Positions 1 through 64,000 of a DNA stretch of 64,000 bases are shown piece by piece (positions within the stretch are counted from its first letter, which is position 1; each line of letters begins with the position of its first letter). The translations under genes and the position numbers were made by a program. Source of the DNA: Rhodococcoides fascians A25f (GTDB taxonomy: Bacteria; Actinomycetota; Actinomycetes; Mycobacteriales; Mycobacteriaceae); assembly GCF_000760935.2 (NCBI RefSeq), contig NZ_CP049744.1, positions 2,283,001 to 2,347,000 on the forward strand, in the 5' to 3' direction. The notes under the pieces were generated by a model that did no database searches, was not told the DNA's origin, and worked only from the letters and a program-made list of their open reading frames with translations.

Positions 1-1
1 C

Positions 2-556
2 CACATCGCTCTGGCCGTACCCGCCGAGAGCTGGGACGGCGTGATGCTCTTGCTGCGTTCCGTGTTCGGCATGGTGCCCCGCGACGGGCAGGACGTCGTC
101 GACGCGATCGGCCTGGTGCGGAGCCAGGCCCTCACGCTGGACACCGCAGGCGGCACGATTCGGCTCTCGCTCAACATGGTTCCCGGCCGTCCGTCCGACT
201 CGGACCCGCTGCCCGCCGCCCGCCGCGGAGGCGTCGGACACGTGGCGTTCGGATGCGAGGACATCTACGCTGCGGCGTCGGCGATGGTCGACCGCGGCCT
301 CACCCCGTTGCGTATCTCTCCCAACTACTACCGCGATCTCGACGCGCGATTCGAACTCGGATCCGACACCTTGGACGCGATGCAACGCCTGGGAATTCTG
401 TACGACGCGGACGCGTCCGGCGGGGAGTTCTTCCACTTCTTCACCGGAACCGTAGGCGACGATCTGTTCTTCGAGGTGGTCCAGCGAACGGGTGGCTACG
501 AGGGCTACGGGGAGACCAACTCCGCGGTGCGACTGGCGGCTCAGCTGCAGGAGTGA
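2..556 (+). CDS. 3-dehydroshikimate dehydratase / HPPD-like protein, C-terminal part (5' truncated by window edge)
   Basis: The reading frame is open from the first codon of the window, so only the C-terminal 184 residues are present. They form a VOC (extradiol/4-hydroxyphenylpyruvate dioxygenase-like) domain. A metal-ligand-type GHVAFG motif is followed by FHFFTG and by the family ending FFEVVQRTGGYEGYG..N..VRLAAQ. In the family known as QsuB, this domain is fused behind a sugar-isomerase-like 3-dehydroshikimate dehydratase that makes protocatechuate. The pca operon lies tail to tail with it 34 bp away, which supports a role in feeding quinate/shikimate carbon into protocatechuate cleavage. 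A stand-alone 4-hydroxyphenylpyruvate dioxygenase is the alternative. The N-terminal domain that would decide is outside the window. Confidence 0.75.
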   Translation, partial: HIALAVPAESWDGVMLLLRSVFGMVPRDGQDVVDAIGLVRSQALTLDTAGGTIRLSLNMVPGRPSDSDPLPAARRGGVGHVAFGCEDIYAAASAMVDRGLTPLRISPNYYRDLDARFELGSDTLDAMQRLGILYDADASGGEFFHFFTGTVGDDLFFEVVQRTGGYEGYGETNSAVRLAAQLQE

Positions 557-590
557 CGCCCGCAGGCAGCCGGCCGCCCGTCGCCGTGGA

Positions 591-1802
591 TCAGGTGAGG
601 CGCTCGAACACCGCAGCCAGACCCTGGCCACCGCCGATGCACATCGTCTCGAGTCCGTAGCGGACCTCGCGGCGATCCATCTCGCGAAGCAGGGTGGCGA
701 GAATGCGAGCTCCGGTTGCACCGACAGGGTGTCCGAGCGAGATGCCGGAACCGTGCGGGTTCAGTCGAGGGTCGTCGGATTCGATGCCCCAGGAACGGGT
801 GACGGCGAGGGCCTGGGCAGCAAATGCCTCGTTGAGTTCGATGATTCCCATGTCGTCGAGGCTCAGGCCGAGCCGTCCGAGTGCCTTCTCGCTGGCGGGG
901 ACCGGCCCGATCCCCATGGTGCGCGGAGCAACTCCGGCGACACCCCATCCGGCGAGTCTGGCGAGGGGCCGAAGACCCAGTGCGGCAGCCTTGTCCGGGG
1001 TGGTGACGATCGCAATCGCGGCACCGTCGTTCTGACCGCTGGCATTTCCCGCCGTCACCGTCGACTCGGGATCGATCGACGCGCGAATAGCCTTCAGCTT
1101 CGCGAGTGACTCCACAGTGGTGTCGGCACGGGGATGTTCGTCGGTGGTGACGAGGAGTGGATCCGACTTACGTTGGGGGACAGACACTCCGACGATCTCT
1201 TCGGCGAACACCCCGCTGTTCTGAGCGGCCACTGCGCGACGGTGGGACTGGACTGCCAGCGCATCCTGATCGGCACGGCTGATCGAGAACTCGGCGCGTA
1301 GGTTCTCTGCGGTCTCGATCATGCCGCCGGGCACCGGAAAGTTCTTGCCGCCTGCGGTCACTCGTGCGCGAGCGAGTCGGTCGGACAGGGCCACCGCCTC
1401 GGCTTTGACGCCCCAGCGCATGCCGGTGGCATAGAACTCGGTCTGGCTCATGCTCTCGACGCCGCCCGCCAGAACCAGATCGTTCCCGCCCGACTGAACC
1501 TGCATGCACGCTTGCAGAATCGCTTGCAGGCCAGAGCCGCAGCGCCGGTCGACCTGCATGCCGGGGACGTCGATACCCAGGTCGGCGTCGAGTGCTGCGA
1601 TACGTCCGATCGCCGGCGCATCGCCGTTGGGCGACGCCTGGCCCAGGATCACGTCATCGATGTCGGCACCGGAAATGCCGGTCCGGACAACGAGTTCCGC
1701 GATGACCGTGCCGGCCAGGGCTTGGGCGGAGATATCGCGGAACTGACCCCCGAAACGTCCGACCGGGGTTCGAAGGGGCTCGCAGATCACGGCGTCAGGC
1801 AT
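591..1802 (-). CDS. pcaF: beta-ketoadipyl-CoA thiolase (acetyl-CoA acetyltransferase family)
   Basis: This 403-residue thiolase carries out the last beta-ketoadipate step, splitting 3-oxoadipyl-CoA with CoA into succinyl-CoA and acetyl-CoA. The acylated cysteine is C88 in DRRCGSG. The NEAFAAQ motif, H358 in GHPVGATGAR and C388 in MCIGGGQG complete the thiolase active site. The ATG overlaps the stop of the upstream regulator gene by 8 bp, so it is translationally coupled as the last gene of pcaHGBLRF. The sequence alone does not separate it from a general acetyl-CoA acetyltransferase. The operon position gives the assignment. Confidence 0.88.
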   Translation of the reverse strand: MPDAVICEPLRTPVGRFGGQFRDISAQALAGTVIAELVVRTGISGADIDDVILGQASPNGDAPAIGRIAALDADLGIDVPGMQVDRRCGSGLQAILQACMQVQSGGNDLVLAGGVESMSQTEFYATGMRWGVKAEAVALSDRLARARVTAGGKNFPVPGGMIETAENLRAEFSISRADQDALAVQSHRRAVAAQNSGVFAEEIVGVSVPQRKSDPLLVTTDEHPRADTTVESLAKLKAIRASIDPESTVTAGNASGQNDGAAIAIVTTPDKAAALGLRPLARLAGWGVAGVAPRTMGIGPVPASEKALGRLGLSLDDMGIIELNEAFAAQALAVTRSWGIESDDPRLNPHGSGISLGHPVGATGARILATLLREMDRREVRYGLETMCIGGGQGLAAVFERLT

Positions 1803-2616
1803 GGCTGTTTCCTCGCTTGTCGTTGGGTCCGGTACTCACCCGGAGCAGGTCGGTCTCGATGGCGCGGGTGGCGTCGAGCAAGGCCGGGAGTAGTTCGGTG
1901 CGGACTTCGTCTGCGGAATGACGCGCAGCTTGCGTCGAGACGTTCGCCGCCGCGACAACCACGCCGTTGCTGTCGTGGATGGGTGCGGCGATCGATCGCA
2001 GGCCCTCTTCGAGTTCCTGATCCACCAGACAGAAGCCCTCGGTCCGTACTCGCTCGAGTTCGCGTCCGAGGGCAGCCGCCGAGGTGAGCGTCTTACCGGT
2101 CAGTGCAGTCAGCTGGATTCGGTCGAGGTATGCCGCGCGCTCGTCGGCCGGTAGACCGGCCAGCAACACGCGTCCCATCGAGGTGGCGAACGCGGGGAAT
2201 CGCGTACCGATGTTGATTCCGACAGTCATGATGCGGCTCACCGGAACTCGGGCGACGTACACGACGTCGTCACCGTCGAGAATCGACACGGAGGACGATT
2301 CGCGTACCCGTTCTGCGAGAGCCTCCAGATGAGGTCCGGAGACTTCCGGTAGGGACAGGCTCGACAGGTAGCTGTACCCCAGTTCGAGCACGCGCGGGGT
2401 GAGCCAGAACATGGAACCATCGGTTCGGACATATCCGAGCTCGACGAGCGTGAGCAGAAACCGTCGAGCAGTGGCGCGAGTGAGTTCGGTTGCTCTCGCG
2501 ACATCGGAGAGCGTTCGACGCGGATGCTCGGCGTCGAACGCTCGAATCACCGCAAGACCGCGGCCGAGTGATTGAACGTAGTCCGAGGACGGTGCCGGCG
2601 AATCCCCGGAGTTCAC
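1795..2616 (-). CDS. pcaR: IclR-family regulator of the protocatechuate genes
   Basis: This 273-residue IclR-type regulator has a winged helix at about residues 13-75 (LGRGLAVIRAF ... RATARRFLLTLVELGYV) and an IclR effector domain from about 85 to 260 (VYVARVP, GTRFPAFATSMGRVLLA). The GTG start overlaps the pcaL stop (GTGA) and its end overlaps pcaF by 8 bp, so it is made with the enzymes it probably controls. Members called PcaR or PcaU respond to protocatechuate or beta-ketoadipate. Its likely targets are the paired TGTTCRCATA direct repeats in the pcaH-pcaI intergenic region. The effector is inferred, not seen. Confidence 0.85.
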   Translation of the reverse strand: MNSGDSPAPSSDYVQSLGRGLAVIRAFDAEHPRRTLSDVARATELTRATARRFLLTLVELGYVRTDGSMFWLTPRVLELGYSYLSSLSLPEVSGPHLEALAERVRESSSVSILDGDDVVYVARVPVSRIMTVGINIGTRFPAFATSMGRVLLAGLPADERAAYLDRIQLTALTGKTLTSAAALGRELERVRTEGFCLVDQELEEGLRSIAAPIHDSNGVVVAAANVSTQAARHSADEVRTELLPALLDATRAIETDLLRVSTGPNDKRGNSHA

Positions 2617-3782
2617 GAGCTACCCGAATCGGTCTCGGCGATGGCCGCGTTCGCCAGGCCAAAGGCGCTGTTGCTGTTCGGAACTCCCGCGTACACCGCG
2701 GTGTGCAGGAACACCTCGGCCAGTTCGTCCGGTGCCAGTCCTGCGCGGAGCGCTGCGCGAATGTGCATATCCAGCTCGTGCTGGTTGCCCACGGCCGTCA
2801 GGATCGCCAGGGTCAGAAGTCTGCGAGTGTGATGATCGAGTCCGGGACGATTCCAGATGTCGCCCCATGCGGTGCGGGTGATGAAATCCTGGAACGGCGC
2901 GGTGAATTCGGTTCGCGCGGAGATGCTGCGGTCGACATGTGCATCGCCGAGGACGCTGCGCCGCACCGCCATGCCGGTGTCGTGGGCCGCGGCCCGGCCG
3001 GCTGCGTACGGATCCGATCCGATGTGCGCGGCAATCGCTGCGGTGACGGGTCCGGCCTGCTCGACGTTGGCCAAGTGTGCTGCAGGGTCGAGTACTCGGA
3101 ACGTCGATCCGGTGACACCGTCGGCGATGATCTTCAGATCCTCGGGGGTGGTCGAGGGGTCCTGACGGCCTGCGATCACGAGGGTCGGGGAGCTGATTCG
3201 ACCGAGGTCTGCGCGAGAATCCCAGTCGGACAACGCCTCACAGCATGCCGCGTAGCCCTCGTCGGAGGTGTCGACGATCATCCGCCGATGCCGTTCGACG
3301 AGATCGGCGTCGCGACCGGCGAGTTCGGGAGTGAACCACCGGTCGAGTACTGCGTCGGCCACCGAGGCCGTTCCGCCCGCGCGGACCGTGGCCGCGCGAT
3401 CGAGCCACTGCGCGGGCTCACCGAACTTGGCGGAGGTGCACAGCAACGTCAGAGTCCGCACTCGCTCCGGTCGATGGATGGCGATCCACTGCGAGACGGC
3501 ACCGCCGAGCGAGAGGCCGACTATGTGAACGCGCTGCAGATCCAATGAATCCAGCAGGGCCACGACGTCTTCGGCCAGATCCGCGACGGAGTACGGGCCA
3601 GGGGGCACCGGGGATGCCCCGTGCCCACGCAGATCGACGGCGAGTACTCGCAGCGACGCGGAGAGCGGGCCGACCTGCGGGTTCCACATCGATCGATCGG
3701 AGCCGAGGGAGCCGATCAGCACGACTGTCTCGGCGTCGGTGCCCGGTCCTTCGACGAGTCGGTGAGCCAGTGCGACGGTCAT
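2613..3782 (-). CDS. pcaL: 3-oxoadipate enol-lactonase fused to 4-carboxymuconolactone decarboxylase
   Basis: This 389-residue two-domain enzyme catalyses two consecutive beta-ketoadipate steps. Residues 1 to about 255 are an alpha/beta hydrolase (PcaD) with nucleophile serine in GLSLGG, acid in GRQDPST and histidine in PAAHLANVEQ. Residues from about 265 are a carboxymuconolactone decarboxylase domain (PcaC) with the helix TRRLLTLAILTAVG and a conserved histidine in ELDMHIR. The fusion is usual in actinobacteria. The ATG at 3782 forms an ATGA overlap with the pcaB stop, which fixes the start although the frame stays open further upstream. The stop overlaps the pcaR GTG. Confidence 0.93.
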   Translation of the reverse strand: MTVALAHRLVEGPGTDAETVVLIGSLGSDRSMWNPQVGPLSASLRVLAVDLRGHGASPVPPGPYSVADLAEDVVALLDSLDLQRVHIVGLSLGGAVSQWIAIHRPERVRTLTLLCTSAKFGEPAQWLDRAATVRAGGTASVADAVLDRWFTPELAGRDADLVERHRRMIVDTSDEGYAACCEALSDWDSRADLGRISSPTLVIAGRQDPSTTPEDLKIIADGVTGSTFRVLDPAAHLANVEQAGPVTAAIAAHIGSDPYAAGRAAAHDTGMAVRRSVLGDAHVDRSISARTEFTAPFQDFITRTAWGDIWNRPGLDHHTRRLLTLAILTAVGNQHELDMHIRAALRAGLAPDELAEVFLHTAVYAGVPNSNSAFGLANAAIAETDSGSS

Positions 3783-5128
3783 CGTGAGTCCTTCGAGTCT
3801 GAGGTGTTGTCGGTGTCGAGAGCGAGCTCGGCCAAGATGGTGTCGACCAGATCGGATGCGTGGCCGAGATACCCGGCCGGTTCGAGCAACTCGCGCACCG
3901 TCGACGGTGCGAGAAATTCGGTGATCGCAGGGTCGGTGTCCAACGGTGCTCCGGCAGCACATCGAGCGGTCACGATGTCCCGGGCATCGTTCGTATGGTG
4001 CGACAGGGCTGCCGTGACACGTTCGGCGAGAAGCGCTCCGCCCGTCGCGTCGAGATTACGGGCCATCATCTCGGGATGTACGTGCACGCCGCCGAGGCTG
4101 GTGGCGATGCGGTGTGCTGCGCCCCCGGTGAGGCGCAGCAGGTCGGTGATCGTCTCCCACTCGGCGTGCCATGCTCCCGCGGCGCGTTGGTACTCGTGAT
4201 CCATGTTCGAGAGCACCGTCGATACTGCCCCCGGCACCCGGCGGGCCGCGGCGCGAGCCATGATGGCCGCAACAGGGTTTCGCTTGTGCGGCATGGCCGA
4301 GGATCCCCCCGGCGCGTCCTCGGACAGCTCGCCGAGCTCGGTGGCGGACATCGACACGATGTCCCCGGCGATCTTCCCGATCGCCCCGGCGGCCGTGCCC
4401 AACGCGCAGGCGAGATCCGCGATCGGCGTGCGCTCGGTGTGCCAAGGCGCGACCTGCGGAGCCAGTGACAGTTCGGCGGCCAGCGCGGCGGCGATGGCCG
4501 GGCCGTGTGGGTGTACGGCCGCGAGAGTGCCTGCGGCTCCTCCGTATTGAACCGAACATGCTCGCCGAACGGCTGTCAGGCGGGTGCGCGCACGATGCAG
4601 CCCCGCCCCCCAGTTCGCGGCGACGAGGCCGAACGTGGTGGGCAGCGCCTGCTGGCCGAGCGTGCGCGCCGCCATGGGCGTGGTGCGATGCTTCAGGGCG
4701 AGATCGCGTGCAGCGCGGCACGCGTCGTCGAGCGAGGCTTCGATGGTGGCGAGCGCATCGCGCGAGATCAGCATCAGTGCCGTGTCCATGATGTCCTGGC
4801 TGGTGGCACCGGGATGCACTGCACTCCCGGGAACTGCGGACGGCGACACCGCGGTCCGCAGCATCTTCACCAGCGCGATGACGGGGTTTCCGCCGGCGGC
4901 CGCATCGAGCCCGAGCTGCGTGATGTCGAGCGACGAGCCGAGCTCCGCGGCTGCAGCGGCGACGGCGTTCGCGTGGTCGGCATCGACCAGTCCGACCGAG
5001 GCCGCGGCACGCGAGAGTGCAGCTTCCACGTCGAACATCGCTGTCACCCAGGCGCGGTCGCCCACGAGTGGTGCGATGGAGTCGCTGCCGAACGTGGGAT
5101 CGAACAGTGCACCTCGTTCGGATGCCAT
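3779..5128 (-). CDS. pcaB: 3-carboxy-cis,cis-muconate cycloisomerase
   Basis: This 449-residue member of the fumarase/aspartase superfamily cyclises beta-carboxymuconate to 4-carboxymuconolactone. The superfamily signature is present as GGSSAMPHKRNP, and the N-terminal part reads LFDPTFGSDSIAPLVGDRAW as in other PcaB proteins. The ATG at 5128 gives the usual family length. The frame is open upstream, but that stretch belongs to pcaG. It follows pcaG by 23 bp and its stop overlaps the pcaL start. Confidence 0.93.
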   Translation of the reverse strand: MASERGALFDPTFGSDSIAPLVGDRAWVTAMFDVEAALSRAAASVGLVDADHANAVAAAAAELGSSLDITQLGLDAAAGGNPVIALVKMLRTAVSPSAVPGSAVHPGATSQDIMDTALMLISRDALATIEASLDDACRAARDLALKHRTTPMAARTLGQQALPTTFGLVAANWGAGLHRARTRLTAVRRACSVQYGGAAGTLAAVHPHGPAIAAALAAELSLAPQVAPWHTERTPIADLACALGTAAGAIGKIAGDIVSMSATELGELSEDAPGGSSAMPHKRNPVAAIMARAAARRVPGAVSTVLSNMDHEYQRAAGAWHAEWETITDLLRLTGGAAHRIATSLGGVHVHPEMMARNLDATGGALLAERVTAALSHHTNDARDIVTARCAAGAPLDTDPAITEFLAPSTVRELLEPAGYLGHASDLVDTILAELALDTDNTSDSKDSR

Positions 5129-5151
5129 TGTCCTCCTTCGCGAATCGTTCG

Positions 5152-5790
5152 TCACAGCTCGAAGAACGGAGTCTCGTCGCCGTCCGGGTCGGTGTTCTGC
5201 AGCACGATATCGAGGTGATAGCCGCCGTCGACCGACCGTGCGACGAGTCTGGCACGCTTGTGCTCGGGCAATGCGGACAACACCGGATCGACGGCGTTGG
5301 CCTCGGCCTCGTCGGGGAAGTACACCCGCGTCACGATTCGTTCGAGCATTCCACGGGCGAAGATGCCGACGTCGATGTGCGGAGCCTCGACGGCGTCGTT
5401 CTCGGCGGGTAGCGGGCCCGGCTTGATCGTCGTGATCGTCATCGTCCCGGTCTCGTCGGCGAACGCGCGCCCGAATCCGCGAAAGCCCTCGACTCGTGGC
5501 GCAACTGCGCCCCGTGGGTCGTCGGCATGATCGAACCGGCCGTCGGCATCGGCTTGCCAGGTCTCGATCATGGCGTCGGACATAGGGGTTCGCGAGCCGT
5601 CGATCAACGTGAACGTCACCGTGACGGCACCGTCCGTGCCCGGCGGCACCACATGTTCGCCGTCGGGCCACAACAGTCCGATGTGGACGTACGGGCCCAC
5701 CGTCTGTGACGGGGTCTGTCCGAAGGGGGCGGTGGTGAAGTCGGCTCCGGTGACCACGGGGTAGCGCGGCGCGAATTCTGGGTCAGTCAT
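5152..5790 (-). CDS. pcaG: protocatechuate 3,4-dioxygenase, alpha subunit
   Basis: This 212-residue protein is the non-iron-binding alpha subunit of the intradiol dioxygenase that opens protocatechuate to beta-carboxymuconate. It begins with the family feature QTPSQTVGPYVHIGL and contains the intradiol beta-sandwich region (MIETWQADADGRFDH, TITTIKPGPLP). It overlaps the end of the beta-subunit gene by 8 bp, which should favour equal production of the two subunits. Confidence 0.94.
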   Translation of the reverse strand: MTDPEFAPRYPVVTGADFTTAPFGQTPSQTVGPYVHIGLLWPDGEHVVPPGTDGAVTVTFTLIDGSRTPMSDAMIETWQADADGRFDHADDPRGAVAPRVEGFRGFGRAFADETGTMTITTIKPGPLPAENDAVEAPHIDVGIFARGMLERIVTRVYFPDEAEANAVDPVLSALPEHKRARLVARSVDGGYHLDIVLQNTDPDGDETPFFEL

Positions 5791-6499
5791 CGTGGTCGTC
5801 TTCCTCGAAGGGGGTGGCGTTTCGGCCGCGCAGCACGATGTCGAACCTGAAGCCGAGTGCCCAGTTCTCCTGTGTTGCTTCGTAATCGAACGTGCTGATC
5901 ATGCGAGCGCGAGCGTCTTCCGGTGCGGCGTTGTAGATCGGATCCTGGAAGAACATGGGATCGTCCGGGAAGTACATCTGGGTCACCAACCGTTGGGTGA
6001 ACGCCTGTCCGAACAACGAGAAGTGAATATGGGCGGGACGCCACGCATTGTGATGATTGCCCCAGGGGTATGCGCCCGGCTTGATCGTGGTGAATCGGTA
6101 ACGCCCCTGCTGGTCGGTGAGCACTCGGCCGACTCCGTCGAAGTGCGGATCCAGTGGTGCCGGCCAGCGGTCACCGGTGTGTCGGTATCGCCCGCCCGCG
6201 TTGGCCTGCCACACCTCGACGAGCGTGTTGGGGATTGCCTTGCCGTCGCTGTCGAGTACTCGGCCGTGCACGATGATGCGCTGACCCTGTGCTTCACCGC
6301 CGTTCGCCAGAGTCAGATCGGCATCGGCGGCGGTGATCCGCCCCTCGCCCAGTACCGGTCCGGTGATCTCGGTGAGTCGCTGGGGAAGCAGCGTCAATGG
6401 CTGCGCTGGGTGTCGCAGAGCCGTGGTGCGGTACTCGGCGAAGTCTCGCGGGGCGTTGGTGCCCGCTTGATCCCGATAGTCGGGCGGGAGATGAAGCAT
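5783..6499 (-). CDS. pcaH: protocatechuate 3,4-dioxygenase, beta subunit
   Basis: This 238-residue catalytic subunit binds ferric iron. The intradiol signature runs LVEVWQANAGGRYRHTGD. The ligand region YPWGNHHNAWRPAHIHF supplies the iron histidines and a tyrosine, and a further tyrosine lies in TQMYFPDDP. It is the first gene of the minus-strand pca operon. A GAGGA ribosome binding site lies about 10 nt before the ATG at 6499. Its promoter is in the shared region with pcaI. Confidence 0.95.
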   Translation of the reverse strand: MLHLPPDYRDQAGTNAPRDFAEYRTTALRHPAQPLTLLPQRLTEITGPVLGEGRITAADADLTLANGGEAQGQRIIVHGRVLDSDGKAIPNTLVEVWQANAGGRYRHTGDRWPAPLDPHFDGVGRVLTDQQGRYRFTTIKPGAYPWGNHHNAWRPAHIHFSLFGQAFTQRLVTQMYFPDDPMFFQDPIYNAAPEDARARMISTFDYEATQENWALGFRFDIVLRGRNATPFEEDDHDD

Positions 6500-6538
6500 C
6501 GAAGGTTCCTCACGATCGTGGTGATCTACGCAATAGCT

Positions 6539-6567
6539 ACCCTACGGAAGTGTTCGCATAGTGGCAA
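6539..6567 (-). promoter_or_regulatory. pcaH operon promoter
   Basis: On the minus strand a -35 box TTGCCA (6562-6567) is followed after 17 bp by a -10 box TAGGGT (6539-6544), leaving a leader of about 30 nt before pcaH. One of the two TGTTCRCATA repeats (6551-6560) lies inside the spacer, where a bound PcaR would contact polymerase. The boxes were found by eye and are not experimental. Confidence 0.6.
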
Positions 6568-6579
6568 GGTGTTCACATA
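6551..6579. promoter_or_regulatory. candidate PcaR operator: two direct 10-bp repeats
   Basis: TGTTCGCATA (6551-6560) and TGTTCACATA (6570-6579) are direct repeats one base apart in sequence and 19 bp apart start to start. The first sits in the pcaH spacer and the second covers the pcaI -35. IclR-family regulators of aromatic genes often use repeated 10-bp boxes of this kind, so this is a strong operator candidate for the IclR gene in the same operon. Confidence 0.6.
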
Positions 6580-6600
6580 ACGCACGAATTCGGGTAGCGT
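6572..6600 (+). promoter_or_regulatory. pcaIJ promoter (leaderless)
   Basis: A -35 TTCACA (6572-6577), a 17-bp spacer and a -10 TAGCGT (6595-6600) stand only 7 nt before the ATG at 6608. No ribosome binding site is visible, so the transcript probably begins at the start codon. The -35 is embedded in the second candidate PcaR repeat. Confidence 0.6.
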
Positions 6601-6607
6601 GGATCTC

Positions 6608-7357
6608 ATGTTGGACAAAGTCGTGGCCAGCGCCACCGAAGCCGTATCGGACATCCCGGACGGATCCTCGCTCGCCGTGGGGGGATTCGGACTGGTCGGA
6701 GTGCCGGAAATCCTGATCGACGCAGTACTCGCGCAGGGCGCCACCGATCTCGAAACCATCAGCAACAACTGTGGAACCGACGGATTCGGTCTGGGAGTGC
6801 TGTTGGCACAGCACCGCATTCGTAGAACGATCAGCTCGTACGTCGGGTCGAACAAGGAGTTCGCGAGGCAGTACCTGTCCGGCGAACTCGAAGTCGAACT
6901 CACGCCCCAGGGCACTCTTGCCGAACGACTGCGCGCCGGCGGCGCCGGTATCCCTGCCTTCTTCACTCCGGCAGGTGTCGGGACGCAGGTTGCGGACGGT
7001 GGACTCCCGTTGCGCTACGACGGCAGCGGCGGAATCGCCCTGGCCAGTCCGCCGAAAGAGACACGCGAGTTCGACGGCCTGACCTATGTGCTCGAGCGCG
7101 GCATCGTCGCCGACTACGCACTCGTGCACGCGTGGAAGGGCGATCGACACGGGAACCTGGTGTTCCACGCCAGTGCGCGAAACTTCAATCCACCTGCGGC
7201 GGAGTCGGGGCGGATCACCATCGCGCAGGTCGAGCATCTCGTGGAGCCCGGCGAGATCGGGCCGGACGAAGTGCACACTCCGGGCATCCACGTGCAGCGG
7301 GTGGTCCACGTCGGACCGGTTCAGGTCGGCATCGAGCAGAGGACGGTACGAGCATGA
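6608..7357 (+). CDS. pcaI: 3-oxoadipate CoA-transferase, subunit A
   Basis: This 249-residue family I CoA-transferase alpha subunit moves CoA from succinyl-CoA to beta-ketoadipate together with PcaJ. The glycine-rich N-terminal motif [12 protein letters not shown] and the [10 protein letters not shown] segment are characteristic. An in-frame GTG occurs at 6599, but the ATG at 6608 is preferred because it stands 7 nt after a good -10 box, the leaderless spacing seen repeatedly in this window. It is divergent from pcaH and overlaps pcaJ by ATGA. Confidence 0.92.
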
Positions 7358-8001
7358 GCGAGAAGATGACCCGCGAACAGATGGCTGCTCGGGTGGCACA
7401 GGAACTCGGTGACGGACAGTACGTGAACCTGGGCATCGGAATGCCCACGCTCGTGCCCAACTACATCGCCACCGACATCTCGGTGATCCTGCATTCCGAG
7501 AACGGAGTCCTCGGAGTCGGCCCGTACCCCACCGAGGACGAGCTCGATCCCGAGGTCATCAATGCAGGCAAGGAAACCATCACAGTCCTTCCTGGTGCCT
7601 CCTACTTCGACTCCGCCCAGTCGTTCGGAATGATCCGTGGCGGCCAGGTCGACGTGGCAGTCCTGGGTGCGATGCAGGTCAGTGCCACCGGTGATCTGGC
7701 GAACTGGATGATCCCCGGACACATGGTCAAGGGCATGGGCGGCGCGATGGATCTGGTGCACGGAGCGCGGCGCGTGATCGTCATGATGGAGCACGTCTCG
7801 CGCAAGGGTGAGCCGAAGATTCTCGAACAGTGCACCCTGCCGTTGACCGGCAAGGGCTGCGTGCACAGGATCATCTCCGACATGGCCGTACTCGACGTCA
7901 CCGAGAACGGTCTCCGTCTCGTGGAGACCGCACCGGGTGTGTCCGTGGACGACGTCGTGAACGCGACTGCAGCCGAACTACTGGTCGACGTGATCGCCTG
8001 A
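7354..8001 (+). CDS. pcaJ: 3-oxoadipate CoA-transferase, subunit B
   Basis: This 215-residue beta subunit carries the catalytic glutamate in the [10 protein letters not shown] motif, with the preceding [10 protein letters not shown] signature. The ATG overlaps the pcaI stop, giving a coupled two-gene operon. The C-terminal 24 bp overlap the end of the convergent fdhD gene. Confidence 0.93.
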
Positions 8002-8823
8002 CACCAGTACGCGGTCGGTGCAGGAGTAGAGGTTCATCGACCGACCGCGAAGGAATCCGATGACCGTCAGACCCGACTCGGTCGCCAGATCCACCGCCAG
8101 AGACGACGGTGCAGAGACTGCCGCGAGGATCGGTATGCCGGCCATCACGGCCTTCTGCGCAAGCTCGAACGAGGCGCGGCCACTGACCATCAACACCATG
8201 CCGCGCAGCGGAATTCGATCGTTGGTCACGGCCCAGCCGACGACCTTGTCGACGGCATTGTGGCGTCCGATGTCCTCGCGCAACACCAGCATCTCACCGT
8301 CGGCGGTGAACAGTGCCGCGGCGTGCAGACCGCCCGTCGCATCGAAGACTTTCTGCGCAGCGCGCAGGGTATCCGGCAACCCGGCAAGAGTCTCCGAGGT
8401 GACGACGACCGTGTCGGCCGCGGGGGAGTGCTTGGTGCGCAGTCGAATTGCATCCAAGGATCCCTTACCGCACACCCCGCACGACGACGTCGTGTAGAAG
8501 TTCCGTTCGACGCCCGTCTCCGGGGGAGCGACGCCCTGGGCCAGCGTGAGATCCAAGACGTTGTACGTGTTCGCACCCTCGTCGTCGACCCCGTCGCAGT
8601 AACGAGCTGCAGCGATGTCTGCTCCCGAGGCGATCACGCCTTCGGTCAGCAGGAAGCCGTGTGCCAGCTCCACATCGTGTCCGGGAGTGCGCATGGTCAC
8701 GGCCAATGCCTTGCCGTCGACCCGCAATTCGAGCGGCTCTTCCACCACCAGGGTGTCCGGGCGCTCGACGCGGTGCCCAGCCCGGAGGCGGACCACCGGT
8801 CTGCGAGCAGTGATGCGGCCCAT
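7978..8823 (-). CDS. fdhD: formate dehydrogenase accessory sulfurtransferase FdhD
   Basis: This 281-residue FdhD protein transfers sulfur from a cysteine desulfurase to the molybdenum cofactor of formate dehydrogenase. The catalytic pair is visible in [14 protein letters not shown]. The domain also shows [11 protein letters not shown] and [13 protein letters not shown], as in the family. No formate dehydrogenase gene lies in the window, so its partner is encoded elsewhere. It sits 60 bp downstream of malQ on the same strand and converges on pcaJ with a 24-bp overlap. Confidence 0.93.
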
Positions 8824-8883
8824 CAGTACCGGCTGTCTTCACGGCGAATGCGGTAGTTCATCCTTCGATTGTGGACCTCCGTG

Positions 8884-11091
8884 TCACCGGTCCGTCGACT
8901 CGGTGGCCATAGCCGCTGCCAACGACACCATCCGGGGATGGTCGACGAGATCCTCGACCAGCACACGCCTGCCGTCTGCGTCGGCCAACGGAACCTTCCA
9001 GTTCTCGTACTGGGTTTCGTCGGTTCCTGGCTGGTTCTGAATGCGGTGTTCTCCGACAGCGTCCACGAGAGCGACACCGATCAGCAGAGACGGACTCCGC
9101 TGCACGAGACGATGCAGAGCTTCCACCGTCCGATGATCGTCGGCGGCGGTGTCGGTATCGAGCAACCCGCGTTCACGCGCCAGGTCGAGAACCGCCTCGC
9201 GCTTGCGTGCATCGACCTCCTTCTCGGCGTCGATGTCGCGTTCGAGCAGGCCGAGACGTGAACGCAGGTCGATGTGCTCACCACGGAGATACCCGGCTGT
9301 GGGTGGTAGGTCGTGCGTGGTCACCGAAGTCAGGCAGAGACTGCGGTACTCCTCGGGCGCGATCGGCCCGGATTCGTCGGCCTCGAACCACAGGATCGAG
9401 GTGCCGAAAATGCCGCGTTCGGTGAGGTACTCCTGCACCATCGGTTCGAAGACCCCGAGATCCTCACCGACCACCACCGCGCCCGCACGCTCGGCCTCCA
9501 GCGCCAGGATGCCGATCAATGCTTCGTGGTCGTACTCGACATACGTTCCGCCGCCGGCATGTTCGGCCTCCTGTGGAATCCACCACAGACGGAACAGGCC
9601 CAGAATGTGGTCGACGCGGATTCCGCCGGCGTGACGAAGGATCGTGCGCAGCATGTCTCGATACGGGATGTACGCCATTTCTCGGAGGCGGTCGGGGTCC
9701 CACGGTGGCTGATTCCAGTTCTGGCCCTGCTGGTTGAAATTGTCCGGCGGCGCGCCCACCGTGACCCCCGAAGCCAACACGTCGCCGAGCGCCCACGCGT
9801 CGGCTCCGCCCCGGGCCACACCGACCGCAAGGTCGTGCATGATGCCGATGTCCATCCCCGCCTCGAGTGCACCGCGTTGCGCGGCGGCGAGTTGCTCGTC
9901 GCAGATCCACTGCAGCCACATGTGGAAGTCGATGCGATCGGCCAGTTTCGCGCGTTGCTCGCGGACGAAGTCGGTTCGTGGATGCGCCGCCCGATCGGTC
10001 CAGACCGGATCCTGAGGGCCGAATTTCTCTGCAAGCGCACTCCATACCGCGAAGTCGCGCAGTCCGGTGCCCTCACGCTCGACGAATGCGCGGTACGCGG
10101 ATTCGCGAGCCGGGCTGCGTTCGACCTTGTGAACGCGTTCGAGGGCACGAAGTTTCGCCGTGAACGTCCGGTCCCGATCCAGCTTCTTGGTTCGCGTGTT
10201 CGCCTTGTCGAACCGTCTCGCTGCGTCGCGGACCTTGCCGAATTGTTTCGGCGAGAGTTGTGCGGTCTCGCGAATGTTCTCGACTCGAATGTAGAGCGAG
10301 TTGAAGAATCGACGCGTGGTCGGCAGGTACGGGGATGCCTCGACCGGGGTGGTCGGTCGGTCGGCGTGCAGTGGATTGACGAGAAGGTAGTCGAATCCGT
10401 GCTCGCGGCCGGCGATGTCGGCCATGTCCTCGAGATCGGCGAGATCGCCGATTCCCCACGATCGTCGCGATCGCACCGAGTACAGCTGGGTGAGCAGTCC
10501 GGTCCGCTGTCGATCAGCCAGTTCCGCGTTGGGCGACAACGACTTCGGTGTGACCACCACGACCGCTTCCGATGTACGGACCGTGTTGTCCTCGCTGATC
10601 GTCGTCGCGGTCAGACTGTGCCAGCCGAGCGGGGCGTTGCCGGGAACGACGAAGGTGGCGCGACCGATCAGGTGGCCGTCGACTTCCCGTGGATCGACCC
10701 AGACGTCGGCCTGGGTGACGTCGATCGACTCACCGTCCTCGGAGACCATCGAGACCTCCACCGGATTGCCGTGCGGCACATGCACCCACACCGCGGAATC
10801 GGTGCCCTGCGTGGCCACGACCACCGGTGGTAACAGCCGCCGCCAGGGCGCGTTCTCGATGTCGGCCAGTGCTCGGTCGACGTCCTCGGCCGACTCGGTG
10901 GCGTAGCCGCGTGCGGTGAGCACCTGTTGCAAGGTGTCGTCGCTCACTTCGTGTTCGGTGTCGTCCCAGCCCCGATACGAGGTCGAAGTGCCGAGACGTC
11001 GGGCGAGAGTGCGAAGTGCCTGCGAGTGATCCACGGTGTCGATCGTGCCAGTTCGCCGCCCGTGCGTCATCCGGGCCGCCGGGTCGTTCAT
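8884..11091 (-). CDS. malQ: 4-alpha-glucanotransferase (amylomaltase, GH77)
   Basis: This 735-residue GH77 enzyme moves maltodextrin segments in glycogen and maltose metabolism. The catalytic core shows VNPLHA, GGIRVDHILGLFRLWW with the nucleophile aspartate, VVGEDLG with the acid/base glutamate, and SVTTHDLPPTAG. The N-terminal 150 residues are the extra beta domain found in the actinobacterial form. The start is set at ATG 11091 for family length. An ATG at 11070 is also possible, and neither has a clear ribosome site. The frame stays open upstream but that stretch overlaps usfX. Confidence 0.9.
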   Translation of the reverse strand: MNDPAARMTHGRRTGTIDTVDHSQALRTLARRLGTSTSYRGWDDTEHEVSDDTLQQVLTARGYATESAEDVDRALADIENAPWRRLLPPVVVATQGTDSAVWVHVPHGNPVEVSMVSEDGESIDVTQADVWVDPREVDGHLIGRATFVVPGNAPLGWHSLTATTISEDNTVRTSEAVVVVTPKSLSPNAELADRQRTGLLTQLYSVRSRRSWGIGDLADLEDMADIAGREHGFDYLLVNPLHADRPTTPVEASPYLPTTRRFFNSLYIRVENIRETAQLSPKQFGKVRDAARRFDKANTRTKKLDRDRTFTAKLRALERVHKVERSPARESAYRAFVEREGTGLRDFAVWSALAEKFGPQDPVWTDRAAHPRTDFVREQRAKLADRIDFHMWLQWICDEQLAAAQRGALEAGMDIGIMHDLAVGVARGGADAWALGDVLASGVTVGAPPDNFNQQGQNWNQPPWDPDRLREMAYIPYRDMLRTILRHAGGIRVDHILGLFRLWWIPQEAEHAGGGTYVEYDHEALIGILALEAERAGAVVVGEDLGVFEPMVQEYLTERGIFGTSILWFEADESGPIAPEEYRSLCLTSVTTHDLPPTAGYLRGEHIDLRSRLGLLERDIDAEKEVDARKREAVLDLARERGLLDTDTAADDHRTVEALHRLVQRSPSLLIGVALVDAVGEHRIQNQPGTDETQYENWKVPLADADGRRVLVEDLVDHPRMVSLAAAMATESTDR

Positions 11092-11142
11092 CGATCGTTC
11101 GTCCGGCTGCGGTGCCGGTAGACCCGGGTCCCGAACTGTGAG

Positions 11143-11166
11143 GATTGAAACGTGGTCGGCTGGGTA
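11143..11166 (+). promoter_or_regulatory. candidate SigF-type promoter before usfX-sigF
   Basis: GATTG (11143-11147), a 14-bp spacer and GGGTA (11162-11166) stand about 50 bp before usfX. The SigF consensus in mycobacteria is GGTTT-15 to 17 bp-GGGTA, so the -10 matches well and the -35 partly. An autoregulated usfX-sigF promoter is known in that group. The assignment here is by resemblance only. Confidence 0.4.
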
Positions 11167-11217
11167 GTCTTGCTCGGCAAACGGTAATTCAGTGCGCGGC
11201 GACGATGGGAAGTGCGG

Positions 11218-11649
11218 ATGGCTGGGGTCAGCAAGATCGAAGAACTGGAGCGAGGTTCCGGTGCACCGGTCGAGCTGAGGGTGCGCGCCGAGGCAGACCA
11301 GCTTCCGGTGGTACGCGCCGTCGCAGAAACCCTCGTGGTTCTGAGCGACTTCACGCTCGACGACATCGCCGACGTCAAACTGGTCGTCGACGAAGTGTGT
11401 TCGCAACTGATCAAGGGCTCGGTGGCGGACTCGGAGCTCTCGTGCCTGTTCTCGGTGAGTGACTCCGGAATCCGGATCGTCGTCACGTCCACGTTGGCTG
11501 CCACGTCCGTGCCGAAGAAGGACAGCTTCGGCTGGCACGTTCTGCAAACCCTGACCGACTCCATCGAGCTGCGCGCAGACGACGCCCACGACAGCGATGC
11601 GGTTCGCACGGTTGCCATCGACGTGGTCAAGCGGAGGAGCACGATCTAG
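11218..11649 (+). CDS. usfX: anti-sigma factor UsfX/RsbW (HATPase fold)
   Basis: This 143-residue GHKL-ATPase-like anti-sigma factor is predicted to hold SigF inactive by direct binding. The N-box helix reads DIADVKLVVDEVCSQLI. The usual asparagine of kinase N-boxes is absent, as in mycobacterial UsfX. The ATG at 11218 is chosen because GGGA lies about 9 nt upstream. A GTG six bases earlier is possible. The stop overlaps the sigF GTG by one base, so the partner proteins are coupled. Confidence 0.85.
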   Translation: MAGVSKIEELERGSGAPVELRVRAEADQLPVVRAVAETLVVLSDFTLDDIADVKLVVDEVCSQLIKGSVADSELSCLFSVSDSGIRIVVTSTLAATSVPKKDSFGWHVLQTLTDSIELRADDAHDSDAVRTVAIDVVKRRSTI

Positions 11650-12431
11650 TGCCGGTGCACGAACGAAGCACGCGGCGAGAGTCCGACGACTACAGCGACG
11701 TTGTCGCGCTGATTCAGCAGATGCAGGCGCTCGACGAGAATTCACCGCAGCGCCGAGTGCTGCGCGATCGCATCATCACCCGTTGCCTCCCGCTCGCCGA
11801 ACACATCGCACGCCGATTCGGCGGTCGTGGCGAAGCCCACGAGGACCTGCTGCAGGTCTCCCGTCTGGGCTTGGTGAACGCAGTCGACCGATTCGACATC
11901 GAGCGCGGATCGGACTTCGTCTCGTTCGCCGTGCCCACGATCATGGGCGAAGCTCGCCGCTACTTCCGCGACGCGGGATGGTCGGTTCGGGTGCCGCGGC
12001 GCATGAAGGAACTGAACTCGATGATCTCGCAGGCGGTGGGCTCGTTGTCGCAGAAGTTGGGCCGAGCTCCCACAGCCAGCGAGATCGCCGTCGAACTCGG
12101 AATCGACGTCAAGGAAGCGTCGCAGGCGCTGCTTGCGCGCAGCGCGTACCAAACCGTGTCGGTCGACTCGGTGGTCAGTGAGGATCGCCTCCCGCTGATG
12201 GACACCCTCGGTGCCGACGATCCCGAACTGGAAAAGATGGAGAGCTACCTCGCCGTCCGCCCTGCGCTGGAGAAGCTGCCCGAACGGGAGCGGCGCATCG
12301 TGGTGCTCCGCTTCTTCGGGTCGATGACCCAGACTCAGATCGCGGAGAAGGTGGGAATCTCGCAGATGCACGTCTCGCGGATCCTGGCTCGTACTCTCGC
12401 CCAACTCCGAGAGGATCTCGGCGAGGACTGA
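11649..12431 (+). CDS. sigF: RNA polymerase sigma factor SigF (SigB/SigF family)
   Basis: This 260-residue group 3 sigma factor directs general-stress or stationary-phase promoters. Region 2 includes GRGEAHEDLLQVSRLGLVNA and FVSFAVPTIMGEARRYFRD. Region 3 has MSQKLGRAPTASEIA-type text, and region 4 ends with the helix-turn-helix TQTQIAEKVGISQMHVSRIL. The GTG start lies one base into the usfX stop. A copy of a dispersed repeat begins 2 bp after its stop. Confidence 0.93.
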   Translation: MPVHERSTRRESDDYSDVVALIQQMQALDENSPQRRVLRDRIITRCLPLAEHIARRFGGRGEAHEDLLQVSRLGLVNAVDRFDIERGSDFVSFAVPTIMGEARRYFRDAGWSVRVPRRMKELNSMISQAVGSLSQKLGRAPTASEIAVELGIDVKEASQALLARSAYQTVSVDSVVSEDRLPLMDTLGADDPELEKMESYLAVRPALEKLPERERRIVVLRFFGSMTQTQIAEKVGISQMHVSRILARTLAQLREDLGED

Positions 12432-12432
12432 G

Positions 12433-12459
12433 GGCAGGAGTGGAGCCCGCGGAACGACC
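12433..12459 (+). repeat. dispersed 27-bp repeat, single intergenic copy
   Basis: This copy differs at one of 27 positions from the reverse complement of the tandem units at 42236-42325. The shared 17-bp core TGGAGCCCGCGGAACGA is at 12441-12457. It starts 2 bp after the sigF stop and is read in the same direction as sigF. A third, more diverged copy lies at 32553-32578, also right after a stop codon. Confidence 0.7.
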
Positions 12460-12491
12460 AGAGTGGACGGGCTTTTGGCTAGGCTCGGTGT

Positions 12492-14483
12492 ATGAGTATC
12501 TACGACGACGTCGACGAGTACATCGGAGCCCGGCGAGTGACCGATGTGGCCGTGACCGCCGACTTTTCGCGAGCGGTGTTTTCCATTGCTGCACTCGATG
12601 ATTCGCGGACCGAGTACCGAACGTCGTTGTGGGAGCTCGACGTCGACGGCAGGTCACCTGCCCGGCGCATCACCCACGGCGAGTGGGGTGAGAGTGCGCC
12701 GGTGTTCACCGCTTCCGGTGATCTGTTGTTCTCGCGTCGATCGAACAAGGACGATCCGGCCAGGCTGTGGATTCTGCCTGCCGCGGGCGGCGAAGCGCGA
12801 CTGCTCGAGACCCGATCCGCCGGGCTGAGCGGGATCAGGGCCGCTGGTTCGGAGGCCGTACTCGTCGGATTCTCCCCGGTATTCGGCTCGTCGAGCACCG
12901 AGGAGGACGACGACGCTCTGCGCACCGAGCGCACGGCCAACAAGGTGAATGCGATTCTGCACACCGGTGTTCCGGTGCGCTACTGGGATCACGATCTGGG
13001 TCCGGCGACTCCACATCTGTTCGTGGGATCGGCGGACGGTTCGACAGGACTGCGTGACCTCACCCCGGATGCGCGCACAGGGCTGCACGAAGCAGCCTTC
13101 GATGTCAGCGCCGACGGTTCGTTCGTCGTGTCCACCTGGGTCGTTCCCGGCCCGCTCGGGACGGTGCGGACAGTGCTGGTGCGCATCGAGATCGAGACGG
13201 GGGAGCGGACCACGATCGTCGACGATGCCGATGCCGATCTGGGAGCCCCGGCGATTTCACCCGACGGCGGGTCCGTGGCGTTCGTGCGCGAGTCGATCTC
13301 CACCCCCGAGGACGCGCCGCGAATGACATTGCAGCGGTACGACTTCGGCGACTCGTCGGTCTCCGATCTCGCGGCCGGTTGGGATCGGTGGCCGAGCGAC
13401 CCGGTGTGGCTGCCGGACGGATCAGGATTGCTGGTGACCGCAGACGACGACGGCCGGTCGCCGATCTTCGTCGTCCGCGACGGTGCGGAACCGCGTCGGC
13501 TCACACAGACCAGCGACGCCTACACACATGTGCACGTGTCCTCGGACGGCACCAGGGTGCTGGCGCTCGCCGCCTCGTATCTGGCTGCGCCGCATCCGGT
13601 GTCGATCGAGCTGTCCGACGGTGCCGTCACTGCATTGGACACCGGCATCGACCACAGTCCGTTGCCCGGAACTCTCACCGAGATGGACACGATCGTCGCC
13701 GACGGTGCCCGGGTACGCGGTTGGCTGGCACTGCCGGTCGGGGCATCCGAGCTCGAGCCCGCTCCTTTGTTGCTGTGGGTGCACGGTGGCCCGCTGAGTT
13801 CGTGGAACACGTGGTCGTGGCGTTGGAATCCGTGGCTGATGGTCGCTCGTGGGTACGCGGTGTTGCTGCCCGATCCGGCGCTGTCCACCGGTTACGGCCA
13901 GGAGTTCGTGCAGCGAGGTTGGGGGGCGTGGGGCAAGGCCCCGTTCACCGATCTGATGGCGTTGACCGACGTTGCCGTCGCACGGCCGGATATCGACGAC
14001 ACCCGCACCGCTGCCATGGGCGGGTCCTTCGGCGGGTACATGGCCAACTGGATAGCGGGCCACACCGATCGGTTCGACGCCGTGGTCACCCATGCGAGTC
14101 TGTGGGCACTCGATCAGTTCGGACCGACGACGGACGCGCCGTGGTACTGGGCGCGGGAGATGTCTCCGGAGATGGCCGTGGAGAATTCCCCACACCTGTT
14201 CGTGGCGGACATAGCAACGCCGATGCTGGTGATCCACGGCGACAAGGACTATCGCGTGCCGATCGGCGAGGGCCTGCGGCTGTGGTACGAGCTGCTCAGC
14301 GAGTCGGGTCTGCCGGCCGACGACGAGGGCAACACCGAGCATCGATTCCTCTACTTCCCCGCTGAGAACCACTGGATCCTGAGTCCCCAGCACGCCAAGG
14401 TCTGGTACGAGGTCGTGCTGGCATTCCTGGCGCAGCACGTGCTGGGCGAGAGCGCGTCGATGCCGCGAATCCTCGGCCACTAG
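12492..14483 (+). CDS. S9 family (prolyl-oligopeptidase type) peptidase
   Basis: This 663-residue serine peptidase has an N-terminal beta-propeller of WD-like strands (to about residue 400) and a C-terminal alpha/beta hydrolase. The nucleophile is S512 in MGGSFGGYM. The acid is in HGDKDYRVP (near 582) and the histidine in ENHW (near 626). No signal peptide is seen, so it is probably cytoplasmic, acting on short peptides as acylaminoacyl peptidases do. A -10 TAGGCT (12480-12485) stands 6 nt before the ATG, which indicates a leaderless transcript. Its stop codon is part of the valS -10 box. Confidence 0.88.
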   Translation: MSIYDDVDEYIGARRVTDVAVTADFSRAVFSIAALDDSRTEYRTSLWELDVDGRSPARRITHGEWGESAPVFTASGDLLFSRRSNKDDPARLWILPAAGGEARLLETRSAGLSGIRAAGSEAVLVGFSPVFGSSSTEEDDDALRTERTANKVNAILHTGVPVRYWDHDLGPATPHLFVGSADGSTGLRDLTPDARTGLHEAAFDVSADGSFVVSTWVVPGPLGTVRTVLVRIEIETGERTTIVDDADADLGAPAISPDGGSVAFVRESISTPEDAPRMTLQRYDFGDSSVSDLAAGWDRWPSDPVWLPDGSGLLVTADDDGRSPIFVVRDGAEPRRLTQTSDAYTHVHVSSDGTRVLALAASYLAAPHPVSIELSDGAVTALDTGIDHSPLPGTLTEMDTIVADGARVRGWLALPVGASELEPAPLLLWVHGGPLSSWNTWSWRWNPWLMVARGYAVLLPDPALSTGYGQEFVQRGWGAWGKAPFTDLMALTDVAVARPDIDDTRTAAMGGSFGGYMANWIAGHTDRFDAVVTHASLWALDQFGPTTDAPWYWAREMSPEMAVENSPHLFVADIATPMLVIHGDKDYRVPIGEGLRLWYELLSESGLPADDEGNTEHRFLYFPAENHWILSPQHAKVWYEVVLAFLAQHVLGESASMPRILGH

Positions 14484-14486
14484 AAT
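14481..14486 (+). promoter_or_regulatory. valS -10 box overlapping the preceding stop codon
   Basis: TAGAAT stands 6 nt before the valS GTG. Its first three bases are the stop codon of the S9 peptidase. No ribosome binding site precedes the GTG, so a leaderless valS transcript is likely. Confidence 0.55.
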
Positions 14487-14492
14487 CGCCGC

Positions 14493-17162
14493 GTGACCAG
14501 TTCCGTGCCAGAGACACCCGACAATCCAGCAGACCGCTTGCCCAAGAACTGGGACCCGAGCGAGGTAGAGGCCGAGCTGTACCGTTCCTGGGTCGACGCC
14601 GGGTACTTCGAGGCCGACGCCACCAGCGACAAGCCGCCGTACTCCATCGTGCTGCCTCCGCCGAACGTCACCGGCAGCCTGCACATGGGGCACGCTCTGG
14701 ACCACACGCTGATGGACGCGCTGAGTCGCCGCAAGAGGATGCTCGGGTACGAGGTGCTGTGGCTACCGGGCATGGACCACGCGGGCATCGCCACGCAGAC
14801 CGTGGTGGAAAAGCAGCTCGCTGCAGACGGCAAGACCAAGGAAGAGTTCGGCCGCGAGCTGTTCATCGACAAGGTCTGGGACTGGAAGCGCGAATCCGGC
14901 GGAACCATCGGCGGCCAGATGCGACGGATCGGCGACGGTGTCGATTGGAGCCGCGAGCGGTTCACCATGGACGACGGTCTGTCCGAGGCCGTGCAGACCA
15001 TGTTCAAGCGGATGTTCGACGACGGCTTGATCTACCGCGCGGAGCGGCTCGTCAACTGGTCCCCGGTGCTGCAGACTGCCATTTCCGACATCGAGGTCAA
15101 GTTCGAGGATGTCGAAGGCGAACTCGTCTCGCTCCGTTACGGCTCCCTCGACGATTCCGAGCCGCACGTGATCGTCGCGACCACGCGAGTGGAAACGATG
15201 CTCGGCGACACCGCAGTGGCGGTGCATCCCGACGACGAGCGATACAAGGCTCTGGTCGGCACCACCCTCGAGCACCCGTTCACCGGTCGACAGATCCCCA
15301 TCATCGCCGACGACTACGTCGATCCCGAATTCGGCACGGGCGCAGTGAAGATCACCCCGGCGCACGACCCCAACGACTTCGAGATGGGTGTGCGGCACTC
15401 GCTGCCGATGCCGTCGATCATGGACAAGGCCGGCCGAATCACGGACACCGGAACACAATTCGAAGGGATGGACCGCTTCGAGGCGCGCGTCAAGGTTCGT
15501 GAAGCTCTCGCCGAACAGGGCCGCGTGGTCGCCGAGAAGCGTCCGTATCTGCACAGCGTCGGCCATTCCGAGCGCAGCGGCGAGCCGATCGAACCGCGGC
15601 TGTCCCTGCAGTGGTGGGTCAAAGTCGACGGCCTCGCGAAAGCTGCCGGTGACGCAGTGCGCAACGGCGATACCGTCATTCACCCCAAGAGCCAGGAGCC
15701 ACGCTGGTTCGCCTGGGTCGACAACATGCACGATTGGTGCATCTCGCGCCAGTTGTGGTGGGGACATCGGATTCCGATCTGGTACGGACCCGACGGTGAG
15801 ACCGTCTGCCTCGGGCCGGGAGAGAGTGCGCCCGAGGGCTGGGAGCAGGATCCCGACGTCCTCGACACCTGGTTCTCGTCCGGCCTCTGGCCGTTCTCGA
15901 CGATGGGGTGGCCGGAAGCCACGGCTGATCTCGAGAAGTTCTATCCCACCGGCGTTCTCGTCACCGGGTACGACATCCTCTTCTTCTGGGTCGCCCGCAT
16001 GATGATGTTCGGCACCTACGTCGGAGCCGACGACGCGATCACCGCGGGCAAGCAAGGGCCGCAGGTTCCGTTCCGAGATGTGTTCCTGCACGGATTGATT
16101 CGCGATCAGTACGGCAAGAAGATGTCGAAGTCGCGCGGCAACGGAGTCGATCCGCTCGATTGGGTCGACCGGTTCGGTGCAGATGCGCTGCGCTTCACGC
16201 TCGCTCGCGGTGCCAACCCGGGTGCGGACATGTCGGTCGGTGAGGACCACGCGCAGTCCTCGCGCAACTTCGCGAACAAGCTGTTCAACGCCACCAAGTT
16301 CGCCCTGATGAACGGTGCGGCACCGGCAGACCTACCCCCGCGTGCCCAGCTGACCGACGCCGACCGGTGGATCCTGGATCGACTCGAACAGGTTCGGGCA
16401 GAGGTGGATTCGGCCTTCGACCGCTACGAGTTCAGTAAGGCCTGTGAGGCGCTCTACCACTTCGCCTGGGACGAGGTCTGCGATTGGTACCTCGAGATCG
16501 CCAAGGTGCAGTTCGCCGACGAGGCCATCGCCGCCACCACGCGCGGAGTGCTCGGAAACGTGCTCGACGCGTTGCTGCGCCTGCTGCATCCGGTCATTCC
16601 GTTCGTGACCGAGACACTGTGGAAGGTGCTCACCGGCGGCGAGTCCCTGGTGATCGCGACGTGGCCTGCCCCTGCCGCTGAGCCTCTCGATCACGTTGCG
16701 GCACAACGGATCGTGGACATGCAGCGACTGATCACCGAAGTCCGCCGATTCCGCAGCGATCAGGGACTCAAGCCCTCGCAGAAGGTCGCGGCCCGCATCG
16801 TCGGAGTATCCGAGGCGGATCTGGACGGACAGATTTCGGCGGTCACCGCTCTGGCCCGACTGACCGAGCCGGCCGAGGACTTCGCCGCCACGGCGTCGGT
16901 GGAGGTGCGACTGAGCAAAGCGACCGTGGTCGTCGAACTGGACACCTCGGGTACCGTCGACCTGGTCGCCGAACGAGCTCGACTCGTCAAGGATCTCGCC
17001 GCCGCCGAGAAGGAGTTGGCGCAGACCACCGGCAAGCTCGGTAACGAGGCGTTCCTCGCGAAGGCTCCGGATGCTGTGGTGGACAAGATCAGAACGCGAC
17101 AGTCCATCGCGCAGGAAGAAATCGCCCGGATCACCGCGCGCATCGAATCGATGGGGAACTAA
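14493..17162 (+). CDS. valS: valyl-tRNA synthetase
   Basis: This 889-residue class Ia synthetase charges tRNA-Val. The HIGH motif is HMGH at residues 64-67 after PPPNVTGS, and KMSKS is near residue 542. A CP1 editing domain lies between, and a C-terminal coiled-coil arm typical of ValRS ([21 protein letters not shown]) ends the protein. The GTG start is supported by a -10 box 6 nt upstream. folC begins immediately after its TAA. Confidence 0.97.
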
Positions 17163-18593
17163 GTGACCGAGCCCGACGCCGCACTGCCGACGCCGCCGCC
17201 GAGTCCGGTCGATCTCGCCGAACTGGCGCTGGTCGAGGCCGAGCTCGACAAGCGTTGGGGAGAAACGAAGATCGAGCCGTCGACGGATCGAATCTCGGCG
17301 CTGATGGACCTTCTCGGTTCTCCGCAGAAGGCGTACCCGTCGATTCATGTGGCCGGCACCAACGGCAAGACCTCGGTCACGCGCATGATCGATGCTCTGC
17401 TCACTGCCTTCCACCGACGCACGGGCCGCACCACCAGCCCGCACCTGCAGATGGCGACCGAGCGGATCAGCATCGACGGGCGGCCCATTTCTCCGCGGCT
17501 CTACGTCGACACCTACAACGAGATCGCACCGTTCGTCGAGATGATCGACGCGCAGTCCGAGGCCGCGGGCGGACCGCGAATGAGCAAGTTCGAGGTGGTC
17601 ACGGCAATGGCGTTCGCAGCGTTCGCCGAGGCGCCGGTGGAGGTCGCTGTGATCGAGGTGGGGCTCGGTGGTCGTTGGGACGCCACCAACGTCGTCGACG
17701 GTGAGGTCGCTGTGATCACCCCGATCGGGCTCGATCACGTCGAATTCCTCGGCGACGACCTCGCGACGATCGCAGGGGAGAAGGCGGGGATCATCAAGAA
17801 GGCACCGGAATCGCTCGTGCCGCGGGACACCGTAGCGATCCTGGCGCAGCAGAAGCCCGAGGTATCGGATGTTCTGCTGCGGGCGGCGGTGCAAGCAGAC
17901 GCTGCGGTGGCGCGGGCGGGATCGGAATTCACCGTGCTCGGCAGGCAGATCGCGGTGGGCGGTCAGCAACTGGAACTGCAGGGACTCGGCGGGGTCTACA
18001 CCGACATCTTTCTTCCGTTGCACGGCGAACATCAGGCTTACAATGCGTCCCTGGCGCTGGCGGCGGTCGAGGCGTTCTTCGGTGCCGGCCCGGATCGTCA
18101 ACTCGATCAGGACACCGTCCGCGCCGCATTCGCGACGATCGTCAATCCAGGGCGACTCGAGCGGGTCCGCAATGCCCCCACCGTGTTCCTCGATGCCGCA
18201 CACAACCCGCACGGAGCCGCAGCGCTCGCTGCCGCCCTCAACGACGAGTTCGACTTCCGCAAACTGGTCGGCGTCGTCAGCGTCATGGCGGACAAAGATG
18301 TCGGAGCCATCCTCGACGAACTGGAGCCGGTCTTCGACGACATCGTCGTCACCCACAACGGGTCGGCACGGGCGATGGATGTGGACGCTTTGGCCGACAT
18401 CGCCGTGGCCAAGTTCGGCGACGAACGCGTCGTGGTGGCGTCGACCCTGCCCGATGCCCTCGAGACAGCCATAGGCCTGGCCGAGGAAGTCGCCGAGCCG
18501 GGAGAAGCAGTCTCCGGTGCCGGAGTCGTCGTCACCGGATCCGTGGTGACCGTCGGCGCAGCTCGCACTCTGTTCGGAAAGGACCCCGCGTGA
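17163..18593 (+). CDS. folC: folylpolyglutamate synthase / dihydrofolate synthase
   Basis: This 476-residue Mur-ligase-type enzyme adds glutamate to folates. The ATP-binding loop AGTNGKTSV is at about residues 63-71. VIEVGLGGRWDATNVV and DAAHNPHGA are further family motifs. The GTG start directly follows the valS stop and the end overlaps the next gene by GTGA, so it is part of a valS-folC-DUF4233 run. Confidence 0.95.
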   Translation: MTEPDAALPTPPPSPVDLAELALVEAELDKRWGETKIEPSTDRISALMDLLGSPQKAYPSIHVAGTNGKTSVTRMIDALLTAFHRRTGRTTSPHLQMATERISIDGRPISPRLYVDTYNEIAPFVEMIDAQSEAAGGPRMSKFEVVTAMAFAAFAEAPVEVAVIEVGLGGRWDATNVVDGEVAVITPIGLDHVEFLGDDLATIAGEKAGIIKKAPESLVPRDTVAILAQQKPEVSDVLLRAAVQADAAVARAGSEFTVLGRQIAVGGQQLELQGLGGVYTDIFLPLHGEHQAYNASLALAAVEAFFGAGPDRQLDQDTVRAAFATIVNPGRLERVRNAPTVFLDAAHNPHGAAALAAALNDEFDFRKLVGVVSVMADKDVGAILDELEPVFDDIVVTHNGSARAMDVDALADIAVAKFGDERVVVASTLPDALETAIGLAEEVAEPGEAVSGAGVVVTGSVVTVGAARTLFGKDPA

Positions 18594-18979
18594 GCGAGCC
18601 AGAGTTCCGACCGCCCACGAACGACCCGTGGAAGGGCTTCCGCGGGGTCGTGGCGGGAACCCTCGTCCTCGAAGCCATCGTGACCCTGCTGGCACTGCCG
18701 GTGGTGGCGACCCTCGGCGGCGGTGCGACCTGGTTCTCGACGACGTACATCGTGGCGCTGGCCGTCGTGATGATTCTCGCCGCAGGCAAGCAGGGAGAGC
18801 CGTGGGCGATGAAGCTCAATCTGATTCTCCAGCTGTTCGTGCTGGCCGGGGCCGTGTTCCACCTCTCCATCGGGGCGGTCGGCCTGATCTTCATCGCGGT
18901 CTGGCTGTATCTGCTCTACCTGCGCCGGGACATCACCGAACGGATCCGGCGCGGAATGCTGCCGGGGCAACGGGACTGA
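18590..18979 (+). CDS. DUF4233 small membrane protein
   Basis: This 129-residue protein has four hydrophobic segments (about 18-42, 48-66, 74-92 and 94-111) and a basic, cytoplasmic-looking C-terminus ([13 protein letters not shown]). It belongs to a family of unknown function that is regularly found between folC and ndk in actinobacteria, as here. The GTG overlaps the folC stop. Confidence 0.85.
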
Positions 18980-19033
18980 CAGAGGACGCGCCTGCTTCGG
19001 CGATGCGACGCGCGCGCCTGCGCTCGCGTCCAT

Positions 19034-19039
19034 TACTGT
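19034..19039 (+). promoter_or_regulatory. ndk -10 box (leaderless)
   Basis: TACTGT stands 7 nt before the ndk GTG, with no ribosome binding site between. No convincing -35 was seen. Confidence 0.5.
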
Positions 19040-19046
19040 CGTCGAC

Positions 19047-19460
19047 GTGACCGACCGCACCCTTGTACTGATCAAGCCCGACGGAGTTGCCCGGCGTTAC
19101 GTAGGAGAGATCCTCGGCCGCGTGGAGAAGAAAGGTCTGAGCATCGTCGCACTCGAGCTCAAGACCGTCTCCCGTGAACTGGCCTCGGCTCACTACGCGG
19201 AGCACGAGAGCAAGCCGTTCTTCCCCGACCTCCTCGAGTTCATCACGTCCGGACCGGTCGTGGCCGCGGTTCTCGAGGGCCCCCGTGCCATCGCCGCCTT
19301 CCGGCAGATCGCCGGTGGCACCGACCCGGTGGCCAAGGCGGTCCCCGGCACCATCCGAGGTGACCTCGCGCTCGACGGTCAGCAGAACCTGGTGCACGGG
19401 TCGGATTCCGTGGAGTCGGCCGAACGCGAGATCGCGCTCTGGTTCCCCGGCCTGGCCTGA
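19047..19460 (+). CDS. ndk: nucleoside diphosphate kinase
   Basis: This 137-residue enzyme transfers the gamma-phosphate between nucleoside triphosphates and diphosphates. It opens with [11 protein letters not shown], and the phosphohistidine is in the signature [16 protein letters not shown]. Length and start are typical. Placement between DUF4233 and rne is the conserved actinobacterial order. Confidence 0.97.
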
Positions 19461-19498
19461 CTGTTCCATCCTCGGCACTACAGCAACGCATCCACGCA

Positions 19499-19540
19499 GC
19501 CACGCCGCAGCCGCTCGGTACTCGATCGGTGCGGCGTGGC
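19499..19540 (+). terminator. inverted repeat downstream of ndk
   Basis: An 11-bp perfect stem (left arm GCCACGCCGCA at 19499-19509, right arm 19530-19540) encloses a 20-nt loop, 38 bp after ndk. No T-tract follows, so it may be a Rho-dependent or actinobacterial stem-only terminator, or a folded element of the rne upstream region. Confidence 0.45.
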
Positions 19541-19962
19541 GAGTACGCATCATCGCGTGTGGGATACTCGACGGAGATCGACTCCACTGCACGAGTACGT
19601 ACAGGTTTCACGCTCCACCGAAGTCAAGGCTTCACCGAAGTTCGCTAGACCGGTGTTGTGGATTCGATCGGATGACTGTCGTCTATCCGCTGCCCGTCAT
19701 CGCAGATGCTCGAACGAGAGACAGGCTCGTTCGCGTTCTTGCTTGATGATCAGGCGCTCGGATCGCCGAGACACCACCATCCAGCCAGGCACTGCACGCG
19801 CTGTCGTCGACCATCGAGAACTCCGACGTGGTCATCGGCTCGAGTGCGGAGCGAGACAGAACAGCTGACGTCCAACCCGACGTGAGTACACAAGGATTGC
19901 CCTCGCGTGGCCGCGTCACACCCGACATCGGATGAACGCGCCCGGGGGCCCGAGGAGACTAC
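19541..19962 (+). other. long non-coding upstream region of rne
   Basis: No convincing gene is seen in this stretch, which together with the hairpin before it leaves 502 bp between ndk and rne. A GATACT sequence near 19562 is a weak -10 candidate and would give a leader of roughly 400 nt. In E. coli the long rne leader mediates feedback control by RNase E itself. A similar role here is only a possibility. Confidence 0.4.
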
Positions 19963-22900
19963 GTGGCCGATCAAAGCCCGCCCGAAGATGTACAGAACGA
20001 GAACGTGGGAGGTCCGGAGCGCGACGACGCGGTGCCCCCTGTGGAAACAGGTGCGGTGTCCCAGGCGCAACCCGACACCATCGAACTGCCCACCAGGCTG
20101 CGCGTACACGCACTGGCCAAGATCCTCGGTGTCACCAGCAAGCAATTGCTCGTCACACTGGGTGAGCTCGGCATCGAAGCGCGCAGTGCCCAGTCGAGCT
20201 TGAGCCGCGACGTTGCGGAGTCCGTCCGCGACTCGGTGAATGCGCCTGCTGCACCGGTGGTCGATTCGCCCGCCGAACAGTCCGAGCCGAGCGCTCCGTC
20301 CGAGGTGCCCTCCGCGGACGTACCGTCGGCCGAGACCTCGTGGTCCGACCCGCAGCTGTTCACCAGTGCACCCGCGGCGGAACCCGAGCCTGCCCAGCCC
20401 GCGGCAACGACCGACCAGGCCACGGCGACCACGTTTGCCACTCCGCTCTTCCTGCAGCCCGCCGCCGTGGATGCTGCTGCTCCGGAGTCCACGGAGTCAC
20501 CGGCAGAGCCCCCGGCCCGCCGTCGACGCAGTCGCAAGGCAGCGCCGAAGGACGAGGCTGCGAACGCCGACAGCACCGAGACCACAGCCACCGAGACCAC
20601 CGCACCTCGAGCCGACGAGACAGAGTCCGTGGTACCCGCGGTCGACGAGTCGACTGCGTCCGACGGCTCTACCGACGATGACGGCGACGACGATCAGTCC
20701 CAGCCACGACGCCGCAGGCGAGGGCGTCGCGGCCGGGGTCGGGGTCGCGGGGAACAGTCCTCGGACGAGAACTCGACCGACGAGAATTCGGACGACGATT
20801 CCACGAGTGACTCGGACAGCACCGATTCTGCCGACGCAGAGTCGTCCGACGGGACCGACACGGACTCGGACGAGTCCTCCGCCGGTGACGACCAGCAGTC
20901 GGGCTCGAGCAGGCGTTCGCGTCGGTCGCGCACCCGAAACCGATCCTCGGACCGGCAGAACTCCGACTCGAACGATGCCTCGGACGACACCCGCGCAGCG
21001 GACTCCTCGGCCGAGGACAAGGACGACGAGTCGGATTCGGATGCGCAGGACAACTTCGACGACTCCGACAACGGTGGTACGGAGGGAGACGGCTCCAGCC
21101 GCCGTCGCCGCCGTCGTCGCCGTCGTAAGACCGGAGCCGAGGTAGCGGCCGAGGCTGCAGCGTCCGAGGACGACCCGCCGAACACGGTCGTGCACGAGCG
21201 GGAGCCGCGGAACAAGAGCCGCGCCCCCAGGGACGAGGTCCAGGGGATCACCGGTTCGACACGTCTCGAGGCCAAGCGTCAGCGACGGCGCGACGGCCGC
21301 GATGCCGGTCGTCGTCGACCGCCGATTCTGACCGAGTCCGAGTTCCTGGCGCGGCGTGAGTCCGTGGACCGGGTCATGGTCGTGCGCGAGAAGGCCACCC
21401 CTGACCACCCGTTGACCACACAGGTTGCCGTGCTCGAAGACGGCGTGCTCGTGGAGCACTTCGTCACCAGCAGCGCGACCGCGTCCATGGTCGGAAATGT
21501 CTATCTCGGGCGCGTCCAGAACGTGTTGCCGAGCATGGAAGCAGCATTCATCGACATCGGCCGTGGCCGCAACGGTGTGCTGTACGCCGGTGAGGTCAAC
21601 TGGGACGCCGCGGGCCTGGGTGGCAATTCGCGGAAGATCGAGCAGGCCCTCAAGCCGGGCGATCAAGTTCTCGTCCAGGTGAGCAAGGACCCCGTGGGGC
21701 ACAAGGGTGCTCGCCTGACGACGCAGCTCTCGCTCGCGGGACGCTTTCTCGTGTACGTGCCCGGCGGTAGTTCCACCGGCATCAGCCGCAAGCTGCCCGA
21801 CACCGAACGCAAGCGTCTGAAGGACATTCTCCGAGACATCGTTCCTCCCGAGGCGGGCGTCATCATCCGCACCGCGGCCGAGGGCGTCAGCGAGGAAGAG
21901 CTCGCCCGCGATGTGACGCGACTGCAGGCGCAGTGGGCGAGCATCGAGGAGCGCTCGGCCAATGCCGAGACCGGAAAGGGTGTGCAGCCGCAGACCCTCT
22001 ACGAAGAGCCCGACATGCTCGTCAAGGTCATTCGTGACTTGTTCAACGAGGACTTCTCGAAGCTCGTCATCGAGGGTGACAAGGCGTGGACGACGACGTC
22101 GAACTACGTCGAGACCGTCGCACCGGACATGGTGGAGCGGCTGCAGCGCTACGAGGCCGACGGCAGTTCTGTCGACGTCTTCGCCGCGCATCGTATCGAC
22201 GAGCAGCTGGCCAAAGCGCTCGATCGCAAGGTCTGGCTGCCTTCCGGCGGCACCCTGGTGATCGATCGCACCGAGGCGATGACCGTCGTCGACGTCAACA
22301 CCGGCAAGTTCACCGGTTCGGGCGGCAACCTCGAAGAGACGGTCACACGCAACAACATCGAGGCGGCCGAGGAAGTCGTCCGGCAGATGCGTCTGCGCGA
22401 CATCGGCGGAATGATCGTGGTCGACTTCATCGACATGGTGCTCGAATCCAATCGCGATCTGGTGCTGCGCCGACTGACCGAGGCGCTGGGTCGCGACCGC
22501 ACGCGCCACCAGGTCTCCGAGGTGACCTCGCTCGGGTTGGTGCAGATGACTCGAAAGAAGCTCGGTACCGGGCTCGTCGAGGCGTTCTCCACGACCTGCG
22601 AGCACTGCCAGGGACGCGGCATCATCGTGCATCCGTTCCCCATCGACGCCAAGCCGGACAACGACGGCCGCTCCAGTTCGTCGCGCTCGGAGTCGAGCAG
22701 CTCGGGCACGAGCAGCAGGCGGCGACGCGGCAAGGACAACAAGGCCGACGGGAACGACGGCAGCGAGCGCACCACCTCGAATTCCCAGTCGGGAGCCGCG
22801 GACGGGGCCGATCATCCCGCAGTCGATCCGTCGATCAAGAGGGCGCACCCTGTCGCCCTGGCGATGGCGGCACACCACGACGACGTGGTGGCCGACGTCA

Positions 22901-23370
22901 GCCCCGCCGACGTCGAGACATCGCCTGCGAGTGAGACTTCGGACGCAGGTGCTGTAGTGACGGTTGTCTCCGTCGAGGGTGTCGACGTTGCCGCCGCGTC
23001 GGTCGCCGATGCGGAGTCGAACGGCGCTCTCGTTGCCGAGACCACCGAGTCGACAGCCGACCAGCCTGCCGCCGAGCCGCCCGTCGAGGTCGAACCAGCA
23101 GCACCGAAGGCTCGGCGTGGACGCCGGGTTGCGCGGAAGGCGGCTGCTCCGACCAGTGCGGCACCGGACGCCGGTGTGGTTCTCGTGGTGCCGGTTTCGG
23201 GCGACGCCGCCCCTGCCGGTGGGGCAGAGGCCACCGAAGCCGAGGTGTCGGAACCACTGACGTCGGCGGCCGAGCAGCCCGTCGAGCCGGTGGAGGTGCC
23301 GACGGCACGTCCTCGCAGACGGCGCGCAGCAGCGCGGCCTGCAGGTCCTCCGGTGGACATCGATGCCTAG
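19963..23370 (+). CDS. rne: ribonuclease E/G family endoribonuclease
   Basis: This 1135-residue RNase E processes rRNA precursors and mRNAs. Near residues 42-90 is an IF2-N-like helical segment (LRVHALAKILGVTSKQLL). It is followed by about 350 residues of acidic Ser/Asp/Glu text broken by Arg clusters. The catalytic core has an S1 domain near 505-590 (GNVYLGRVQNVLPSMEAAF). The DNase-I-like subdomain has metal aspartates in VVDVNTGKF (near 777) and VVDFIDM (near 821). A Zn-link CEHC lies near 878. The C-terminal 230 residues are disordered and Arg/Pro/Ala rich. The GTG has GAGGAG upstream. Confidence 0.95.
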   Translation: MADQSPPEDVQNENVGGPERDDAVPPVETGAVSQAQPDTIELPTRLRVHALAKILGVTSKQLLVTLGELGIEARSAQSSLSRDVAESVRDSVNAPAAPVVDSPAEQSEPSAPSEVPSADVPSAETSWSDPQLFTSAPAAEPEPAQPAATTDQATATTFATPLFLQPAAVDAAAPESTESPAEPPARRRRSRKAAPKDEAANADSTETTATETTAPRADETESVVPAVDESTASDGSTDDDGDDDQSQPRRRRRGRRGRGRGRGEQSSDENSTDENSDDDSTSDSDSTDSADAESSDGTDTDSDESSAGDDQQSGSSRRSRRSRTRNRSSDRQNSDSNDASDDTRAADSSAEDKDDESDSDAQDNFDDSDNGGTEGDGSSRRRRRRRRRKTGAEVAAEAAASEDDPPNTVVHEREPRNKSRAPRDEVQGITGSTRLEAKRQRRRDGRDAGRRRPPILTESEFLARRESVDRVMVVREKATPDHPLTTQVAVLEDGVLVEHFVTSSATASMVGNVYLGRVQNVLPSMEAAFIDIGRGRNGVLYAGEVNWDAAGLGGNSRKIEQALKPGDQVLVQVSKDPVGHKGARLTTQLSLAGRFLVYVPGGSSTGISRKLPDTERKRLKDILRDIVPPEAGVIIRTAAEGVSEEELARDVTRLQAQWASIEERSANAETGKGVQPQTLYEEPDMLVKVIRDLFNEDFSKLVIEGDKAWTTTSNYVETVAPDMVERLQRYEADGSSVDVFAAHRIDEQLAKALDRKVWLPSGGTLVIDRTEAMTVVDVNTGKFTGSGGNLEETVTRNNIEAAEEVVRQMRLRDIGGMIVVDFIDMVLESNRDLVLRRLTEALGRDRTRHQVSEVTSLGLVQMTRKKLGTGLVEAFSTTCEHCQGRGIIVHPFPIDAKPDNDGRSSSSRSESSSSGTSSRRRRGKDNKADGNDGSERTTSNSQSGAADGADHPAVDPSIKRAHPVALAMAAHHDDVVADVSPADVETSPASETSDAGAVVTVVSVEGVDVAAASVADAESNGALVAETTESTADQPAAEPPVEVEPAAPKARRGRRVARKAAAPTSAAPDAGVVLVVPVSGDAAPAGGAEATEAEVSEPLTSAAEQPVEPVEVPTARPRRRRAAARPAGPPVDIDA

Positions 23371-23383
23371 CAGTTCAGGCAGT

Positions 23384-23413
23384 TTGACCCTGGCCGTCTC
23401 TCTGCCGTAGCCT
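23384..23413 (+). promoter_or_regulatory. rplU-rpmA promoter
   Basis: TTGACC (23384-23389), an 18-bp spacer and TAGCCT (23408-23413) lie right after the rne stop. This is among the best sigma-70-type promoters in the window and gives an untranslated leader of about 185 nt before rplU. Confidence 0.6.
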
Positions 23414-23419
23414 TGATAA

Positions 23420-23604
23420 GTCGCTCCCGGTGACACCGTTCTGCTGTGCCGTAGTGGTCCTGCAGGAAACAACGGTTCTCGAGCGGGTCGAGATGATCAT
23501 CATCCCGGCCGGCCGATAGGGAGCAAGCAAACACGTTTTACCAGACCAGTCGTGTTGCCATGTGCAACGCGAGCAAGTTCGAAGAAGCAAGGGGTAGCCC
23601 TCCG
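23420..23604 (+). other. long rplU leader
   Basis: About 185 nt lie between the predicted transcription start and the rplU ATG, with no gene. L21 genes in other phyla carry leader structures for autoregulation. A short GGTGACACC segment near 23430 could fold, but no known motif was recognised. Confidence 0.3.
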
Positions 23605-23916
23605 ATGGCAACGTACGCGATCGTCAAGACCGGCGGAAAGCAGTACAAGGTCGCTGTTGGTGACCTCGTCAAGGTCGAGAAGATCGAGGGAGCGCCCGGC
23701 ACTGCTGTCTCGCTTGCTCCGGTCCTCGTCGTAGACGGATCCGACCTGACCACAGATGCAGACAAGCTGGCGAAGATCTCGGTCGCCAGTGAGATCGTCG
23801 AGCACACCAAGGGCCCGAAGATCCGCATCCACAAGTTCAAGAACAAGACCGGATACCACAAGCGTCAGGGACACAGGCAGAAGCTGACTGTCCTCAAGGT
23901 CACCGGCATCAAGTAA
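23605..23916 (+). CDS. rplU: 50S ribosomal protein L21
   Basis: This 103-residue L21 starts [16 protein letters not shown] and ends with the family segment [23 protein letters not shown]. It assembles in the 50S subunit on 23S rRNA. AAGGGG lies about 12 nt before the ATG. rpmA follows after 59 bp. Confidence 0.98.
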
Positions 23917-23975
23917 CCAGGTCTCACCGGACCCGAGTTCTTTTCAGCTGATTCACCCCGAGGAGGGTATGCAAC

Positions 23976-24239
23976 ATGGCACATAAGAAGGGTGCATCAA
24001 GCTCCCGTAACGGTCGCGACTCGAATGCACAGCGCCTCGGCGTCAAGCGCTTCGGCGGCCAGACCGTAGGCGCAGGCGAGATCCTGGTCCGCCAGCGCGG
24101 CACGCACTTCCACCCCGGCGTCAACGTCGGTCGTGGCGGCGACGACACCTTGTTCGCACTCGCTCCCGGCGCAGTCGAATTCGGTGCCAAGCGCGGACGC
24201 AAGACCGTGAACATCGTTCCGGTCGCTGTAGAGGCCTAG
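23976..24239 (+). CDS. rpmA: 50S ribosomal protein L27
   Basis: This 87-residue L27 begins [16 protein letters not shown] and carries [25 protein letters not shown]. The flexible N-terminus reaches the peptidyl-transferase centre. It starts directly with the mature form, without the leader peptide that some Firmicutes remove. A GAGGAGG site precedes the ATG, and a strong terminator follows. Confidence 0.98.
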
Positions 24240-24324
24240 TCCTTCTGCAGCGCTCGCGCTCGTAGATGATCGACTCGAGCAGCAACTGCTCGATCGAACA
24301 TTCACGGCGTACGTTCACAGCTCC

Positions 24325-24376
24325 CGATAGGGGCGGACCAGGGTCACGAGACCGGTCCGCCCCTATCGCTTTTTTT
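24325..24376 (+). terminator. intrinsic terminator after rpmA
   Basis: A 15-bp perfect GC-rich stem (CGATAGGGGCGGACC at 24325-24339, pairing with 24354-24368) has a 14-nt loop and is followed after one base by seven T residues (24370-24376). This is the clearest intrinsic terminator in the window, and it separates rplU-rpmA from obg. Confidence 0.92.
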
Positions 24377-24411
24377 CTCCCGCTTTTTCTCAGAAAGGAT
24401 CGAAGACAGCT

Positions 24412-25863
24412 ATGTCACGATTCATCGACCGCGTGGTGCTGCACGTCAGCGCCGGCAAAGGTGGCAACGGCTGCTCTTCGGTTCACCGCGAAAAGTTCAA
24501 GCCTCTCGGTGGCCCGGACGGTGGAAACGGCGGGCAGGGTGGCGGTGTCATCTTCGTCGTCGACAGCAACGTTCACACTCTGCTCGACTTCCACTTCTCC
24601 AGCCATGCCAAGGCGGGCAACGGAACTCAGGGCATGGGTGGCAACCGAGAGGGTGCCAACGGCGAGGACCTGATTCTCAAGGTCCCCGACGGCACTGTCG
24701 TTCTCGACAAGAAAGGCAACGTCCTCGCCGACATGATCGGTGAGGGAACACGTTTCGACGCCGCACCGGGCGGACGTGGTGGCCTCGGCAACGCTGCACT
24801 CGCGTCCAAGGCTCGCCGGGCACCCGGCTTCGCGCTACTCGGCGAAGAAGGCATCGAGCGCGAGCTGGTGCTCGAGCTGAAGTCCGTCGCCGATGTCGGT
24901 CTCGTCGGTTTCCCGTCGGCCGGCAAGTCGTCGCTGGTCTCGGTGCTCTCCGCAGCGAAGCCGAAGATCGCCGACTACCCCTTCACCACACTGGTACCGA
25001 ATCTCGGAGTGGTCTCCAGCGGAGACACCACGTTCACCGTCGCCGACGTACCCGGGCTGATCCCCGGAGCGAGTCAGGGCCGCGGTCTCGGGCTCGACTT
25101 CCTGCGGCACCTCGAGCGTTGCGCTGTGCTCGCACACGTAGTCGACTGCGCGACACTGGATCCGGGCCGCGACCCGATCTCCGACGTCGACGCCCTCGAA
25201 GCCGAGTTGGCGGCATACAAGCCGGCACTGTCCGGCGATGCCAGCCTCGGCGACCTCGCCGACCGGCCGCGCATCGTCGTACTGAACAAGGCGGACATTC
25301 CAGAGGGTGCCGAGCTCGCGGAGATGGTGACCGCCGAGTTCGAGTCCCGCGGCTGGCCGGTGTTCACCATCTCGGCGGTGACGCGCGCCGGCCTCAAGCC
25401 GCTGACGTTCGCGCTGGCGAAGCTCGTCGAGGACTACCGCACAGCTCACCCGGCCCCCGAGCCGCGGCGTCAGGTGCTGCGCCCCGTCGCTCGAAACGAC
25501 GACAGCTTCAAGGTCGTCAAGGATCCGGACATCCCGGACGGCTTCATCGTTCGGGGTACGCGCCCCGAGCGGTGGGTTCGCCAGACGCAGTTCACCAACG
25601 ACGAGGCCGTCGGATACCTCGCGGACCGGCTCGCGCGCCTCGGCGTCGAGGACGCGTTGATCAAGGCCGGTGCTCAACCGGGTGCCTCGGTCACCATCGG
25701 CGATGTCTCGTTCGACTGGGAGCCGCAGACACCGGCCGGTGTCGAGATCACCATGACCGGCCGCGGCACCGATGCTCGACTCGATCAGGTCGAGCGCATC
25801 GGCGCATCCGAACGTAAGCATGCCCGCCAGGTACGCCGCGGGCTCGATACCGAACAGGAGTAG
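24412..25863 (+). CDS. obg: Obg family GTPase (ribosome assembly)
   Basis: This 483-residue GTPase acts in large-subunit assembly and stress signalling. The glycine-rich Obg domain covers residues 1-157 ([17 protein letters not shown]). The G domain has GFPSAGKSS (near 166), [10 protein letters not shown] and NKAD (near 293). An OCT domain covers about 355-430 ([21 protein letters not shown]). It lies between rpmA and proB, as in most actinobacteria. Confidence 0.97.
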
Positions 25864-25865
25864 AC

Positions 25866-27005
25866 GTGGTGTCGGTGCGTGAATCCGATTCGCCCGTAAC
25901 GGCTCTCACCGATACCCGTCGCACGATTGCCGACGCCAAGCGCATCGTGGTCAAGATCGGATCCTCGGCGCTCACCAGTCTCGACACCGGTCTCGATCTG
26001 GGCCGACTCGATCTGCTCGCCGATGCCATCGAGTCGCGGATGCGTAGCGGCACCGACGTGGTGGTCGTCTCGTCCGGCGCGATCGGTGCAGGCATGGCAC
26101 CGCTCGGCCTCACCAGACGCCCGCGCGATCTCGCAACGAAGCAGGCCGCGGCGAGCGTAGGACAGCTTGCTCTGGTCAACGCCTGGAGTTCGTCGTTCCA
26201 CCGGTACGGCCGCACGGTGGGGCAGGTGCTGCTGACAGCCGAGGACATCGCGCGTCGAACCAATCACCGCAATGCGCAGCGCACGTTGGATCGACTGCGC
26301 TCGCTCGGTGCGGTCGCCATCGTCAACGAGAACGACACCGTCGCCACCGCGGAAATTCGTTTCGGCGACAACGATCGGCTCGCAGCTCTGGTGGCCCATC
26401 TCGTCGGTGCGGACGCACTGTTCCTGCTCTCGGACGTCGACGGGTTGTACGACGGCGATCCCCGCAAGGGTTCCGCCACGTTGATTCCGGACGTCTCGAG
26501 CCCGGAGGATCTCGACGGCGTGGTCGCGGGGTCCGGAGGAGCGCTCGGTACCGGCGGAATGGCCTCCAAGCTGTCCGCTGCCCGCCTGGCGGCCGACGCA
26601 GGTGTGCCCGTGCTGCTGGCCGCGGCGTCCGATGCTGCCCAGGCGCTGACGACGTCCGAGGTGGGTACCGCATTCGCAGCTCGGCCGACACGGTTGTCCG
26701 CTCGCAAGTTCTGGGTGCGGCATGCCGCCGATGCAGCCGGCGAACTGCACCTGGACGCTGGGGCCGTGCGAGCGGTCGTGGAGCGTCGACGGTCGTTGCT
26801 GTCCGCTGGGGTCACGTCGGTGACGGGTGCCTTTCACGGTGGAGACGTGGTCTCACTGATGGACCCGGACGGCACACTGGTGGCCCGCGGGGTCGTCGCA
26901 TACGACTCCGGAGAGCTGGCCGGAATGCTCGGCCGCTCGACGGGTGAGTTGGCCGCGGAGCTACAGCGGCCGGTGGTTCACGCCGACGATCTGGTTCCCG
27001 CCTGA
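25866..27005 (+). CDS. proB: glutamate 5-kinase
   Basis: This 379-residue enzyme phosphorylates glutamate in the first step of proline synthesis. The amino-acid kinase domain has [20 protein letters not shown] and [12 protein letters not shown] domain lies at about 285-375. AGGAG ends 5 nt before the GTG at 25866. A second GTG at 25869 is equally plausible. Its partner proA is about 21 kb away at 48474, across an accessory block. The last 28 bp overlap the convergent sirtuin gene. Confidence 0.96.
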
Positions 27006-27844
27006 TCGAGAGTGTCGGCCAGCGCCGTCGCGGTCTCGGAGCAACCCGCATGCACTGTGAGAGAGGCGAATTCGTCGCCCCGAGTGGTCCCGCGATTGAC
27101 GATGACGATCGGCTTTCCGGTCTTGGACGCGTGCCGGACGAAACGTAGGCCGGACATGACGGTCAGCGAGGAGCCGAGCACCAGTAGTGCATCACTCCGG
27201 TCCACCAGATCGTAGGCCTCGGCAACGCGCGGCTTGGGTACGCTTTCGCCGAAGTAGACGATGTCGGGTTTGAGTATGCCGCAACATGTTTCGCAATCGA
27301 CCATCCGGAAGTGTGCGGTCGAGGAGATGATGGCGTCGGCGTCGGGAGCGATCTCGACACCATCCGCAGGTGCGACGGATTCGAGAAAGCCGGGATTGGC
27401 GCGATCGAGCCTTCGGGCCAACTCGAACCGCGAGATCAACCGCTCGCAGTTCAGACAGCGCACCCGGGCGTAGACGCCGTGCAGGTCGATGACGTTCCGG
27501 CTGCCGGCCTTGGTGTGCAGCATGTCGACGTTCTGGGTGATGATTCCGGTGACGACGCCTGCACGTTCGAGCCGGGCGAGGGCTCGATGTCCGTCGTTGG
27601 GCATTGCAGCGTCCATGTGCCGCCATCCGACGTGGTTGCGAGCCCAGTAATGACGACGGAACTCGGCGTCGCCGATGAACTGCTGGAACGTCATCGGGTT
27701 GCGGGGCGGCGACTGCGGGCCGCGATAGTCGGGAATACCCGAGTCGGTGGACATGCCTGCACCGCTGACGACGGTGATCGTCCGACCGCCGAGTAGCGAG
27801 GTGAGTTGCTCGTACGTAGTCGCGGACGCGGTGGGTGCATTCAC
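26978..27844 (-). CDS. Sir2-family NAD-dependent protein deacylase
   Basis: This 288-residue sirtuin has [15 protein letters not shown] for NAD binding, TQNVDMLH, the catalytic histidine in DLHG, and zinc cysteines CLNC plus CETC. The start is placed at GTG 27844 because the -10 TACCCT (27852-27857, minus strand) stands 7 nt before it. A longer open frame to 27871 would lie upstream of that promoter. The target is unknown; acyl-CoA synthetases are common sirtuin substrates in actinobacteria. Its end overlaps proB by 28 bp. Confidence 0.88.
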
Positions 27845-27890
27845 TTCGTCCAGGGTAGCGACCGATCGCACTACGGGCTACCGACACGAA

Positions 27891-27926
27891 CGGCCCGCAC
27901 GGACGCGGGTGCGTCGGTGCGGGCCG
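27891..27926 (-). terminator. hairpin downstream of ectC
   Basis: A perfect 10-bp stem CGGCCCGCAC (27891-27900) / GTGCGGGCCG (27917-27926) with a 16-nt loop lies 15 bp after the ectC stop on the minus strand. There is no U-tract. It marks the probable end of the ectABC transcript. Confidence 0.6.
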
Positions 27927-27941
27927 ATGTACGAGTGAGGG

Positions 27942-28340
27942 TTACGCAGGTACCTCGACGAGGGGGTACACGCCGTTCTCGTCGTGGGTCTCGTTGCCGA
28001 CGACGGGAGGATTGAACACGCACAGCATGCGCATCTGGGTACGCGGCTCGACCGTGTGGCGCTCGTGTCCGTTGAGCAGGTACATCGATCCTGCCCCGAG
28101 CTCGTAGGTCTCTCCGGTCTCGCGGTCGGTGAGCGTTCCTTCGCCTTCGATCAGCCACACGGCCTCGACGTGGTTGGCGTAGTGGAAGTTGTTCACCGTG
28201 CCGGCTTGGATCGTGGTCTCGTGGAACGAGAATCCGACTTTGTCGCCGCCGAGAATGATTCTCTTGCTGCGCCAGTTGCCGTCTTCACTCGAGATGTCAC
28301 GGTCGGTGCCGGTGATCTCCTGTGTGGTGCGAACGATCAT
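27942..28340 (-). CDS. ectC: L-ectoine synthase
   Basis: This 132-residue cupin closes the ring of N-gamma-acetyl-2,4-diaminobutyrate to ectoine. Family motifs visible are MIVRTTQEI, NFHYANHVEAVWLIEGEG, YELGAGSMYLLNGHERH and RMLCVFNPP, including the metal-site glutamate and histidine. ATG 28340 is fixed by an AAGGAGGA site 8 nt upstream. It follows ectB by 40 bp. No ectD hydroxylase and no dedicated aspartokinase gene follow. Confidence 0.96.
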   Translation of the reverse strand: MIVRTTQEITGTDRDISSEDGNWRSKRIILGGDKVGFSFHETTIQAGTVNNFHYANHVEAVWLIEGEGTLTDRETGETYELGAGSMYLLNGHERHTVEPRTQMRMLCVFNPPVVGNETHDENGVYPLVEVPA

Positions 28341-28380
28341 ACGATGTCCTCCTTCGATATCGGTGTGTGCGAAAGGGTCT

Positions 28381-29658
28381 CTAGGAGAGGACCTTCGCCA
28401 CTGCACTTTCGATGATGTCCAGGCCGCGGTCGAGCTCGTCGATCGTTGTGGTCAACGGGGGAAGAAGCTTGACGACCTCGTCCTTGGGGCCTGCGGTCTC
28501 GACGAGCAGACGCTCGTCGTAGCAGAGCTGAGACACCTTGCCGGCCAACTCGGCGTCGTCGAACACCAAGGCCTGGACCATGCCGCGACCGCGGGTCGAG
28601 ATGCCGTCGAACTTGGCGCACAGCTTGATGAACCGATCCTGGATGTGCTCGCCCTTGGCGAGGGTTTCCTTCTCGAACTTGTCGTCGGACCAGTAGTGGT
28701 CGATGGCTGCCTTCGCCGTGACGAACGACGGGTTGAAGCCGCGGAAGGTGCCGTTGTGCTCACCCGGTGCCCAGACGTCCAGCTCGGGCTTGAACAGTGT
28801 CAGCGCCAGCGGCATGCCGTAGCCGCCGATGGACTTCGACAGGGTGACGATGTCCGGGGTGATGCCGGCTTCCTCGAACGAGAAGAACTGGCCGGTGCGG
28901 CCGCAGCCCATCTGCACGTCGTCGACGATCAGCAGAATTTCGCGTCGCGAGCACAGTTCGGCCAACGCGCGCAACCACTCCGGACGTGCGACGTTGATTC
29001 CGCCCTCGCCCTGAATGGTCTCCACGATCACCGCGGCCGGACGGTTGAATCCACTGCCCGAGTCGTCGAGAACGCGCTCGAACCACTGGAAGTCCTCGGT
29101 GACGCCGCCGAAGTAGTTGTCGTACGGCATCGGAGTGGTGTGCACCAATGGAATTCCGGCGCCAGCTCGCTTCATCGAGTTGCCGGTGACCGACAACGCG
29201 CCGAGTGTCATGCCGTGGAATGCGTTGGTGAAGTTGATGATCGCCTCGCGGCCGGTGACCTTGCGAGCGAGCTTGAGCGCTGCCTCGACGGTGTTGGTGC
29301 CTGTCGGGCCGGGGAACTGAACTTTGTAGTCCAGGCCGCGGGGGTCGAGGATGTTCTTCTTGAACGACTCGAGGAACTCACGCTTGGCGACGGTGGACAT
29401 GTCGAGTCCGTGGGTGATGCCATCGCTGGTGATGTAGTCCACCAACGCGCTCTTGATCATGTCGTTGTTGTGGCCGTAGTTGAGTGCGCCTGCGCCACCG
29501 AAGAAATCGAGGTAGTCGTTACCGTTCTCGTCGGTGATGACCGAGTTCTTCGCGGTGGTGAACACGGCGGGCCACTGGCGACTGTAGCTACGCACGCCGG
29601 ACTCGACGGTCTCGAATACATCGGGCTTCTCTGTTGTCACTGTGTTCTTTTCGGTCAT
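28381..29658 (-). CDS. ectB: diaminobutyrate--2-oxoglutarate aminotransferase (internal start within the EctA-EctB frame)
   Basis: This 425-residue class III PLP aminotransferase converts aspartate semialdehyde and glutamate to 2,4-diaminobutyrate, the first committed ectoine step. Motifs are FFGGAGALNYGHNN, QFPGPTGTNTVEAALKLAR, VDDVQMGCGRTG and the PLP lysine in TLSKSIGGYGMP. The length from ATG 29658 equals normal stand-alone EctB. GAAAGGA (29670-29676) lies 11 nt upstream, so independent initiation is likely even though the frame is open into EctA. Confidence 0.93.
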   Translation of the reverse strand: MTEKNTVTTEKPDVFETVESGVRSYSRQWPAVFTTAKNSVITDENGNDYLDFFGGAGALNYGHNNDMIKSALVDYITSDGITHGLDMSTVAKREFLESFKKNILDPRGLDYKVQFPGPTGTNTVEAALKLARKVTGREAIINFTNAFHGMTLGALSVTGNSMKRAGAGIPLVHTTPMPYDNYFGGVTEDFQWFERVLDDSGSGFNRPAAVIVETIQGEGGINVARPEWLRALAELCSRREILLIVDDVQMGCGRTGQFFSFEEAGITPDIVTLSKSIGGYGMPLALTLFKPELDVWAPGEHNGTFRGFNPSFVTAKAAIDHYWSDDKFEKETLAKGEHIQDRFIKLCAKFDGISTRGRGMVQALVFDDAELAGKVSQLCYDERLLVETAGPKDEVVKLLPPLTTTIDELDRGLDIIESAVAKVLS

Positions 29659-30207
29659 GTTCTGCTTGTTCCTTTCGTAATTCCGCGATGCGTCGGGGCC
29701 CACTGTGTAGAGCTCTTCGGCTTCGTGGCTATCAGGGAAATCGTTGGGCGCGAACAAATCCGACCTGACGATGTCGGTGCCTCGCTTACGTGCGAGGCTC
29801 GTGAAGGTTGCGATGGACGCTTCGTTGTCCGGGCTGATCGTCGTTTCCAGATGCGTGATGCCCTGTGGTTCGAGGCGGTCGAGCAGCTCCATCAGCATGC
29901 GACCGGCAAGTCCCTTGCCACGCTGGTCCGCATCCACGGCGACCTGCCACACGAACAGTGTGCGCGGGGCGTCCTGGCGGATGTATCCGGTGACGAAACC
30001 GACTGCGCGGCCGTCGATATCGGATACGACGGTGGTGGCCGCGAAATCACGGCACCACAACACGTACGAGTAGCTGGAATTGAGATCCAGAACTCGCGAA
30101 TCTCTTGCGATCTCCCAGAGCCGGACTCCGTCGGAGATCTGTGGCTTACGAAACTTCACTGCGTCCGGCGCAGTGAGCGGGGTACCTCTCAGCAATGCGG
30201 GCTTCAT
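28381..30207 (-). CDS. ectA: EctA-EctB continuous frame: diaminobutyrate acetyltransferase joined to diaminobutyrate aminotransferase
   Basis: The frame encodes 608 residues with no stop between two normally separate enzymes. Residues 1-183 are EctA, a GNAT acetyltransferase (VLDLNSSYSYVLWCRDFA, VAVDADQRGKGLAGRML for acetyl-CoA binding, ETTISPDNEASIALF-type text) ending in EELYTVGP. A linker DASRNYERNKQN follows, then the EctB methionine at residue 184. EctA acetylates L-2,4-diaminobutyrate, which EctB makes. The linker codons include the SD-like GAAAGGA for ectB. Separate translation of EctB plus a read-through fusion are both possible. ATG 30207 gives usual EctA length; ATG 30279, 8 nt after a TAACCT box, is an alternative. 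Confidence 0.85.
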   Translation of the reverse strand: MKPALLRGTPLTAPDAVKFRKPQISDGVRLWEIARDSRVLDLNSSYSYVLWCRDFAATTVVSDIDGRAVGFVTGYIRQDAPRTLFVWQVAVDADQRGKGLAGRMLMELLDRLEPQGITHLETTISPDNEASIATFTSLARKRGTDIVRSDLFAPNDFPDSHEAEELYTVGPDASRNYERNKQNMTEKNTVTTEKPDVFETVESGVRSYSRQWPAVFTTAKNSVITDENGNDYLDFFGGAGALNYGHNNDMIKSALVDYITSDGITHGLDMSTVAKREFLESFKKNILDPRGLDYKVQFPGPTGTNTVEAALKLARKVTGREAIINFTNAFHGMTLGALSVTGNSMKRAGAGIPLVHTTPMPYDNYFGGVTEDFQWFERVLDDSGSGFNRPAAVIVETIQGEGGINVARPEWLRALAELCSRREILLIVDDVQMGCGRTGQFFSFEEAGITPDIVTLSKSIGGYGMPLALTLFKPELDVWAPGEHNGTFRGFNPSFVTAKAAIDHYWSDDKFEKETLAKGEHIQDRFIKLCAKFDGISTRGRGMVQALVFDDAELAGKVSQLCYDERLLVETAGPKDEVVKLLPPLTTTIDELDRGLDIIESAVAKVLS

Positions 30208-30287
30208 AGGAAATACAAACGTAACAACGTTGCCCAGGCATATCGACTGCGCCGGGAAATCGACCCCGGAAACGGACATGCTTCCCC

Positions 30288-30316
30288 AGGTTAACCGACG
30301 AATGTGATGGTGCTCA
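30288..30316 (-). promoter_or_regulatory. candidate ectA promoter
   Basis: On the minus strand TAACCT (30288-30293) is preceded after 17 bp by TGAGCA (30311-30316). The -10 is good and the -35 weak. Ectoine genes are usually induced by osmotic stress. No specific osmotic or sigma-factor element was recognised. Confidence 0.4.
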
Positions 30317-30382
30317 CACGATCGGCGCCCGGCAGGCGTTACCCAGAAATGCGCGGTATAAACCCCGGTTTGCCGAGAATCT

Positions 30383-32500
30383 TCATTTCGGTGTTGCGAG
30401 CGCGAACGGCAACACCGCCAGAGCACCCGCTGACGTCAGAGCAGACGTGGCACAGGTGAACGTCCACCCGGTGTCGGTCAGCAGATCGATCAACAGAATC
30501 GGCCCTGGCACGGACGATACGTCCGGAACCTCCCACGAGTCCACCAGGCCGGCGACCCGAAACGCGGAATTAGCGGCCGATACCGGCGGGTGACCGGGCC
30601 TGACCTGCATCATCCCCAGATCCTGCAACTTGCCGACGGCTGCCAATCGCGCGGCGATCGACCGCACCAGCAGCGGGTGAGTGGGGGAGTCGAGGGCGAG
30701 AACGGCAGCGGGCCGCTGCTTCCAGTCCCAATTGGCCAGCACTGTGATGCAGGCTTTCTCGAGAGCATCGGTGGCAGGGGCATCGGGCGCGTCCAGCAGA
30801 GCCCGCAAGCGGCTACCCCAACCCAGGTCGGTCAAGCGACCCAACACACGTCCCGGCTCGTGCGGATCTGCGATCTTGCCCGAGAGGGATACACCCAGCT
30901 TCTTCATGCCGCTCGGCCACTGCTTTCTCGGCTGCAGGTCGATGCCCGGCCGATCCAGCCGTGCTCTTGCCGAATCGACCGAGGCCGCGTCGACGGAAGC
31001 GGACAGGTGCTCACCCGTGCAGTTGTCACACCGTCCGCAGCGATCGGACTCGCTGCCCGGTGCGCCGAGGTCGGGATCGTCGAGCTGCCGACGCAGGAAC
31101 TCCATCCGGCACCCGTCGGTGCTCTGGTAGTCGAGCATGGCCTGCTGTTCGCGGTCCCTCGCTTGTTCGAGGCGCTCGTAACGGTCCGCGTCGTACGTCC
31201 ACTGTTCCCCGGTGGCCATCCAGCCGCCACGAACGCGTCTGACCGCTCCGTCGACGTCGAGGACCTTGAGGACCATCTCGAGCCTGCTGCGGTTCAGCTC
31301 GACCAGCGGCTCCAGTGCCTGCGTCGATTGAGCCTTCTCGGTGTTCAAGGCCTCTATGACCTGCCGCACCAGATGTTCGCGGGGGAAGGCGACCGAGGCG
31401 AAGTAGCTCCAGATCTGCCGATCCTCGTGGCCGGGAAGCAGCACCACGTCGGCTCGTTCCGTGGCGCGCCCGGCACGGCCGACCTGCTGGTAGTACGAAA
31501 TCGGAGACGATGGAGCCCCCATGTGCACCACGAAACCGAGATCGGGCTTGTCGAACCCCATGCCGAGCGCGGACGTGGCGACGAGTGCCTTGACTCGGTT
31601 GGCGAGCAGATCACCTTCGAGCGATTCGCGCTCCGTGGGGTCCGTTTGACCGGTGTACGACGCAACGACGTGGCCCTGATCGGTCAACAGAGCCGCGAGG
31701 TCCTTGGCCGCCGACACCGTCAGGGTGTAGATGATTCCGGACCCGGGCAGAGTCTTCAGGTGATCGCCGAGCCAGGCGGCCCGTTCGGTGGCGTTGTCGA
31801 TCTTCACCACCGCCATGCGCAGCGAATCGCGGGCGAGCCCGCCGCGCAGTACGAGCGTGTCGCCACCGCCGACACCCAGCTGTGCCGCAACGTCGTCCAC
31901 CACGCGGTCGTTGGCCGTTGCGGTGGTCGCGAGTACGGGAATACCGTCGCGCAGCTCGGCGATCAGGGTGCGGATACGCCGGTAGTCCGGCCTGAAATCG
32001 TGGCCCCAATCCGAGACGCAGTGCGCCTCGTCGACCACAACCAGGCCGGCGTCCCCGGCCAGGGACGGCAGCACCTGATCGCGGAAATCGGGGTTGTTCA
32101 AACGCTCGGGACTGACCAGCAACACATCGAGCTCACCGGAGTTGACCTGCTGGTGAATGTCGTCCCATTCGGTCATGTTCCCCGAGTTGATCGTGGCTGC
32201 CCGAACGCCTGCGCGCTCTGCGGAGGCCACCTGATTACGCATCAAAGCCAACAAGGGGGAGACGATGACCGTAGGACCCAGGCCCTGAGCGCGTAGAAGC
32301 TTCGCGGCGATGAAGTACACGGCAGACTTTCCCCAGCCTGTTCGCTGCACCACCAGAGCACGTCGACGGTGCACCACCAGGGCCTCGATCGCCGTCCACT
32401 GGTCGTCCCGCAGCACAGCGTCGGGGCCGGCGAGCTCGCGCAACAACCTTTCGGCGTCATCGCGCAAGTTGCCCACGGTCGCGTGCGTCGCTGTCGTCAT
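30383..32500 (-). CDS. recQ: RecQ-family ATP-dependent DNA helicase with C-terminal PRTase-like segment
   Basis: This 705-residue helicase has Walker A TGWGKS (54-59), the DEAH box in VVDEAHCVSDWGHDFRPDY, motif VI QQVGRAGRA and a zinc-binding cysteine cluster (CGRCDNC). The C-terminal 40 residues, PILLIDLLTDTGWT and following, resemble the PRPP loop of phosphoribosyltransferases found in this actinobacterial RecQ type. The second acidic residue of the usual DD pair is leucine here. ATG 32500 is preferred because CACGAT stands 7 nt before it. Two earlier starts (32509, 32530) exist. Confidence 0.9.
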   Translation of the reverse strand: MTTATHATVGNLRDDAERLLRELAGPDAVLRDDQWTAIEALVVHRRRALVVQRTGWGKSAVYFIAAKLLRAQGLGPTVIVSPLLALMRNQVASAERAGVRAATINSGNMTEWDDIHQQVNSGELDVLLVSPERLNNPDFRDQVLPSLAGDAGLVVVDEAHCVSDWGHDFRPDYRRIRTLIAELRDGIPVLATTATANDRVVDDVAAQLGVGGGDTLVLRGGLARDSLRMAVVKIDNATERAAWLGDHLKTLPGSGIIYTLTVSAAKDLAALLTDQGHVVASYTGQTDPTERESLEGDLLANRVKALVATSALGMGFDKPDLGFVVHMGAPSSPISYYQQVGRAGRATERADVVLLPGHEDRQIWSYFASVAFPREHLVRQVIEALNTEKAQSTQALEPLVELNRSRLEMVLKVLDVDGAVRRVRGGWMATGEQWTYDADRYERLEQARDREQQAMLDYQSTDGCRMEFLRRQLDDPDLGAPGSESDRCGRCDNCTGEHLSASVDAASVDSARARLDRPGIDLQPRKQWPSGMKKLGVSLSGKIADPHEPGRVLGRLTDLGWGSRLRALLDAPDAPATDALEKACITVLANWDWKQRPAAVLALDSPTHPLLVRSIAARLAAVGKLQDLGMMQVRPGHPPVSAANSAFRVAGLVDSWEVPDVSSVPGPILLIDLLTDTGWTFTCATSALTSAGALAVLPFALATPK

Positions 32501-32552
32501 ACCGTCCATCGTGCAGCATCGGTACGACAAGGGACCGTGCTGCGTGCTCCTC

Positions 32553-32578
32553 GTTCGTTCCGCAAGCTCCAGTCAGGC
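32553..32578 (-). repeat. dispersed repeat, diverged copy after the VOC gene
   Basis: Read on the minus strand, the 17-bp core TGGAGCTTGCGGAACGA (32555-32571) follows the VOC stop codon directly. It matches the core at 12441-12457 except for two adjacent positions. Both intergenic copies are in the sense direction of the gene they follow. Confidence 0.6.
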
Positions 32579-32977
32579 TTGGCTGACGCGCACCATGTTT
32601 CCGGCCGGATCGCGGAAGGCTGCGTCGCGCGCACCCCACGGCTGACTCGTCGGTTCCTGCAGAATCTCGGCGGTACCTGCCGCTCGGATCTTTTCGAACG
32701 CTCCGTCGAGGTCATCGGCACGGAAGAGCAAGCCCGGCATCTCGCCCTTGGCGAGCAGAGCCGCGATCTGATCGCCGAGCTCCTGCGAGCGGCCCGCGTG
32801 CGGCTGCGACAACACGATCTCGATCTCGGGTTGATCGCTGGGAGACAACGTGATCCAGCGATAGCCGTCGTTGGCGACCTCGCTCTTCACCTCGAGTCCG
32901 AGGGCGTCGCGATAGAAGGCCAAGGAGGCATCGGGGTCGTCGGTGTAGATGTGTACGTGGCTCAGTGAGAGTGTCAT
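32573..32977 (-). CDS. VOC (glyoxalase/bleomycin-resistance) superfamily protein
   Basis: This 134-residue protein contains two beta-alpha-beta-beta-beta modules: HVHIYTDDPDASLAFYRDALGLEV at the start and GARDAAFRDPAGNMVRV near the end. The fold is that of glyoxalase I, extradiol dioxygenases and antibiotic-binding proteins. The substrate cannot be read from sequence. TAGCCT stands 6 nt before the ATG, so the transcript is probably leaderless. The promoter lies in the 3' end of the AraC-family gene 9 bp upstream. Confidence 0.8.
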   Translation of the reverse strand: MTLSLSHVHIYTDDPDASLAFYRDALGLEVKSEVANDGYRWITLSPSDQPEIEIVLSQPHAGRSQELGDQIAALLAKGEMPGLLFRADDLDGAFEKIRAAGTAEILQEPTSQPWGARDAAFRDPAGNMVRVSQA

Positions 32978-32986
32978 GACGCAAGG

Positions 32987-33454
32987 CTAGAACGCCCCGG
33001 TCGTCGTTGCTTCTCCGATTCTGCTCGGTTCGGTGGCGGTGTCGGCTGCAGCGGTGCCACGCATCGGCCGACCTAGAACCATGGCTCGGCAACTCGGTAC
33101 CGCTCGGCTGTCGCGGTGATCACGGGCGCGATATGCGCTGGGCGTCTCGCCGACGATCTCGGTGAACCGTGAACTGAAGGAACCGAGGCTGGTGCAACCC
33201 ACCGCGAAGCATGCTTCGGTGACGGTCATATCTCCCCGGCGCAGCAGGGCCTTGGCGCGCTCGATTCTTCGGGTCATCAGATGGGCGTACGGCGTCTCCC
33301 CGTATGCCTCGCGGAAGCGGCGGCTGAAGTGCGCGGTGGACATCAGTGCCGTGCGGGCGAGGGTCGGCACGTCGAGAGGTTCGGCGAAGTCGCGGTCCAT
33401 CCGATCACGTGCGCGACGCAACAGTCGGAGTTCGTTCACGTCCGGAGCGTTCAT
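32987..33454 (-). CDS. AraC-family transcriptional regulator
   Basis: This 155-residue protein consists mainly of the AraC double helix-turn-helix: DVPTLARTALMSTAHFSRRFREAYGETPYAHL and VTEACFAVGCTSLGSFSSRFTEIVGETPSAYR. There is no separate effector domain, only a 40-residue tail. The ATG at 33454 overlaps the kinase stop (ATGA), so it is the second gene of a kinase-regulator operon. Small AraC proteins next to a VOC gene are common and suggest local control. Confidence 0.85.
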   Translation of the reverse strand: MNAPDVNELRLLRRARDRMDRDFAEPLDVPTLARTALMSTAHFSRRFREAYGETPYAHLMTRRIERAKALLRRGDMTVTEACFAVGCTSLGSFSSRFTEIVGETPSAYRARDHRDSRAVPSCRAMVLGRPMRGTAAADTATEPSRIGEATTTGAF

Positions 33455-34323
33455 CGAGCGGCCGCATCGCGAAGTGCGTCTATCTCGGTCCGGGTTCCCG
33501 AGGAAGCGCTCGCCCCGGGTCTCGTGGCGGCGAAAGAACCTGCAGTGGTTGCCCATTCGACTGCCGCGCGTGGTCCGGCGGACCACGATGCAGCGAGCGC
33601 CCCGGCGAACGCATCTCCGGCACCGGTGGTATCGACTGCCTCGATTCGTGGTGCCGACACCTCGAACGATTCGGATCCGCGGTACCGGGCACCCTTGGCC
33701 CCCAGGGTGGTCACCACTTGTTCCACCTCGTCCGCTCGGTGTCCGATGCGAGCTTCCTCGGCCTCGTTGACCACGAGGACGTCGGTGGCCGCAATCAGGG
33801 CGTCGGGTAAGTCCTGTACCGGTGAGGGATTGAGCATCGTGATCACACCGCGAGAGTGCGCGAACTCGAATGCGGCGACCACGGTATCGATGGGAATCTC
33901 CAACTGGCACAGTAGGATATCGGCGTCTGCGATGGCGGTGCGGTCGTCGTCGTCGAGATCGCGGACGGTGTCGTTGGCGCCGGGGACGACGACGATGCTG
34001 TTCTCGGCACTGTCGTCGACGGTGATGGTGGCGATCCCACTCGAACCAGCAGCGGTACGCACTGCAGTGTCGTCGATGCCTGCGGCCGTGAGCGTGTGGC
34101 GCAGCGTTACTCCGAATTCGTCGTCTCCGACGGCTCCGAGGAAGGCGACCGACGATCCGGCTTTCGCAGCAGCAATGGCCTGATTGGCACCTTTACCGCC
34201 CGGGGTGGTGGTGAAGGACGTCCCCATCACGGTTTCGCCCGGATCGGGCAGGGACGGAGTGCGAGTGATCAGGTCCATGTTGATGCTGCCGAGAACGACG
34301 ATGCGGGGGTTCGAGGCGGACAC
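33451..34323 (-). CDS. rbsK: PfkB-family carbohydrate kinase (ribokinase-like)
   Basis: This 290-residue kinase shows the PfkB N-terminal signature GGKGANQAIAAAKAG and the C-terminal catalytic DTTGAGDAFAGALA, which fit ribokinase. GTG 34323 is chosen because TACAGT (34330-34335, minus strand) stands 6 nt before it. No ribose transporter is nearby, so the sugar is uncertain. It is divergent from the aminotransferase gene across a 92-bp region containing the GATTGTTGACAATC palindrome. Confidence 0.82.
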   Translation of the reverse strand: MSASNPRIVVLGSINMDLITRTPSLPDPGETVMGTSFTTTPGGKGANQAIAAAKAGSSVAFLGAVGDDEFGVTLRHTLTAAGIDDTAVRTAAGSSGIATITVDDSAENSIVVVPGANDTVRDLDDDDRTAIADADILLCQLEIPIDTVVAAFEFAHSRGVITMLNPSPVQDLPDALIAATDVLVVNEAEEARIGHRADEVEQVVTTLGAKGARYRGSESFEVSAPRIEAVDTTGAGDAFAGALAASWSAGPRAAVEWATTAGSFAATRPGASASSGTRTEIDALRDAAAR

Positions 34324-34374
34324 GAACGAACTGTATCTCTCCCCGAGCCCGACTCGATGGAAATGCGAATTGCA

Positions 34375-34388
34375 GATTGTTGACAATC
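34375..34388. promoter_or_regulatory. candidate GntR operator, copy 1
   Basis: GATTGTTGACAATC is a perfect inverted repeat (GATTGT-TG-ACAATC) that covers the first -35 base and most of the hexamer of the aminotransferase promoter. The same half sites occur at 40848-40861. The TTGTNNACAA core fits FadR-subfamily GntR operators. Confidence 0.7.
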
Positions 34389-34408
34389 GGAAACGCGTGA
34401 GTGACGAT
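34380..34408 (+). promoter_or_regulatory. promoter of the aminotransferase operon (leaderless)
   Basis: TTGACA (34380-34385), a 17-bp spacer and GACGAT (34403-34408) are followed 7 nt later by the ATG at 34416. The consensus -35 is half of the GntR palindrome, so repressor binding would block it. Confidence 0.65.
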
Positions 34409-34415
34409 GGCAGTC

Positions 34416-35681
34416 ATGACAGCGTCGACTCGTACCCACCTCAGCCCGGCACTCAAGCAGGCGACCCCGATCGTCGTCGATCACGGAAAGGGCAGCTGGA
34501 TCATCGGTACGGACGGGCGCAAGTACCTCGACTTCACCACTGGAATCGGTGTCACCAGTACCGGGCACTGCCATCCGCGCGTGGTCGAGGCCGCGCGCGA
34601 GCAGGTGGGCAAGATCATCCACGCGCAGTACACGACCGTCATGCACCAACCGCTACTGGAGTTGACCGACAAGCTCGGCGAGGTACTGCCGGCCGGGCTC
34701 GACAGCGTGTTCTACGCCAACTCCGGCTCCGAGGCCGTCGAGGCGTCGATTCGATTGGCACGCATGGCAACCGGGCGACCCAACATCATCGCCTTCCACG
34801 GAGGATTTCACGGACGCACGGTAGCGGCCGCATCGTTGACCACCGCTGGAACCAAATTTCGCTCCGGCTTCTCGCCGATCATGGGGGGAGTGCACATCGC
34901 ACCGTTCCCGTACGCGTTCCGGTACGGCTGGGACATGGACACCGCGGTCGCCTTCGCGCTGAAGGAACTCGACTACCTGCTGATGACGATGTCGAGCCCC
35001 GCCGACACCGCCGCGTTCATCATCGAACCGGTTCTCGGTGACGGTGGATACCTGCCCACGCCGCCCGAATTTCTCGAAGGGCTGCGGGAACGCGCCGACA
35101 CGCACGGCATCGTGCTGATCGTCGACGAGGTGCAAGCAGGTGTCGGGCGTACCGGAAAGTTCTGGGGGCACCAGCACTCGTCGATCACACCGGACATCGT
35201 CATCACCGCGAAAGGGCTCGCCAGCGGATTTCCGATCTCTGCCATCGCGGCATCGACCGAGCTGATGAGCAAGGCATGGCCGGGTTCTCAGGGCGGAACC
35301 TACGGCGGCAATGCCGTCGCCGCCGCTGCCGGCGTCGCCACCCTCGATGTCGTGCGCGACGAGGGTCTTGTCGCCAATGCAGCCGTCCAGGGCAAGGTTC
35401 TGCTCGACGGCCTGCTCGCACTGAAGGCAGAGCACTCGGCCATCGGTGATGCACGTGGACTGGGCCTGATGCAGGCGCTCGAATTCGTCGACAGTGCAGG
35501 CAATCCCGATGCTGCCGCCGCCCTCCGCGTACAGCAGGGCGCGATCGACGAAGGGCTGTTGCTGCTCACGTGCGGGGCGCTCGGCAACGTGGTCCGGATC
35601 ATTCCCGCGCTGATCGTGAACGACGACGAGATGCGGCAGGGCATCGACGCGCTGTCGCGAACGCTGAAGAACGTGCTGTGA
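34416..35681 (+). CDS. class III (GabT-like) aminotransferase
   Basis: This 421-residue PLP enzyme of the 4-aminobutyrate/ornithine aminotransferase group has VFYANSGSEAVEASIRLAR, the aspartate in LIVDEVQAGVGRTG and the PLP lysine K266 in ITAKGLASG. Annotated relatives act on 4-aminobutyrate. In this setting it could instead be the diaminobutyrate transaminase of ectoine breakdown (DoeD). The start at 34416 rather than GTG 34401 or ATG 34407 follows from the promoter position. It is the first gene of an operon with the oxidoreductase, the aldehyde dehydrogenase and probably the GntR gene. Its stop overlaps the next start (GTGA). Confidence 0.85.
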   Translation: MTASTRTHLSPALKQATPIVVDHGKGSWIIGTDGRKYLDFTTGIGVTSTGHCHPRVVEAAREQVGKIIHAQYTTVMHQPLLELTDKLGEVLPAGLDSVFYANSGSEAVEASIRLARMATGRPNIIAFHGGFHGRTVAAASLTTAGTKFRSGFSPIMGGVHIAPFPYAFRYGWDMDTAVAFALKELDYLLMTMSSPADTAAFIIEPVLGDGGYLPTPPEFLEGLRERADTHGIVLIVDEVQAGVGRTGKFWGHQHSSITPDIVITAKGLASGFPISAIAASTELMSKAWPGSQGGTYGGNAVAAAAGVATLDVVRDEGLVANAAVQGKVLLDGLLALKAEHSAIGDARGLGLMQALEFVDSAGNPDAAAALRVQQGAIDEGLLLLTCGALGNVVRIIPALIVNDDEMRQGIDALSRTLKNVL

Positions 35682-38590
35682 CGTCTGCGCCCATCCGATC
35701 CGATGTCCCCGCACTCGTGCATCGAGTGCGGGAGACGGGGATCGATATCGACGACTCGTCTCGGCGCGTGGCCGAGTATTCCTACGACGCCTCGAACTAC
35801 CGAATTCCGCCTGCAGCGGTCGTGTTCCCGCGCAGTGCCGACGACGTGTCCACCGTGGTGTCGCTGTGCACCGAGGCCGGAGTCGCTGTTGTCGGCCGCG
35901 GCGGCGGAACGTCGATGGCGGGCAACGCCATCGGCCGCGGAATCGTGCTCGACTTCTCTCGTCACATGAATCGGGTGATCTCGGTCGACACGGATTCGCG
36001 GACCGCCGTCGTGGAACCGGGCATCGTGATTTCGGAGTTGCAGCGTGAACTGGTGGCACGCACGTCGGGGGCCTTCACGTTCGCCCCCGACCCGTCCAGC
36101 AAAACACGCGCCACGGTGGGCGGTGCAGTCGGCAACGACGCATGCGGTAACCACTCGGTTCGCTACGGTCGCACCTCGGACCACACGGTGGCGATGGACG
36201 TGGTGACAGCCGAGGGGCATCTACTGCGGGTCACCCGTAGTGGCGTGTCGGCCGTGCACGCCGAAGATGCGGCAGCAAGCATTGCGGCCGAACGTATTTC
36301 GCACGAGTTGCGCACACTTGCGGCCGATAATCTGGCGCTGTTCAGGGTCGAGCTGGGCCGCATTCCGCGACAGGTGTCCGGTTTTCACCTGTCGCATCTG
36401 CTGCCCGAGAACGGATTCGACGTCGCGCGTGCGCTCGTCGGCAGCGAGGGCACCTGTGCGGTGATCGTCTCGGTCACCGTCACGGTCGTGCCCGTACCGC
36501 CTGCTGCGTTGCTGCTCTGCCTCGGCTATCAGGACGTGGTCGCAGCTGCAGCCGACGTCATGGCGATTCTGGAATTTTCGCCGGCCGCGGTGGAGGGGAT
36601 CGACGACAACATCGTGCGGACGATGGAGTACCGGCGTGGGCCGGACTCCGTACGCGGCTTGCCGGCAGGAAATGCCTGGCTGTACGTCGACCTCGACGGG
36701 GCCGACGCGGCCGAGGTCGAGGACAAAGCGGCAAGGCTGCTCGGGGAACTCGGCCGGCTCGGACGGTTGAAGGAAGGTCGCATCGTCTCCGACCCGGCCG
36801 ATCGAACAGCGCTGTGGCGGGTACGTGAAGACGGCGCGGGCCTGGCCACGCGGATGGCCAGTGGAGTCGAGTCCTGGGGCGGGTGGGAGGACGCCGCCGT
36901 GGCACCGGAAAACCTGTCGGCCTATCTCGCCGACCTGAATTCGCTACTGGCCGAGCACGAACTGACCGGAGTGATGTACGGCCACTTCGGTGCCGGCTGC
37001 ATGCACGTGCGCATCACGTTCGATCAACGCACCGACGCCGGGCGACGGGTGATGTACGACTTCCTGCGCGCCGCAGCGCGGGTCGTCGTCAAGCACGGCG
37101 GCAGCCTGTCGGGCGAACACGGAGACGGCCGGGCACGCTCGGAACTACTGCCGGTGATGTACTCGCCGCGCATGCTGGACGCGTTCGCGCGATTCAAGCG
37201 CATCTGGGACCCCAGCGGCATTCTCAACCCGGGATCGATCACCGAGCCCGAGCCGATGATGGACAACCTTATGCTGCAGGGTATTCCGCAACGAGAGTGG
37301 AAGACAACGTTCGATCTGCACCAGATCGGAACGCGAGAGGATCTGGATCCTTTCGTTCACGCCACCCAATCGTGTGTCGGTGTCGGTAAGTGCCGCACCA
37401 CCTCCGGAGGCGTCATGTGCCCGAGCTTCCGCGCGACGGGCGACGAGAAGGATTCCACTCGGGGCCGCGCCCGGGTGCTGCAGGAGATGGTGCGCAGCTC
37501 GCCGACCGTCGCCGACGGGTGGGCCTCGAAAGACGTGGCAGAGTCGTTGGACCTGTGCTTGTCGTGCAAGGCCTGTTCCTCGGACTGCCCGGTCGGGGTG
37601 GACATGGCGACGTACAAATCGGAGTTTCTCGACCATCACTATGCGGGTCGGTTGCGACCGCTCTCGCACTACTCGCTGGGATGGTTGCCCCGCTGGCTGA
37701 AGGTGACGCAGCGAACGGCACCGCTGCTCAACCGTCTGCTCACCCCGCGCATCGCGGCACTGGCGGCTCGACTCGGTGGGCTGACCACCGAGCGGCCGTT
37801 GCCGCGCTTCGCGTCGGCGAAGGAACTGGCTCACGAAATACGGATGGGCGCAGGCCGCACCGCCGACGTGGTGCTTGTCGTCGACACCTTCACTCAGGGC
37901 TTTCGCCCCGAGGTCGCGGGCGCGGCGCAGCGCGTGCTCGAGGATTCCGGCCGCAGCACCGAATGCCGGACCGACGTGTGTTGTGGTCTGACGTGGATCT
38001 CGACGGGCCAGTTGAAGGCCGCCCGCAAACACCTCACGAAAGCCGTTGCTGCGCTCGACGACGGTACCGATCGGCCGATCGTCGTCACCGAGCCGAGCTG
38101 TGCCGCGGCATTCCGAAAGGACATGCCCGAGTTGGTACCGACGGCTGCCGCGAGAAGGGTTGCGGCGCGTGTACAGAGCTTCGCGGGAGCGGTGATCGAT
38201 CAAGCCGCGGCGGGCTGGGTGCCCTCGGCGCAGGTTCCTGCGTCGGTGACGGTCCAGACCCACTGCCACGAATATGCCGTGTTCGGCAACGCGACCCAAC
38301 GCAACGCTTTGGCCTCCGTCGGTGTCGATGCAGTGCGGGAAGCCACCGGATGCTGCGGAGTGGCAGGCAATTTCGGCTTCGAGAGCAGTCACTACGAGCT
38401 CAGCATGAAAGTCGCCGAACAGGCTCTCGCACCGGCTGTTCGTGCCACCGAGCCCGACACTCCGATTCTGACCGACGGATTCAGCTGCCACATGCAGGTG
38501 CGACAACTCACCGGTGAGCTGACCAGTGATGCGTCCGTGCACCTGGCTCAAATACTCGATCCACGTTCGACGAAAGGACCGCGGCAATGA
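35678..38590 (+). CDS. FAD-linked oxidase fused to Fe-S/CCG domains (D-2-hydroxyacid dehydrogenase type)
   Basis: This 970-residue protein joins a GlcD-like FAD oxidase to a GlcF-like part. The PCMH FAD domain is in residues 40-260 (VGRGGGTSMAGNAIG, GGAVGNDACGNHSVRYG). A C-terminal oxidase cap runs to about 540 (GHFGAGCMHVRI, GSLSGEHGDGRARSE). 4Fe-4S cysteines are in CVGVGKC (near 566) and CLSCKACSSDCP (near 627). CCG domains lie near 768 and 892. Relatives such as E. coli YdiJ oxidise D-2-hydroxyglutarate or D-lactate and pass electrons to the respiratory chain. The substrate here is unknown. It is translationally coupled on both sides. Confidence 0.85.
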   Translation: MTSAPIRSDVPALVHRVRETGIDIDDSSRRVAEYSYDASNYRIPPAAVVFPRSADDVSTVVSLCTEAGVAVVGRGGGTSMAGNAIGRGIVLDFSRHMNRVISVDTDSRTAVVEPGIVISELQRELVARTSGAFTFAPDPSSKTRATVGGAVGNDACGNHSVRYGRTSDHTVAMDVVTAEGHLLRVTRSGVSAVHAEDAAASIAAERISHELRTLAADNLALFRVELGRIPRQVSGFHLSHLLPENGFDVARALVGSEGTCAVIVSVTVTVVPVPPAALLLCLGYQDVVAAAADVMAILEFSPAAVEGIDDNIVRTMEYRRGPDSVRGLPAGNAWLYVDLDGADAAEVEDKAARLLGELGRLGRLKEGRIVSDPADRTALWRVREDGAGLATRMASGVESWGGWEDAAVAPENLSAYLADLNSLLAEHELTGVMYGHFGAGCMHVRITFDQRTDAGRRVMYDFLRAAARVVVKHGGSLSGEHGDGRARSELLPVMYSPRMLDAFARFKRIWDPSGILNPGSITEPEPMMDNLMLQGIPQREWKTTFDLHQIGTREDLDPFVHATQSCVGVGKCRTTSGGVMCPSFRATGDEKDSTRGRARVLQEMVRSSPTVADGWASKDVAESLDLCLSCKACSSDCPVGVDMATYKSEFLDHHYAGRLRPLSHYSLGWLPRWLKVTQRTAPLLNRLLTPRIAALAARLGGLTTERPLPRFASAKELAHEIRMGAGRTADVVLVVDTFTQGFRPEVAGAAQRVLEDSGRSTECRTDVCCGLTWISTGQLKAARKHLTKAVAALDDGTDRPIVVTEPSCAAAFRKDMPELVPTAAARRVAARVQSFAGAVIDQAAAGWVPSAQVPASVTVQTHCHEYAVFGNATQRNALASVGVDAVREATGCCGVAGNFGFESSHYELSMKVAEQALAPAVRATEPDTPILTDGFSCHMQVRQLTGELTSDASVHLAQILDPRSTKGPRQ

Positions 38591-40050
38591 CGACCAGCCT
38601 CACTCGACCCCCCATGACGACCCCCACCGACCTGTTCATCGGAGGTGTCTGGACAGCCGCAGCCTCGGCTGCCCGGTTCGATGTGATCGATCCCGCCAGC
38701 GGTGACGTGATTTCCACGGTGGCCGACGGTGGCATCACCGATGCCGAGAGTGCGATGGCTTCGGCAGTCGATGCTGCTGCCGAGTGGGCCGCGACTGCGC
38801 CCCGTGCCCGCAGTGAAATCCTCCGTAAGGCTTACGAATTGATCATGGCGCGGTCGGAGGAACTCGCCGCGATTATCACCGCGGAAATGGGGAAACCGCT
38901 GGCCGACGCGCGAGGTGAAGTGGCGTACGGCGCGGAGTTCTTCCGGTGGTTCTCCGAGGAAGCAGTGCGTATCTCGGGTGATCACACCCTCACCGGAGAC
39001 GGTAAGAACCGCATCGTGGTCACCCGTGCGCCCGTGGGACCGTGCATCCTCGTCACTCCGTGGAACTTCCCGCTGGCCATGGGAACCCGGAAGATCGGCC
39101 CCGCGTTGGCGGCGGGCTGCACTGTGGTGTTCAAGCCGGCCGAACAGACTCCGCTCACTGCGCTGGCTCTGGCCGGGATTCTGCACGACGCGGGTGTCCC
39201 GGCGGGCGTCGTCAATGTCGTGACCACCACCGATGCAGCGGGTGTCGTGGGCTCGTGGATGAGCAGCGGTGCGGCCCGCAAGATCAGTTTCACCGGATCG
39301 ACTGCAGTGGGAAAGATCCTGCTCGAGCAAGCTGCATCGACGGTGATGCGCGCCTCGATGGAGCTCGGTGGCAACGCACCCTTCATCGTCATGGACGACG
39401 CGGACCTCGGCCGCGCCGTGGACGGAGCGATGGTTGCGAAGATGCGCAACATGGGCGAGGCCTGCACCGCAGCCAATCGATTCTTCGTACACCGTAGTGT
39501 CGCAGCGCAGTTCGCGGACGAGCTCGCCGAGCGCATGGGTGCGTTGACGGTGGGGGCAGGTAGTGCACACGGCACGGAGGTGGGGCCGCTGATCGACGAT
39601 GCGGGCCGGTCGAAGGTGCAGAGACTCGTCGACGACGCTCTCGGTCGTGGCGCGTGTGCGATCGTCGGGGGAGCGGCACCGGACGGACCCGGCTACTTCT
39701 ACCCGCCGACGGTGCTGACGGACGTCGACTCGAATTCGGATCTGATGTCGCAGGAAATCTTCGGGCCGGTGGCGGCGATCGTGCCGTTCGACACCGAGGA
39801 CGAGGTGATCGCCCTCGCGAACGACACCGAATGGGGACTCGTCGGATACGTCTTCACTCAGGACATCGATCGGGCGCTACGGATGGGGGAGCGGCTCGAG
39901 GTGGGCATGGCCGGTCTCAACACCGGTCTGGTCTCCAACCCCGCGGCACCGTTCGGTGGCGTCAAACAGTCCGGGCTGGGCCGCGAGGGCGGAAAAGTCG
40001 GAATCGACGAGTTCCTGGAGTACAAATACTTTGCCATTCCCCGAGGCTGA
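38587..40050 (+). CDS. NAD(P)-dependent aldehyde dehydrogenase (succinate-semialdehyde type)
   Basis: This 487-residue aldehyde dehydrogenase has the general base E259 in MELGGNAPF and nucleophile C293 in GEACTAANRF. NAD contacts are in TPWNFPLAMGTRKIGPAL and FTGSTAVGK. The sequence resembles GabD. With the aminotransferase two genes upstream it could oxidise succinate semialdehyde, or aspartate semialdehyde as DoeC does in ectoine degradation. The ATG overlaps the preceding stop. The GntR gene follows after 15 bp. Confidence 0.87.
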   Translation: MTTSLTRPPMTTPTDLFIGGVWTAAASAARFDVIDPASGDVISTVADGGITDAESAMASAVDAAAEWAATAPRARSEILRKAYELIMARSEELAAIITAEMGKPLADARGEVAYGAEFFRWFSEEAVRISGDHTLTGDGKNRIVVTRAPVGPCILVTPWNFPLAMGTRKIGPALAAGCTVVFKPAEQTPLTALALAGILHDAGVPAGVVNVVTTTDAAGVVGSWMSSGAARKISFTGSTAVGKILLEQAASTVMRASMELGGNAPFIVMDDADLGRAVDGAMVAKMRNMGEACTAANRFFVHRSVAAQFADELAERMGALTVGAGSAHGTEVGPLIDDAGRSKVQRLVDDALGRGACAIVGGAAPDGPGYFYPPTVLTDVDSNSDLMSQEIFGPVAAIVPFDTEDEVIALANDTEWGLVGYVFTQDIDRALRMGERLEVGMAGLNTGLVSNPAAPFGGVKQSGLGREGGKVGIDEFLEYKYFAIPRG

Positions 40051-40065
40051 AGGAGGCTTTCGATC

Positions 40066-40779
40066 ATGCCCAGTTCGAGAAGACTGACGCCCATCGACGC
40101 ACGCAACACGTCGATGGTGATTGCCGACCAGATTCGCGATCGCATCATCGACGGGTCCTATGCCCCGGGGGAGCAGATCAACGAGGCGAACGTGGCGGCC
40201 GAACTCGAAATCTCGCGCGGCCCGGTGCGTGAGGCGCTGCAGCGCCTCAATCAAGAGGGTCTGCTGGTCAGCTACCGCAACCGGGGCGTGTTCGTCGTGG
40301 AGCTCAGCAGCGACGACGTCACCGAGATCTACGAGTCCCGCGCGGCGATCGAGGTCGGTGCTGCGTGGACGTTGGTACACGGTGATCGCGGCCGACTGAT
40401 CACCGCTGCCGACGAGCTCTCGGCCATCGTGATGCAGATGCAGCCGTTCATCGACCGGGCGGACTGGCGAGGTCTGGCCGAACGAGACCTCGCATTTCAC
40501 ACCGCCCTGGTCGCAGCGACGCGCAACAGCCGAATGTCGCGGATGTACGCGACGCTCGCTGCGGAGGCGCGGATCTGTATGGCCAACCTCGAAACTGCCT
40601 ACTACCGGCCTGAGGCATTGGTGGAGGAGCATCAACTGATTGTCGATCTACTGCTCGGAACCGATTGGGACGCACTGGAAAAGGGCGTACACGAGCACAT
40701 GGACACCGCCATCCACGACTTGACGCGGGCGATGGTCGAGGAGCACGCCGAAAACTCGGTTCTGGCCACTCCGGGATAG
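40066..40779 (+). CDS. GntR-family (FadR/FCD) transcriptional regulator
   Basis: This 237-residue regulator has an N-terminal winged helix (ADQIRDRIIDGSYAPGEQINEANVAAELEISRGPVREALQRL in overview, residues about 15-75) and a C-terminal FCD helical domain with metal-site-type Asp/His residues (RDLAFHTALV, EEHQLIVDLL, VHEHMD). A strong GAAGGAGG site precedes the ATG. It lies between two transcription units that both carry GATTGTNNACAATC at their promoters, so it is the probable regulator of both and of itself. The effector may be an ectoine-derived intermediate; this is inferred from context. Confidence 0.88.
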   Translation: MPSSRRLTPIDARNTSMVIADQIRDRIIDGSYAPGEQINEANVAAELEISRGPVREALQRLNQEGLLVSYRNRGVFVVELSSDDVTEIYESRAAIEVGAAWTLVHGDRGRLITAADELSAIVMQMQPFIDRADWRGLAERDLAFHTALVAATRNSRMSRMYATLAAEARICMANLETAYYRPEALVEEHQLIVDLLLGTDWDALEKGVHEHMDTAIHDLTRAMVEEHAENSVLATPG

Positions 40780-40817
40780 ATCGCTCGGCGTGCAACACAG
40801 CATTTACATCTGAAGTC

Positions 40818-40847
40818 TTGCGTACCTCCGGCGTAAGCGCCTAGCCT
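40818..40847 (+). promoter_or_regulatory. promoter of the M24 hydrolase operon
   Basis: TTGCGT (40818-40823), an 18-bp spacer and TAGCCT (40842-40847) are followed immediately by the palindromic operator. The transcript would begin inside the operator and have a leader of about 38 nt ending in GAAGGGGG. Confidence 0.55.
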
Positions 40848-40861
40848 GATTGTCAACAATC
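40848..40861. promoter_or_regulatory. candidate GntR operator, copy 2
   Basis: GATTGTCAACAATC is a perfect inverted repeat identical in both half sites to 34375-34388, with only the two central bases swapped. It abuts the -10 box and covers the expected transcription start, the classical position for repression. Confidence 0.72.
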
Positions 40862-40892
40862 TACTAAATCTCCACGATCGAAGGGGGTGCCC

Positions 40893-42182
40893 GTGAACGA
40901 CTCATCCGACTCCGCATACGTCACCGCAATCGGACCCGAAGACACCGCAGGACGGGCCGCTCCCGGCCTGGCGCGGTACCCCGATGTTCCGAACAGCACG
41001 CCGATCACGTTCACCGACGAGGAGTACGCCGCCCGGCTCGCTGCCGTCCGTGAGCGGATGGCAGCGCAGAACCTCACCGCACTCATCGTCACCGATCCCG
41101 CCAACCTCTACTACCTGCTCGGGTACAACGCGCTCTCGTTCTACACCCCGCAGATGTTGTACGTCCCGCTCGAGGGCGACATGTATTTCTTCGCCCGCGA
41201 AATGGACGCCAACGGCGCGTTTCGCACGTCGTGGCTGCCGCAGGATCGGACGTTCGGCTACCCCGAAACGTTCGTGCAGCGCAAGGACACTCATCCCTTC
41301 GTCTGGGTCGCCGCGAAGCTGCGCGAACTGGGGCTGGTGAACAACTTCGAGCACGGCCAAGTGGGTCTGGAGATGGACTCGTACTACTTCAGTCCCAAGG
41401 CATTCGAGGCTCTGGTGAAGTCGCTGCCCGAGTACCGATTCACCGACTCCTACGAGCTCATCAACTGGGTGCGAGTGGTCAAGTCGCCCGCGGAGATCGC
41501 CCTGATGCGCGGTGCTGCACAGGTGTGTGAATCGGCGATGTCGGCGGCCTACCAGTCGATCTCGGTGGGTGAGCGGCAGTGCGACGCGGCCGCGGCCATC
41601 ATGAACGCACAGGTGCGGGGCACCGCAGACTTCGGCGGCGATCATCCGGCAATCGTGCCGATGCTGCCCACCGGTGCCGGGGCCGACACCCCGCACCTGA
41701 CCTGGTCGCATCAACCCTTCGTGCGGGGCGAGACCACCGTCGTCGAACTGGCCGGAGTGTTTCGGCGCTACCACATCCCGATGGCACGCACGATCGTGCT
41801 CGGAAAGCCCAGTCCGCGTTTGGATTACCTCGCCAAGTCCACCGGGGAAGCATTGAACGACGTGCTCGCAACCGTGCGGGCAGGCGTCACCGCCACCGAG
41901 CTGGCGCAGGTGTGGAACACCAGCCTGGCCAAGCACGGACTGCACAAACCGTCGCGCATCGGCTACTCGATCGGCATCGCCTACGCACCCGACTGGGGTG
42001 AGCGCACCGTGAGCCTGCGCACCGACGACGAGACGGTGCTCGCCGAGAACATGACGTTCCACATCATCGGCGGAATGTGGATGGACGACTACGGATACGA
42101 GGTATCCGAGGCCGTTCGCGTCACTGAGACCGGCCTCGAAACCTTCACCGCATACCCCCGAGAACTACTGACGAAGGAGTGA
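40893..42182 (+). CDS. doeA: ectoine hydrolase-like M24 family protein
   Basis: This 429-residue creatinase/Xaa-Pro-peptidase fold protein starts at GTG 40893, 5 nt after GAAGGGGG. It lacks the usual M24 metal ligands: the first aspartate is glutamate in VVELAGVFRRYH, the second is absent in IPMARTIVLG, and the metal histidine of GHG is lost in GYSIG. These changes, with GGDHPAIVPMLPTG, PHLTWSH and PDWGERTVSLR, are what I recall of ectoine hydrolases (DoeA/EutD), which open the ectoine ring to N-acetyl-diaminobutyrate. Ectoine synthesis genes lie 10 kb away. A general peptidase is unlikely without metal ligands. Confidence 0.72.
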   Translation: MNDSSDSAYVTAIGPEDTAGRAAPGLARYPDVPNSTPITFTDEEYAARLAAVRERMAAQNLTALIVTDPANLYYLLGYNALSFYTPQMLYVPLEGDMYFFAREMDANGAFRTSWLPQDRTFGYPETFVQRKDTHPFVWVAAKLRELGLVNNFEHGQVGLEMDSYYFSPKAFEALVKSLPEYRFTDSYELINWVRVVKSPAEIALMRGAAQVCESAMSAAYQSISVGERQCDAAAAIMNAQVRGTADFGGDHPAIVPMLPTGAGADTPHLTWSHQPFVRGETTVVELAGVFRRYHIPMARTIVLGKPSPRLDYLAKSTGEALNDVLATVRAGVTATELAQVWNTSLAKHGLHKPSRIGYSIGIAYAPDWGERTVSLRTDDETVLAENMTFHIIGGMWMDDYGYEVSEAVRVTETGLETFTAYPRELLTKE

Positions 42183-42184
42183 GC

Positions 42185-43543
42185 ATGACCGCATCCACCC
42201 GAGGTCAATTCACAGGCTCCACTTCTGCCACACAAGGTCGTTCCGCAGGCTCCACTCCTGCCACACAAGGTCATTCCGCAGGCTCCACTCCTGCCACACA
42301 AGGTCGTTCCGCAGGCTCCACTCCCAGCATTCCCTGGGCCCTGCGAACCGACAAGCTGGTGGGATCGGTGATCGATTCGTCGACATCGCTCCTCGCGGCG
42401 CAGAAACACGACATCGTGCGCTTCGCGATGGGATCTCCTGCCGCCGAGACGGTTCCGGCTGCTGCATTCACCGAGATCGCCTCCAGCGTGCTCACCGCGG
42501 ACGCATTCGATTACGGTGCCACCGAGGGTGACCCCGGCCTGCTCGACGCATTGCTCGCATACCTCGAGTCGGTGGGCGAGCCCACGTCCGAAGAGCGAGT
42601 GGTGATCACCTCGGGCGGGATGCAAGGCCTCGACATCGCGTGCAAGTTGTTCGTCGATCCGGGCGACCTGGTGATCGTCGAAAGCCCCACTTACACCAAC
42701 GGAACCGCCACCGTACTCAGTTACGGGGGCGACATCCTCGAGGCCCCGATGGACAGCAACGGTCTCATCGTCGAGGCATTGCCCGAGCTCGTCGAGCGCG
42801 CGGGGCGGTTGCCGAAGATGATCTACGTGATCCCCAACTTTCAGAACCCGTCCGGGGTGACCCTGTCGCTCGAGCGCCGTCGGTTGCTCATCGAATTGGC
42901 ACACCGTTGGGGATCGGTGATTCTCGACGACGATCCCTACGGTCTGCTCCGGTTCTCGGGTGAGTCGATCCCCAGTTTCGGCACACTCAGTCCCAACGAC
43001 CCGTTGATCTTCTCCGTGCGCACGTTCTCGAAGATGATCGCGCCCGGCCTACGGGTGGGATGGGTGGACGCCGCCCCCGAGGCGCGGCAACTGATCGTCA
43101 ACGCCAAGCAGGCAATGGACACGTGCACCAACCTGCCTGCGCAGCGGATGGTCGCCGAGTACATCCGGCGTGGACTGCTCGACGAGCACCTTCGTTCGTT
43201 GGCGTCGGTGTACCTACCGCGCAAGGTCGCGATGCAGAACAGCATCGCCAGACACTTCGGTGACTCGATGTCGACGACCGACCCCGAGGGCGGATTCTTT
43301 CTCTGGGCGACGTTGCGCGGCAACGACGTCGACTTCTCCACTCAGGACCTGTTCGAGACGGCGCTCGCCGAAGGAGTGGCCTACATCCCGGGACCGGCAC
43401 TGTCGGTGGGCGGCAAATTCCACGATTCGCTGCGCCTGTGCTTCGCCTCGTCGACTCCCGAACGCATCGACGAGGGAATCAGAAGACTGGCGGTGGCAGT
43501 GGAGAAGTCCAAGCACCTGCTCGCCTCCGATCCCACTCGATGA
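42185..43543 (+). CDS. class I/II PLP aminotransferase with repeated N-terminus
   Basis: This 452-residue fold-type I aminotransferase is like the LysN/2-aminoadipate group and the aminotransferase half of MocR regulators, but it has no winged helix. The PLP lysine is K283 in FSKMIAPGLRVGWV. VVITSGGMQGLDI and IPNFQNPSG are further motifs. Residues about 7-47 consist of 11-residue repeats (AGSTPATQGRS) encoded by a dispersed DNA repeat, and are unlikely to belong to the fold. AAGGAG ends 5 nt before ATG 42185. The stop overlaps the M20 gene (ATGA). The substrate is unknown; a role in transamination of an ectoine-derived amino acid is possible. Confidence 0.8.
   Translation: MTASTRGQFTGSTSATQGRSAGSTPATQGHSAGSTPATQGRSAGSTPSIPWALRTDKLVGSVIDSSTSLLAAQKHDIVRFAMGSPAAETVPAAAFTEIASSVLTADAFDYGATEGDPGLLDALLAYLESVGEPTSEERVVITSGGMQGLDIACKLFVDPGDLVIVESPTYTNGTATVLSYGGDILEAPMDSNGLIVEALPELVERAGRLPKMIYVIPNFQNPSGVTLSLERRRLLIELAHRWGSVILDDDPYGLLRFSGESIPSFGTLSPNDPLIFSVRTFSKMIAPGLRVGWVDAAPEARQLIVNAKQAMDTCTNLPAQRMVAEYIRRGLLDEHLRSLASVYLPRKVAMQNSIARHFGDSMSTTDPEGGFFLWATLRGNDVDFSTQDLFETALAEGVAYIPGPALSVGGKFHDSLRLCFASSTPERIDEGIRRLAVAVEKSKHLLASDPTR
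42203..42325. repeat. 33-bp tandem repeat, about 3.7 copies, inside a coding region
   Basis: Units start at 42203 (diverged), 42236, 42269 and 42302 (partial). Units two and three are nearly identical, and the period of 33 keeps the frame. The reverse strand carries the 17-bp core TGGAGCCTGCGGAACGA, also found intergenically at 12441 and 32555. Confidence 0.9.
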
Positions 43544-44736
43544 CGGTCACGAGTTCCGAACGTGCCCTCCTCGACTCGATCGACGAGCACGAAATTGTCG
43601 GTCTGACAACCGCTTTGATCGATGCGGGCGGTGAGAATCCCGGGGACACCGAGGAGAAGACCGCGAAGGTCCTCGCCGAACACTGTCGCGCACTGGGTTT
43701 CGATGTTCGGACCGTCGAGGTCGCTCCTGGTCGGCCCAACGTCTTCGTGTCCATCGGATCCGACGAGCGGCCAGGGGTGCTGTTCGTGGGCCACTCCGAT
43801 GTGGTCCCCGCTGGTACGGGCTGGACCACCGATCCCTTTTCCGCCGTGGTTCGGGACGGCCGCATCGTCGGCCGCGGGTCCTGCGACATGAAGGGCGGCC
43901 TGGCCGCGGTGGTGGCGGCCATGGCCGCCGTGCTGCGTTCCGGTCTCGCGGACGAGCACCCCATGACGTTGGCGTGCCTGGTCGACGAGGAGGACACTGG
44001 ACTCGGTATCCGAGCTTTCGTCGCTGAACCGCAGCACCGCACGTACAGCTGTTGCGTGGTGGCGGAGCCTACGGATCTGGTCACCATCTACGGCTGCAGA
44101 GGGGCGGCGAACCTGGAGATCGAGGTTCGGGGCCGTTCCGCGCATGCGGGGCAGCCGCGCAACGGAGCCAATGCCATTTCTGCTGCAGCACGCATCATCG
44201 GAATCATCGAGGGCTCCCAGGCCGAACTGGACGCGAACCCCGACCCCGAACTGGGGCCGGCCACCTGGAACGTGGGGACGATAGCGGGAGGTACGGGCAC
44301 CTCGATGGTCGCCGACCGGTGTGTCGTCACCGTCGACCGACGTCTGTTACCGGGCGAGAGCGCCGCCGGGGTCGTCGGAGATCTGCGATCCCGCATCGAA
44401 TCTGCGGAACTCACCGGGTCGGGTATCGATGTCGAGATCGGTATCGCAATGGAAATGCCAGGCTTTCTGACCAGCGTAAACAACGGATTGGTCACTACCG
44501 CAGTGCAATCGGTTATCGACAACGGATTTGGCCGTTCCACTGACATCTGGACGGCATCGTGCGATGGTGGTTTTGTGGCACAGCAGATGGGAATACCCAC
44601 CGTCGTGCTCGGTCCCGGGGAGATCGAAAAACAAGCACATCGGCCGGACGAGTCCGTCGCCGTGCGGCAATTGACCGACAGCGCAAGGGCGTACGCGTTG
44701 ATCGCCACCAGAATTGCTGCACTACCAGGACTTTAG
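43540..44736 (+). CDS. M20 family deacylase/peptidase (ArgE/DapE type)
   Basis: This 398-residue zinc hydrolase has a complete di-metal site: H85 (GHSDVVP), D116 (CDMKGG), catalytic E150 and metal E151 (DEEDTG), E176 (AEPTD) and H367 (KQAHRPDE), plus the dimerisation domain (GRSAHAGQPRNGANA). Such enzymes remove acetyl or succinyl groups from amino acids. Next to an ectoine-hydrolase-like gene it may deacetylate N-alpha-acetyl-2,4-diaminobutyrate, a step done in Proteobacteria by the unrelated DoeB/EutE. The ATG overlaps the aminotransferase stop. Confidence 0.85.
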   Translation: MTVTSSERALLDSIDEHEIVGLTTALIDAGGENPGDTEEKTAKVLAEHCRALGFDVRTVEVAPGRPNVFVSIGSDERPGVLFVGHSDVVPAGTGWTTDPFSAVVRDGRIVGRGSCDMKGGLAAVVAAMAAVLRSGLADEHPMTLACLVDEEDTGLGIRAFVAEPQHRTYSCCVVAEPTDLVTIYGCRGAANLEIEVRGRSAHAGQPRNGANAISAAARIIGIIEGSQAELDANPDPELGPATWNVGTIAGGTGTSMVADRCVVTVDRRLLPGESAAGVVGDLRSRIESAELTGSGIDVEIGIAMEMPGFLTSVNNGLVTTAVQSVIDNGFGRSTDIWTASCDGGFVAQQMGIPTVVLGPGEIEKQAHRPDESVAVRQLTDSARAYALIATRIAALPGL

Positions 44737-44850
44737 CGCTGCACGAGGGGGTTGGCCGAAACGTATGTTCTGCATCGCCGTAATGTCGAACGCTGCGAAG
44801 TACCACACCGACGCTCCACTTTGTCCACAAAAGCGAGAGGTATTTCGACC

Positions 44851-46278
44851 GTGACCGAAAATTCAGGGTCGGCAGCATCGCCGACCGGATATCCCCCCAG
44901 TACCGACACCCTGAGCCCGGACGAGACCAAGATTCTCCACCGCGCCATCGGCGGATCTGCACTCGGCAACGCAGTCGAGTGGTTCGACTACGCGGTGTAC
45001 GGCTATCTCGCCGTCTACATCGCCGCCAACTTCTTCCCGTCCGAGGACGGGGGAGCGAGCCTGCTCTCCACGTTCGCCGTGCTGGCTGCGTCGTTCATCA
45101 TTCGTCCCATCGGCGGCATCGTGCTCGGCCCACTCGGCGACCGCATCGGTCGTCAGAAGGTCCTCGTGCTGACCGTCTCGATGATGACATTGGCCACGGC
45201 GGCGATCGGTATATTGCCGACATTCGACACCATCGGCATCGCCGCACCGTTGCTGCTGCTCGTCTGCCGATTGGTGCAGGGCTTCTCCACCGGCGGTGAG
45301 TACGGCGGCGCAGCTGTGTTCATGGCCGAGTACGCGCCCGACAAGCGGCGCGGATTCTTCGGATCGTTCCTCGAATTCGGCACCCTCGCAGGCACGGTGG
45401 GCGGTGCCACCCTGTGCACCCTGCTCAACGTCGGGCTCGGCGACGAGACCATGGAGGCCTGGGGCTGGCGAATCCCGTTCCTGGTGACGCTTCCGTTGGG
45501 CATCGTTGCGCTGTGGTTGCGGACCCGGCTCGAGGATTCTCCGGTGTTCGCCGAAGCGAAGGAAGACGGCGGCACGGTCGAAGAGGGTGCAGGCGGAGCC
45601 GTCACCTCACTCAAGGCCACCATGACGTACTGGCAGCGGATCCTGATTCTGATGGGATTCGTGCTGCTACTCAACATCGCGTACTACACGGTGCTGACGT
45701 TCTTGCCCTCGTACCTGAGCGACACGTTGGGGCACAGCACGACTCAGTCCAACTTCACCCTCGTGGCGATCATGATCATCATGATGTTGATCATCAACCC
45801 GATCGGTGCTCTGTCCGACCGGGTGGGCCGAAAGCCGTTGCTGCTGGCGGCCTGCGTCGGGTACTTCGTGTTCAGCGTTCCGCTGTTCCTGTTGATCATC
45901 AACACCGGACTGATCGGCCAGAGCATCGGCCTCCTGGGCCTCGGAGTGTTGCTGGTCATCATGTGCTCGTGCGTGTCGTCGACACTGCCCGCACTGTTCC
46001 CCACCCAGGTGCGCTACGGAGCGTTCGCCATCGGATACAACGTCTCGACGGCGCTCTTCGGCGGTACGGCACCGCTGATTCTGACGTTCCTGATCGACCG
46101 GACGGGGTCCAACCTGATCCCGGGTTGGTACATGATGATCGCGGCTGCCATCGCGTTCGTTCCGATTCTGTTGATGCCCGAGACGGCAGGGCGATCACTG
46201 CGCGGAACTCAGTGCCCTGGTGACAACGACGACGAGGTCGCTGCGTCCGGCGTCGAGCTCGTCGGTTACAAGAAGTAG
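44851..46278 (+). CDS. MHS-family MFS transporter (metabolite:H+ symporter, ProP-like)
   Basis: This 475-residue protein has about 12 membrane segments. MHS features are NAVEWFDYAVYGYLA in the first helix, RPIGGIVLGPLGDRIGR in loop 2-3, RLVQGFSTGGEYGGA and DRVGRKPLL. Known members take up osmolytes (ProP), citrate, shikimate or aromatic acids. Position inside the catabolic cluster suggests uptake of its substrate, perhaps ectoine. The start is set at GTG 44851 with AGAGG about 9 nt upstream. A TTG 99 bases earlier would add a non-membrane extension. Confidence 0.85.
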   Translation: MTENSGSAASPTGYPPSTDTLSPDETKILHRAIGGSALGNAVEWFDYAVYGYLAVYIAANFFPSEDGGASLLSTFAVLAASFIIRPIGGIVLGPLGDRIGRQKVLVLTVSMMTLATAAIGILPTFDTIGIAAPLLLLVCRLVQGFSTGGEYGGAAVFMAEYAPDKRRGFFGSFLEFGTLAGTVGGATLCTLLNVGLGDETMEAWGWRIPFLVTLPLGIVALWLRTRLEDSPVFAEAKEDGGTVEEGAGGAVTSLKATMTYWQRILILMGFVLLLNIAYYTVLTFLPSYLSDTLGHSTTQSNFTLVAIMIIMMLIINPIGALSDRVGRKPLLLAACVGYFVFSVPLFLLIINTGLIGQSIGLLGLGVLLVIMCSCVSSTLPALFPTQVRYGAFAIGYNVSTALFGGTAPLILTFLIDRTGSNLIPGWYMMIAAAIAFVPILLMPETAGRSLRGTQCPGDNDDEVAASGVELVGYKK

Positions 46279-46280
46279 AA

Positions 46281-47237
46281 GTGGCACCGGTTCTCGTCGT
46301 TCTGCACGCCGGCGATCTTCCCGACGGACTCGAGTCCGTCGCGGAGGTCGCCGACGTCAGGTACGCCACGGCCGACACCCTCGCGGATGCAGTCGACGGT
46401 GCCGACGCATTGCTGCTGTGGGATTTCTTCTCGCCTGCAGTCGAATCCGCGTGGCCGCGCTGCGGGTCGCTGAAGTGGATCCATATCGCCGCTGCCGGCG
46501 TGGACTCGTTGATGTTCGGCCAGTTGGTGGAATCCGATGTGGTCGTGACCAATTCACGTGGCGTCTTCGATCGACCGATCGCCGAGTTCGTGCTGGCTCA
46601 GATCCTCGCGTTCGCCAAGGACTCCGAACGTTCACGTGCACTGCAGCATTCGAAGATCTGGCGACACCGTGAGACCGAACGCATCGACGGTGCACACGCG
46701 ATGATCGTGGGCACCGGAGCGATCGGTCGCGCCATCGCGACTCTGCTGAGTGCTGTGGGAATGTCGGTCTCGGGCGTGGGTCGAACAGCACGAGAAGGCG
46801 ACCGAGACTTCGGTACCGTCTACGCCAGTGATGATCTGGCGGACGAAGTAGCGCGGGCCGACTTCCTGGTTCTGGTTGCCCCGTTGACCGAACAGACGAG
46901 GGGTTTGGTCGACGATTCGGTGTTGACCGCAATGAAGCCCGGCGCGCGGGTGATCAACGTGGGCCGCGGCGAGCTGCTCGATACCGAGGCACTGTTGAAG
47001 CATCTCGGCAGCGGACACATCACCGGTGCCGCGCTGGACGTGTTCGAGACCGAGCCGCTCTCGGCCGACCATCCGTTGTGGACGGCCGAGAACGTGATTC
47101 TCACCCCGCACATGAGCGGCGACGCGTCGGGGTGGAAGCAGCGACTCGCAGAGGTGTTCGCCCACAACGCACGTCGATACTTCCGGGGCGAACCCCTGCT
47201 CAATGTCGTGGACAAGAAGCTCGGCTTCGTGGTGTGA
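46281..47237 (+). CDS. D-isomer-specific 2-hydroxyacid dehydrogenase
   Basis: This 318-residue NAD(P)-dependent oxidoreductase has a Rossmann motif GTGAIGRAIA, the arginine in INVGRGELLD, glutamate in DVFETEPL and histidine in LTPHMSG. The enzyme interconverts a 2-oxoacid and a D-2-hydroxyacid. It begins 2 bp after the transporter stop, so it is in the same operon. Together with the FAD/Fe-S D-hydroxyacid-type oxidase at 35678 it could belong to one route, but the substrate is unknown. Confidence 0.85.
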   Translation: MAPVLVVLHAGDLPDGLESVAEVADVRYATADTLADAVDGADALLLWDFFSPAVESAWPRCGSLKWIHIAAAGVDSLMFGQLVESDVVVTNSRGVFDRPIAEFVLAQILAFAKDSERSRALQHSKIWRHRETERIDGAHAMIVGTGAIGRAIATLLSAVGMSVSGVGRTAREGDRDFGTVYASDDLADEVARADFLVLVAPLTEQTRGLVDDSVLTAMKPGARVINVGRGELLDTEALLKHLGSGHITGAALDVFETEPLSADHPLWTAENVILTPHMSGDASGWKQRLAEVFAHNARRYFRGEPLLNVVDKKLGFVV

Positions 47238-47241
47238 GACC

Positions 47242-48360
47242 TCAGTAGGCCCGCTCGTACTGCGGTGCCACGGCGGGAGACATCTCCACACCGAGTTCGC
47301 GGGCAGCGCGCCGTGGCCAGTACGGATCACGCAGTAGCTCGCGCGCAAGCAGCACGGCCGTCGCCTCGCCCAGCGAGACGATGTCCTCCGCCTGCTTGGG
47401 TTCGGTGATCATGCCGACCGCGGCGGCGGGCATCGTGGTCTCGTTCTGGATTCGCCGTGCGAACGGAACCTGGTAGCCGGGACCGACCGGAATCTTGGCG
47501 TGCACGTTTCCTCCGGTGGAGGTATCGACCAGATCCACCCCGTGTTCGGTGAGGATCTGGGACAACGCGACGGTCTGATCAGAGGTCCAACTCGGAGCCT
47601 CCAGTTCGGCTGCACCCTCGGTACTCTCCGGCTCGTCGAGCCAATCCGTCGCCGACAGCCGGACGAACACCGGAAGCTCGGCCGGCCACACCTCACGGAC
47701 CGCGTCGACCACCTCGATCAATAGCCGGGTACGGCCGGCGAAGTCGCCGCCGTAGGCGTCGGTGCGGGTGTTGCTCGCGGGCGACAGGAACTGGTGTAAC
47801 AGGTATCCGTGCGCGCCGTGAACTTCGGCCACCTTGAACCCGGCCTTCAGTGCGCGCTGCGCCGCAGAGCGAAAGTCGTCCACGATCTTCGCGATGTCGT
47901 CGTCGGTTGCCTCGCGGGGCGTCGCGTAATCACCGAAGGCGACTGCGCTCGGACCGACGGTCTCCCAGCTACGGGGATCCTCCGCGGGTAGCGACTTGCC
48001 GCCGAGCCAGGGAGCAGCTGTGGAACCCTTGCGGCCCGCGTGTGCCAGCTGGATGCCAGGAACGCTTCCGAAGGACGCGATCTCGGCGACGATCTTCGCC
48101 AATGCATCGGCCTGGGTGTCGTTCCAGATGCCGAGGTCCGACGGGCTGATGCGACCTTCCGGGCTGACTGCGGTGGCCTCGGTGATGATCAGGCCTGCCC
48201 CGCCGACCGCGCGGCTGACCAGATGGGTGCGGTGCCAGTCACCCGCAACGCCGACGTACTGGCCGGCGTCGTCGGCGGAGTACTGGCACATCGGTGCCAT
48301 CCATACCCGGTTGGGAAAGGTGACCTCGCGCAGGGTCAGAGGCTCGAACAAGGCACTCAC
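47242..48360 (-). CDS. NADH:flavin oxidoreductase, old yellow enzyme family (YqjM-like)
   Basis: This 372-residue FMN enzyme reduces activated C=C bonds. MAPMCQYS contains the cysteine typical of the YqjM class. AEVHGAHGYLLHQFLSPASNTRTDAYGG is the substrate and FMN loop, with more FMN contacts in DLVDTSTGGN. GTG 48360 has GGAGG 9 nt upstream. A longer frame to 48432 would cross the proA promoter side. It converges on the dehydrogenase gene with a 4-bp gap and is divergent from proA. Confidence 0.9.
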   Translation of the reverse strand: MSALFEPLTLREVTFPNRVWMAPMCQYSADDAGQYVGVAGDWHRTHLVSRAVGGAGLIITEATAVSPEGRISPSDLGIWNDTQADALAKIVAEIASFGSVPGIQLAHAGRKGSTAAPWLGGKSLPAEDPRSWETVGPSAVAFGDYATPREATDDDIAKIVDDFRSAAQRALKAGFKVAEVHGAHGYLLHQFLSPASNTRTDAYGGDFAGRTRLLIEVVDAVREVWPAELPVFVRLSATDWLDEPESTEGAAELEAPSWTSDQTVALSQILTEHGVDLVDTSTGGNVHAKIPVGPGYQVPFARRIQNETTMPAAAVGMITEPKQAEDIVSLGEATAVLLARELLRDPYWPRRAARELGVEMSPAVAPQYERAY

Positions 48361-48460
48361 AGGTGGTTCCTCCGGTCTGTCGGTGTCGACGTCGACGACG
48401 TCGGTGATCTCCACGTCGTGCTGCAACGACACGGCGACACCGCTTCATTCCCGGCCCCAT

Positions 48461-48466
48461 TAGTGT
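48461..48466 (+). promoter_or_regulatory. proA -10 box (leaderless)
   Basis: TAGTGT stands 7 nt before the proA ATG, and no ribosome binding site is present. A -35 could not be identified. Confidence 0.5.
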
Positions 48467-48473
48467 GTAGTTC

Positions 48474-49754
48474 ATGACTGCTTCCGTCTCGGCCGAATCG
48501 GTGCCCACGACGCTCGACGAGCGTGAGAGCGTGCATGCGGCCGCTCGTCGGGCACGGATCGCCTCGCGTGCGCTGGCGTTGCTGACGACCGCGGAGAAGG
48601 ATTCGTTGCTGCATACCGCCGCCGATGCCGTGGTTGCTGCTGCGGATTCGGTCCTGGCTGCGAACGCGGCCGACATCGAGATCGCGCGGGCAGCAGGTAC
48701 CGACGAGGGGTTGCTGGATCGACTGCGTTTGACCGGATCGCGCATCGACGGCATCGCGGCGGGCCTGCGACAGGTGGCCGCGCTGCCGGATCCGATCGGC
48801 GGGGTCATCCGCGGTTCGACGCTCCCCAACGGGCTCGAGATTCGGCAGGTGCGTGTCCCGCTCGGGGTGGTGGGCATGGTCTACGAGGCGCGCCCCAACG
48901 TCACCGTCGATGCGTTCGGTCTCGCGTTCAAGTCCGGCAACGCGGTGTTGCTGCGCGGTTCGTCCTCGGCGGCACAGTCCAACGCAGCATTGGTCGGCGC
49001 CCTGCAAGGGGCGTTGCGCGAACACGGTCTGCCCGAGGCCGCCGTGCAACTGCTGGGCAGTGCGGACCGTGCCACGGTCACCCACCTGATCCAGGCGCGC
49101 GGTCTGGTGGACGTGGTGATCCCCCGCGGGGGCGCGGGGCTGATCGCTGCCGTCGTTCGCGATGCCACGGTCCCGACCATCGAGACCGGAGTCGGAAACT
49201 GCCACGTGTACGTCCACTCCTCGGCCGATCCTGACATCGCCGAGAAGATCGTGCTCAACGCCAAGACCCGCCGAGTCAGTGTCTGCAACGCCGCCGAGAC
49301 CGTGCTGGTCGACGCTGCGATCGCCGACACCATGGTGCCGCGGCTGCTGCAGGCGTTCCAGATGCACAGCGTCACGGTGCACGGCGACCTGCCCGGACTG
49401 GTCCCCGCTCATGACGAGGACTGGTCGCAGGAGTACCTCTCACTCGACATCGCGCTGAAGGTCGTGGGCGGCATCGACGAGGCGATCGAGCACATCGATC
49501 GCTACGGAACCGGACACACCGAGGCGATCGTCGCATCCGATATCGGTGCCGCGCGCGAGTTCACTCAACGCGTCGATGCGGCTGCCGTGATGGTCAATGC
49601 CTCCACCGCCTTCACCGACGGCGAGCAATTCGGCTTCGGTGCCGAGATCGGCATCTCCACCCAGAAGCTGCACGCCCGAGGGCCCATGGGATTGCCCGAA
49701 CTGACCTCGACCAAATGGACCGTGTGGGGCGACGGACACGTCCGAGATGTCTGA
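48474..49754 (+). CDS. proA: gamma-glutamyl phosphate reductase
   Basis: This 426-residue aldehyde-dehydrogenase-fold enzyme reduces gamma-glutamyl phosphate in proline synthesis. It shows [29 protein letters not shown], the catalytic cysteine in [12 protein letters not shown] and the C-terminal [14 protein letters not shown]. It works with ProB, encoded about 21 kb upstream. The proB-proA gap in this genome contains the accessory block. Confidence 0.96.
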
Positions 49755-49798
49755 CGCCTCTGCCGTACCGGTCAAATCCGATCATCAGGAGTTGTGAC

Positions 49799-50680
49799 GT
49801 GGATCGTGCCCTACCGACGACACCCCCGCTGTTCGCGAGTGTGAACGACGTCCTCGAGCGTCTGGCAGAAACGGGCTATCTGGCCGACAAGGCCACGGCA
49901 ACCTCGGTCTTTCTCGCCGACCGCCTCGGCAAGCCGCTGCTGATCGAGGGTCCGGCGGGTGTGGGCAAGACCGAACTCGCTCGTGCCGTGGCCCAGACGA
50001 CGGGTGCCGAGCTGGTGCGGTTGCAGTGCTACGAGGGCGTCGACGAGGCCCGCGCCCTGTACGAGTGGAATCACGCAAAGCAGATCCTGCGGATCCAGTC
50101 GGGAACCGGTGGCGATTGGGATTCGACCAAGCTGGACGTCTTCTCGGAGGAGTTCCTGCTGGCGCGGCCGCTGCTGCAGGCCATTCGGCGTAGCGACCCC
50201 ACCGTGCTGCTCATCGACGAGACCGACAAGGCCGACGTCGAGATCGAAGGACTGCTGCTCGAGGTGCTCAGCGACTTCGCGATCACCATTCCCGAGCTCG
50301 GCACCATCACTGCGGAGCGCACTCCGTTCGTGGTGCTGACCTCCAACGCCACTCGCGAACTGTCGGAGGCCCTCAAGCGCCGCTGCCTCTTCCTGCACCT
50401 CGATTTCCCCGACGCGGAACTCGAGCGTCGCATCCTGGCCAGTCGGGTTCCGGAACTGCCCGAGGCGATCGCCGAGCAGATGGTCAAGACCGTCCGTGTG
50501 CTTCGGGGTATGCAACTCAAGAAGTTGCCTTCCGTGGCCGAGACGATCGACTGGGGTCGTACGCTGTTGGCCCTCGGTATGGACACCCTCGACGACGATG
50601 CGGTCCGGTCGACGCTGGGAGTGATACTCAAGCATCAGTCCGATCAGGTGCGTGCTGCCGCCGAACTGCGGCTGAACTGA
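49799..50680 (+). CDS. MoxR-type AAA ATPase
   Basis: This 293-residue AAA+ protein has Walker A EGPAGVGKTEL, Walker B TVLLIDETDKAD, sensor VLTSNATRELSEALKRRC and arginine finger. MoxR proteins act as chaperones for VWA-domain partners, and one follows directly. The GTG at 49799 is fixed by AGGAG 7 nt upstream. The equivalent pair in M. tuberculosis lies at the same place after proA. Confidence 0.88.
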   Translation: MDRALPTTPPLFASVNDVLERLAETGYLADKATATSVFLADRLGKPLLIEGPAGVGKTELARAVAQTTGAELVRLQCYEGVDEARALYEWNHAKQILRIQSGTGGDWDSTKLDVFSEEFLLARPLLQAIRRSDPTVLLIDETDKADVEIEGLLLEVLSDFAITIPELGTITAERTPFVVLTSNATRELSEALKRRCLFLHLDFPDAELERRILASRVPELPEAIAEQMVKTVRVLRGMQLKKLPSVAETIDWGRTLLALGMDTLDDDAVRSTLGVILKHQSDQVRAAAELRLN

Positions 50681-50681
50681 C

Positions 50682-52097
50682 ATGTTGGCCCCGCACGGAA
50701 TTCCCGGGCATCTGGTCGGCTTCGTCGAGGCTTTGAGAAAGCGCGGAATCTCGGTGGGGCCGTCGGAAACCGTCGATGCCGGACGCGTCCTGTCGGTCCT
50801 GGATCTACTCGACCGCGAAGCCGTGCGCGAGGGGCTGGCCTGCTCGTTGTTGCGACGACCGACGCATCGCGGGGTGTTCGATGCCTTGTTCGACCTGTGG
50901 TTTCCGGTGGCGTCGGGCACGAGGGACTCGGGACAGATCGACACTGCGCTGCCCCGCACGGACGGCGGCGAGGTCGACATCGATGCGCTCCGAGAGTTGC
51001 TGGTGGATCTGCTGTCCGACGATTCGGCCGAGGCCGCGGAGTTGACCCAGATGCTGGCGGCGCAGATGGTGGAGGAACTCGGTCAGTACAAATCCTCGAA
51101 CGGGCCGTCGTTCTCGGCCTATCAAGCCCTGCGCGATGTTGCCCCCGATACGTTGTTGCGCAAGATCCTCGACGGGCTACTCGGCCGCGCCGACGACACA
51201 CCGGATCGGCCGACCGACGACTACGAATCGGAAGTGGCCAAACGTACTGCAGCGCAACGAATCGCAGACCTTCGCAAGATGGTCGAGAACGAGACGAGGC
51301 GGCGGTCGGCCGAGAAGCTGGGCCGCGAGCGGGTGGCGAGTTACGGTGTGCCCAAGCTGGCCGAGGAGGTCGACTTCCTGCGGGCCTCGGATACGGAGAT
51401 GGCGGCGCTGCGACGCAACGTCACCCCGCTGGCCCGGCTGCTTGCCTCACGACTTGCGGTGCGGCGCAGCAGAAGCAGGCACGGCTCGATCGATCTGCGA
51501 CGCACCCTGCGCAAGTCGATGTCCACCGGCGGCATTCCGATCGACTTGGTGGAGCGCAAGCCGCGTCGAGCACGCCCCGAATTGGTTGTGCTGTGCGATG
51601 TCTCGGGCTCGGTGGCGGGATTCAGTAACTTCACCCTGTTGTTGGTACACGCACTGCGAGAGCAGTTCTCGCGCGTTCGAATCTTTGCCTTCATCGATTC
51701 CACCGACGAGGTGACGCGATTCTTCGACTCCGGCTCCGACCTCGGTGCCGCGATGAGCCGCATCATCCGGGAGTCCGATCTGGTGACGTACGACGGCCAC
51801 TCGGACTACGGCCACGCGCTGACGACGTTCGACGAGAAGTACGCGCATGCGGTCACCAGTCGCAGTTCGGTGTTGATTCTCGGCGACGCCCGCACCAATT
51901 ACCGCGAACCCAAGCTGCCCGCGTTGGCCCACATCGTCTCGGTGGCCAAGCATGCGTATTGGCTCAATCCCGAACCGAAAGCGCAGTGGGGATCCGGCGA
52001 TTCGGCGGCCAAGGTGTACGCAGACGTGATCGCCATGCACGAGTGCCGATCCGCCCAGCAGCTCGCCACCGTGGTCTCACGTCTGCTGCCGGTGTGA
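50682..52097 (+). CDS. VWA domain (CoxE-like) protein
   Basis: This 471-residue partner of the MoxR ATPase has a helical N-terminal half (coiled-coil-like stretch [20 protein letters not shown]) and a C-terminal von Willebrand A domain with the MIDAS motif [11 protein letters not shown]. The ATG follows the ATPase stop by one base. In carboxydotrophs CoxD/CoxE pairs mature an enzyme's metal site. No such enzyme is nearby, and the client is unknown. Confidence 0.85.
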
Positions 52098-52127
52098 GGC
52101 GTGTGACGCCCGGTAGCGCCGCGGACG

Positions 52128-52133
52128 TAGAAT
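52128..52133 (+). promoter_or_regulatory. nadD -10 box (leaderless)
   Basis: TAGAAT is followed 8 nt later by the GTG at 52142. It starts a new transcript for the nadD-rsfS-gpgP-octT-degV run. Confidence 0.5.
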
Positions 52134-52141
52134 CGACGGTT

Positions 52142-52918
52142 GTGCAGCACGAATACGACCCCGGTGACGACACAGGGAAGCAGTCCGTTCGCCGTTTGGG
52201 CGTGATGGGTGGCACCTTCGACCCGATACACCACGGGCACCTCGTCGCTGCCAGCGAAGTGGCGAACAAGTTCGGTCTGGACGAGGTCATCTTCGTCCCC
52301 ACCGGAAACCCCTGGCAGAAGGAAGGGACTTCGGTCAGCCCAGCGGAAGACCGCTACCTGATGACCGTGATCGCGACCGCGTCCAACCCCCGATTCTCCG
52401 TCAGCCGCGTGGACGTCGATCGCGAGAAGTCGACCTACACCGTCGACACCCTGCGCGATCTGCGGGCGCAGCACCCCAATGCCGAGCTGTTCTTCATCAC
52501 CGGCGCGGACGCCCTCGAGTCGATCCTGACGTGGCAGAACTGGGAGGAGCTGTTCGAGCTCGCCAAGTTCGTCGGAGTCTCGCGCCCGGGGTTCGAGCTG
52601 GGCGTCGAACATCTGGCCAACCACCTCCGGTCGTTGCCTGCCGGCACCCTCACATTGATGGAAATCCCGGCACTCGCGATATCGTCGACGGACTGTCGAC
52701 TTCGAGCCGGTGAGAATCGGCCGGTCTGGTACCTCGTACCGGACGGCGTCGTGCAATACATCTCGAAGAGAAATCTCTACAGACCACGAGGCGCGCTGCG
52801 CCTCGACGGATCCGTCACCATGTCGGAGCCGGCACCCCAGAAGAAGCAACCGGAAGGGCCGGTCACCAGCGCAATGACCGCGAACCCGAACCATACGAGT
52901 GGGAGTACACCCAAGTGA
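52142..52918 (+). CDS. nadD: nicotinate-nucleotide adenylyltransferase
   Basis: This 258-residue enzyme makes deamido-NAD from nicotinate mononucleotide and ATP. The nucleotidyltransferase motif is [15 protein letters not shown] (near residue 20), and ISSTDCRLR is the second ATP motif. The GTG at 52142 follows a -10 box by 8 nt. A 45-residue tail extends beyond the core. The stop overlaps rsfS (GTGA). Confidence 0.94.
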
Positions 52919-53304
52919 CTGCAACAGCCGAAGCCGCCGAGATGGCGCGTATCGCCGCGCTCGCAGCCGACGACAAACTGGCCAGCGACGTGGTGATCCT
53001 CGACGTCTCCGACCAGCTCTACATCACCGATTGCTTCGTGATCGCCTCTGCGCCCAACGAGCGTCAGGTCAACTCGATCGTGGACAACATCGAGGATCAG
53101 CTGCGTGAAGCCGGACACAAGCCGGTCCGCCGCGAGGGCACCAAGGAAGGTCGCTGGGCGCTGTTGGACTACTCCGACATCGTCGTCCACGTCCAGCACA
53201 ACGAAGAGCGCAACTTCTATGCCCTCGAGCGGTTGTGGAAGGACTGCCCGACCATCGAGGTCCCCGGTCTCGGACAGCACCCGGCTGCGGAATCGGAGCA
53301 ATGA
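52915..53304 (+). CDS. rsfS: ribosomal silencing factor RsfS (iojap family)
   Basis: This 129-residue protein binds L14 and keeps the ribosomal subunits apart during starvation. Motifs are [22 protein letters not shown] and [24 protein letters not shown] overlaps the nadD stop, and its end overlaps gpgP by ATGA. Confidence 0.94.
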
Positions 53305-53954
53305 TCCGACGGCTCATCCTGCTTCGGCACGGTCAGACGGAATACAACGCCACCGACCGCATGCAGGGTCAGCTCGATACCGATCTGTCCGAGCTCGGTC
53401 GCACCCAAGCCAAGACGGCCGCTGCCGAGCTGGCGACGCGTGAGCCGATTCGGATCGTCTCTTCCGACCTCCGCCGGGCTCTCGACACTGCCGTTGCCCT
53501 GGGCGACGCTGCCGGGGTTTCGGTGACGCAGGACGAGCGCCTGCGCGAAACCCATCTCGGCGAGTGGCAGGGTCTCACCCACACCGAGGTCGACGACATC
53601 GCACCCGGCGCTCGGCCGGCGTGGCGAGCCGATGCCACCATCGCTCCACCGGGCGGGGAGAGCCGTATCGACGTCGCCCGTCGCAGTGTTCCGCTGGTTC
53701 GCGAGCTACTGAGCGGCGTCCCCGAGTGGGGTGCCGATGGCGACCAACGGCCACTGGTACTCGTGGCGCACGGCGGCCTGATCGCGGCACTGACGGCAGC
53801 GTTGCTCGATTTGCCGACGGATCGGTGGCCGGTGCTCGGCGGGCTCGCCAACACCAGCTGGGTGCAGCTCGGCGCGCACGGAGCGGGCGCTCAGCCGTCC
53901 TGGCGTTTGGACGTGTGGAACGCCTCGGCGCGAGTGGCCAGTGACGTCCTCTGA
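53301..53954 (+). CDS. gpgP: histidine phosphatase, probable glucosyl-3-phosphoglycerate phosphatase
   Basis: This 217-residue phosphatase has the RHG motif [10 protein letters not shown] with the phosphorylated histidine, [11 protein letters not shown] and the second histidine in VLVAHGGLI. The M. tuberculosis protein at the same locus (Rv2419c) dephosphorylates glucosyl-3-phosphoglycerate in methylglucose lipopolysaccharide synthesis. The octT neighbour supports the same role. It overlaps rsfS by 4 bp and octT by 14 bp. Confidence 0.85.
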
Positions 53955-54711
53955 CGAGACGGCGGTGCGTCCCACGCTGCTCGTGCTCGCGGACTCGCTG
54001 AGTTACTACGGGCCCGAGGGCGGGTTGCCGGTGGACGATCCGCGGCTCTGGCCCAATCTGGTTGCAGCCGAGCTCGGTTGGACAGTGGATTTGGTTGCGC
54101 GCATCGGCTGGACGAGTCGTGACGCATGGTGGGCTCTGACTCAGGATCCGCGAGTGTGGGCCGCGATTCCCCGTGCCGGTGCCGTCGTGTTCGCCATCGG
54201 CGGTATGGATTCGCTTCCGTCGCCGTTGCCTACCGCGCTGCGGGAGCAGATCCGGTACATCAGACCACCTGCTTTGCGACGCGTCGTTCGCGCGGGATAT
54301 CAAGCGGTGCAACCGGTTCTGTCGCATCTGGGTTGGCCGGTTGCACTGCCGCCGCGGCTCAGTGTCGATTACCTGGAGCAGGCCCGCGCGGCCTTGGCCT
54401 ACGTACGTCCCGAGCTTCCCGTCGTCGGCACCTATCCGTCGGTGCACCGCTGCGATGCCTACGGGCGGGTGCACTCGGGCCGCGAGCCCGCGGTACGGGC
54501 GTTGCGGGCGTGGAGTACGGACAAGAACGTTCCGATGGTCGATCTCGCCGACGCGGTGCGCCCGAACATCGAATCCGAGAACGCGAACCCCGACGGCATC
54601 CACTGGGGGTGGGACGCCCATCGTGCGGTGGCCGCGGCCATGCTCGAGGCGTTGCGACCGGTGGCTGCCTCGGCGTCGACCATGAACCCTGCAGCGACCC
54701 CGAAGCCATGA
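53941..54711 (+). CDS. octT: SGNH-type acyltransferase, probable diglucosylglycerate octanoyltransferase
   Basis: This 256-residue SGNH/GDSL-fold protein has the serine motif [10 protein letters not shown] and the late Asp-His block [13 protein letters not shown]. The gene at the same position in M. tuberculosis (Rv2418c, OctT) adds octanoate to early methylglucose lipopolysaccharide precursors. The assignment depends on synteny with gpgP. GTG 53941 overlaps gpgP, and the end overlaps degV by ATGA. Confidence 0.78.
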
Positions 54712-55556
54712 CCGTCGCCGTCGTCACCGACTCTTCGTCCTGCCTGCCTGCCACGCTTGCGGCCGAGCGGGGAATCTCGCTGGTGCCCTTGCACGTACTG
54801 GTGGACGGAATCGACCATCGTGAGGGTGTGGACGAGATCCCCGAGCACTCCGCCTCGGGAAATCCGGTGACCACCGCCGGCGCGTCACCGGGCGAGCTGG
54901 CCGAGGTGTACGCCGCGGCTCTCGAACGCAGTCGAGGGGACGGTGTCGTTGCGCTGCACATCTCCCGGGGACTCTCGAGCACGTGGGAAGCAGCGCGCCA
55001 GGCCGCGGACGAGGTCGGCCCTGCCGTTCGAGTGGTCGATTCCGGTTCTGCAGGAATGGGATTGGGCTTTGCCGTGCTGACGGCTGCCGGTTCGGCTGCC
55101 GGGGGAGCGGACCTGGACACGGTTTACCACTGCGCCGTCGCTGCGTCGACGACCTCGAGGTGCTTCATCGTCGTCGATCGCCTCGACCATCTGCGACGCG
55201 GAGGTCGAATCGGCACCGCCGCAGCCCTCCTCGGCACTGCACTGGCCATGAAGCCGGTGTTGCACATCAGCGGCGGCGCACTCGTGCTGCGGGAGAAGAC
55301 GCGGACCTCGTCCAAGGCGTTGCACAAGCTGGTCGACGCAGCCGTCGCCGCCGCATCCGAGGTCGGTGACGATTCGGGGGTTGCGCTCGCCGTGCACCAT
55401 ATGTTGTGCGCGGAGCGTGCCGACGATGTCGCTGCGATGTTGGCCTCCCGAATTTCGGGCTTCACCAGCATCGACGTGTATCCCTTCGGTGCCGTGCTCG
55501 GGGCGCATGTCGGGCCCGGTGCCGTCGGCGTCGTCGTGGCGCCGGGACACCGATAG
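54708..55556 (+). CDS. DegV family fatty-acid-binding protein
   Basis: This 282-residue DegV protein binds a long-chain fatty acid, and some members act in fatty-acid kinase systems. Family motifs are [43 protein letters not shown] and [11 protein letters not shown]. No kinase partner (FakA) is seen nearby. It may be a carrier for the acyl step of OctT, but this is only suggested by the overlap. Confidence 0.88.
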
Positions 55557-55651
55557 TCGCGCCGATCTCATTGATCATCCACAGGTAGCGAGTTGTGCAC
55601 AGGGCAATTCGCGACCAGCGTCTCGTGGCGTGTGGGCCCGACCGCCGAAAC

Positions 55652-55657
55652 TAGCGT
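55652..55657 (+). promoter_or_regulatory. comEA -10 box (leaderless)
   Basis: TAGCGT stands 8 nt before the ATG at 55666 within the 109-bp gap after degV. It would start the comEA-comEC transcript. Confidence 0.45.
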
Positions 55658-55665
55658 CCTGGTGC

Positions 55666-56559
55666 ATGGGCGGTGACGACGATCGGGCGCACACGGTGGC
55701 GCGACTGAATGCCGTGCGCAGACAACCTGATTCCGCACGCCCGGATGGGATACCCGCGCGCGTCGAGACGCAGGAATCCAGCCCTGACGTGACGACCCCG
55801 GAACCGGATTGGCTGATCTCGAGTTCGCCGAGGCTCGGTTCCCCGTGGTCGTCCGTACTTCCACAGCGATGGCGTTCCGCTCGGGTGGACCCGGGAAGGC
55901 AGGGTGCCATCGCCCTGGCAGCAGCCGGAGTCTTTGTCGTGCTCGTCGCGGCATTCGCGGTGTTTCGAGATGCGCCGACGCCTGCACCCGCTCCACCGCT
56001 GGCTGTGGTTGCATCCGATACGAAGAATTCGGACGTCCCGGCCGAACCGGTACCGGCAGTGGAAGCCGAGCTGGTCGTGAGCGTCGTCGGCCTGGTGGTA
56101 CAGCCCGGACTGGTTCGGCTGCAACCGGGTTCGCGAATCGCCGACGCGGTCGCCGCGGCGGGTGGACCTGTCGAGGGTGCCGATCTGTTTGCGCTCAACA
56201 TGGCCGCGCGAGTGGCCGACGGTGATCAGATCGTCGTCGGTGTCGTGCCGCCACAGGCTGCCCCGCCGTTGAGTAGTACGACCTCGACGCAGGGTGTGGC
56301 ATCGAGCGGTGGAATGGCGGACGGTGGTGTCCCGGCCGATCCGCCTGGGGGTTCGCCGCTCGGCGGGACGGTGGACCTCAATGCCGCCACCGTGGCCGAG
56401 TTGGACGCGTTACCCGGGGTCGGGCCGGTGACCGCAACCTCGATCGTGAGTTGGCGAGAGACCAACGGCCGCTTCGTCTCTGTCGATCAGCTCGCCGAAG
56501 TGGACGGAATCGGGCCCGGGAGGCTGGCGAAGATCCGCGATCTCGTGCACATCGGATGA
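55666..56559 (+). CDS. comEA: ComEA family DNA-binding protein (SLBB + helix-hairpin-helix)
   Basis: This 297-residue membrane-anchored protein has a cytoplasmic N-terminus, one transmembrane helix near residues 84-103 (AIALAAAGVFVVLVAAFAVF), an SLBB domain near 128-190 (VSVVGLVVQPGLVRLQPGSR) and a C-terminal tandem HhH (VDLNAATVAELDALPGVG, VDGIGPGRLAKIRDLV). In competent bacteria it binds incoming double-stranded DNA outside the membrane. The end overlaps comEC by ATGA. Confidence 0.9.
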   Translation: MGGDDDRAHTVARLNAVRRQPDSARPDGIPARVETQESSPDVTTPEPDWLISSSPRLGSPWSSVLPQRWRSARVDPGRQGAIALAAAGVFVVLVAAFAVFRDAPTPAPAPPLAVVASDTKNSDVPAEPVPAVEAELVVSVVGLVVQPGLVRLQPGSRIADAVAAAGGPVEGADLFALNMAARVADGDQIVVGVVPPQAAPPLSSTTSTQGVASSGGMADGGVPADPPGGSPLGGTVDLNAATVAELDALPGVGPVTATSIVSWRETNGRFVSVDQLAEVDGIGPGRLAKIRDLVHIG

Positions 56560-58148
56560 GCACCGACGCCGTATCGACCGCCACTGCGCAGGCCGAGGAG
56601 TTTCTGCCGTTCGATATACGTCTGGTTCCGGCCGTGGTGGTGTGCTGGTCGATCACCGCGGTCGGAATACTCGGCGGCCCCGGCGCGGCGGTAGCGGCCA
56701 CGGCGTCGACCTCGCTGATGGTGCTGCTCGGTTCGCTGGCGCTGCGACGGCTGGCGGCACGATGCGCCGCGTCCGGTCCCAGCTGGGCGGGAGTGGCCAC
56801 GGTGATTGCACTCGCGCTGTGCTTCGGCGGAGCGATCTGGCTTCAGATGTGCGCAGTAGCAGATCATCCCGTGGCTGCTGCCGCGGAGAAACGCGCGTGG
56901 ATCACCGCGTCGGTTCGGCTGGAGGAGGACCCACGCCGACTGACGTCCGCAGGACCCTCGATGGTGATGACGAAGGCCGAGTTGATTCGCGTGGACGTCG
57001 GAGGTGAGGCGCTGTACGTCGGCGGACGCGTCTCGATCATCGCCCCGGAGTCGAGTTGGTCCACGCTGCTGCCGGGTCAACAGATCACCGTCCGGGGCAG
57101 GCTCGGCGAACCGATTCGACCAGACATGACTGTGGCGGTGATCCGCGTATCGGGACCACCCGTCACCGTCGGTGACCCCGGGGCGATCTCGGCCGCAGCC
57201 GGCACCTTCCGGTCGAATTTGGCTGCGGTGGCGCAGAATTCGATGCCACCGGATCGTGCAGGTCTGCTACCCGGTCTCGTGGTCGGGGATGTGTCCCGAT
57301 TGGACGAGACGGTCACCGAGAACTTCCGGGCGGCCGGACTGACGCATTTGACAGCTGTGTCGGGCGCAAACTTTTCCATCGTGATCGGTGCGGTTCTGCT
57401 GGTGTTGCGCAGCATCGGGATCGGCCCCCGAGCGACAGTCGCAGTTGCGTTTTTCGTGCTCGTCGCGTTCGTGATCGTGGCTCGACCGTCGCCGAGTGTG
57501 CTTCGTGCGGCGGTGATGGGTTCGATCGGGCTGTTGGCCCTCGTCACCGGCAGGCGGCGGCAGGCCGTTCCGGCCCTGTGCGGCGCGGTGCTGGGCTTGC
57601 TCGCATGGTGGCCGAGGCTGGCGGTGGACGTCGGGTTCGTCCTGTCGGTGTTCGCCACCGCCGGACTCGTCCTGGTCGCACCGATCTGGGTCGACTGGCT
57701 CCGTGCCCGCGGCTGGCCGAGGGCAGCCGCGGAGGTATCGGCCGTCGCTGCAGCCGCGCACGCGGTGACGGCACCGGTGGTCGCGGCGATGACGGGAACG
57801 ATCAGTGTGGTGGGCGTCGTTGCGAACGTGTTGGTGGCACCGGTCGTCGCTCCGATCACGGTGGTGGGCATCGTGACGGCCGTGATCGCCACCGTCAGCA
57901 CGTCGGTCGCCGAGCTGACGGCGCATCTGGCGTCGGCCCCGTTGTGGTGGTTGATCACGGTGGCGCAGCGTGCCGCATCGGTGCCTGTTGCCGGGATCGT
58001 CGTCCCCGACGGTCTCCTGGGTGCAGCGCTGGCGGGCTTCGGTACGGCCACGCTGCTCGTGGCGTTGCGGTTGCGGGTGCTGCGGTGGGTTGCTGCAGTG
58101 GTGGCGATAACGGCACTGGCCATGTGGACTGCGCATGTGCTGTGGTGA
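56556..58148 (+). CDS. comEC: ComEC/Rec2 family DNA-uptake channel, without metallo-beta-lactamase domain
   Basis: This 530-residue protein has an N-terminal DUF4131-like region with three helices, an OB-fold segment (GQQITVRGRLGEP) and the Competence domain with about eight helices (LLPGLVVGDVSRLDE, LTHLTAVSGANFSIVIG). It ends after the last helix, so the C-terminal nuclease-like domain of longer ComEC proteins is absent, as in M. tuberculosis Rv2414c. It would translocate single-stranded DNA, with strand degradation left to another protein, if it is used for uptake at all. Confidence 0.9.
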   Translation: MSTDAVSTATAQAEEFLPFDIRLVPAVVVCWSITAVGILGGPGAAVAATASTSLMVLLGSLALRRLAARCAASGPSWAGVATVIALALCFGGAIWLQMCAVADHPVAAAAEKRAWITASVRLEEDPRRLTSAGPSMVMTKAELIRVDVGGEALYVGGRVSIIAPESSWSTLLPGQQITVRGRLGEPIRPDMTVAVIRVSGPPVTVGDPGAISAAAGTFRSNLAAVAQNSMPPDRAGLLPGLVVGDVSRLDETVTENFRAAGLTHLTAVSGANFSIVIGAVLLVLRSIGIGPRATVAVAFFVLVAFVIVARPSPSVLRAAVMGSIGLLALVTGRRRQAVPALCGAVLGLLAWWPRLAVDVGFVLSVFATAGLVLVAPIWVDWLRARGWPRAAAEVSAVAAAAHAVTAPVVAAMTGTISVVGVVANVLVAPVVAPITVVGIVTAVIATVSTSVAELTAHLASAPLWWLITVAQRAASVPVAGIVVPDGLLGAALAGFGTATLLVALRLRVLRWVAAVVAITALAMWTAHVLW

Positions 58149-58166
58149 TCGCTCGAAAGGAAGCGG

Positions 58167-59174
58167 ATGCCCGAGCTGTCGGCCCCACATGGCACGATCA
58201 CGGGTGTGACTTCGAGTGTGGCTCCTCTGCATCTGGTTCTCGGCGACGAGGAACTTCTGATGGATCGCGCGGTGGCGTCGATCGTGGCGCAGGTGCGTGC
58301 CAATGCGGCGATTCCGGGGGAGGATCTGCCGGTCACACGGTTGCGCACCGGCGACGCCAGTGCCCCGGAACTTGCCGAACTGCTCAGTCCGTCGCTGTTC
58401 GCGGAGGACCGCGTGGTTGTGCTCGAGGCAGCGGCCGAGGCAGGCAAGGATGCTGCGGCTCTGGTGCTCGACGCCGCAACCGATCCGCCCGAGGGCGCGG
58501 TCGTGGTGGTCATGCATTCCGGCGGCGGTCGGGCCAAGGCCATGGTCGGTGCTCTGCAGAAGTGCGGCGCTCAGGTGCACGAGTGCGTCAAGCTCACCAA
58601 GCCCGCCGAACGCATCGACTTCGTGCGCGGTGAATTCCGTGCGGCCGACGTGCGCGTGAGCGGCGAGGTGATCGAGGCTGTCGTCGAGTCGGTCGGCAAC
58701 GAACTGCGCGAATTGGCCTCGGCCTGTTCGCAGCTGGTCTCCGATACCGGCGGCAAGGTCGATCTGGCTGCAGTGCGCCGGTATTACTCGGGCAAGGCGG
58801 AAGTCTCCGGATTCGACGTCGCCGACAAAGCGGTGATCGGAGACAGAGCCGGCGCGCTCGAGGCTGTTCGCTGGGCGATGCACAGGGGAGTGGCGCATGT
58901 GCTGTTGGCCGACGCCTTGGCCGATGCCGTCCGCACCATTGCGCTGGTGGGTTCGGCCGGTCGCGGCGACCCGTTCCGAATGGCAGGTGAATTGGGCATG
59001 CCGCCGTGGAAGATCAAGAAGGCGCAGGGTCAGGCCCGAGGCTGGAACGGTCGATCCATCGCGCAGGCGTTACGGGTTGTGGCGCAACTGAACGCCGACG
59101 TCAAAGGTCAAGCCGCGGATGCGGACTACGCCGTGGAAAAGGCGGTCGCGGAGGTCGCGGGGCTGGGCCGGTAG
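58167..59174 (+). CDS. holA: DNA polymerase III subunit delta
   Basis: This 335-residue clamp-loader subunit opens the beta clamp. The family start [17 protein letters not shown] is at residue 19, and [11 protein letters not shown] and [15 protein letters not shown] follow. ATG 58167 has AAAGGAAG before it. A GTG at 58206 is 7 nt after a CACGAT box and only a few residues before the conserved region, so it is a credible leaderless alternative. Confidence 0.9.
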
Positions 59175-59230
59175 CGCTCGGGCCCCAGCGTTGTGACAAG
59201 TCCAGGGCACGAAAAACCCAGGGCACGAGA

Positions 59231-59264
59231 AAGCCCGCTGCCTCCGTGTCGGATGCAGCGGGCT
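59231..59264 (-). terminator. rpsT terminator
   Basis: A 9-bp stem GCCCGCTGC (59234-59242) / GCAGCGGGC (59256-59264) is read on the minus strand just after rpsT and followed by TTT. Close by on the holA side the decamer CAGGGCACGA occurs twice in direct orientation. Confidence 0.75.
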
Positions 59265-59284
59265 CGGTCGAGCTCAGCGGTGAA

Positions 59285-59545
59285 TCAGAGCTTGTTGACT
59301 GCGAGAGCCAGTGCCGACTTCTTGTTGGCAGCCTGGTTCTTGTGGATGACGCCCTTGCTGGCGGCCTTGTCGAGCTTGCGGCCTGCGTCGAGGAGAATCT
59401 CGGAAGCCTTGTCCTTGTCGCCCGCAGCCTGTGCCTCGCGGAACGAGCGGATGACGGTACGAAGGGAGGACTTCACCGACTGGTTGCGCAGGCGTGCACG
59501 CTCGTTGGTGAGAATCCGCTTCTTCTGGGACTTGATATTGGCCAC
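59285..59545 (-). CDS. rpsT: 30S ribosomal protein S20
   Basis: This 86-residue S20 starts [21 protein letters not shown] and ends [18 protein letters not shown], and binds 16S rRNA in the lower body of the 30S subunit. The GTG at 59545 gives the family length. AGAAGGA lies about 12 nt upstream. It is the only minus-strand gene in this part of the backbone, as in M. tuberculosis. Confidence 0.97.
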
Positions 59546-59751
59546 GCGTAAAATCCTTCTTGTCTTCGTCGGTATTCCGGTCAGGGCGATCCATGCTGGA
59601 ATGCCCGAAGTCTGCTGCAGAGCTTTGGAGCCCTGCGCCGAAGATCGAGAATACCAGCCCGGCAGGGCAGAACCCAATTGGGTGCACCCGTGACGATGCG
59701 TTTCAAGAATTTAACGCTTCTACCGCGCCTAACTCCAGTCTCTGTAGCAAC

Positions 59752-61458
59752 ATGACCAGAATGAGTCCGCGATCGGCAACGCATGCCGCCACCAAGGCCA
59801 AAGCGACCAAAACCAAGTCAGCGGATCGCGTCGAACCCGAGGTCGACGGGGTGTTCGGGGGTTATTCCGACGTCGGAAAGTACAGTCTCGCCTTCGACGA
59901 GATGTTCGACGCGGACGGACGAACCAGGACTCCCTACAAGGGCATTCATACAGCCCTTGCCCCGGCGAACGCGTCCGACCTGGACGCGAGATCCGATGCA
60001 CTGGGACGCGCATTCGTCGACCAGGGCATCACGTTCTCGCTGTCCGGCCAGGAGCGCCCGTTCCCGCTCGACCAGGTTCCCCGCGTCATCGCCGCCGGGG
60101 AGTGGTCACGGCTCGAACGCGGCATCAAGCAGCGCGTCAAAGCGCTCGAGATGTTTCTCGCCGACATCTACGGCGATCAGGAAATCCTCCGCGACGGCGT
60201 GGTGCCGAAGCGACTGATCACCTCCTGCGAGCACTTCCACCGTGAGGCGGTCGGCATCACACCGCCCAACGGCGTGCGCATCCATGTCGCCGGAATCGAT
60301 TTGGTCCGTGATGCACAGGGCACGTTCCGCGTCCTCGAAGACAATCTGCGTTCGCCCTCCGGTGTGTCGTATGTCATGGAGAACCGGCGCACCATGGCCC
60401 GGGTGTTCCCGGATCTGTTCGCCAGTCACCGCGTGCGTGCCGTCGGCGATTACGCCTCGCACCTGTTGCGCGCATTGCGCTCCGCCGCAGCTCTCAACGA
60501 GGCCGACCCCACTGTGGTGGTGCTGACCCCCGGTGTGGCCAACTCCGCGTACTTCGAGCATTCGTTGCTCGCTCGGCTGATGGGCGTCGAACTCGTCGAG
60601 GGACGCGATCTGTTCTGCCGGGACAACATCGTCTACATGCGCACCACCGAGGGTGAGCGCCAGGTCGACGTCATCTACCGACGCATCGACGACGACTACC
60701 TCGACCCCATGCAGTTCCGGCCGGATTCGGTCCTGGGCGTGGCAGGCCTCGTCAACGCCGCCCGCGCAGGCAACGTCGTGATCTCCAGCGCCGTCGGAAA
60801 CGGCGTCGGCGACGACAAGCTGGTCTACACGTACGTGCCCACGATCATCGACTACTACATGGGCGAGAAGCCGTTGCTCGCCAACGTCGACACGTTCCGG
60901 TGCTGGCTGGACGACGAGTGCGAGGAAGTCCTCGACCGCATCGACGAATTGGTGATCAAGCCGGTCGAAGGGTCGGGTGGTTACGGCATCGTCTTCGGCC
61001 CCGACGCCTCGCCGAAGGAATTGGCGACCATCAGCAAGAAGGTTCGCGCGGATCCGCGCGGCTGGATCGCGCAGCCCGTCGTGCAGCTCTCGACGGTGCC
61101 CACCAAGATCGGTGACCGGTTGGTTCCCCGGCACGTGGACCTGCGGCCGTTCGCGGTCAACGACGGCGACGACGTCTGGGTGTTGCCCGGAGGCTTGACC
61201 CGAGTAGCCCTGCCGGAGGGTTCGTTGGTGGTCAACTCGAGCCAGGGCGGCGGCAGCAAGGACACCTGGGTGCTCGCCACCCGAACCTCGCAGGAGGAGC
61301 AGGAACTGGCAGGCGAGGAGATCGTCAGCGTTCCGCCGGAGTCGCCCATGGTCGAACAGGGCCCGGAGCTGACCATGGACCAGCAGATGAATCAGCAGCA
61401 GCAACAGCAACAGCAACAGCAGGCAATGAACTCGGACTCGAACGGCGGTGGACAGTAA
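59752..61458 (+). CDS. circularly permuted ATP-grasp protein
   Basis: This 568-residue protein of the circularly permuted ATP-grasp type 2 family has MFDADGRTRTPYKGIH, LEDNLRSPSGVSYVMENR, VKPVEGSGGYGIVFG for the ATP loop and HVDLRPFAV. It resembles peptide ligases, and the substrate is unknown. It is always followed by alpha-E and transglutaminase-like genes, as here and in M. tuberculosis (Rv2411c-Rv2409c). A 10-glutamine run lies near the C-terminus. ATG 59752 is chosen, with ATG 59761 as alternative. The next gene begins directly after its stop. Confidence 0.88.
   Translation: MTRMSPRSATHAATKAKATKTKSADRVEPEVDGVFGGYSDVGKYSLAFDEMFDADGRTRTPYKGIHTALAPANASDLDARSDALGRAFVDQGITFSLSGQERPFPLDQVPRVIAAGEWSRLERGIKQRVKALEMFLADIYGDQEILRDGVVPKRLITSCEHFHREAVGITPPNGVRIHVAGIDLVRDAQGTFRVLEDNLRSPSGVSYVMENRRTMARVFPDLFASHRVRAVGDYASHLLRALRSAAALNEADPTVVVLTPGVANSAYFEHSLLARLMGVELVEGRDLFCRDNIVYMRTTEGERQVDVIYRRIDDDYLDPMQFRPDSVLGVAGLVNAARAGNVVISSAVGNGVGDDKLVYTYVPTIIDYYMGEKPLLANVDTFRCWLDDECEEVLDRIDELVIKPVEGSGGYGIVFGPDASPKELATISKKVRADPRGWIAQPVVQLSTVPTKIGDRLVPRHVDLRPFAVNDGDDVWVLPGGLTRVALPEGSLVVNSSQGGGSKDTWVLATRTSQEEQELAGEEIVSVPPESPMVEQGPELTMDQQMNQQQQQQQQQQAMNSDSNGGGQ
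61393..61422 (+). repeat. CAG/CAA microsatellite encoding ten glutamines
   Basis: Ten consecutive CAR codons near the C-terminus of the ATP-grasp protein form a short low-complexity tract that could vary in length by slippage without loss of frame. Confidence 0.85.
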
Positions 61459-62433
61459 ATGCTCGCGCGCAACGCAGAGTCGCTCTACTGGATCGGACGG
61501 TACGTCGAGAGAGCGGACGACACGGCCCGCATTCTCGACGTCACCGTCCACCAGCTTCTCGAAGACGCCACGGTCGATCCCGACCACATCTCGCGAGTGT
61601 TGTTGCGAGTACTCGGTTTCAAGCACGAGCCGGACGTCTCGCTCGACGTGTGGTCGCTCACCGAGTTGGTGGCCTTCAGCCGTGACGGGCTCGGCTCCAT
61701 CGTGGACTCGCTGTCCAGCGCACGCGAAAATGCCCGTGGCGCTCGCGAAGTCACGTCGAGTGAGATGTGGGAGTGCCTCAACACCACGTACAACGGACTG
61801 AACGAGCGCATCAGGGCATCCAAGCGCACCGGCCCGGCCGAGTTCTTCAGCTACATCGAAGAGCGGGCCGCGATGTTCGCCGGTCTCGCGGATTCCACCC
61901 TCAGTCACGACGACGGCTACCGCTTCCTGTTGCTCGGTCGCTCGGTCGAGCGCATCGACATGATCGTTCGGCTGCTGCTCTCGCGCGCCGGTGACCGGCC
62001 GTCGTCGCCCGCGTGGGTCACTGTGCTCCGATCCGCCGGTGCTCACGACACCTACCTGCGCACCTACCGCGGCGCGCTCGACGCTCAGCGAGTTCTCGAA
62101 TTCATGTTGTTGGACAGGCTCTTTCCGCGCTCGGTGTTCTATGCACTCAACGAGGCGGAACGGTCGCTCGATCAGCTCGACCATCAGCCCAACAGTCGAG
62201 TCGGTGCACGGGCCGAGGCTCAGCGGCTACTGGGTCGCGCGCGTAGCGAACTCGAATTCCTCCGTCCCGGTGAAATTCTCGACGATCTGCAGGAGCGCCT
62301 GCTCTCTCTGCAGGAAACCTGCCGTGAACTCGGTGAGGCGATCTCCAAGCAGTACTTTCACGCCGCTCCGTGGGTTGCGTGGACGGACGCCGGCTCCGGA
62401 ACATTCGAAGATCAATTGGAAGGTGAACTGTGA
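61459..62433 (+). CDS. alpha-E domain protein (DUF403)
   Basis: This 324-residue all-helical protein has the family opening MLARNAESLYWIGRYVERADD and a second conserved block HDDGYRFLLLGRSVERIDMI. The function is unproven. It accompanies the ATP-grasp and transglutaminase-like proteins and may scaffold a ligase-peptidase complex. Start follows the ATP-grasp stop with no gap, and the end overlaps the next GTG. Confidence 0.9.
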   Translation: MLARNAESLYWIGRYVERADDTARILDVTVHQLLEDATVDPDHISRVLLRVLGFKHEPDVSLDVWSLTELVAFSRDGLGSIVDSLSSARENARGAREVTSSEMWECLNTTYNGLNERIRASKRTGPAEFFSYIEERAAMFAGLADSTLSHDDGYRFLLLGRSVERIDMIVRLLLSRAGDRPSSPAWVTVLRSAGAHDTYLRTYRGALDAQRVLEFMLLDRLFPRSVFYALNEAERSLDQLDHQPNSRVGARAEAQRLLGRARSELEFLRPGEILDDLQERLLSLQETCRELGEAISKQYFHAAPWVAWTDAGSGTFEDQLEGEL

Positions 62434-63272
62434 GCTGGCGTATGCGTGTCGTACACACCACGGGCTATCAGTACGACGCACCGGTGACCTCGTCCTACAA
62501 CGAAGCTCGGCTGACGCCGCGAAGTGACAACCGGCAGAACGTGATTCTGAACCGAGTCGAGACGAACCCGGTGACGCGGTCCTACCGCTACACCGACTAC
62601 TGGGGTACGGCGGTGACGGCGTTCGATCTGCACGCACCGCACACCGAGCTCGAGGTCACCGGATCCTCGGTGGTCGAGACCGATCCTTTCGTCTACCCCG
62701 ACGAGAACGCGTCCTGGGAAGAGCTGGCCAGCGATCCGGTGACCGACCGTTTCAACGAGGTGCTCGACAACACGGTCTACGTGCCGAAGAACCGTCAGCT
62801 TGCGTCGGTGGCGAAAAAGCTCTCGAAGGGATTGCCGCCGCAGGAATCGGTGGTCGAGATCTCGAACTGGGTCAACCAGGAGATGTCGTACGTCCCGGGG
62901 ACCACCGGGGTGCACACCTCGGCCGTCGAGGCGTGGTCGGAGAAGAAGGGCGTCTGCCAGGACTACGCCCACCTGACTCTGTTGATGCTGCGCAGCATCG
63001 GTATCCCCAGCCGGTACGTCTCGGGATACCTGCACCCGAAGAAGCAGGCGGCGATCGGCGCGACCGTCGAGGGCCAGAGCCACGCGTGGATCGAGGCGTG
63101 GACGGGTGCCTGGTGGGGTTACGACCCGACCAACGCGATCGCGGTCAACGAGCAGCACGTCTCGGTGGGACTCGGCCGCGACTACGCCGACGTGCCTCCA
63201 CTCAAGGGCATCTTCTCCGGCGGCGGTTCGACGGCTCTCGACGTTGTCGTCGAAATCACGCGACTGGCCTAG
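62430..63272 (+). CDS. transglutaminase-like cysteine protease family protein
   Basis: This 280-residue protein has a bacterial transglutaminase N domain (RVVHTTGYQYDAPV..SYNEARLTP) and a catalytic core with cysteine in KKGVCQDYAHL, histidine in GQSHAWIEAW and aspartate in WGYDPTNA. The triad is intact. It is likely a peptidase or amidase acting with the ATP-grasp and alpha-E partners. The GTG overlaps the alpha-E stop. Confidence 0.9.
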   Translation: MSWRMRVVHTTGYQYDAPVTSSYNEARLTPRSDNRQNVILNRVETNPVTRSYRYTDYWGTAVTAFDLHAPHTELEVTGSSVVETDPFVYPDENASWEELASDPVTDRFNEVLDNTVYVPKNRQLASVAKKLSKGLPPQESVVEISNWVNQEMSYVPGTTGVHTSAVEAWSEKKGVCQDYAHLTLLMLRSIGIPSRYVSGYLHPKKQAAIGATVEGQSHAWIEAWTGAWWGYDPTNAIAVNEQHVSVGLGRDYADVPPLKGIFSGGGSTALDVVVEITRLA

Positions 63273-63273
63273 C

Positions 63274-63319
63274 GTCGTGCGCGTTGTGCGTAGCTGTGGC
63301 TACGCACAACGCGCACGAC
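63274..63319. terminator. perfect 21-bp hairpin between convergent genes
   Basis: The left arm (63274-63294) pairs without mismatch with the right arm (63299-63319) around a TGTG loop. It begins 1 bp after the transglutaminase stop and ends at the stop of the convergent PemK-like gene, so it can terminate both. There is no T-tract on either side. Confidence 0.8.
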
Positions 63320-63889
63320 TCAGTTCCAGCCGAAGTCTCGACGCAATCGAGCTGCGACGGAGTCGAATTGGGGTTTGCTCAGAATCGCGCCCTCGCGGCG
63401 GATGCCGTCCTCGGGCACGTCGAGAACGCGATCCAGACGAATCCAGCTCGGTCGGCCCTCGGCGTCCCAGGAACCGGATCCGATCGACTGCCAGTCGCGG
63501 TCGCCGTCGCGACTGCTCTGGCTCGACAGCATCAGACCGAGTAGATCGTTGCCCTCGCGCCCGATGACCAACACCGGGCGATCCTTGCCCTGACTGGCGT
63601 CTTCTTCGTAGGTCACCCAGGTCCAGACGATCTCACCCGGATCGGCCTTGCCGTCCAGATCGGGGGAATACTCGATGGTGCGGGCCCGCTGGGCCGTCGG
63701 CCTCGTCTGTGACGCGACGGGGCGGCCGGGACGCGGAGCCGGAGCGGACGTGTTCGCTGTCGTTCCACTGATTGCGTCCTTGCCCTTCTGCAGGGCGCCG
63801 GACTTCTGCAGTTGACGCAGCAGTCGCGGGCCTTCACGCATCGCGATCTTGCCCAGTTCTTTCCCGAATCTGCTCCAATTGCCAGCCAT
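63320..63889 (-). CDS. PemK/MazF-like domain protein
   Basis: This 189-residue protein has a basic N-terminal 80 residues without clear fold and a C-terminal PemK-like SH3-type barrel from about residue 70 (GEIVWTWVTYEEDASQGKDRPVLVIGREG, LGLMLSSQSS). Classical members are toxin endoribonucleases paired with an antitoxin. No antitoxin-sized gene is adjacent in the window, so a toxin role is unproven. TACACT stands 6 nt before the ATG, suggesting a leaderless transcript. Confidence 0.75.
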   Translation of the reverse strand: MAGNWSRFGKELGKIAMREGPRLLRQLQKSGALQKGKDAISGTTANTSAPAPRPGRPVASQTRPTAQRARTIEYSPDLDGKADPGEIVWTWVTYEEDASQGKDRPVLVIGREGNDLLGLMLSSQSSRDGDRDWQSIGSGSWDAEGRPSWIRLDRVLDVPEDGIRREGAILSKPQFDSVAARLRRDFGWN

Positions 63890-64000
63890 GCGGCGAGTGT
63901 AGCCACCCTGACGTTGCTGCTCACAGCCCAGACTGTGGCGACGTCGAAGCCGGAGTCGGACAGCCGGGGACGGCGCATCGTTCTCGGCGTGGGACGATGG
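63890..64000. other. right edge, upstream region of the PemK-like gene
   Basis: It holds the TACACT -10 box for the minus-strand gene (63896-63901). On the plus strand GACGAT near 63993 could be the -10 of a gene starting just past the edge. No gene is supported within it. Confidence 0.4.

Follow-up and report, generated by a model that had tools for sequence, protein, structure and literature searches.

Organization of the locus

The window analyzed (the whole stretch of 64,000 nucleotides from Rhodococcoides fascians A25f) contains two gene units on the forward strand. Unit 1 opens with AT3, a class III aminotransferase of the GABA/diaminobutyrate type (34416-35681; the frame is open from 34401 and ATG 34416 is the proposed start). 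It is followed by FADox, an FAD and Fe-S D-2-hydroxyacid oxidase related to YdiJ (35678-38590; 448 bits with the YdiJ model, cut-off 1350), and ALDH, an aldehyde dehydrogenase of the succinate-semialdehyde type (38587-40050). The next gene (40066-40779) encodes the proposed repressor, a GntR regulator with an FCD domain. An earlier reading of the window made from sequence alone (the sequence-only reading) had assigned both domains, and both score above the Pfam cut-offs (PF00392, 65.3 bits, cut-off 27; PF07729, 68.7 bits, cut-off 24.3). The same reading placed this gene between the two units. Its position is as described, but its separate status did not hold: it starts 16 nt after the ALDH stop codon and is the last gene of unit 1.

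Unit 2 starts with a DoeA-like M24 hydrolase (40893-42182), whose frame is open from 40887; GTG 40893, which lies behind GAAGGGGG, is the start common to relatives. Then come a PLP enzyme, a class I/II aminotransferase similar to the C-terminal portion of MocR proteins (42179-43543), in which the domain search found no match to a helix-turn-helix; an M20 deacylase of the ArgE/DapE family (43540-44736; TIGR01910, 232 bits, cut-off 217.6); and an MFS metabolite:H+ symporter resembling ProP (44752-46278). A D-2-hydroxyacid dehydrogenase (46281-47237), starting two bases past the MFS stop codon, is likely to close the unit. We infer from the sequence that both units are operons of this composition. 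A tandem repeat of about 33 bp is present at the start of the PLP gene (42213-42330); several relatives lack its pieces or have fewer of them.

A palindrome at two positions

The 14-mers GATTGTTGACAATC (site 1, 34375-34388) and GATTGTCAACAATC (site 2, 40848-40861), read on the forward strand, are located in front of the two units. The perfect and identical half sites pointed out by the sequence-only reading were confirmed at both positions; the two copies are exact reverse complements of each other, and their two central bases agree too. The right half of site 1 contains TTGACA (34380-34385), which we read as the -35 element of unit 1, and site 2 is predicted to overlie the start point of unit 2 (about 40854). 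No terminator-like site is listed between the GntR gene and site 2, so read-through is possible. In relatives the motif is part of a longer palindrome, TTGCAGATTGTNNACAATCTGCAA. At site 1 the window has its left outer arm TTGCA (34370-34374) and does not retain the right arm TGCAA; among the site-1 rows of the genus the left arm is found in 25 of 26 and both outer arms in nine of 26.

The complete genome (5,894,616 bases, 4 contigs) was searched for the motif, as the sequence-only reading had suggested. Exact copies of GATTGTNNACAATC are neither frequent nor randomly placed: there are two, both at this locus, and the reversed control pattern has none. Exact 14-mers were absent from all 100 dinucleotide-preserving shuffles of the window, and an order-2 Markov model predicts 0.0013 exact sites per window and 0.115 per genome. 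A chance origin of the exact motif is ruled out by these figures. At up to two mismatches a pair of matches is unremarkable (36 of 100 shuffles of the window).

With one mismatch allowed, the genome has six more places for GATTGTNNACAATC and one for the reversed control. None of the six was convincing as a further target; those in L004 and L008 are both inside open coding frames. Another (L005 1501-1514, C1:2837906) lies, judged by eye, within an apparent intrinsic terminator hairpin with a T run. The relaxed pattern ATTGTNNACAAT adds a single third place to the genome, GATTGTCAACAATT, with one mismatch to the 14-mer (L007/L138 6780-6793, C1:4198779). It is positioned in an unrelated cluster, between genes that by eye resemble those of 4-oxalomesaconate/pyrone-dicarboxylate metabolism, and may be either a third target or a site of another FCD regulator. 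The one Amdase and the five amidases of the genome do not coincide with any motif place.

The rest of the window is free of the motif at up to two mismatches. This includes the ectoine biosynthesis genes on the other strand (27942-30426), which were rejected as a target of the regulon. In that gene group ectA and ectB share one open frame of 681 codons (28381-30426, bottom strand) with no stop between the acetyltransferase and aminotransferase parts. The undivided frame is also present in L053 and in the available portion of L045, and possibly encodes an EctA-EctB fusion protein.

Promoter elements adjoining the sites

The TTGACA hexamer within site 1 and the TAGCCT hexamer next to site 2, both named by the sequence-only reading, are present and conserved among relatives. 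The window and 44 loci, not counting L101 with its two-mismatch site, provide 45 distinct AT3 sites, and 40 of these have TTGACA. In 37 of these 40, xAxxxT occurs exactly 17 nt downstream of TTGACA; no other offset exceeds nine of 40, apart from one within the coding region with 16. The three exceptions have TCACCG, ACACAC and TCACCC. In the window the hexamer is GACGAT (34403-34408), the presumptive -10 element, and the fixed spacing upholds the -35 reading of site 1. The five AT3 sites without TTGACA (L099, L113, L118, L124 and L126) keep the motif and have no such spacing. An ATG, counted irrespective of frame, is located 26 or 27 nt past the motif in 39 of 40 sites (34416 in the window). 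As this ATG sits about where transcription would begin, the AT3 mRNA is probably leaderless, and the likely start of AT3 moves to 34416.

At site 2 the adjoining TAGCCT (40842-40847), presumably the -10 element of unit 2, is invariant in all 23 rows. Part of a -35-like element, CTTGC, begins 31 nt before the motif in most relatives; counting either of two neighboring offsets, it is present in 22 of 23 rows. A generic scan of the region with a sigma-70-like consensus found neither promoter, so the assignment of both rests on conservation. Site 1 is unlikely to be a promoter element of the divergent ribokinase gene: the ribokinase gene of L107 and L059 is about 3.8 kb away, whereas the motif has remained next to AT3.

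Conservation in the genus and family

A scan with the GntR protein yielded 25 loci, 22 from Rhodococcus/Rhodococcoides (L039-L060) and three distant ones (L061-L063). Site 1 is present in all 22 (21 exact; L052 with one mismatch). Site 2 was found in 20 of the 21 loci that reach far enough (19 exact; L046 with one mismatch); L059 has none, and L057 ends before it. The three distant loci have no motif at up to two mismatches. In L059 and L107 the gene order from AT3 through M20 is kept in the absence of site 2, and inspection by eye of the sequence between their GntR and DoeA genes revealed no promoter of the site-2 type. In L107, also a member of the genus, an allantoinase gene (4807-6564; 565 bits, cut-off 357.85) ends just before the AT3 operator.

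At the level of whole genomes of the genus, the exact motif is present in all 11 that are GntR-positive (two copies in ten of them, a single copy in G128) and in none of the four that are GntR-negative. Of the 201 genomes of the family, 61 encode a GntR homologue at E <= 1e-40, 94 contain the exact motif and one (G014) contains the reversed control. Exact copies are found in 48 of the 61 GntR-positive genomes and in 46 of the 140 others (Fisher p = 2e-9, indicative only, since the genomes are related). Thirteen of the 61 have no exact copy. Among the matches listed, the exact copy in G050 and G015 lies hundreds of kb or more than 100 kb from the GntR gene; in G015 sites with one mismatch adjoin the gene set (L110). 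G018 has no exact copy within its 19-kb locus L100.

Upstream of AT3 orthologues the motif is present with at most one mismatch in 44 of 45 cases (33 exact, 11 with one mismatch) and with two in L101, and the best match of the reversed control has three or more mismatches in every case. Loci L039-L060 and L094-L113 were chosen by GntR, about 20 kb being fetched around 20 GntR places, and the 36 AT3 orthologues in GntR-chosen loci comprise 28 exact sites, seven with one mismatch and one with two. The 20 places L114-L133 were chosen largely by the motif and are not independent evidence for it. Some loci share one genome, e.g. L098 and L127.

The regulator

We aligned 71 homologues of the GntR protein (36-100% identity, some from one genome). 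The wing-helix/recognition segment S50-R51-G52-P53-x-R55-E56 and the presumed metal ligands are retained in 69 to 71 of up to 71 sequences: D141, H145 and H189 in 71 of 71, and H211 in all 69 aligned. We take these residues, one Asp and three His, to be the metal ligands of the FCD domain. Many FCD proteins share a similar helix, so its conservation is weak support. No NCBIfam model matched the protein at its cut-off; the best was TIGR03338 (121 of 271.5 bits), and CsiR reached 50.5 of 218.

The proposed regulon in other genera

When the GntR protein was the query, only two genomes among 394 of the class were matched at E <= 1e-50, and both belong to this genus. With the Cryobacterium relative P0081 as the query, 42 of 394 were matched at E <= 1e-35. 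Stretches of 3.6 kb around 24 GntR homologues outside the family contain an exact site in four cases and the control in none, and among 12 loci of up to 20 kb outside the family ten have a site with at most one mismatch. In L180 some 7 kb separate the site from GntR; no site was found in L178, and those of L179 all have two mismatches.

In other genera the motif adjoins the starts of genes for AT3, ALDH, an amidase of the PRK06169 type, Amdase/EutA-like proteins, DUF3830, D-2-hydroxyacid dehydrogenase (the family of the last gene of unit 2) and GntR itself. The EutA-like proteins score below the EutA cut-off (94-118 of 318 bits). The DoeA-PLP-M20 block was found in this genus; it also occurs in loci of genera g8, g10 and g18, where it immediately follows FADox-ALDH. 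Both upper blocks, this one and that of amidase, EutA-like and DUF3830 genes, are carried by L102, L103 and L125; L181 has no DoeA gene. DUF3830 genes are among the motif-marked genes of L104, L105, L106 and L110, and no mention of DUF3830 was found in the literature searched.

The window so appears to hold one version of a larger, modular regulon. The sequence-only reading described a two-promoter regulon; in other genera, however, more than two promoters carry the motif, and site 2 was seen in this genus only. Site 2 seems to have been added locally and to provide the DoeA block with a promoter of its own. Elsewhere the 14-mer marks amidase, EutA-like and DUF3830 genes and offers a handle on the rest of the pathway.

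Discussion

Rarity, conservation, adjoining promoter elements and association with the GntR gene are observed properties of the two sites. We think it probable, with good confidence, that GATTGTNNACAATC, or the fuller TTGCAGATTGTNNACAATCTGCAA of relatives, acts as operator for the FCD-type GntR protein whose gene is at 40066-40779 and that this protein represses a catabolic regulon; this confidence does not extend to the identity of the pathway. The repressor would control breakdown genes in soil actinobacteria, perhaps for ectoine-like compounds, and the identical palindromes are very probably its binding sites.

The binding, repression, inducer and start points predicted from these data would combine as follows. 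Without inducer, a GntR dimer would cover the -35 element of unit 1 (AT3-FADox-ALDH-GntR) and also the start region of unit 2 (DoeA-like hydrolase, PLP enzyme, M20, MFS and D-2-hydroxyacid dehydrogenase), keeping RNA polymerase off both. An intermediate of the pathway, probably a carboxylate bound at the FCD metal site, would release GntR. Since GntR is encoded in unit 1, the loop is probably autoregulated.

Most likely, though at no better than about even odds, the pathway degrades ectoine or another N-acylated diamino acid related to it. In such a route the DoeA-like enzyme would open the ring, M20 would deacetylate the product, and AT3 and ALDH would lead towards aspartate. Just short of that standing, the same operator and repressor might serve another substrate, either a GABA-like compound or some other nitrogen source that is an amide or amidine, with the DoeA-like enzyme acting on a relative of ectoine. 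The nearest solved structures of AT3 and ALDH, GABA transaminase and succinate-semialdehyde dehydrogenase, favor this alternative, and in many genera amidase, Amdases and DUF3830 accompany AT3 and ALDH in the regulon, and DoeA is absent. The DoeA-like protein itself reaches 425.2 bits with TIGR02993, below the equivalog cut-off of 613, and the EutE/DoeB deacetylase (TIGR02994) has no match in the genome at E <= 0.001. On the other hand, no other protein of the genome is strongly DoeA-like (425 bits here, 60 for the next), and among solved M24 enzymes DoeA (354.8 bits over residues 40-430) is far ahead of the next (81 bits). The Glu aligned with Glu-255 of DoeA, presumably the catalytic residue, is retained (residue 287 of the window protein by hand count). 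Unit 2 has an M20 enzyme of the ArgE/DapE type. The families of AT3 and ALDH would fit the activities of a DABA transaminase and a semialdehyde dehydrogenase; eutB and eutC were not identified in the two units. The M20 and MFS genes also match the putative Gram-positive ectoine clusters, which, in the accessible part of the source, have abgB and MFS genes and in Bacillaceae lack eutE (PMC13188858).

With regard to the modular regulon, we tentatively put forward a broader reading, itself rather doubtful. One FCD repressor and one operator may govern a modular pathway across many actinobacterial genera of several families, with a lower half of class III aminotransferase, semialdehyde dehydrogenase and D-2-hydroxyacid enzymes and interchangeable upper halves (DoeA-like, PLP enzyme and M20; amidase, EutA-like and DUF3830; or both). 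If so, ectoine-type compounds would have a Gram-positive route and regulator that have gone unrecognised.

The motif could instead be bound by a different regulator encoded elsewhere, the GntR gene being merely a neighbor. The exact copies in 46 of the 140 genomes without a GntR match at E <= 1e-40, and the third site of this genome in another cluster, could be explained in this way. In some of these 140, however, a weaker GntR homologue adjoins the motif (L114 and L124, 36% identity). Motif and GntR were also lost together within the genus, and the motif tracks GntR where the neighbors differ (L120-L122, L129 and L130), which makes a different regulator unlikely.

It is very unlikely that GntR, while binding both sites, acts as an activator at site 1. 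The poor -10-like GACGAT of unit 1 resembles those of promoters that need help, and TAxxxT at the 17-nt spacing occurs in none of the 40 TTGACA sites. Against activation, site 1 contains the -35 element itself and site 2 overlies the expected start point, and operators at such positions are usually blocking; in addition, the five AT3 sites that lack TTGACA still keep the motif.

Repression by GntR remains the preferred reading; it upholds the interpretation of the sequence-only reading and widens it. The kind of switch, a classical autoregulated repressor with two operators, is familiar; this regulon is apparently undescribed, as no description of the regulator or operator was found in the literature searched, including by motif strings. 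With a regulator named, an operator defined and the genes set in order, the ectoine question becomes testable in actinobacteria.

The FCD-type GntR repressors PdhR, LldR, CsiR and PhnR have palindromic operators at promoters, and they combine GntR and FCD domains as the protein described here does. Their target genes differ from those found here.

EnuR/EutR, the MocR-type ectoine regulator of Proteobacteria, represses the ectoine catabolic cluster from a palindromic operator and responds to N-alpha-acetyl-DABA and DABA as inducers, according to the accessible parts of the sources (PMC5924519, PMC5320631). Its DNA-binding domain is of the GntR superfamily, like that of the regulator studied here, but its sensory domain is aminotransferase-like, as in MocR proteins, where ours is an FCD domain. 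The motif sequence and gene order of EnuR, as far as those parts give them, also differ.

A review of 2018 confined ectoine consumers to Proteobacteria, in the part available (PMC5924519), and in the available part of a paper from 2026 the Gram-positive clusters are termed putative and experiments on them are called for (PMC13188858). These clusters, and doeBDAC of Tsukamurella paurometabola (PMC7192451), combine a DoeA/EutD homologue with an aminotransferase, an amidohydrolase and, in some species, an MFS transporter, so far as the accessible parts of both papers go, which is the arrangement found here. The amidohydrolase is abgB in the Gram-positive clusters and M20 in the present locus. For those clusters the accessible text names PucR for Bacillota, and no FCD regulator or operator; the predicted regulator of the locus described here is an FCD-type GntR protein.
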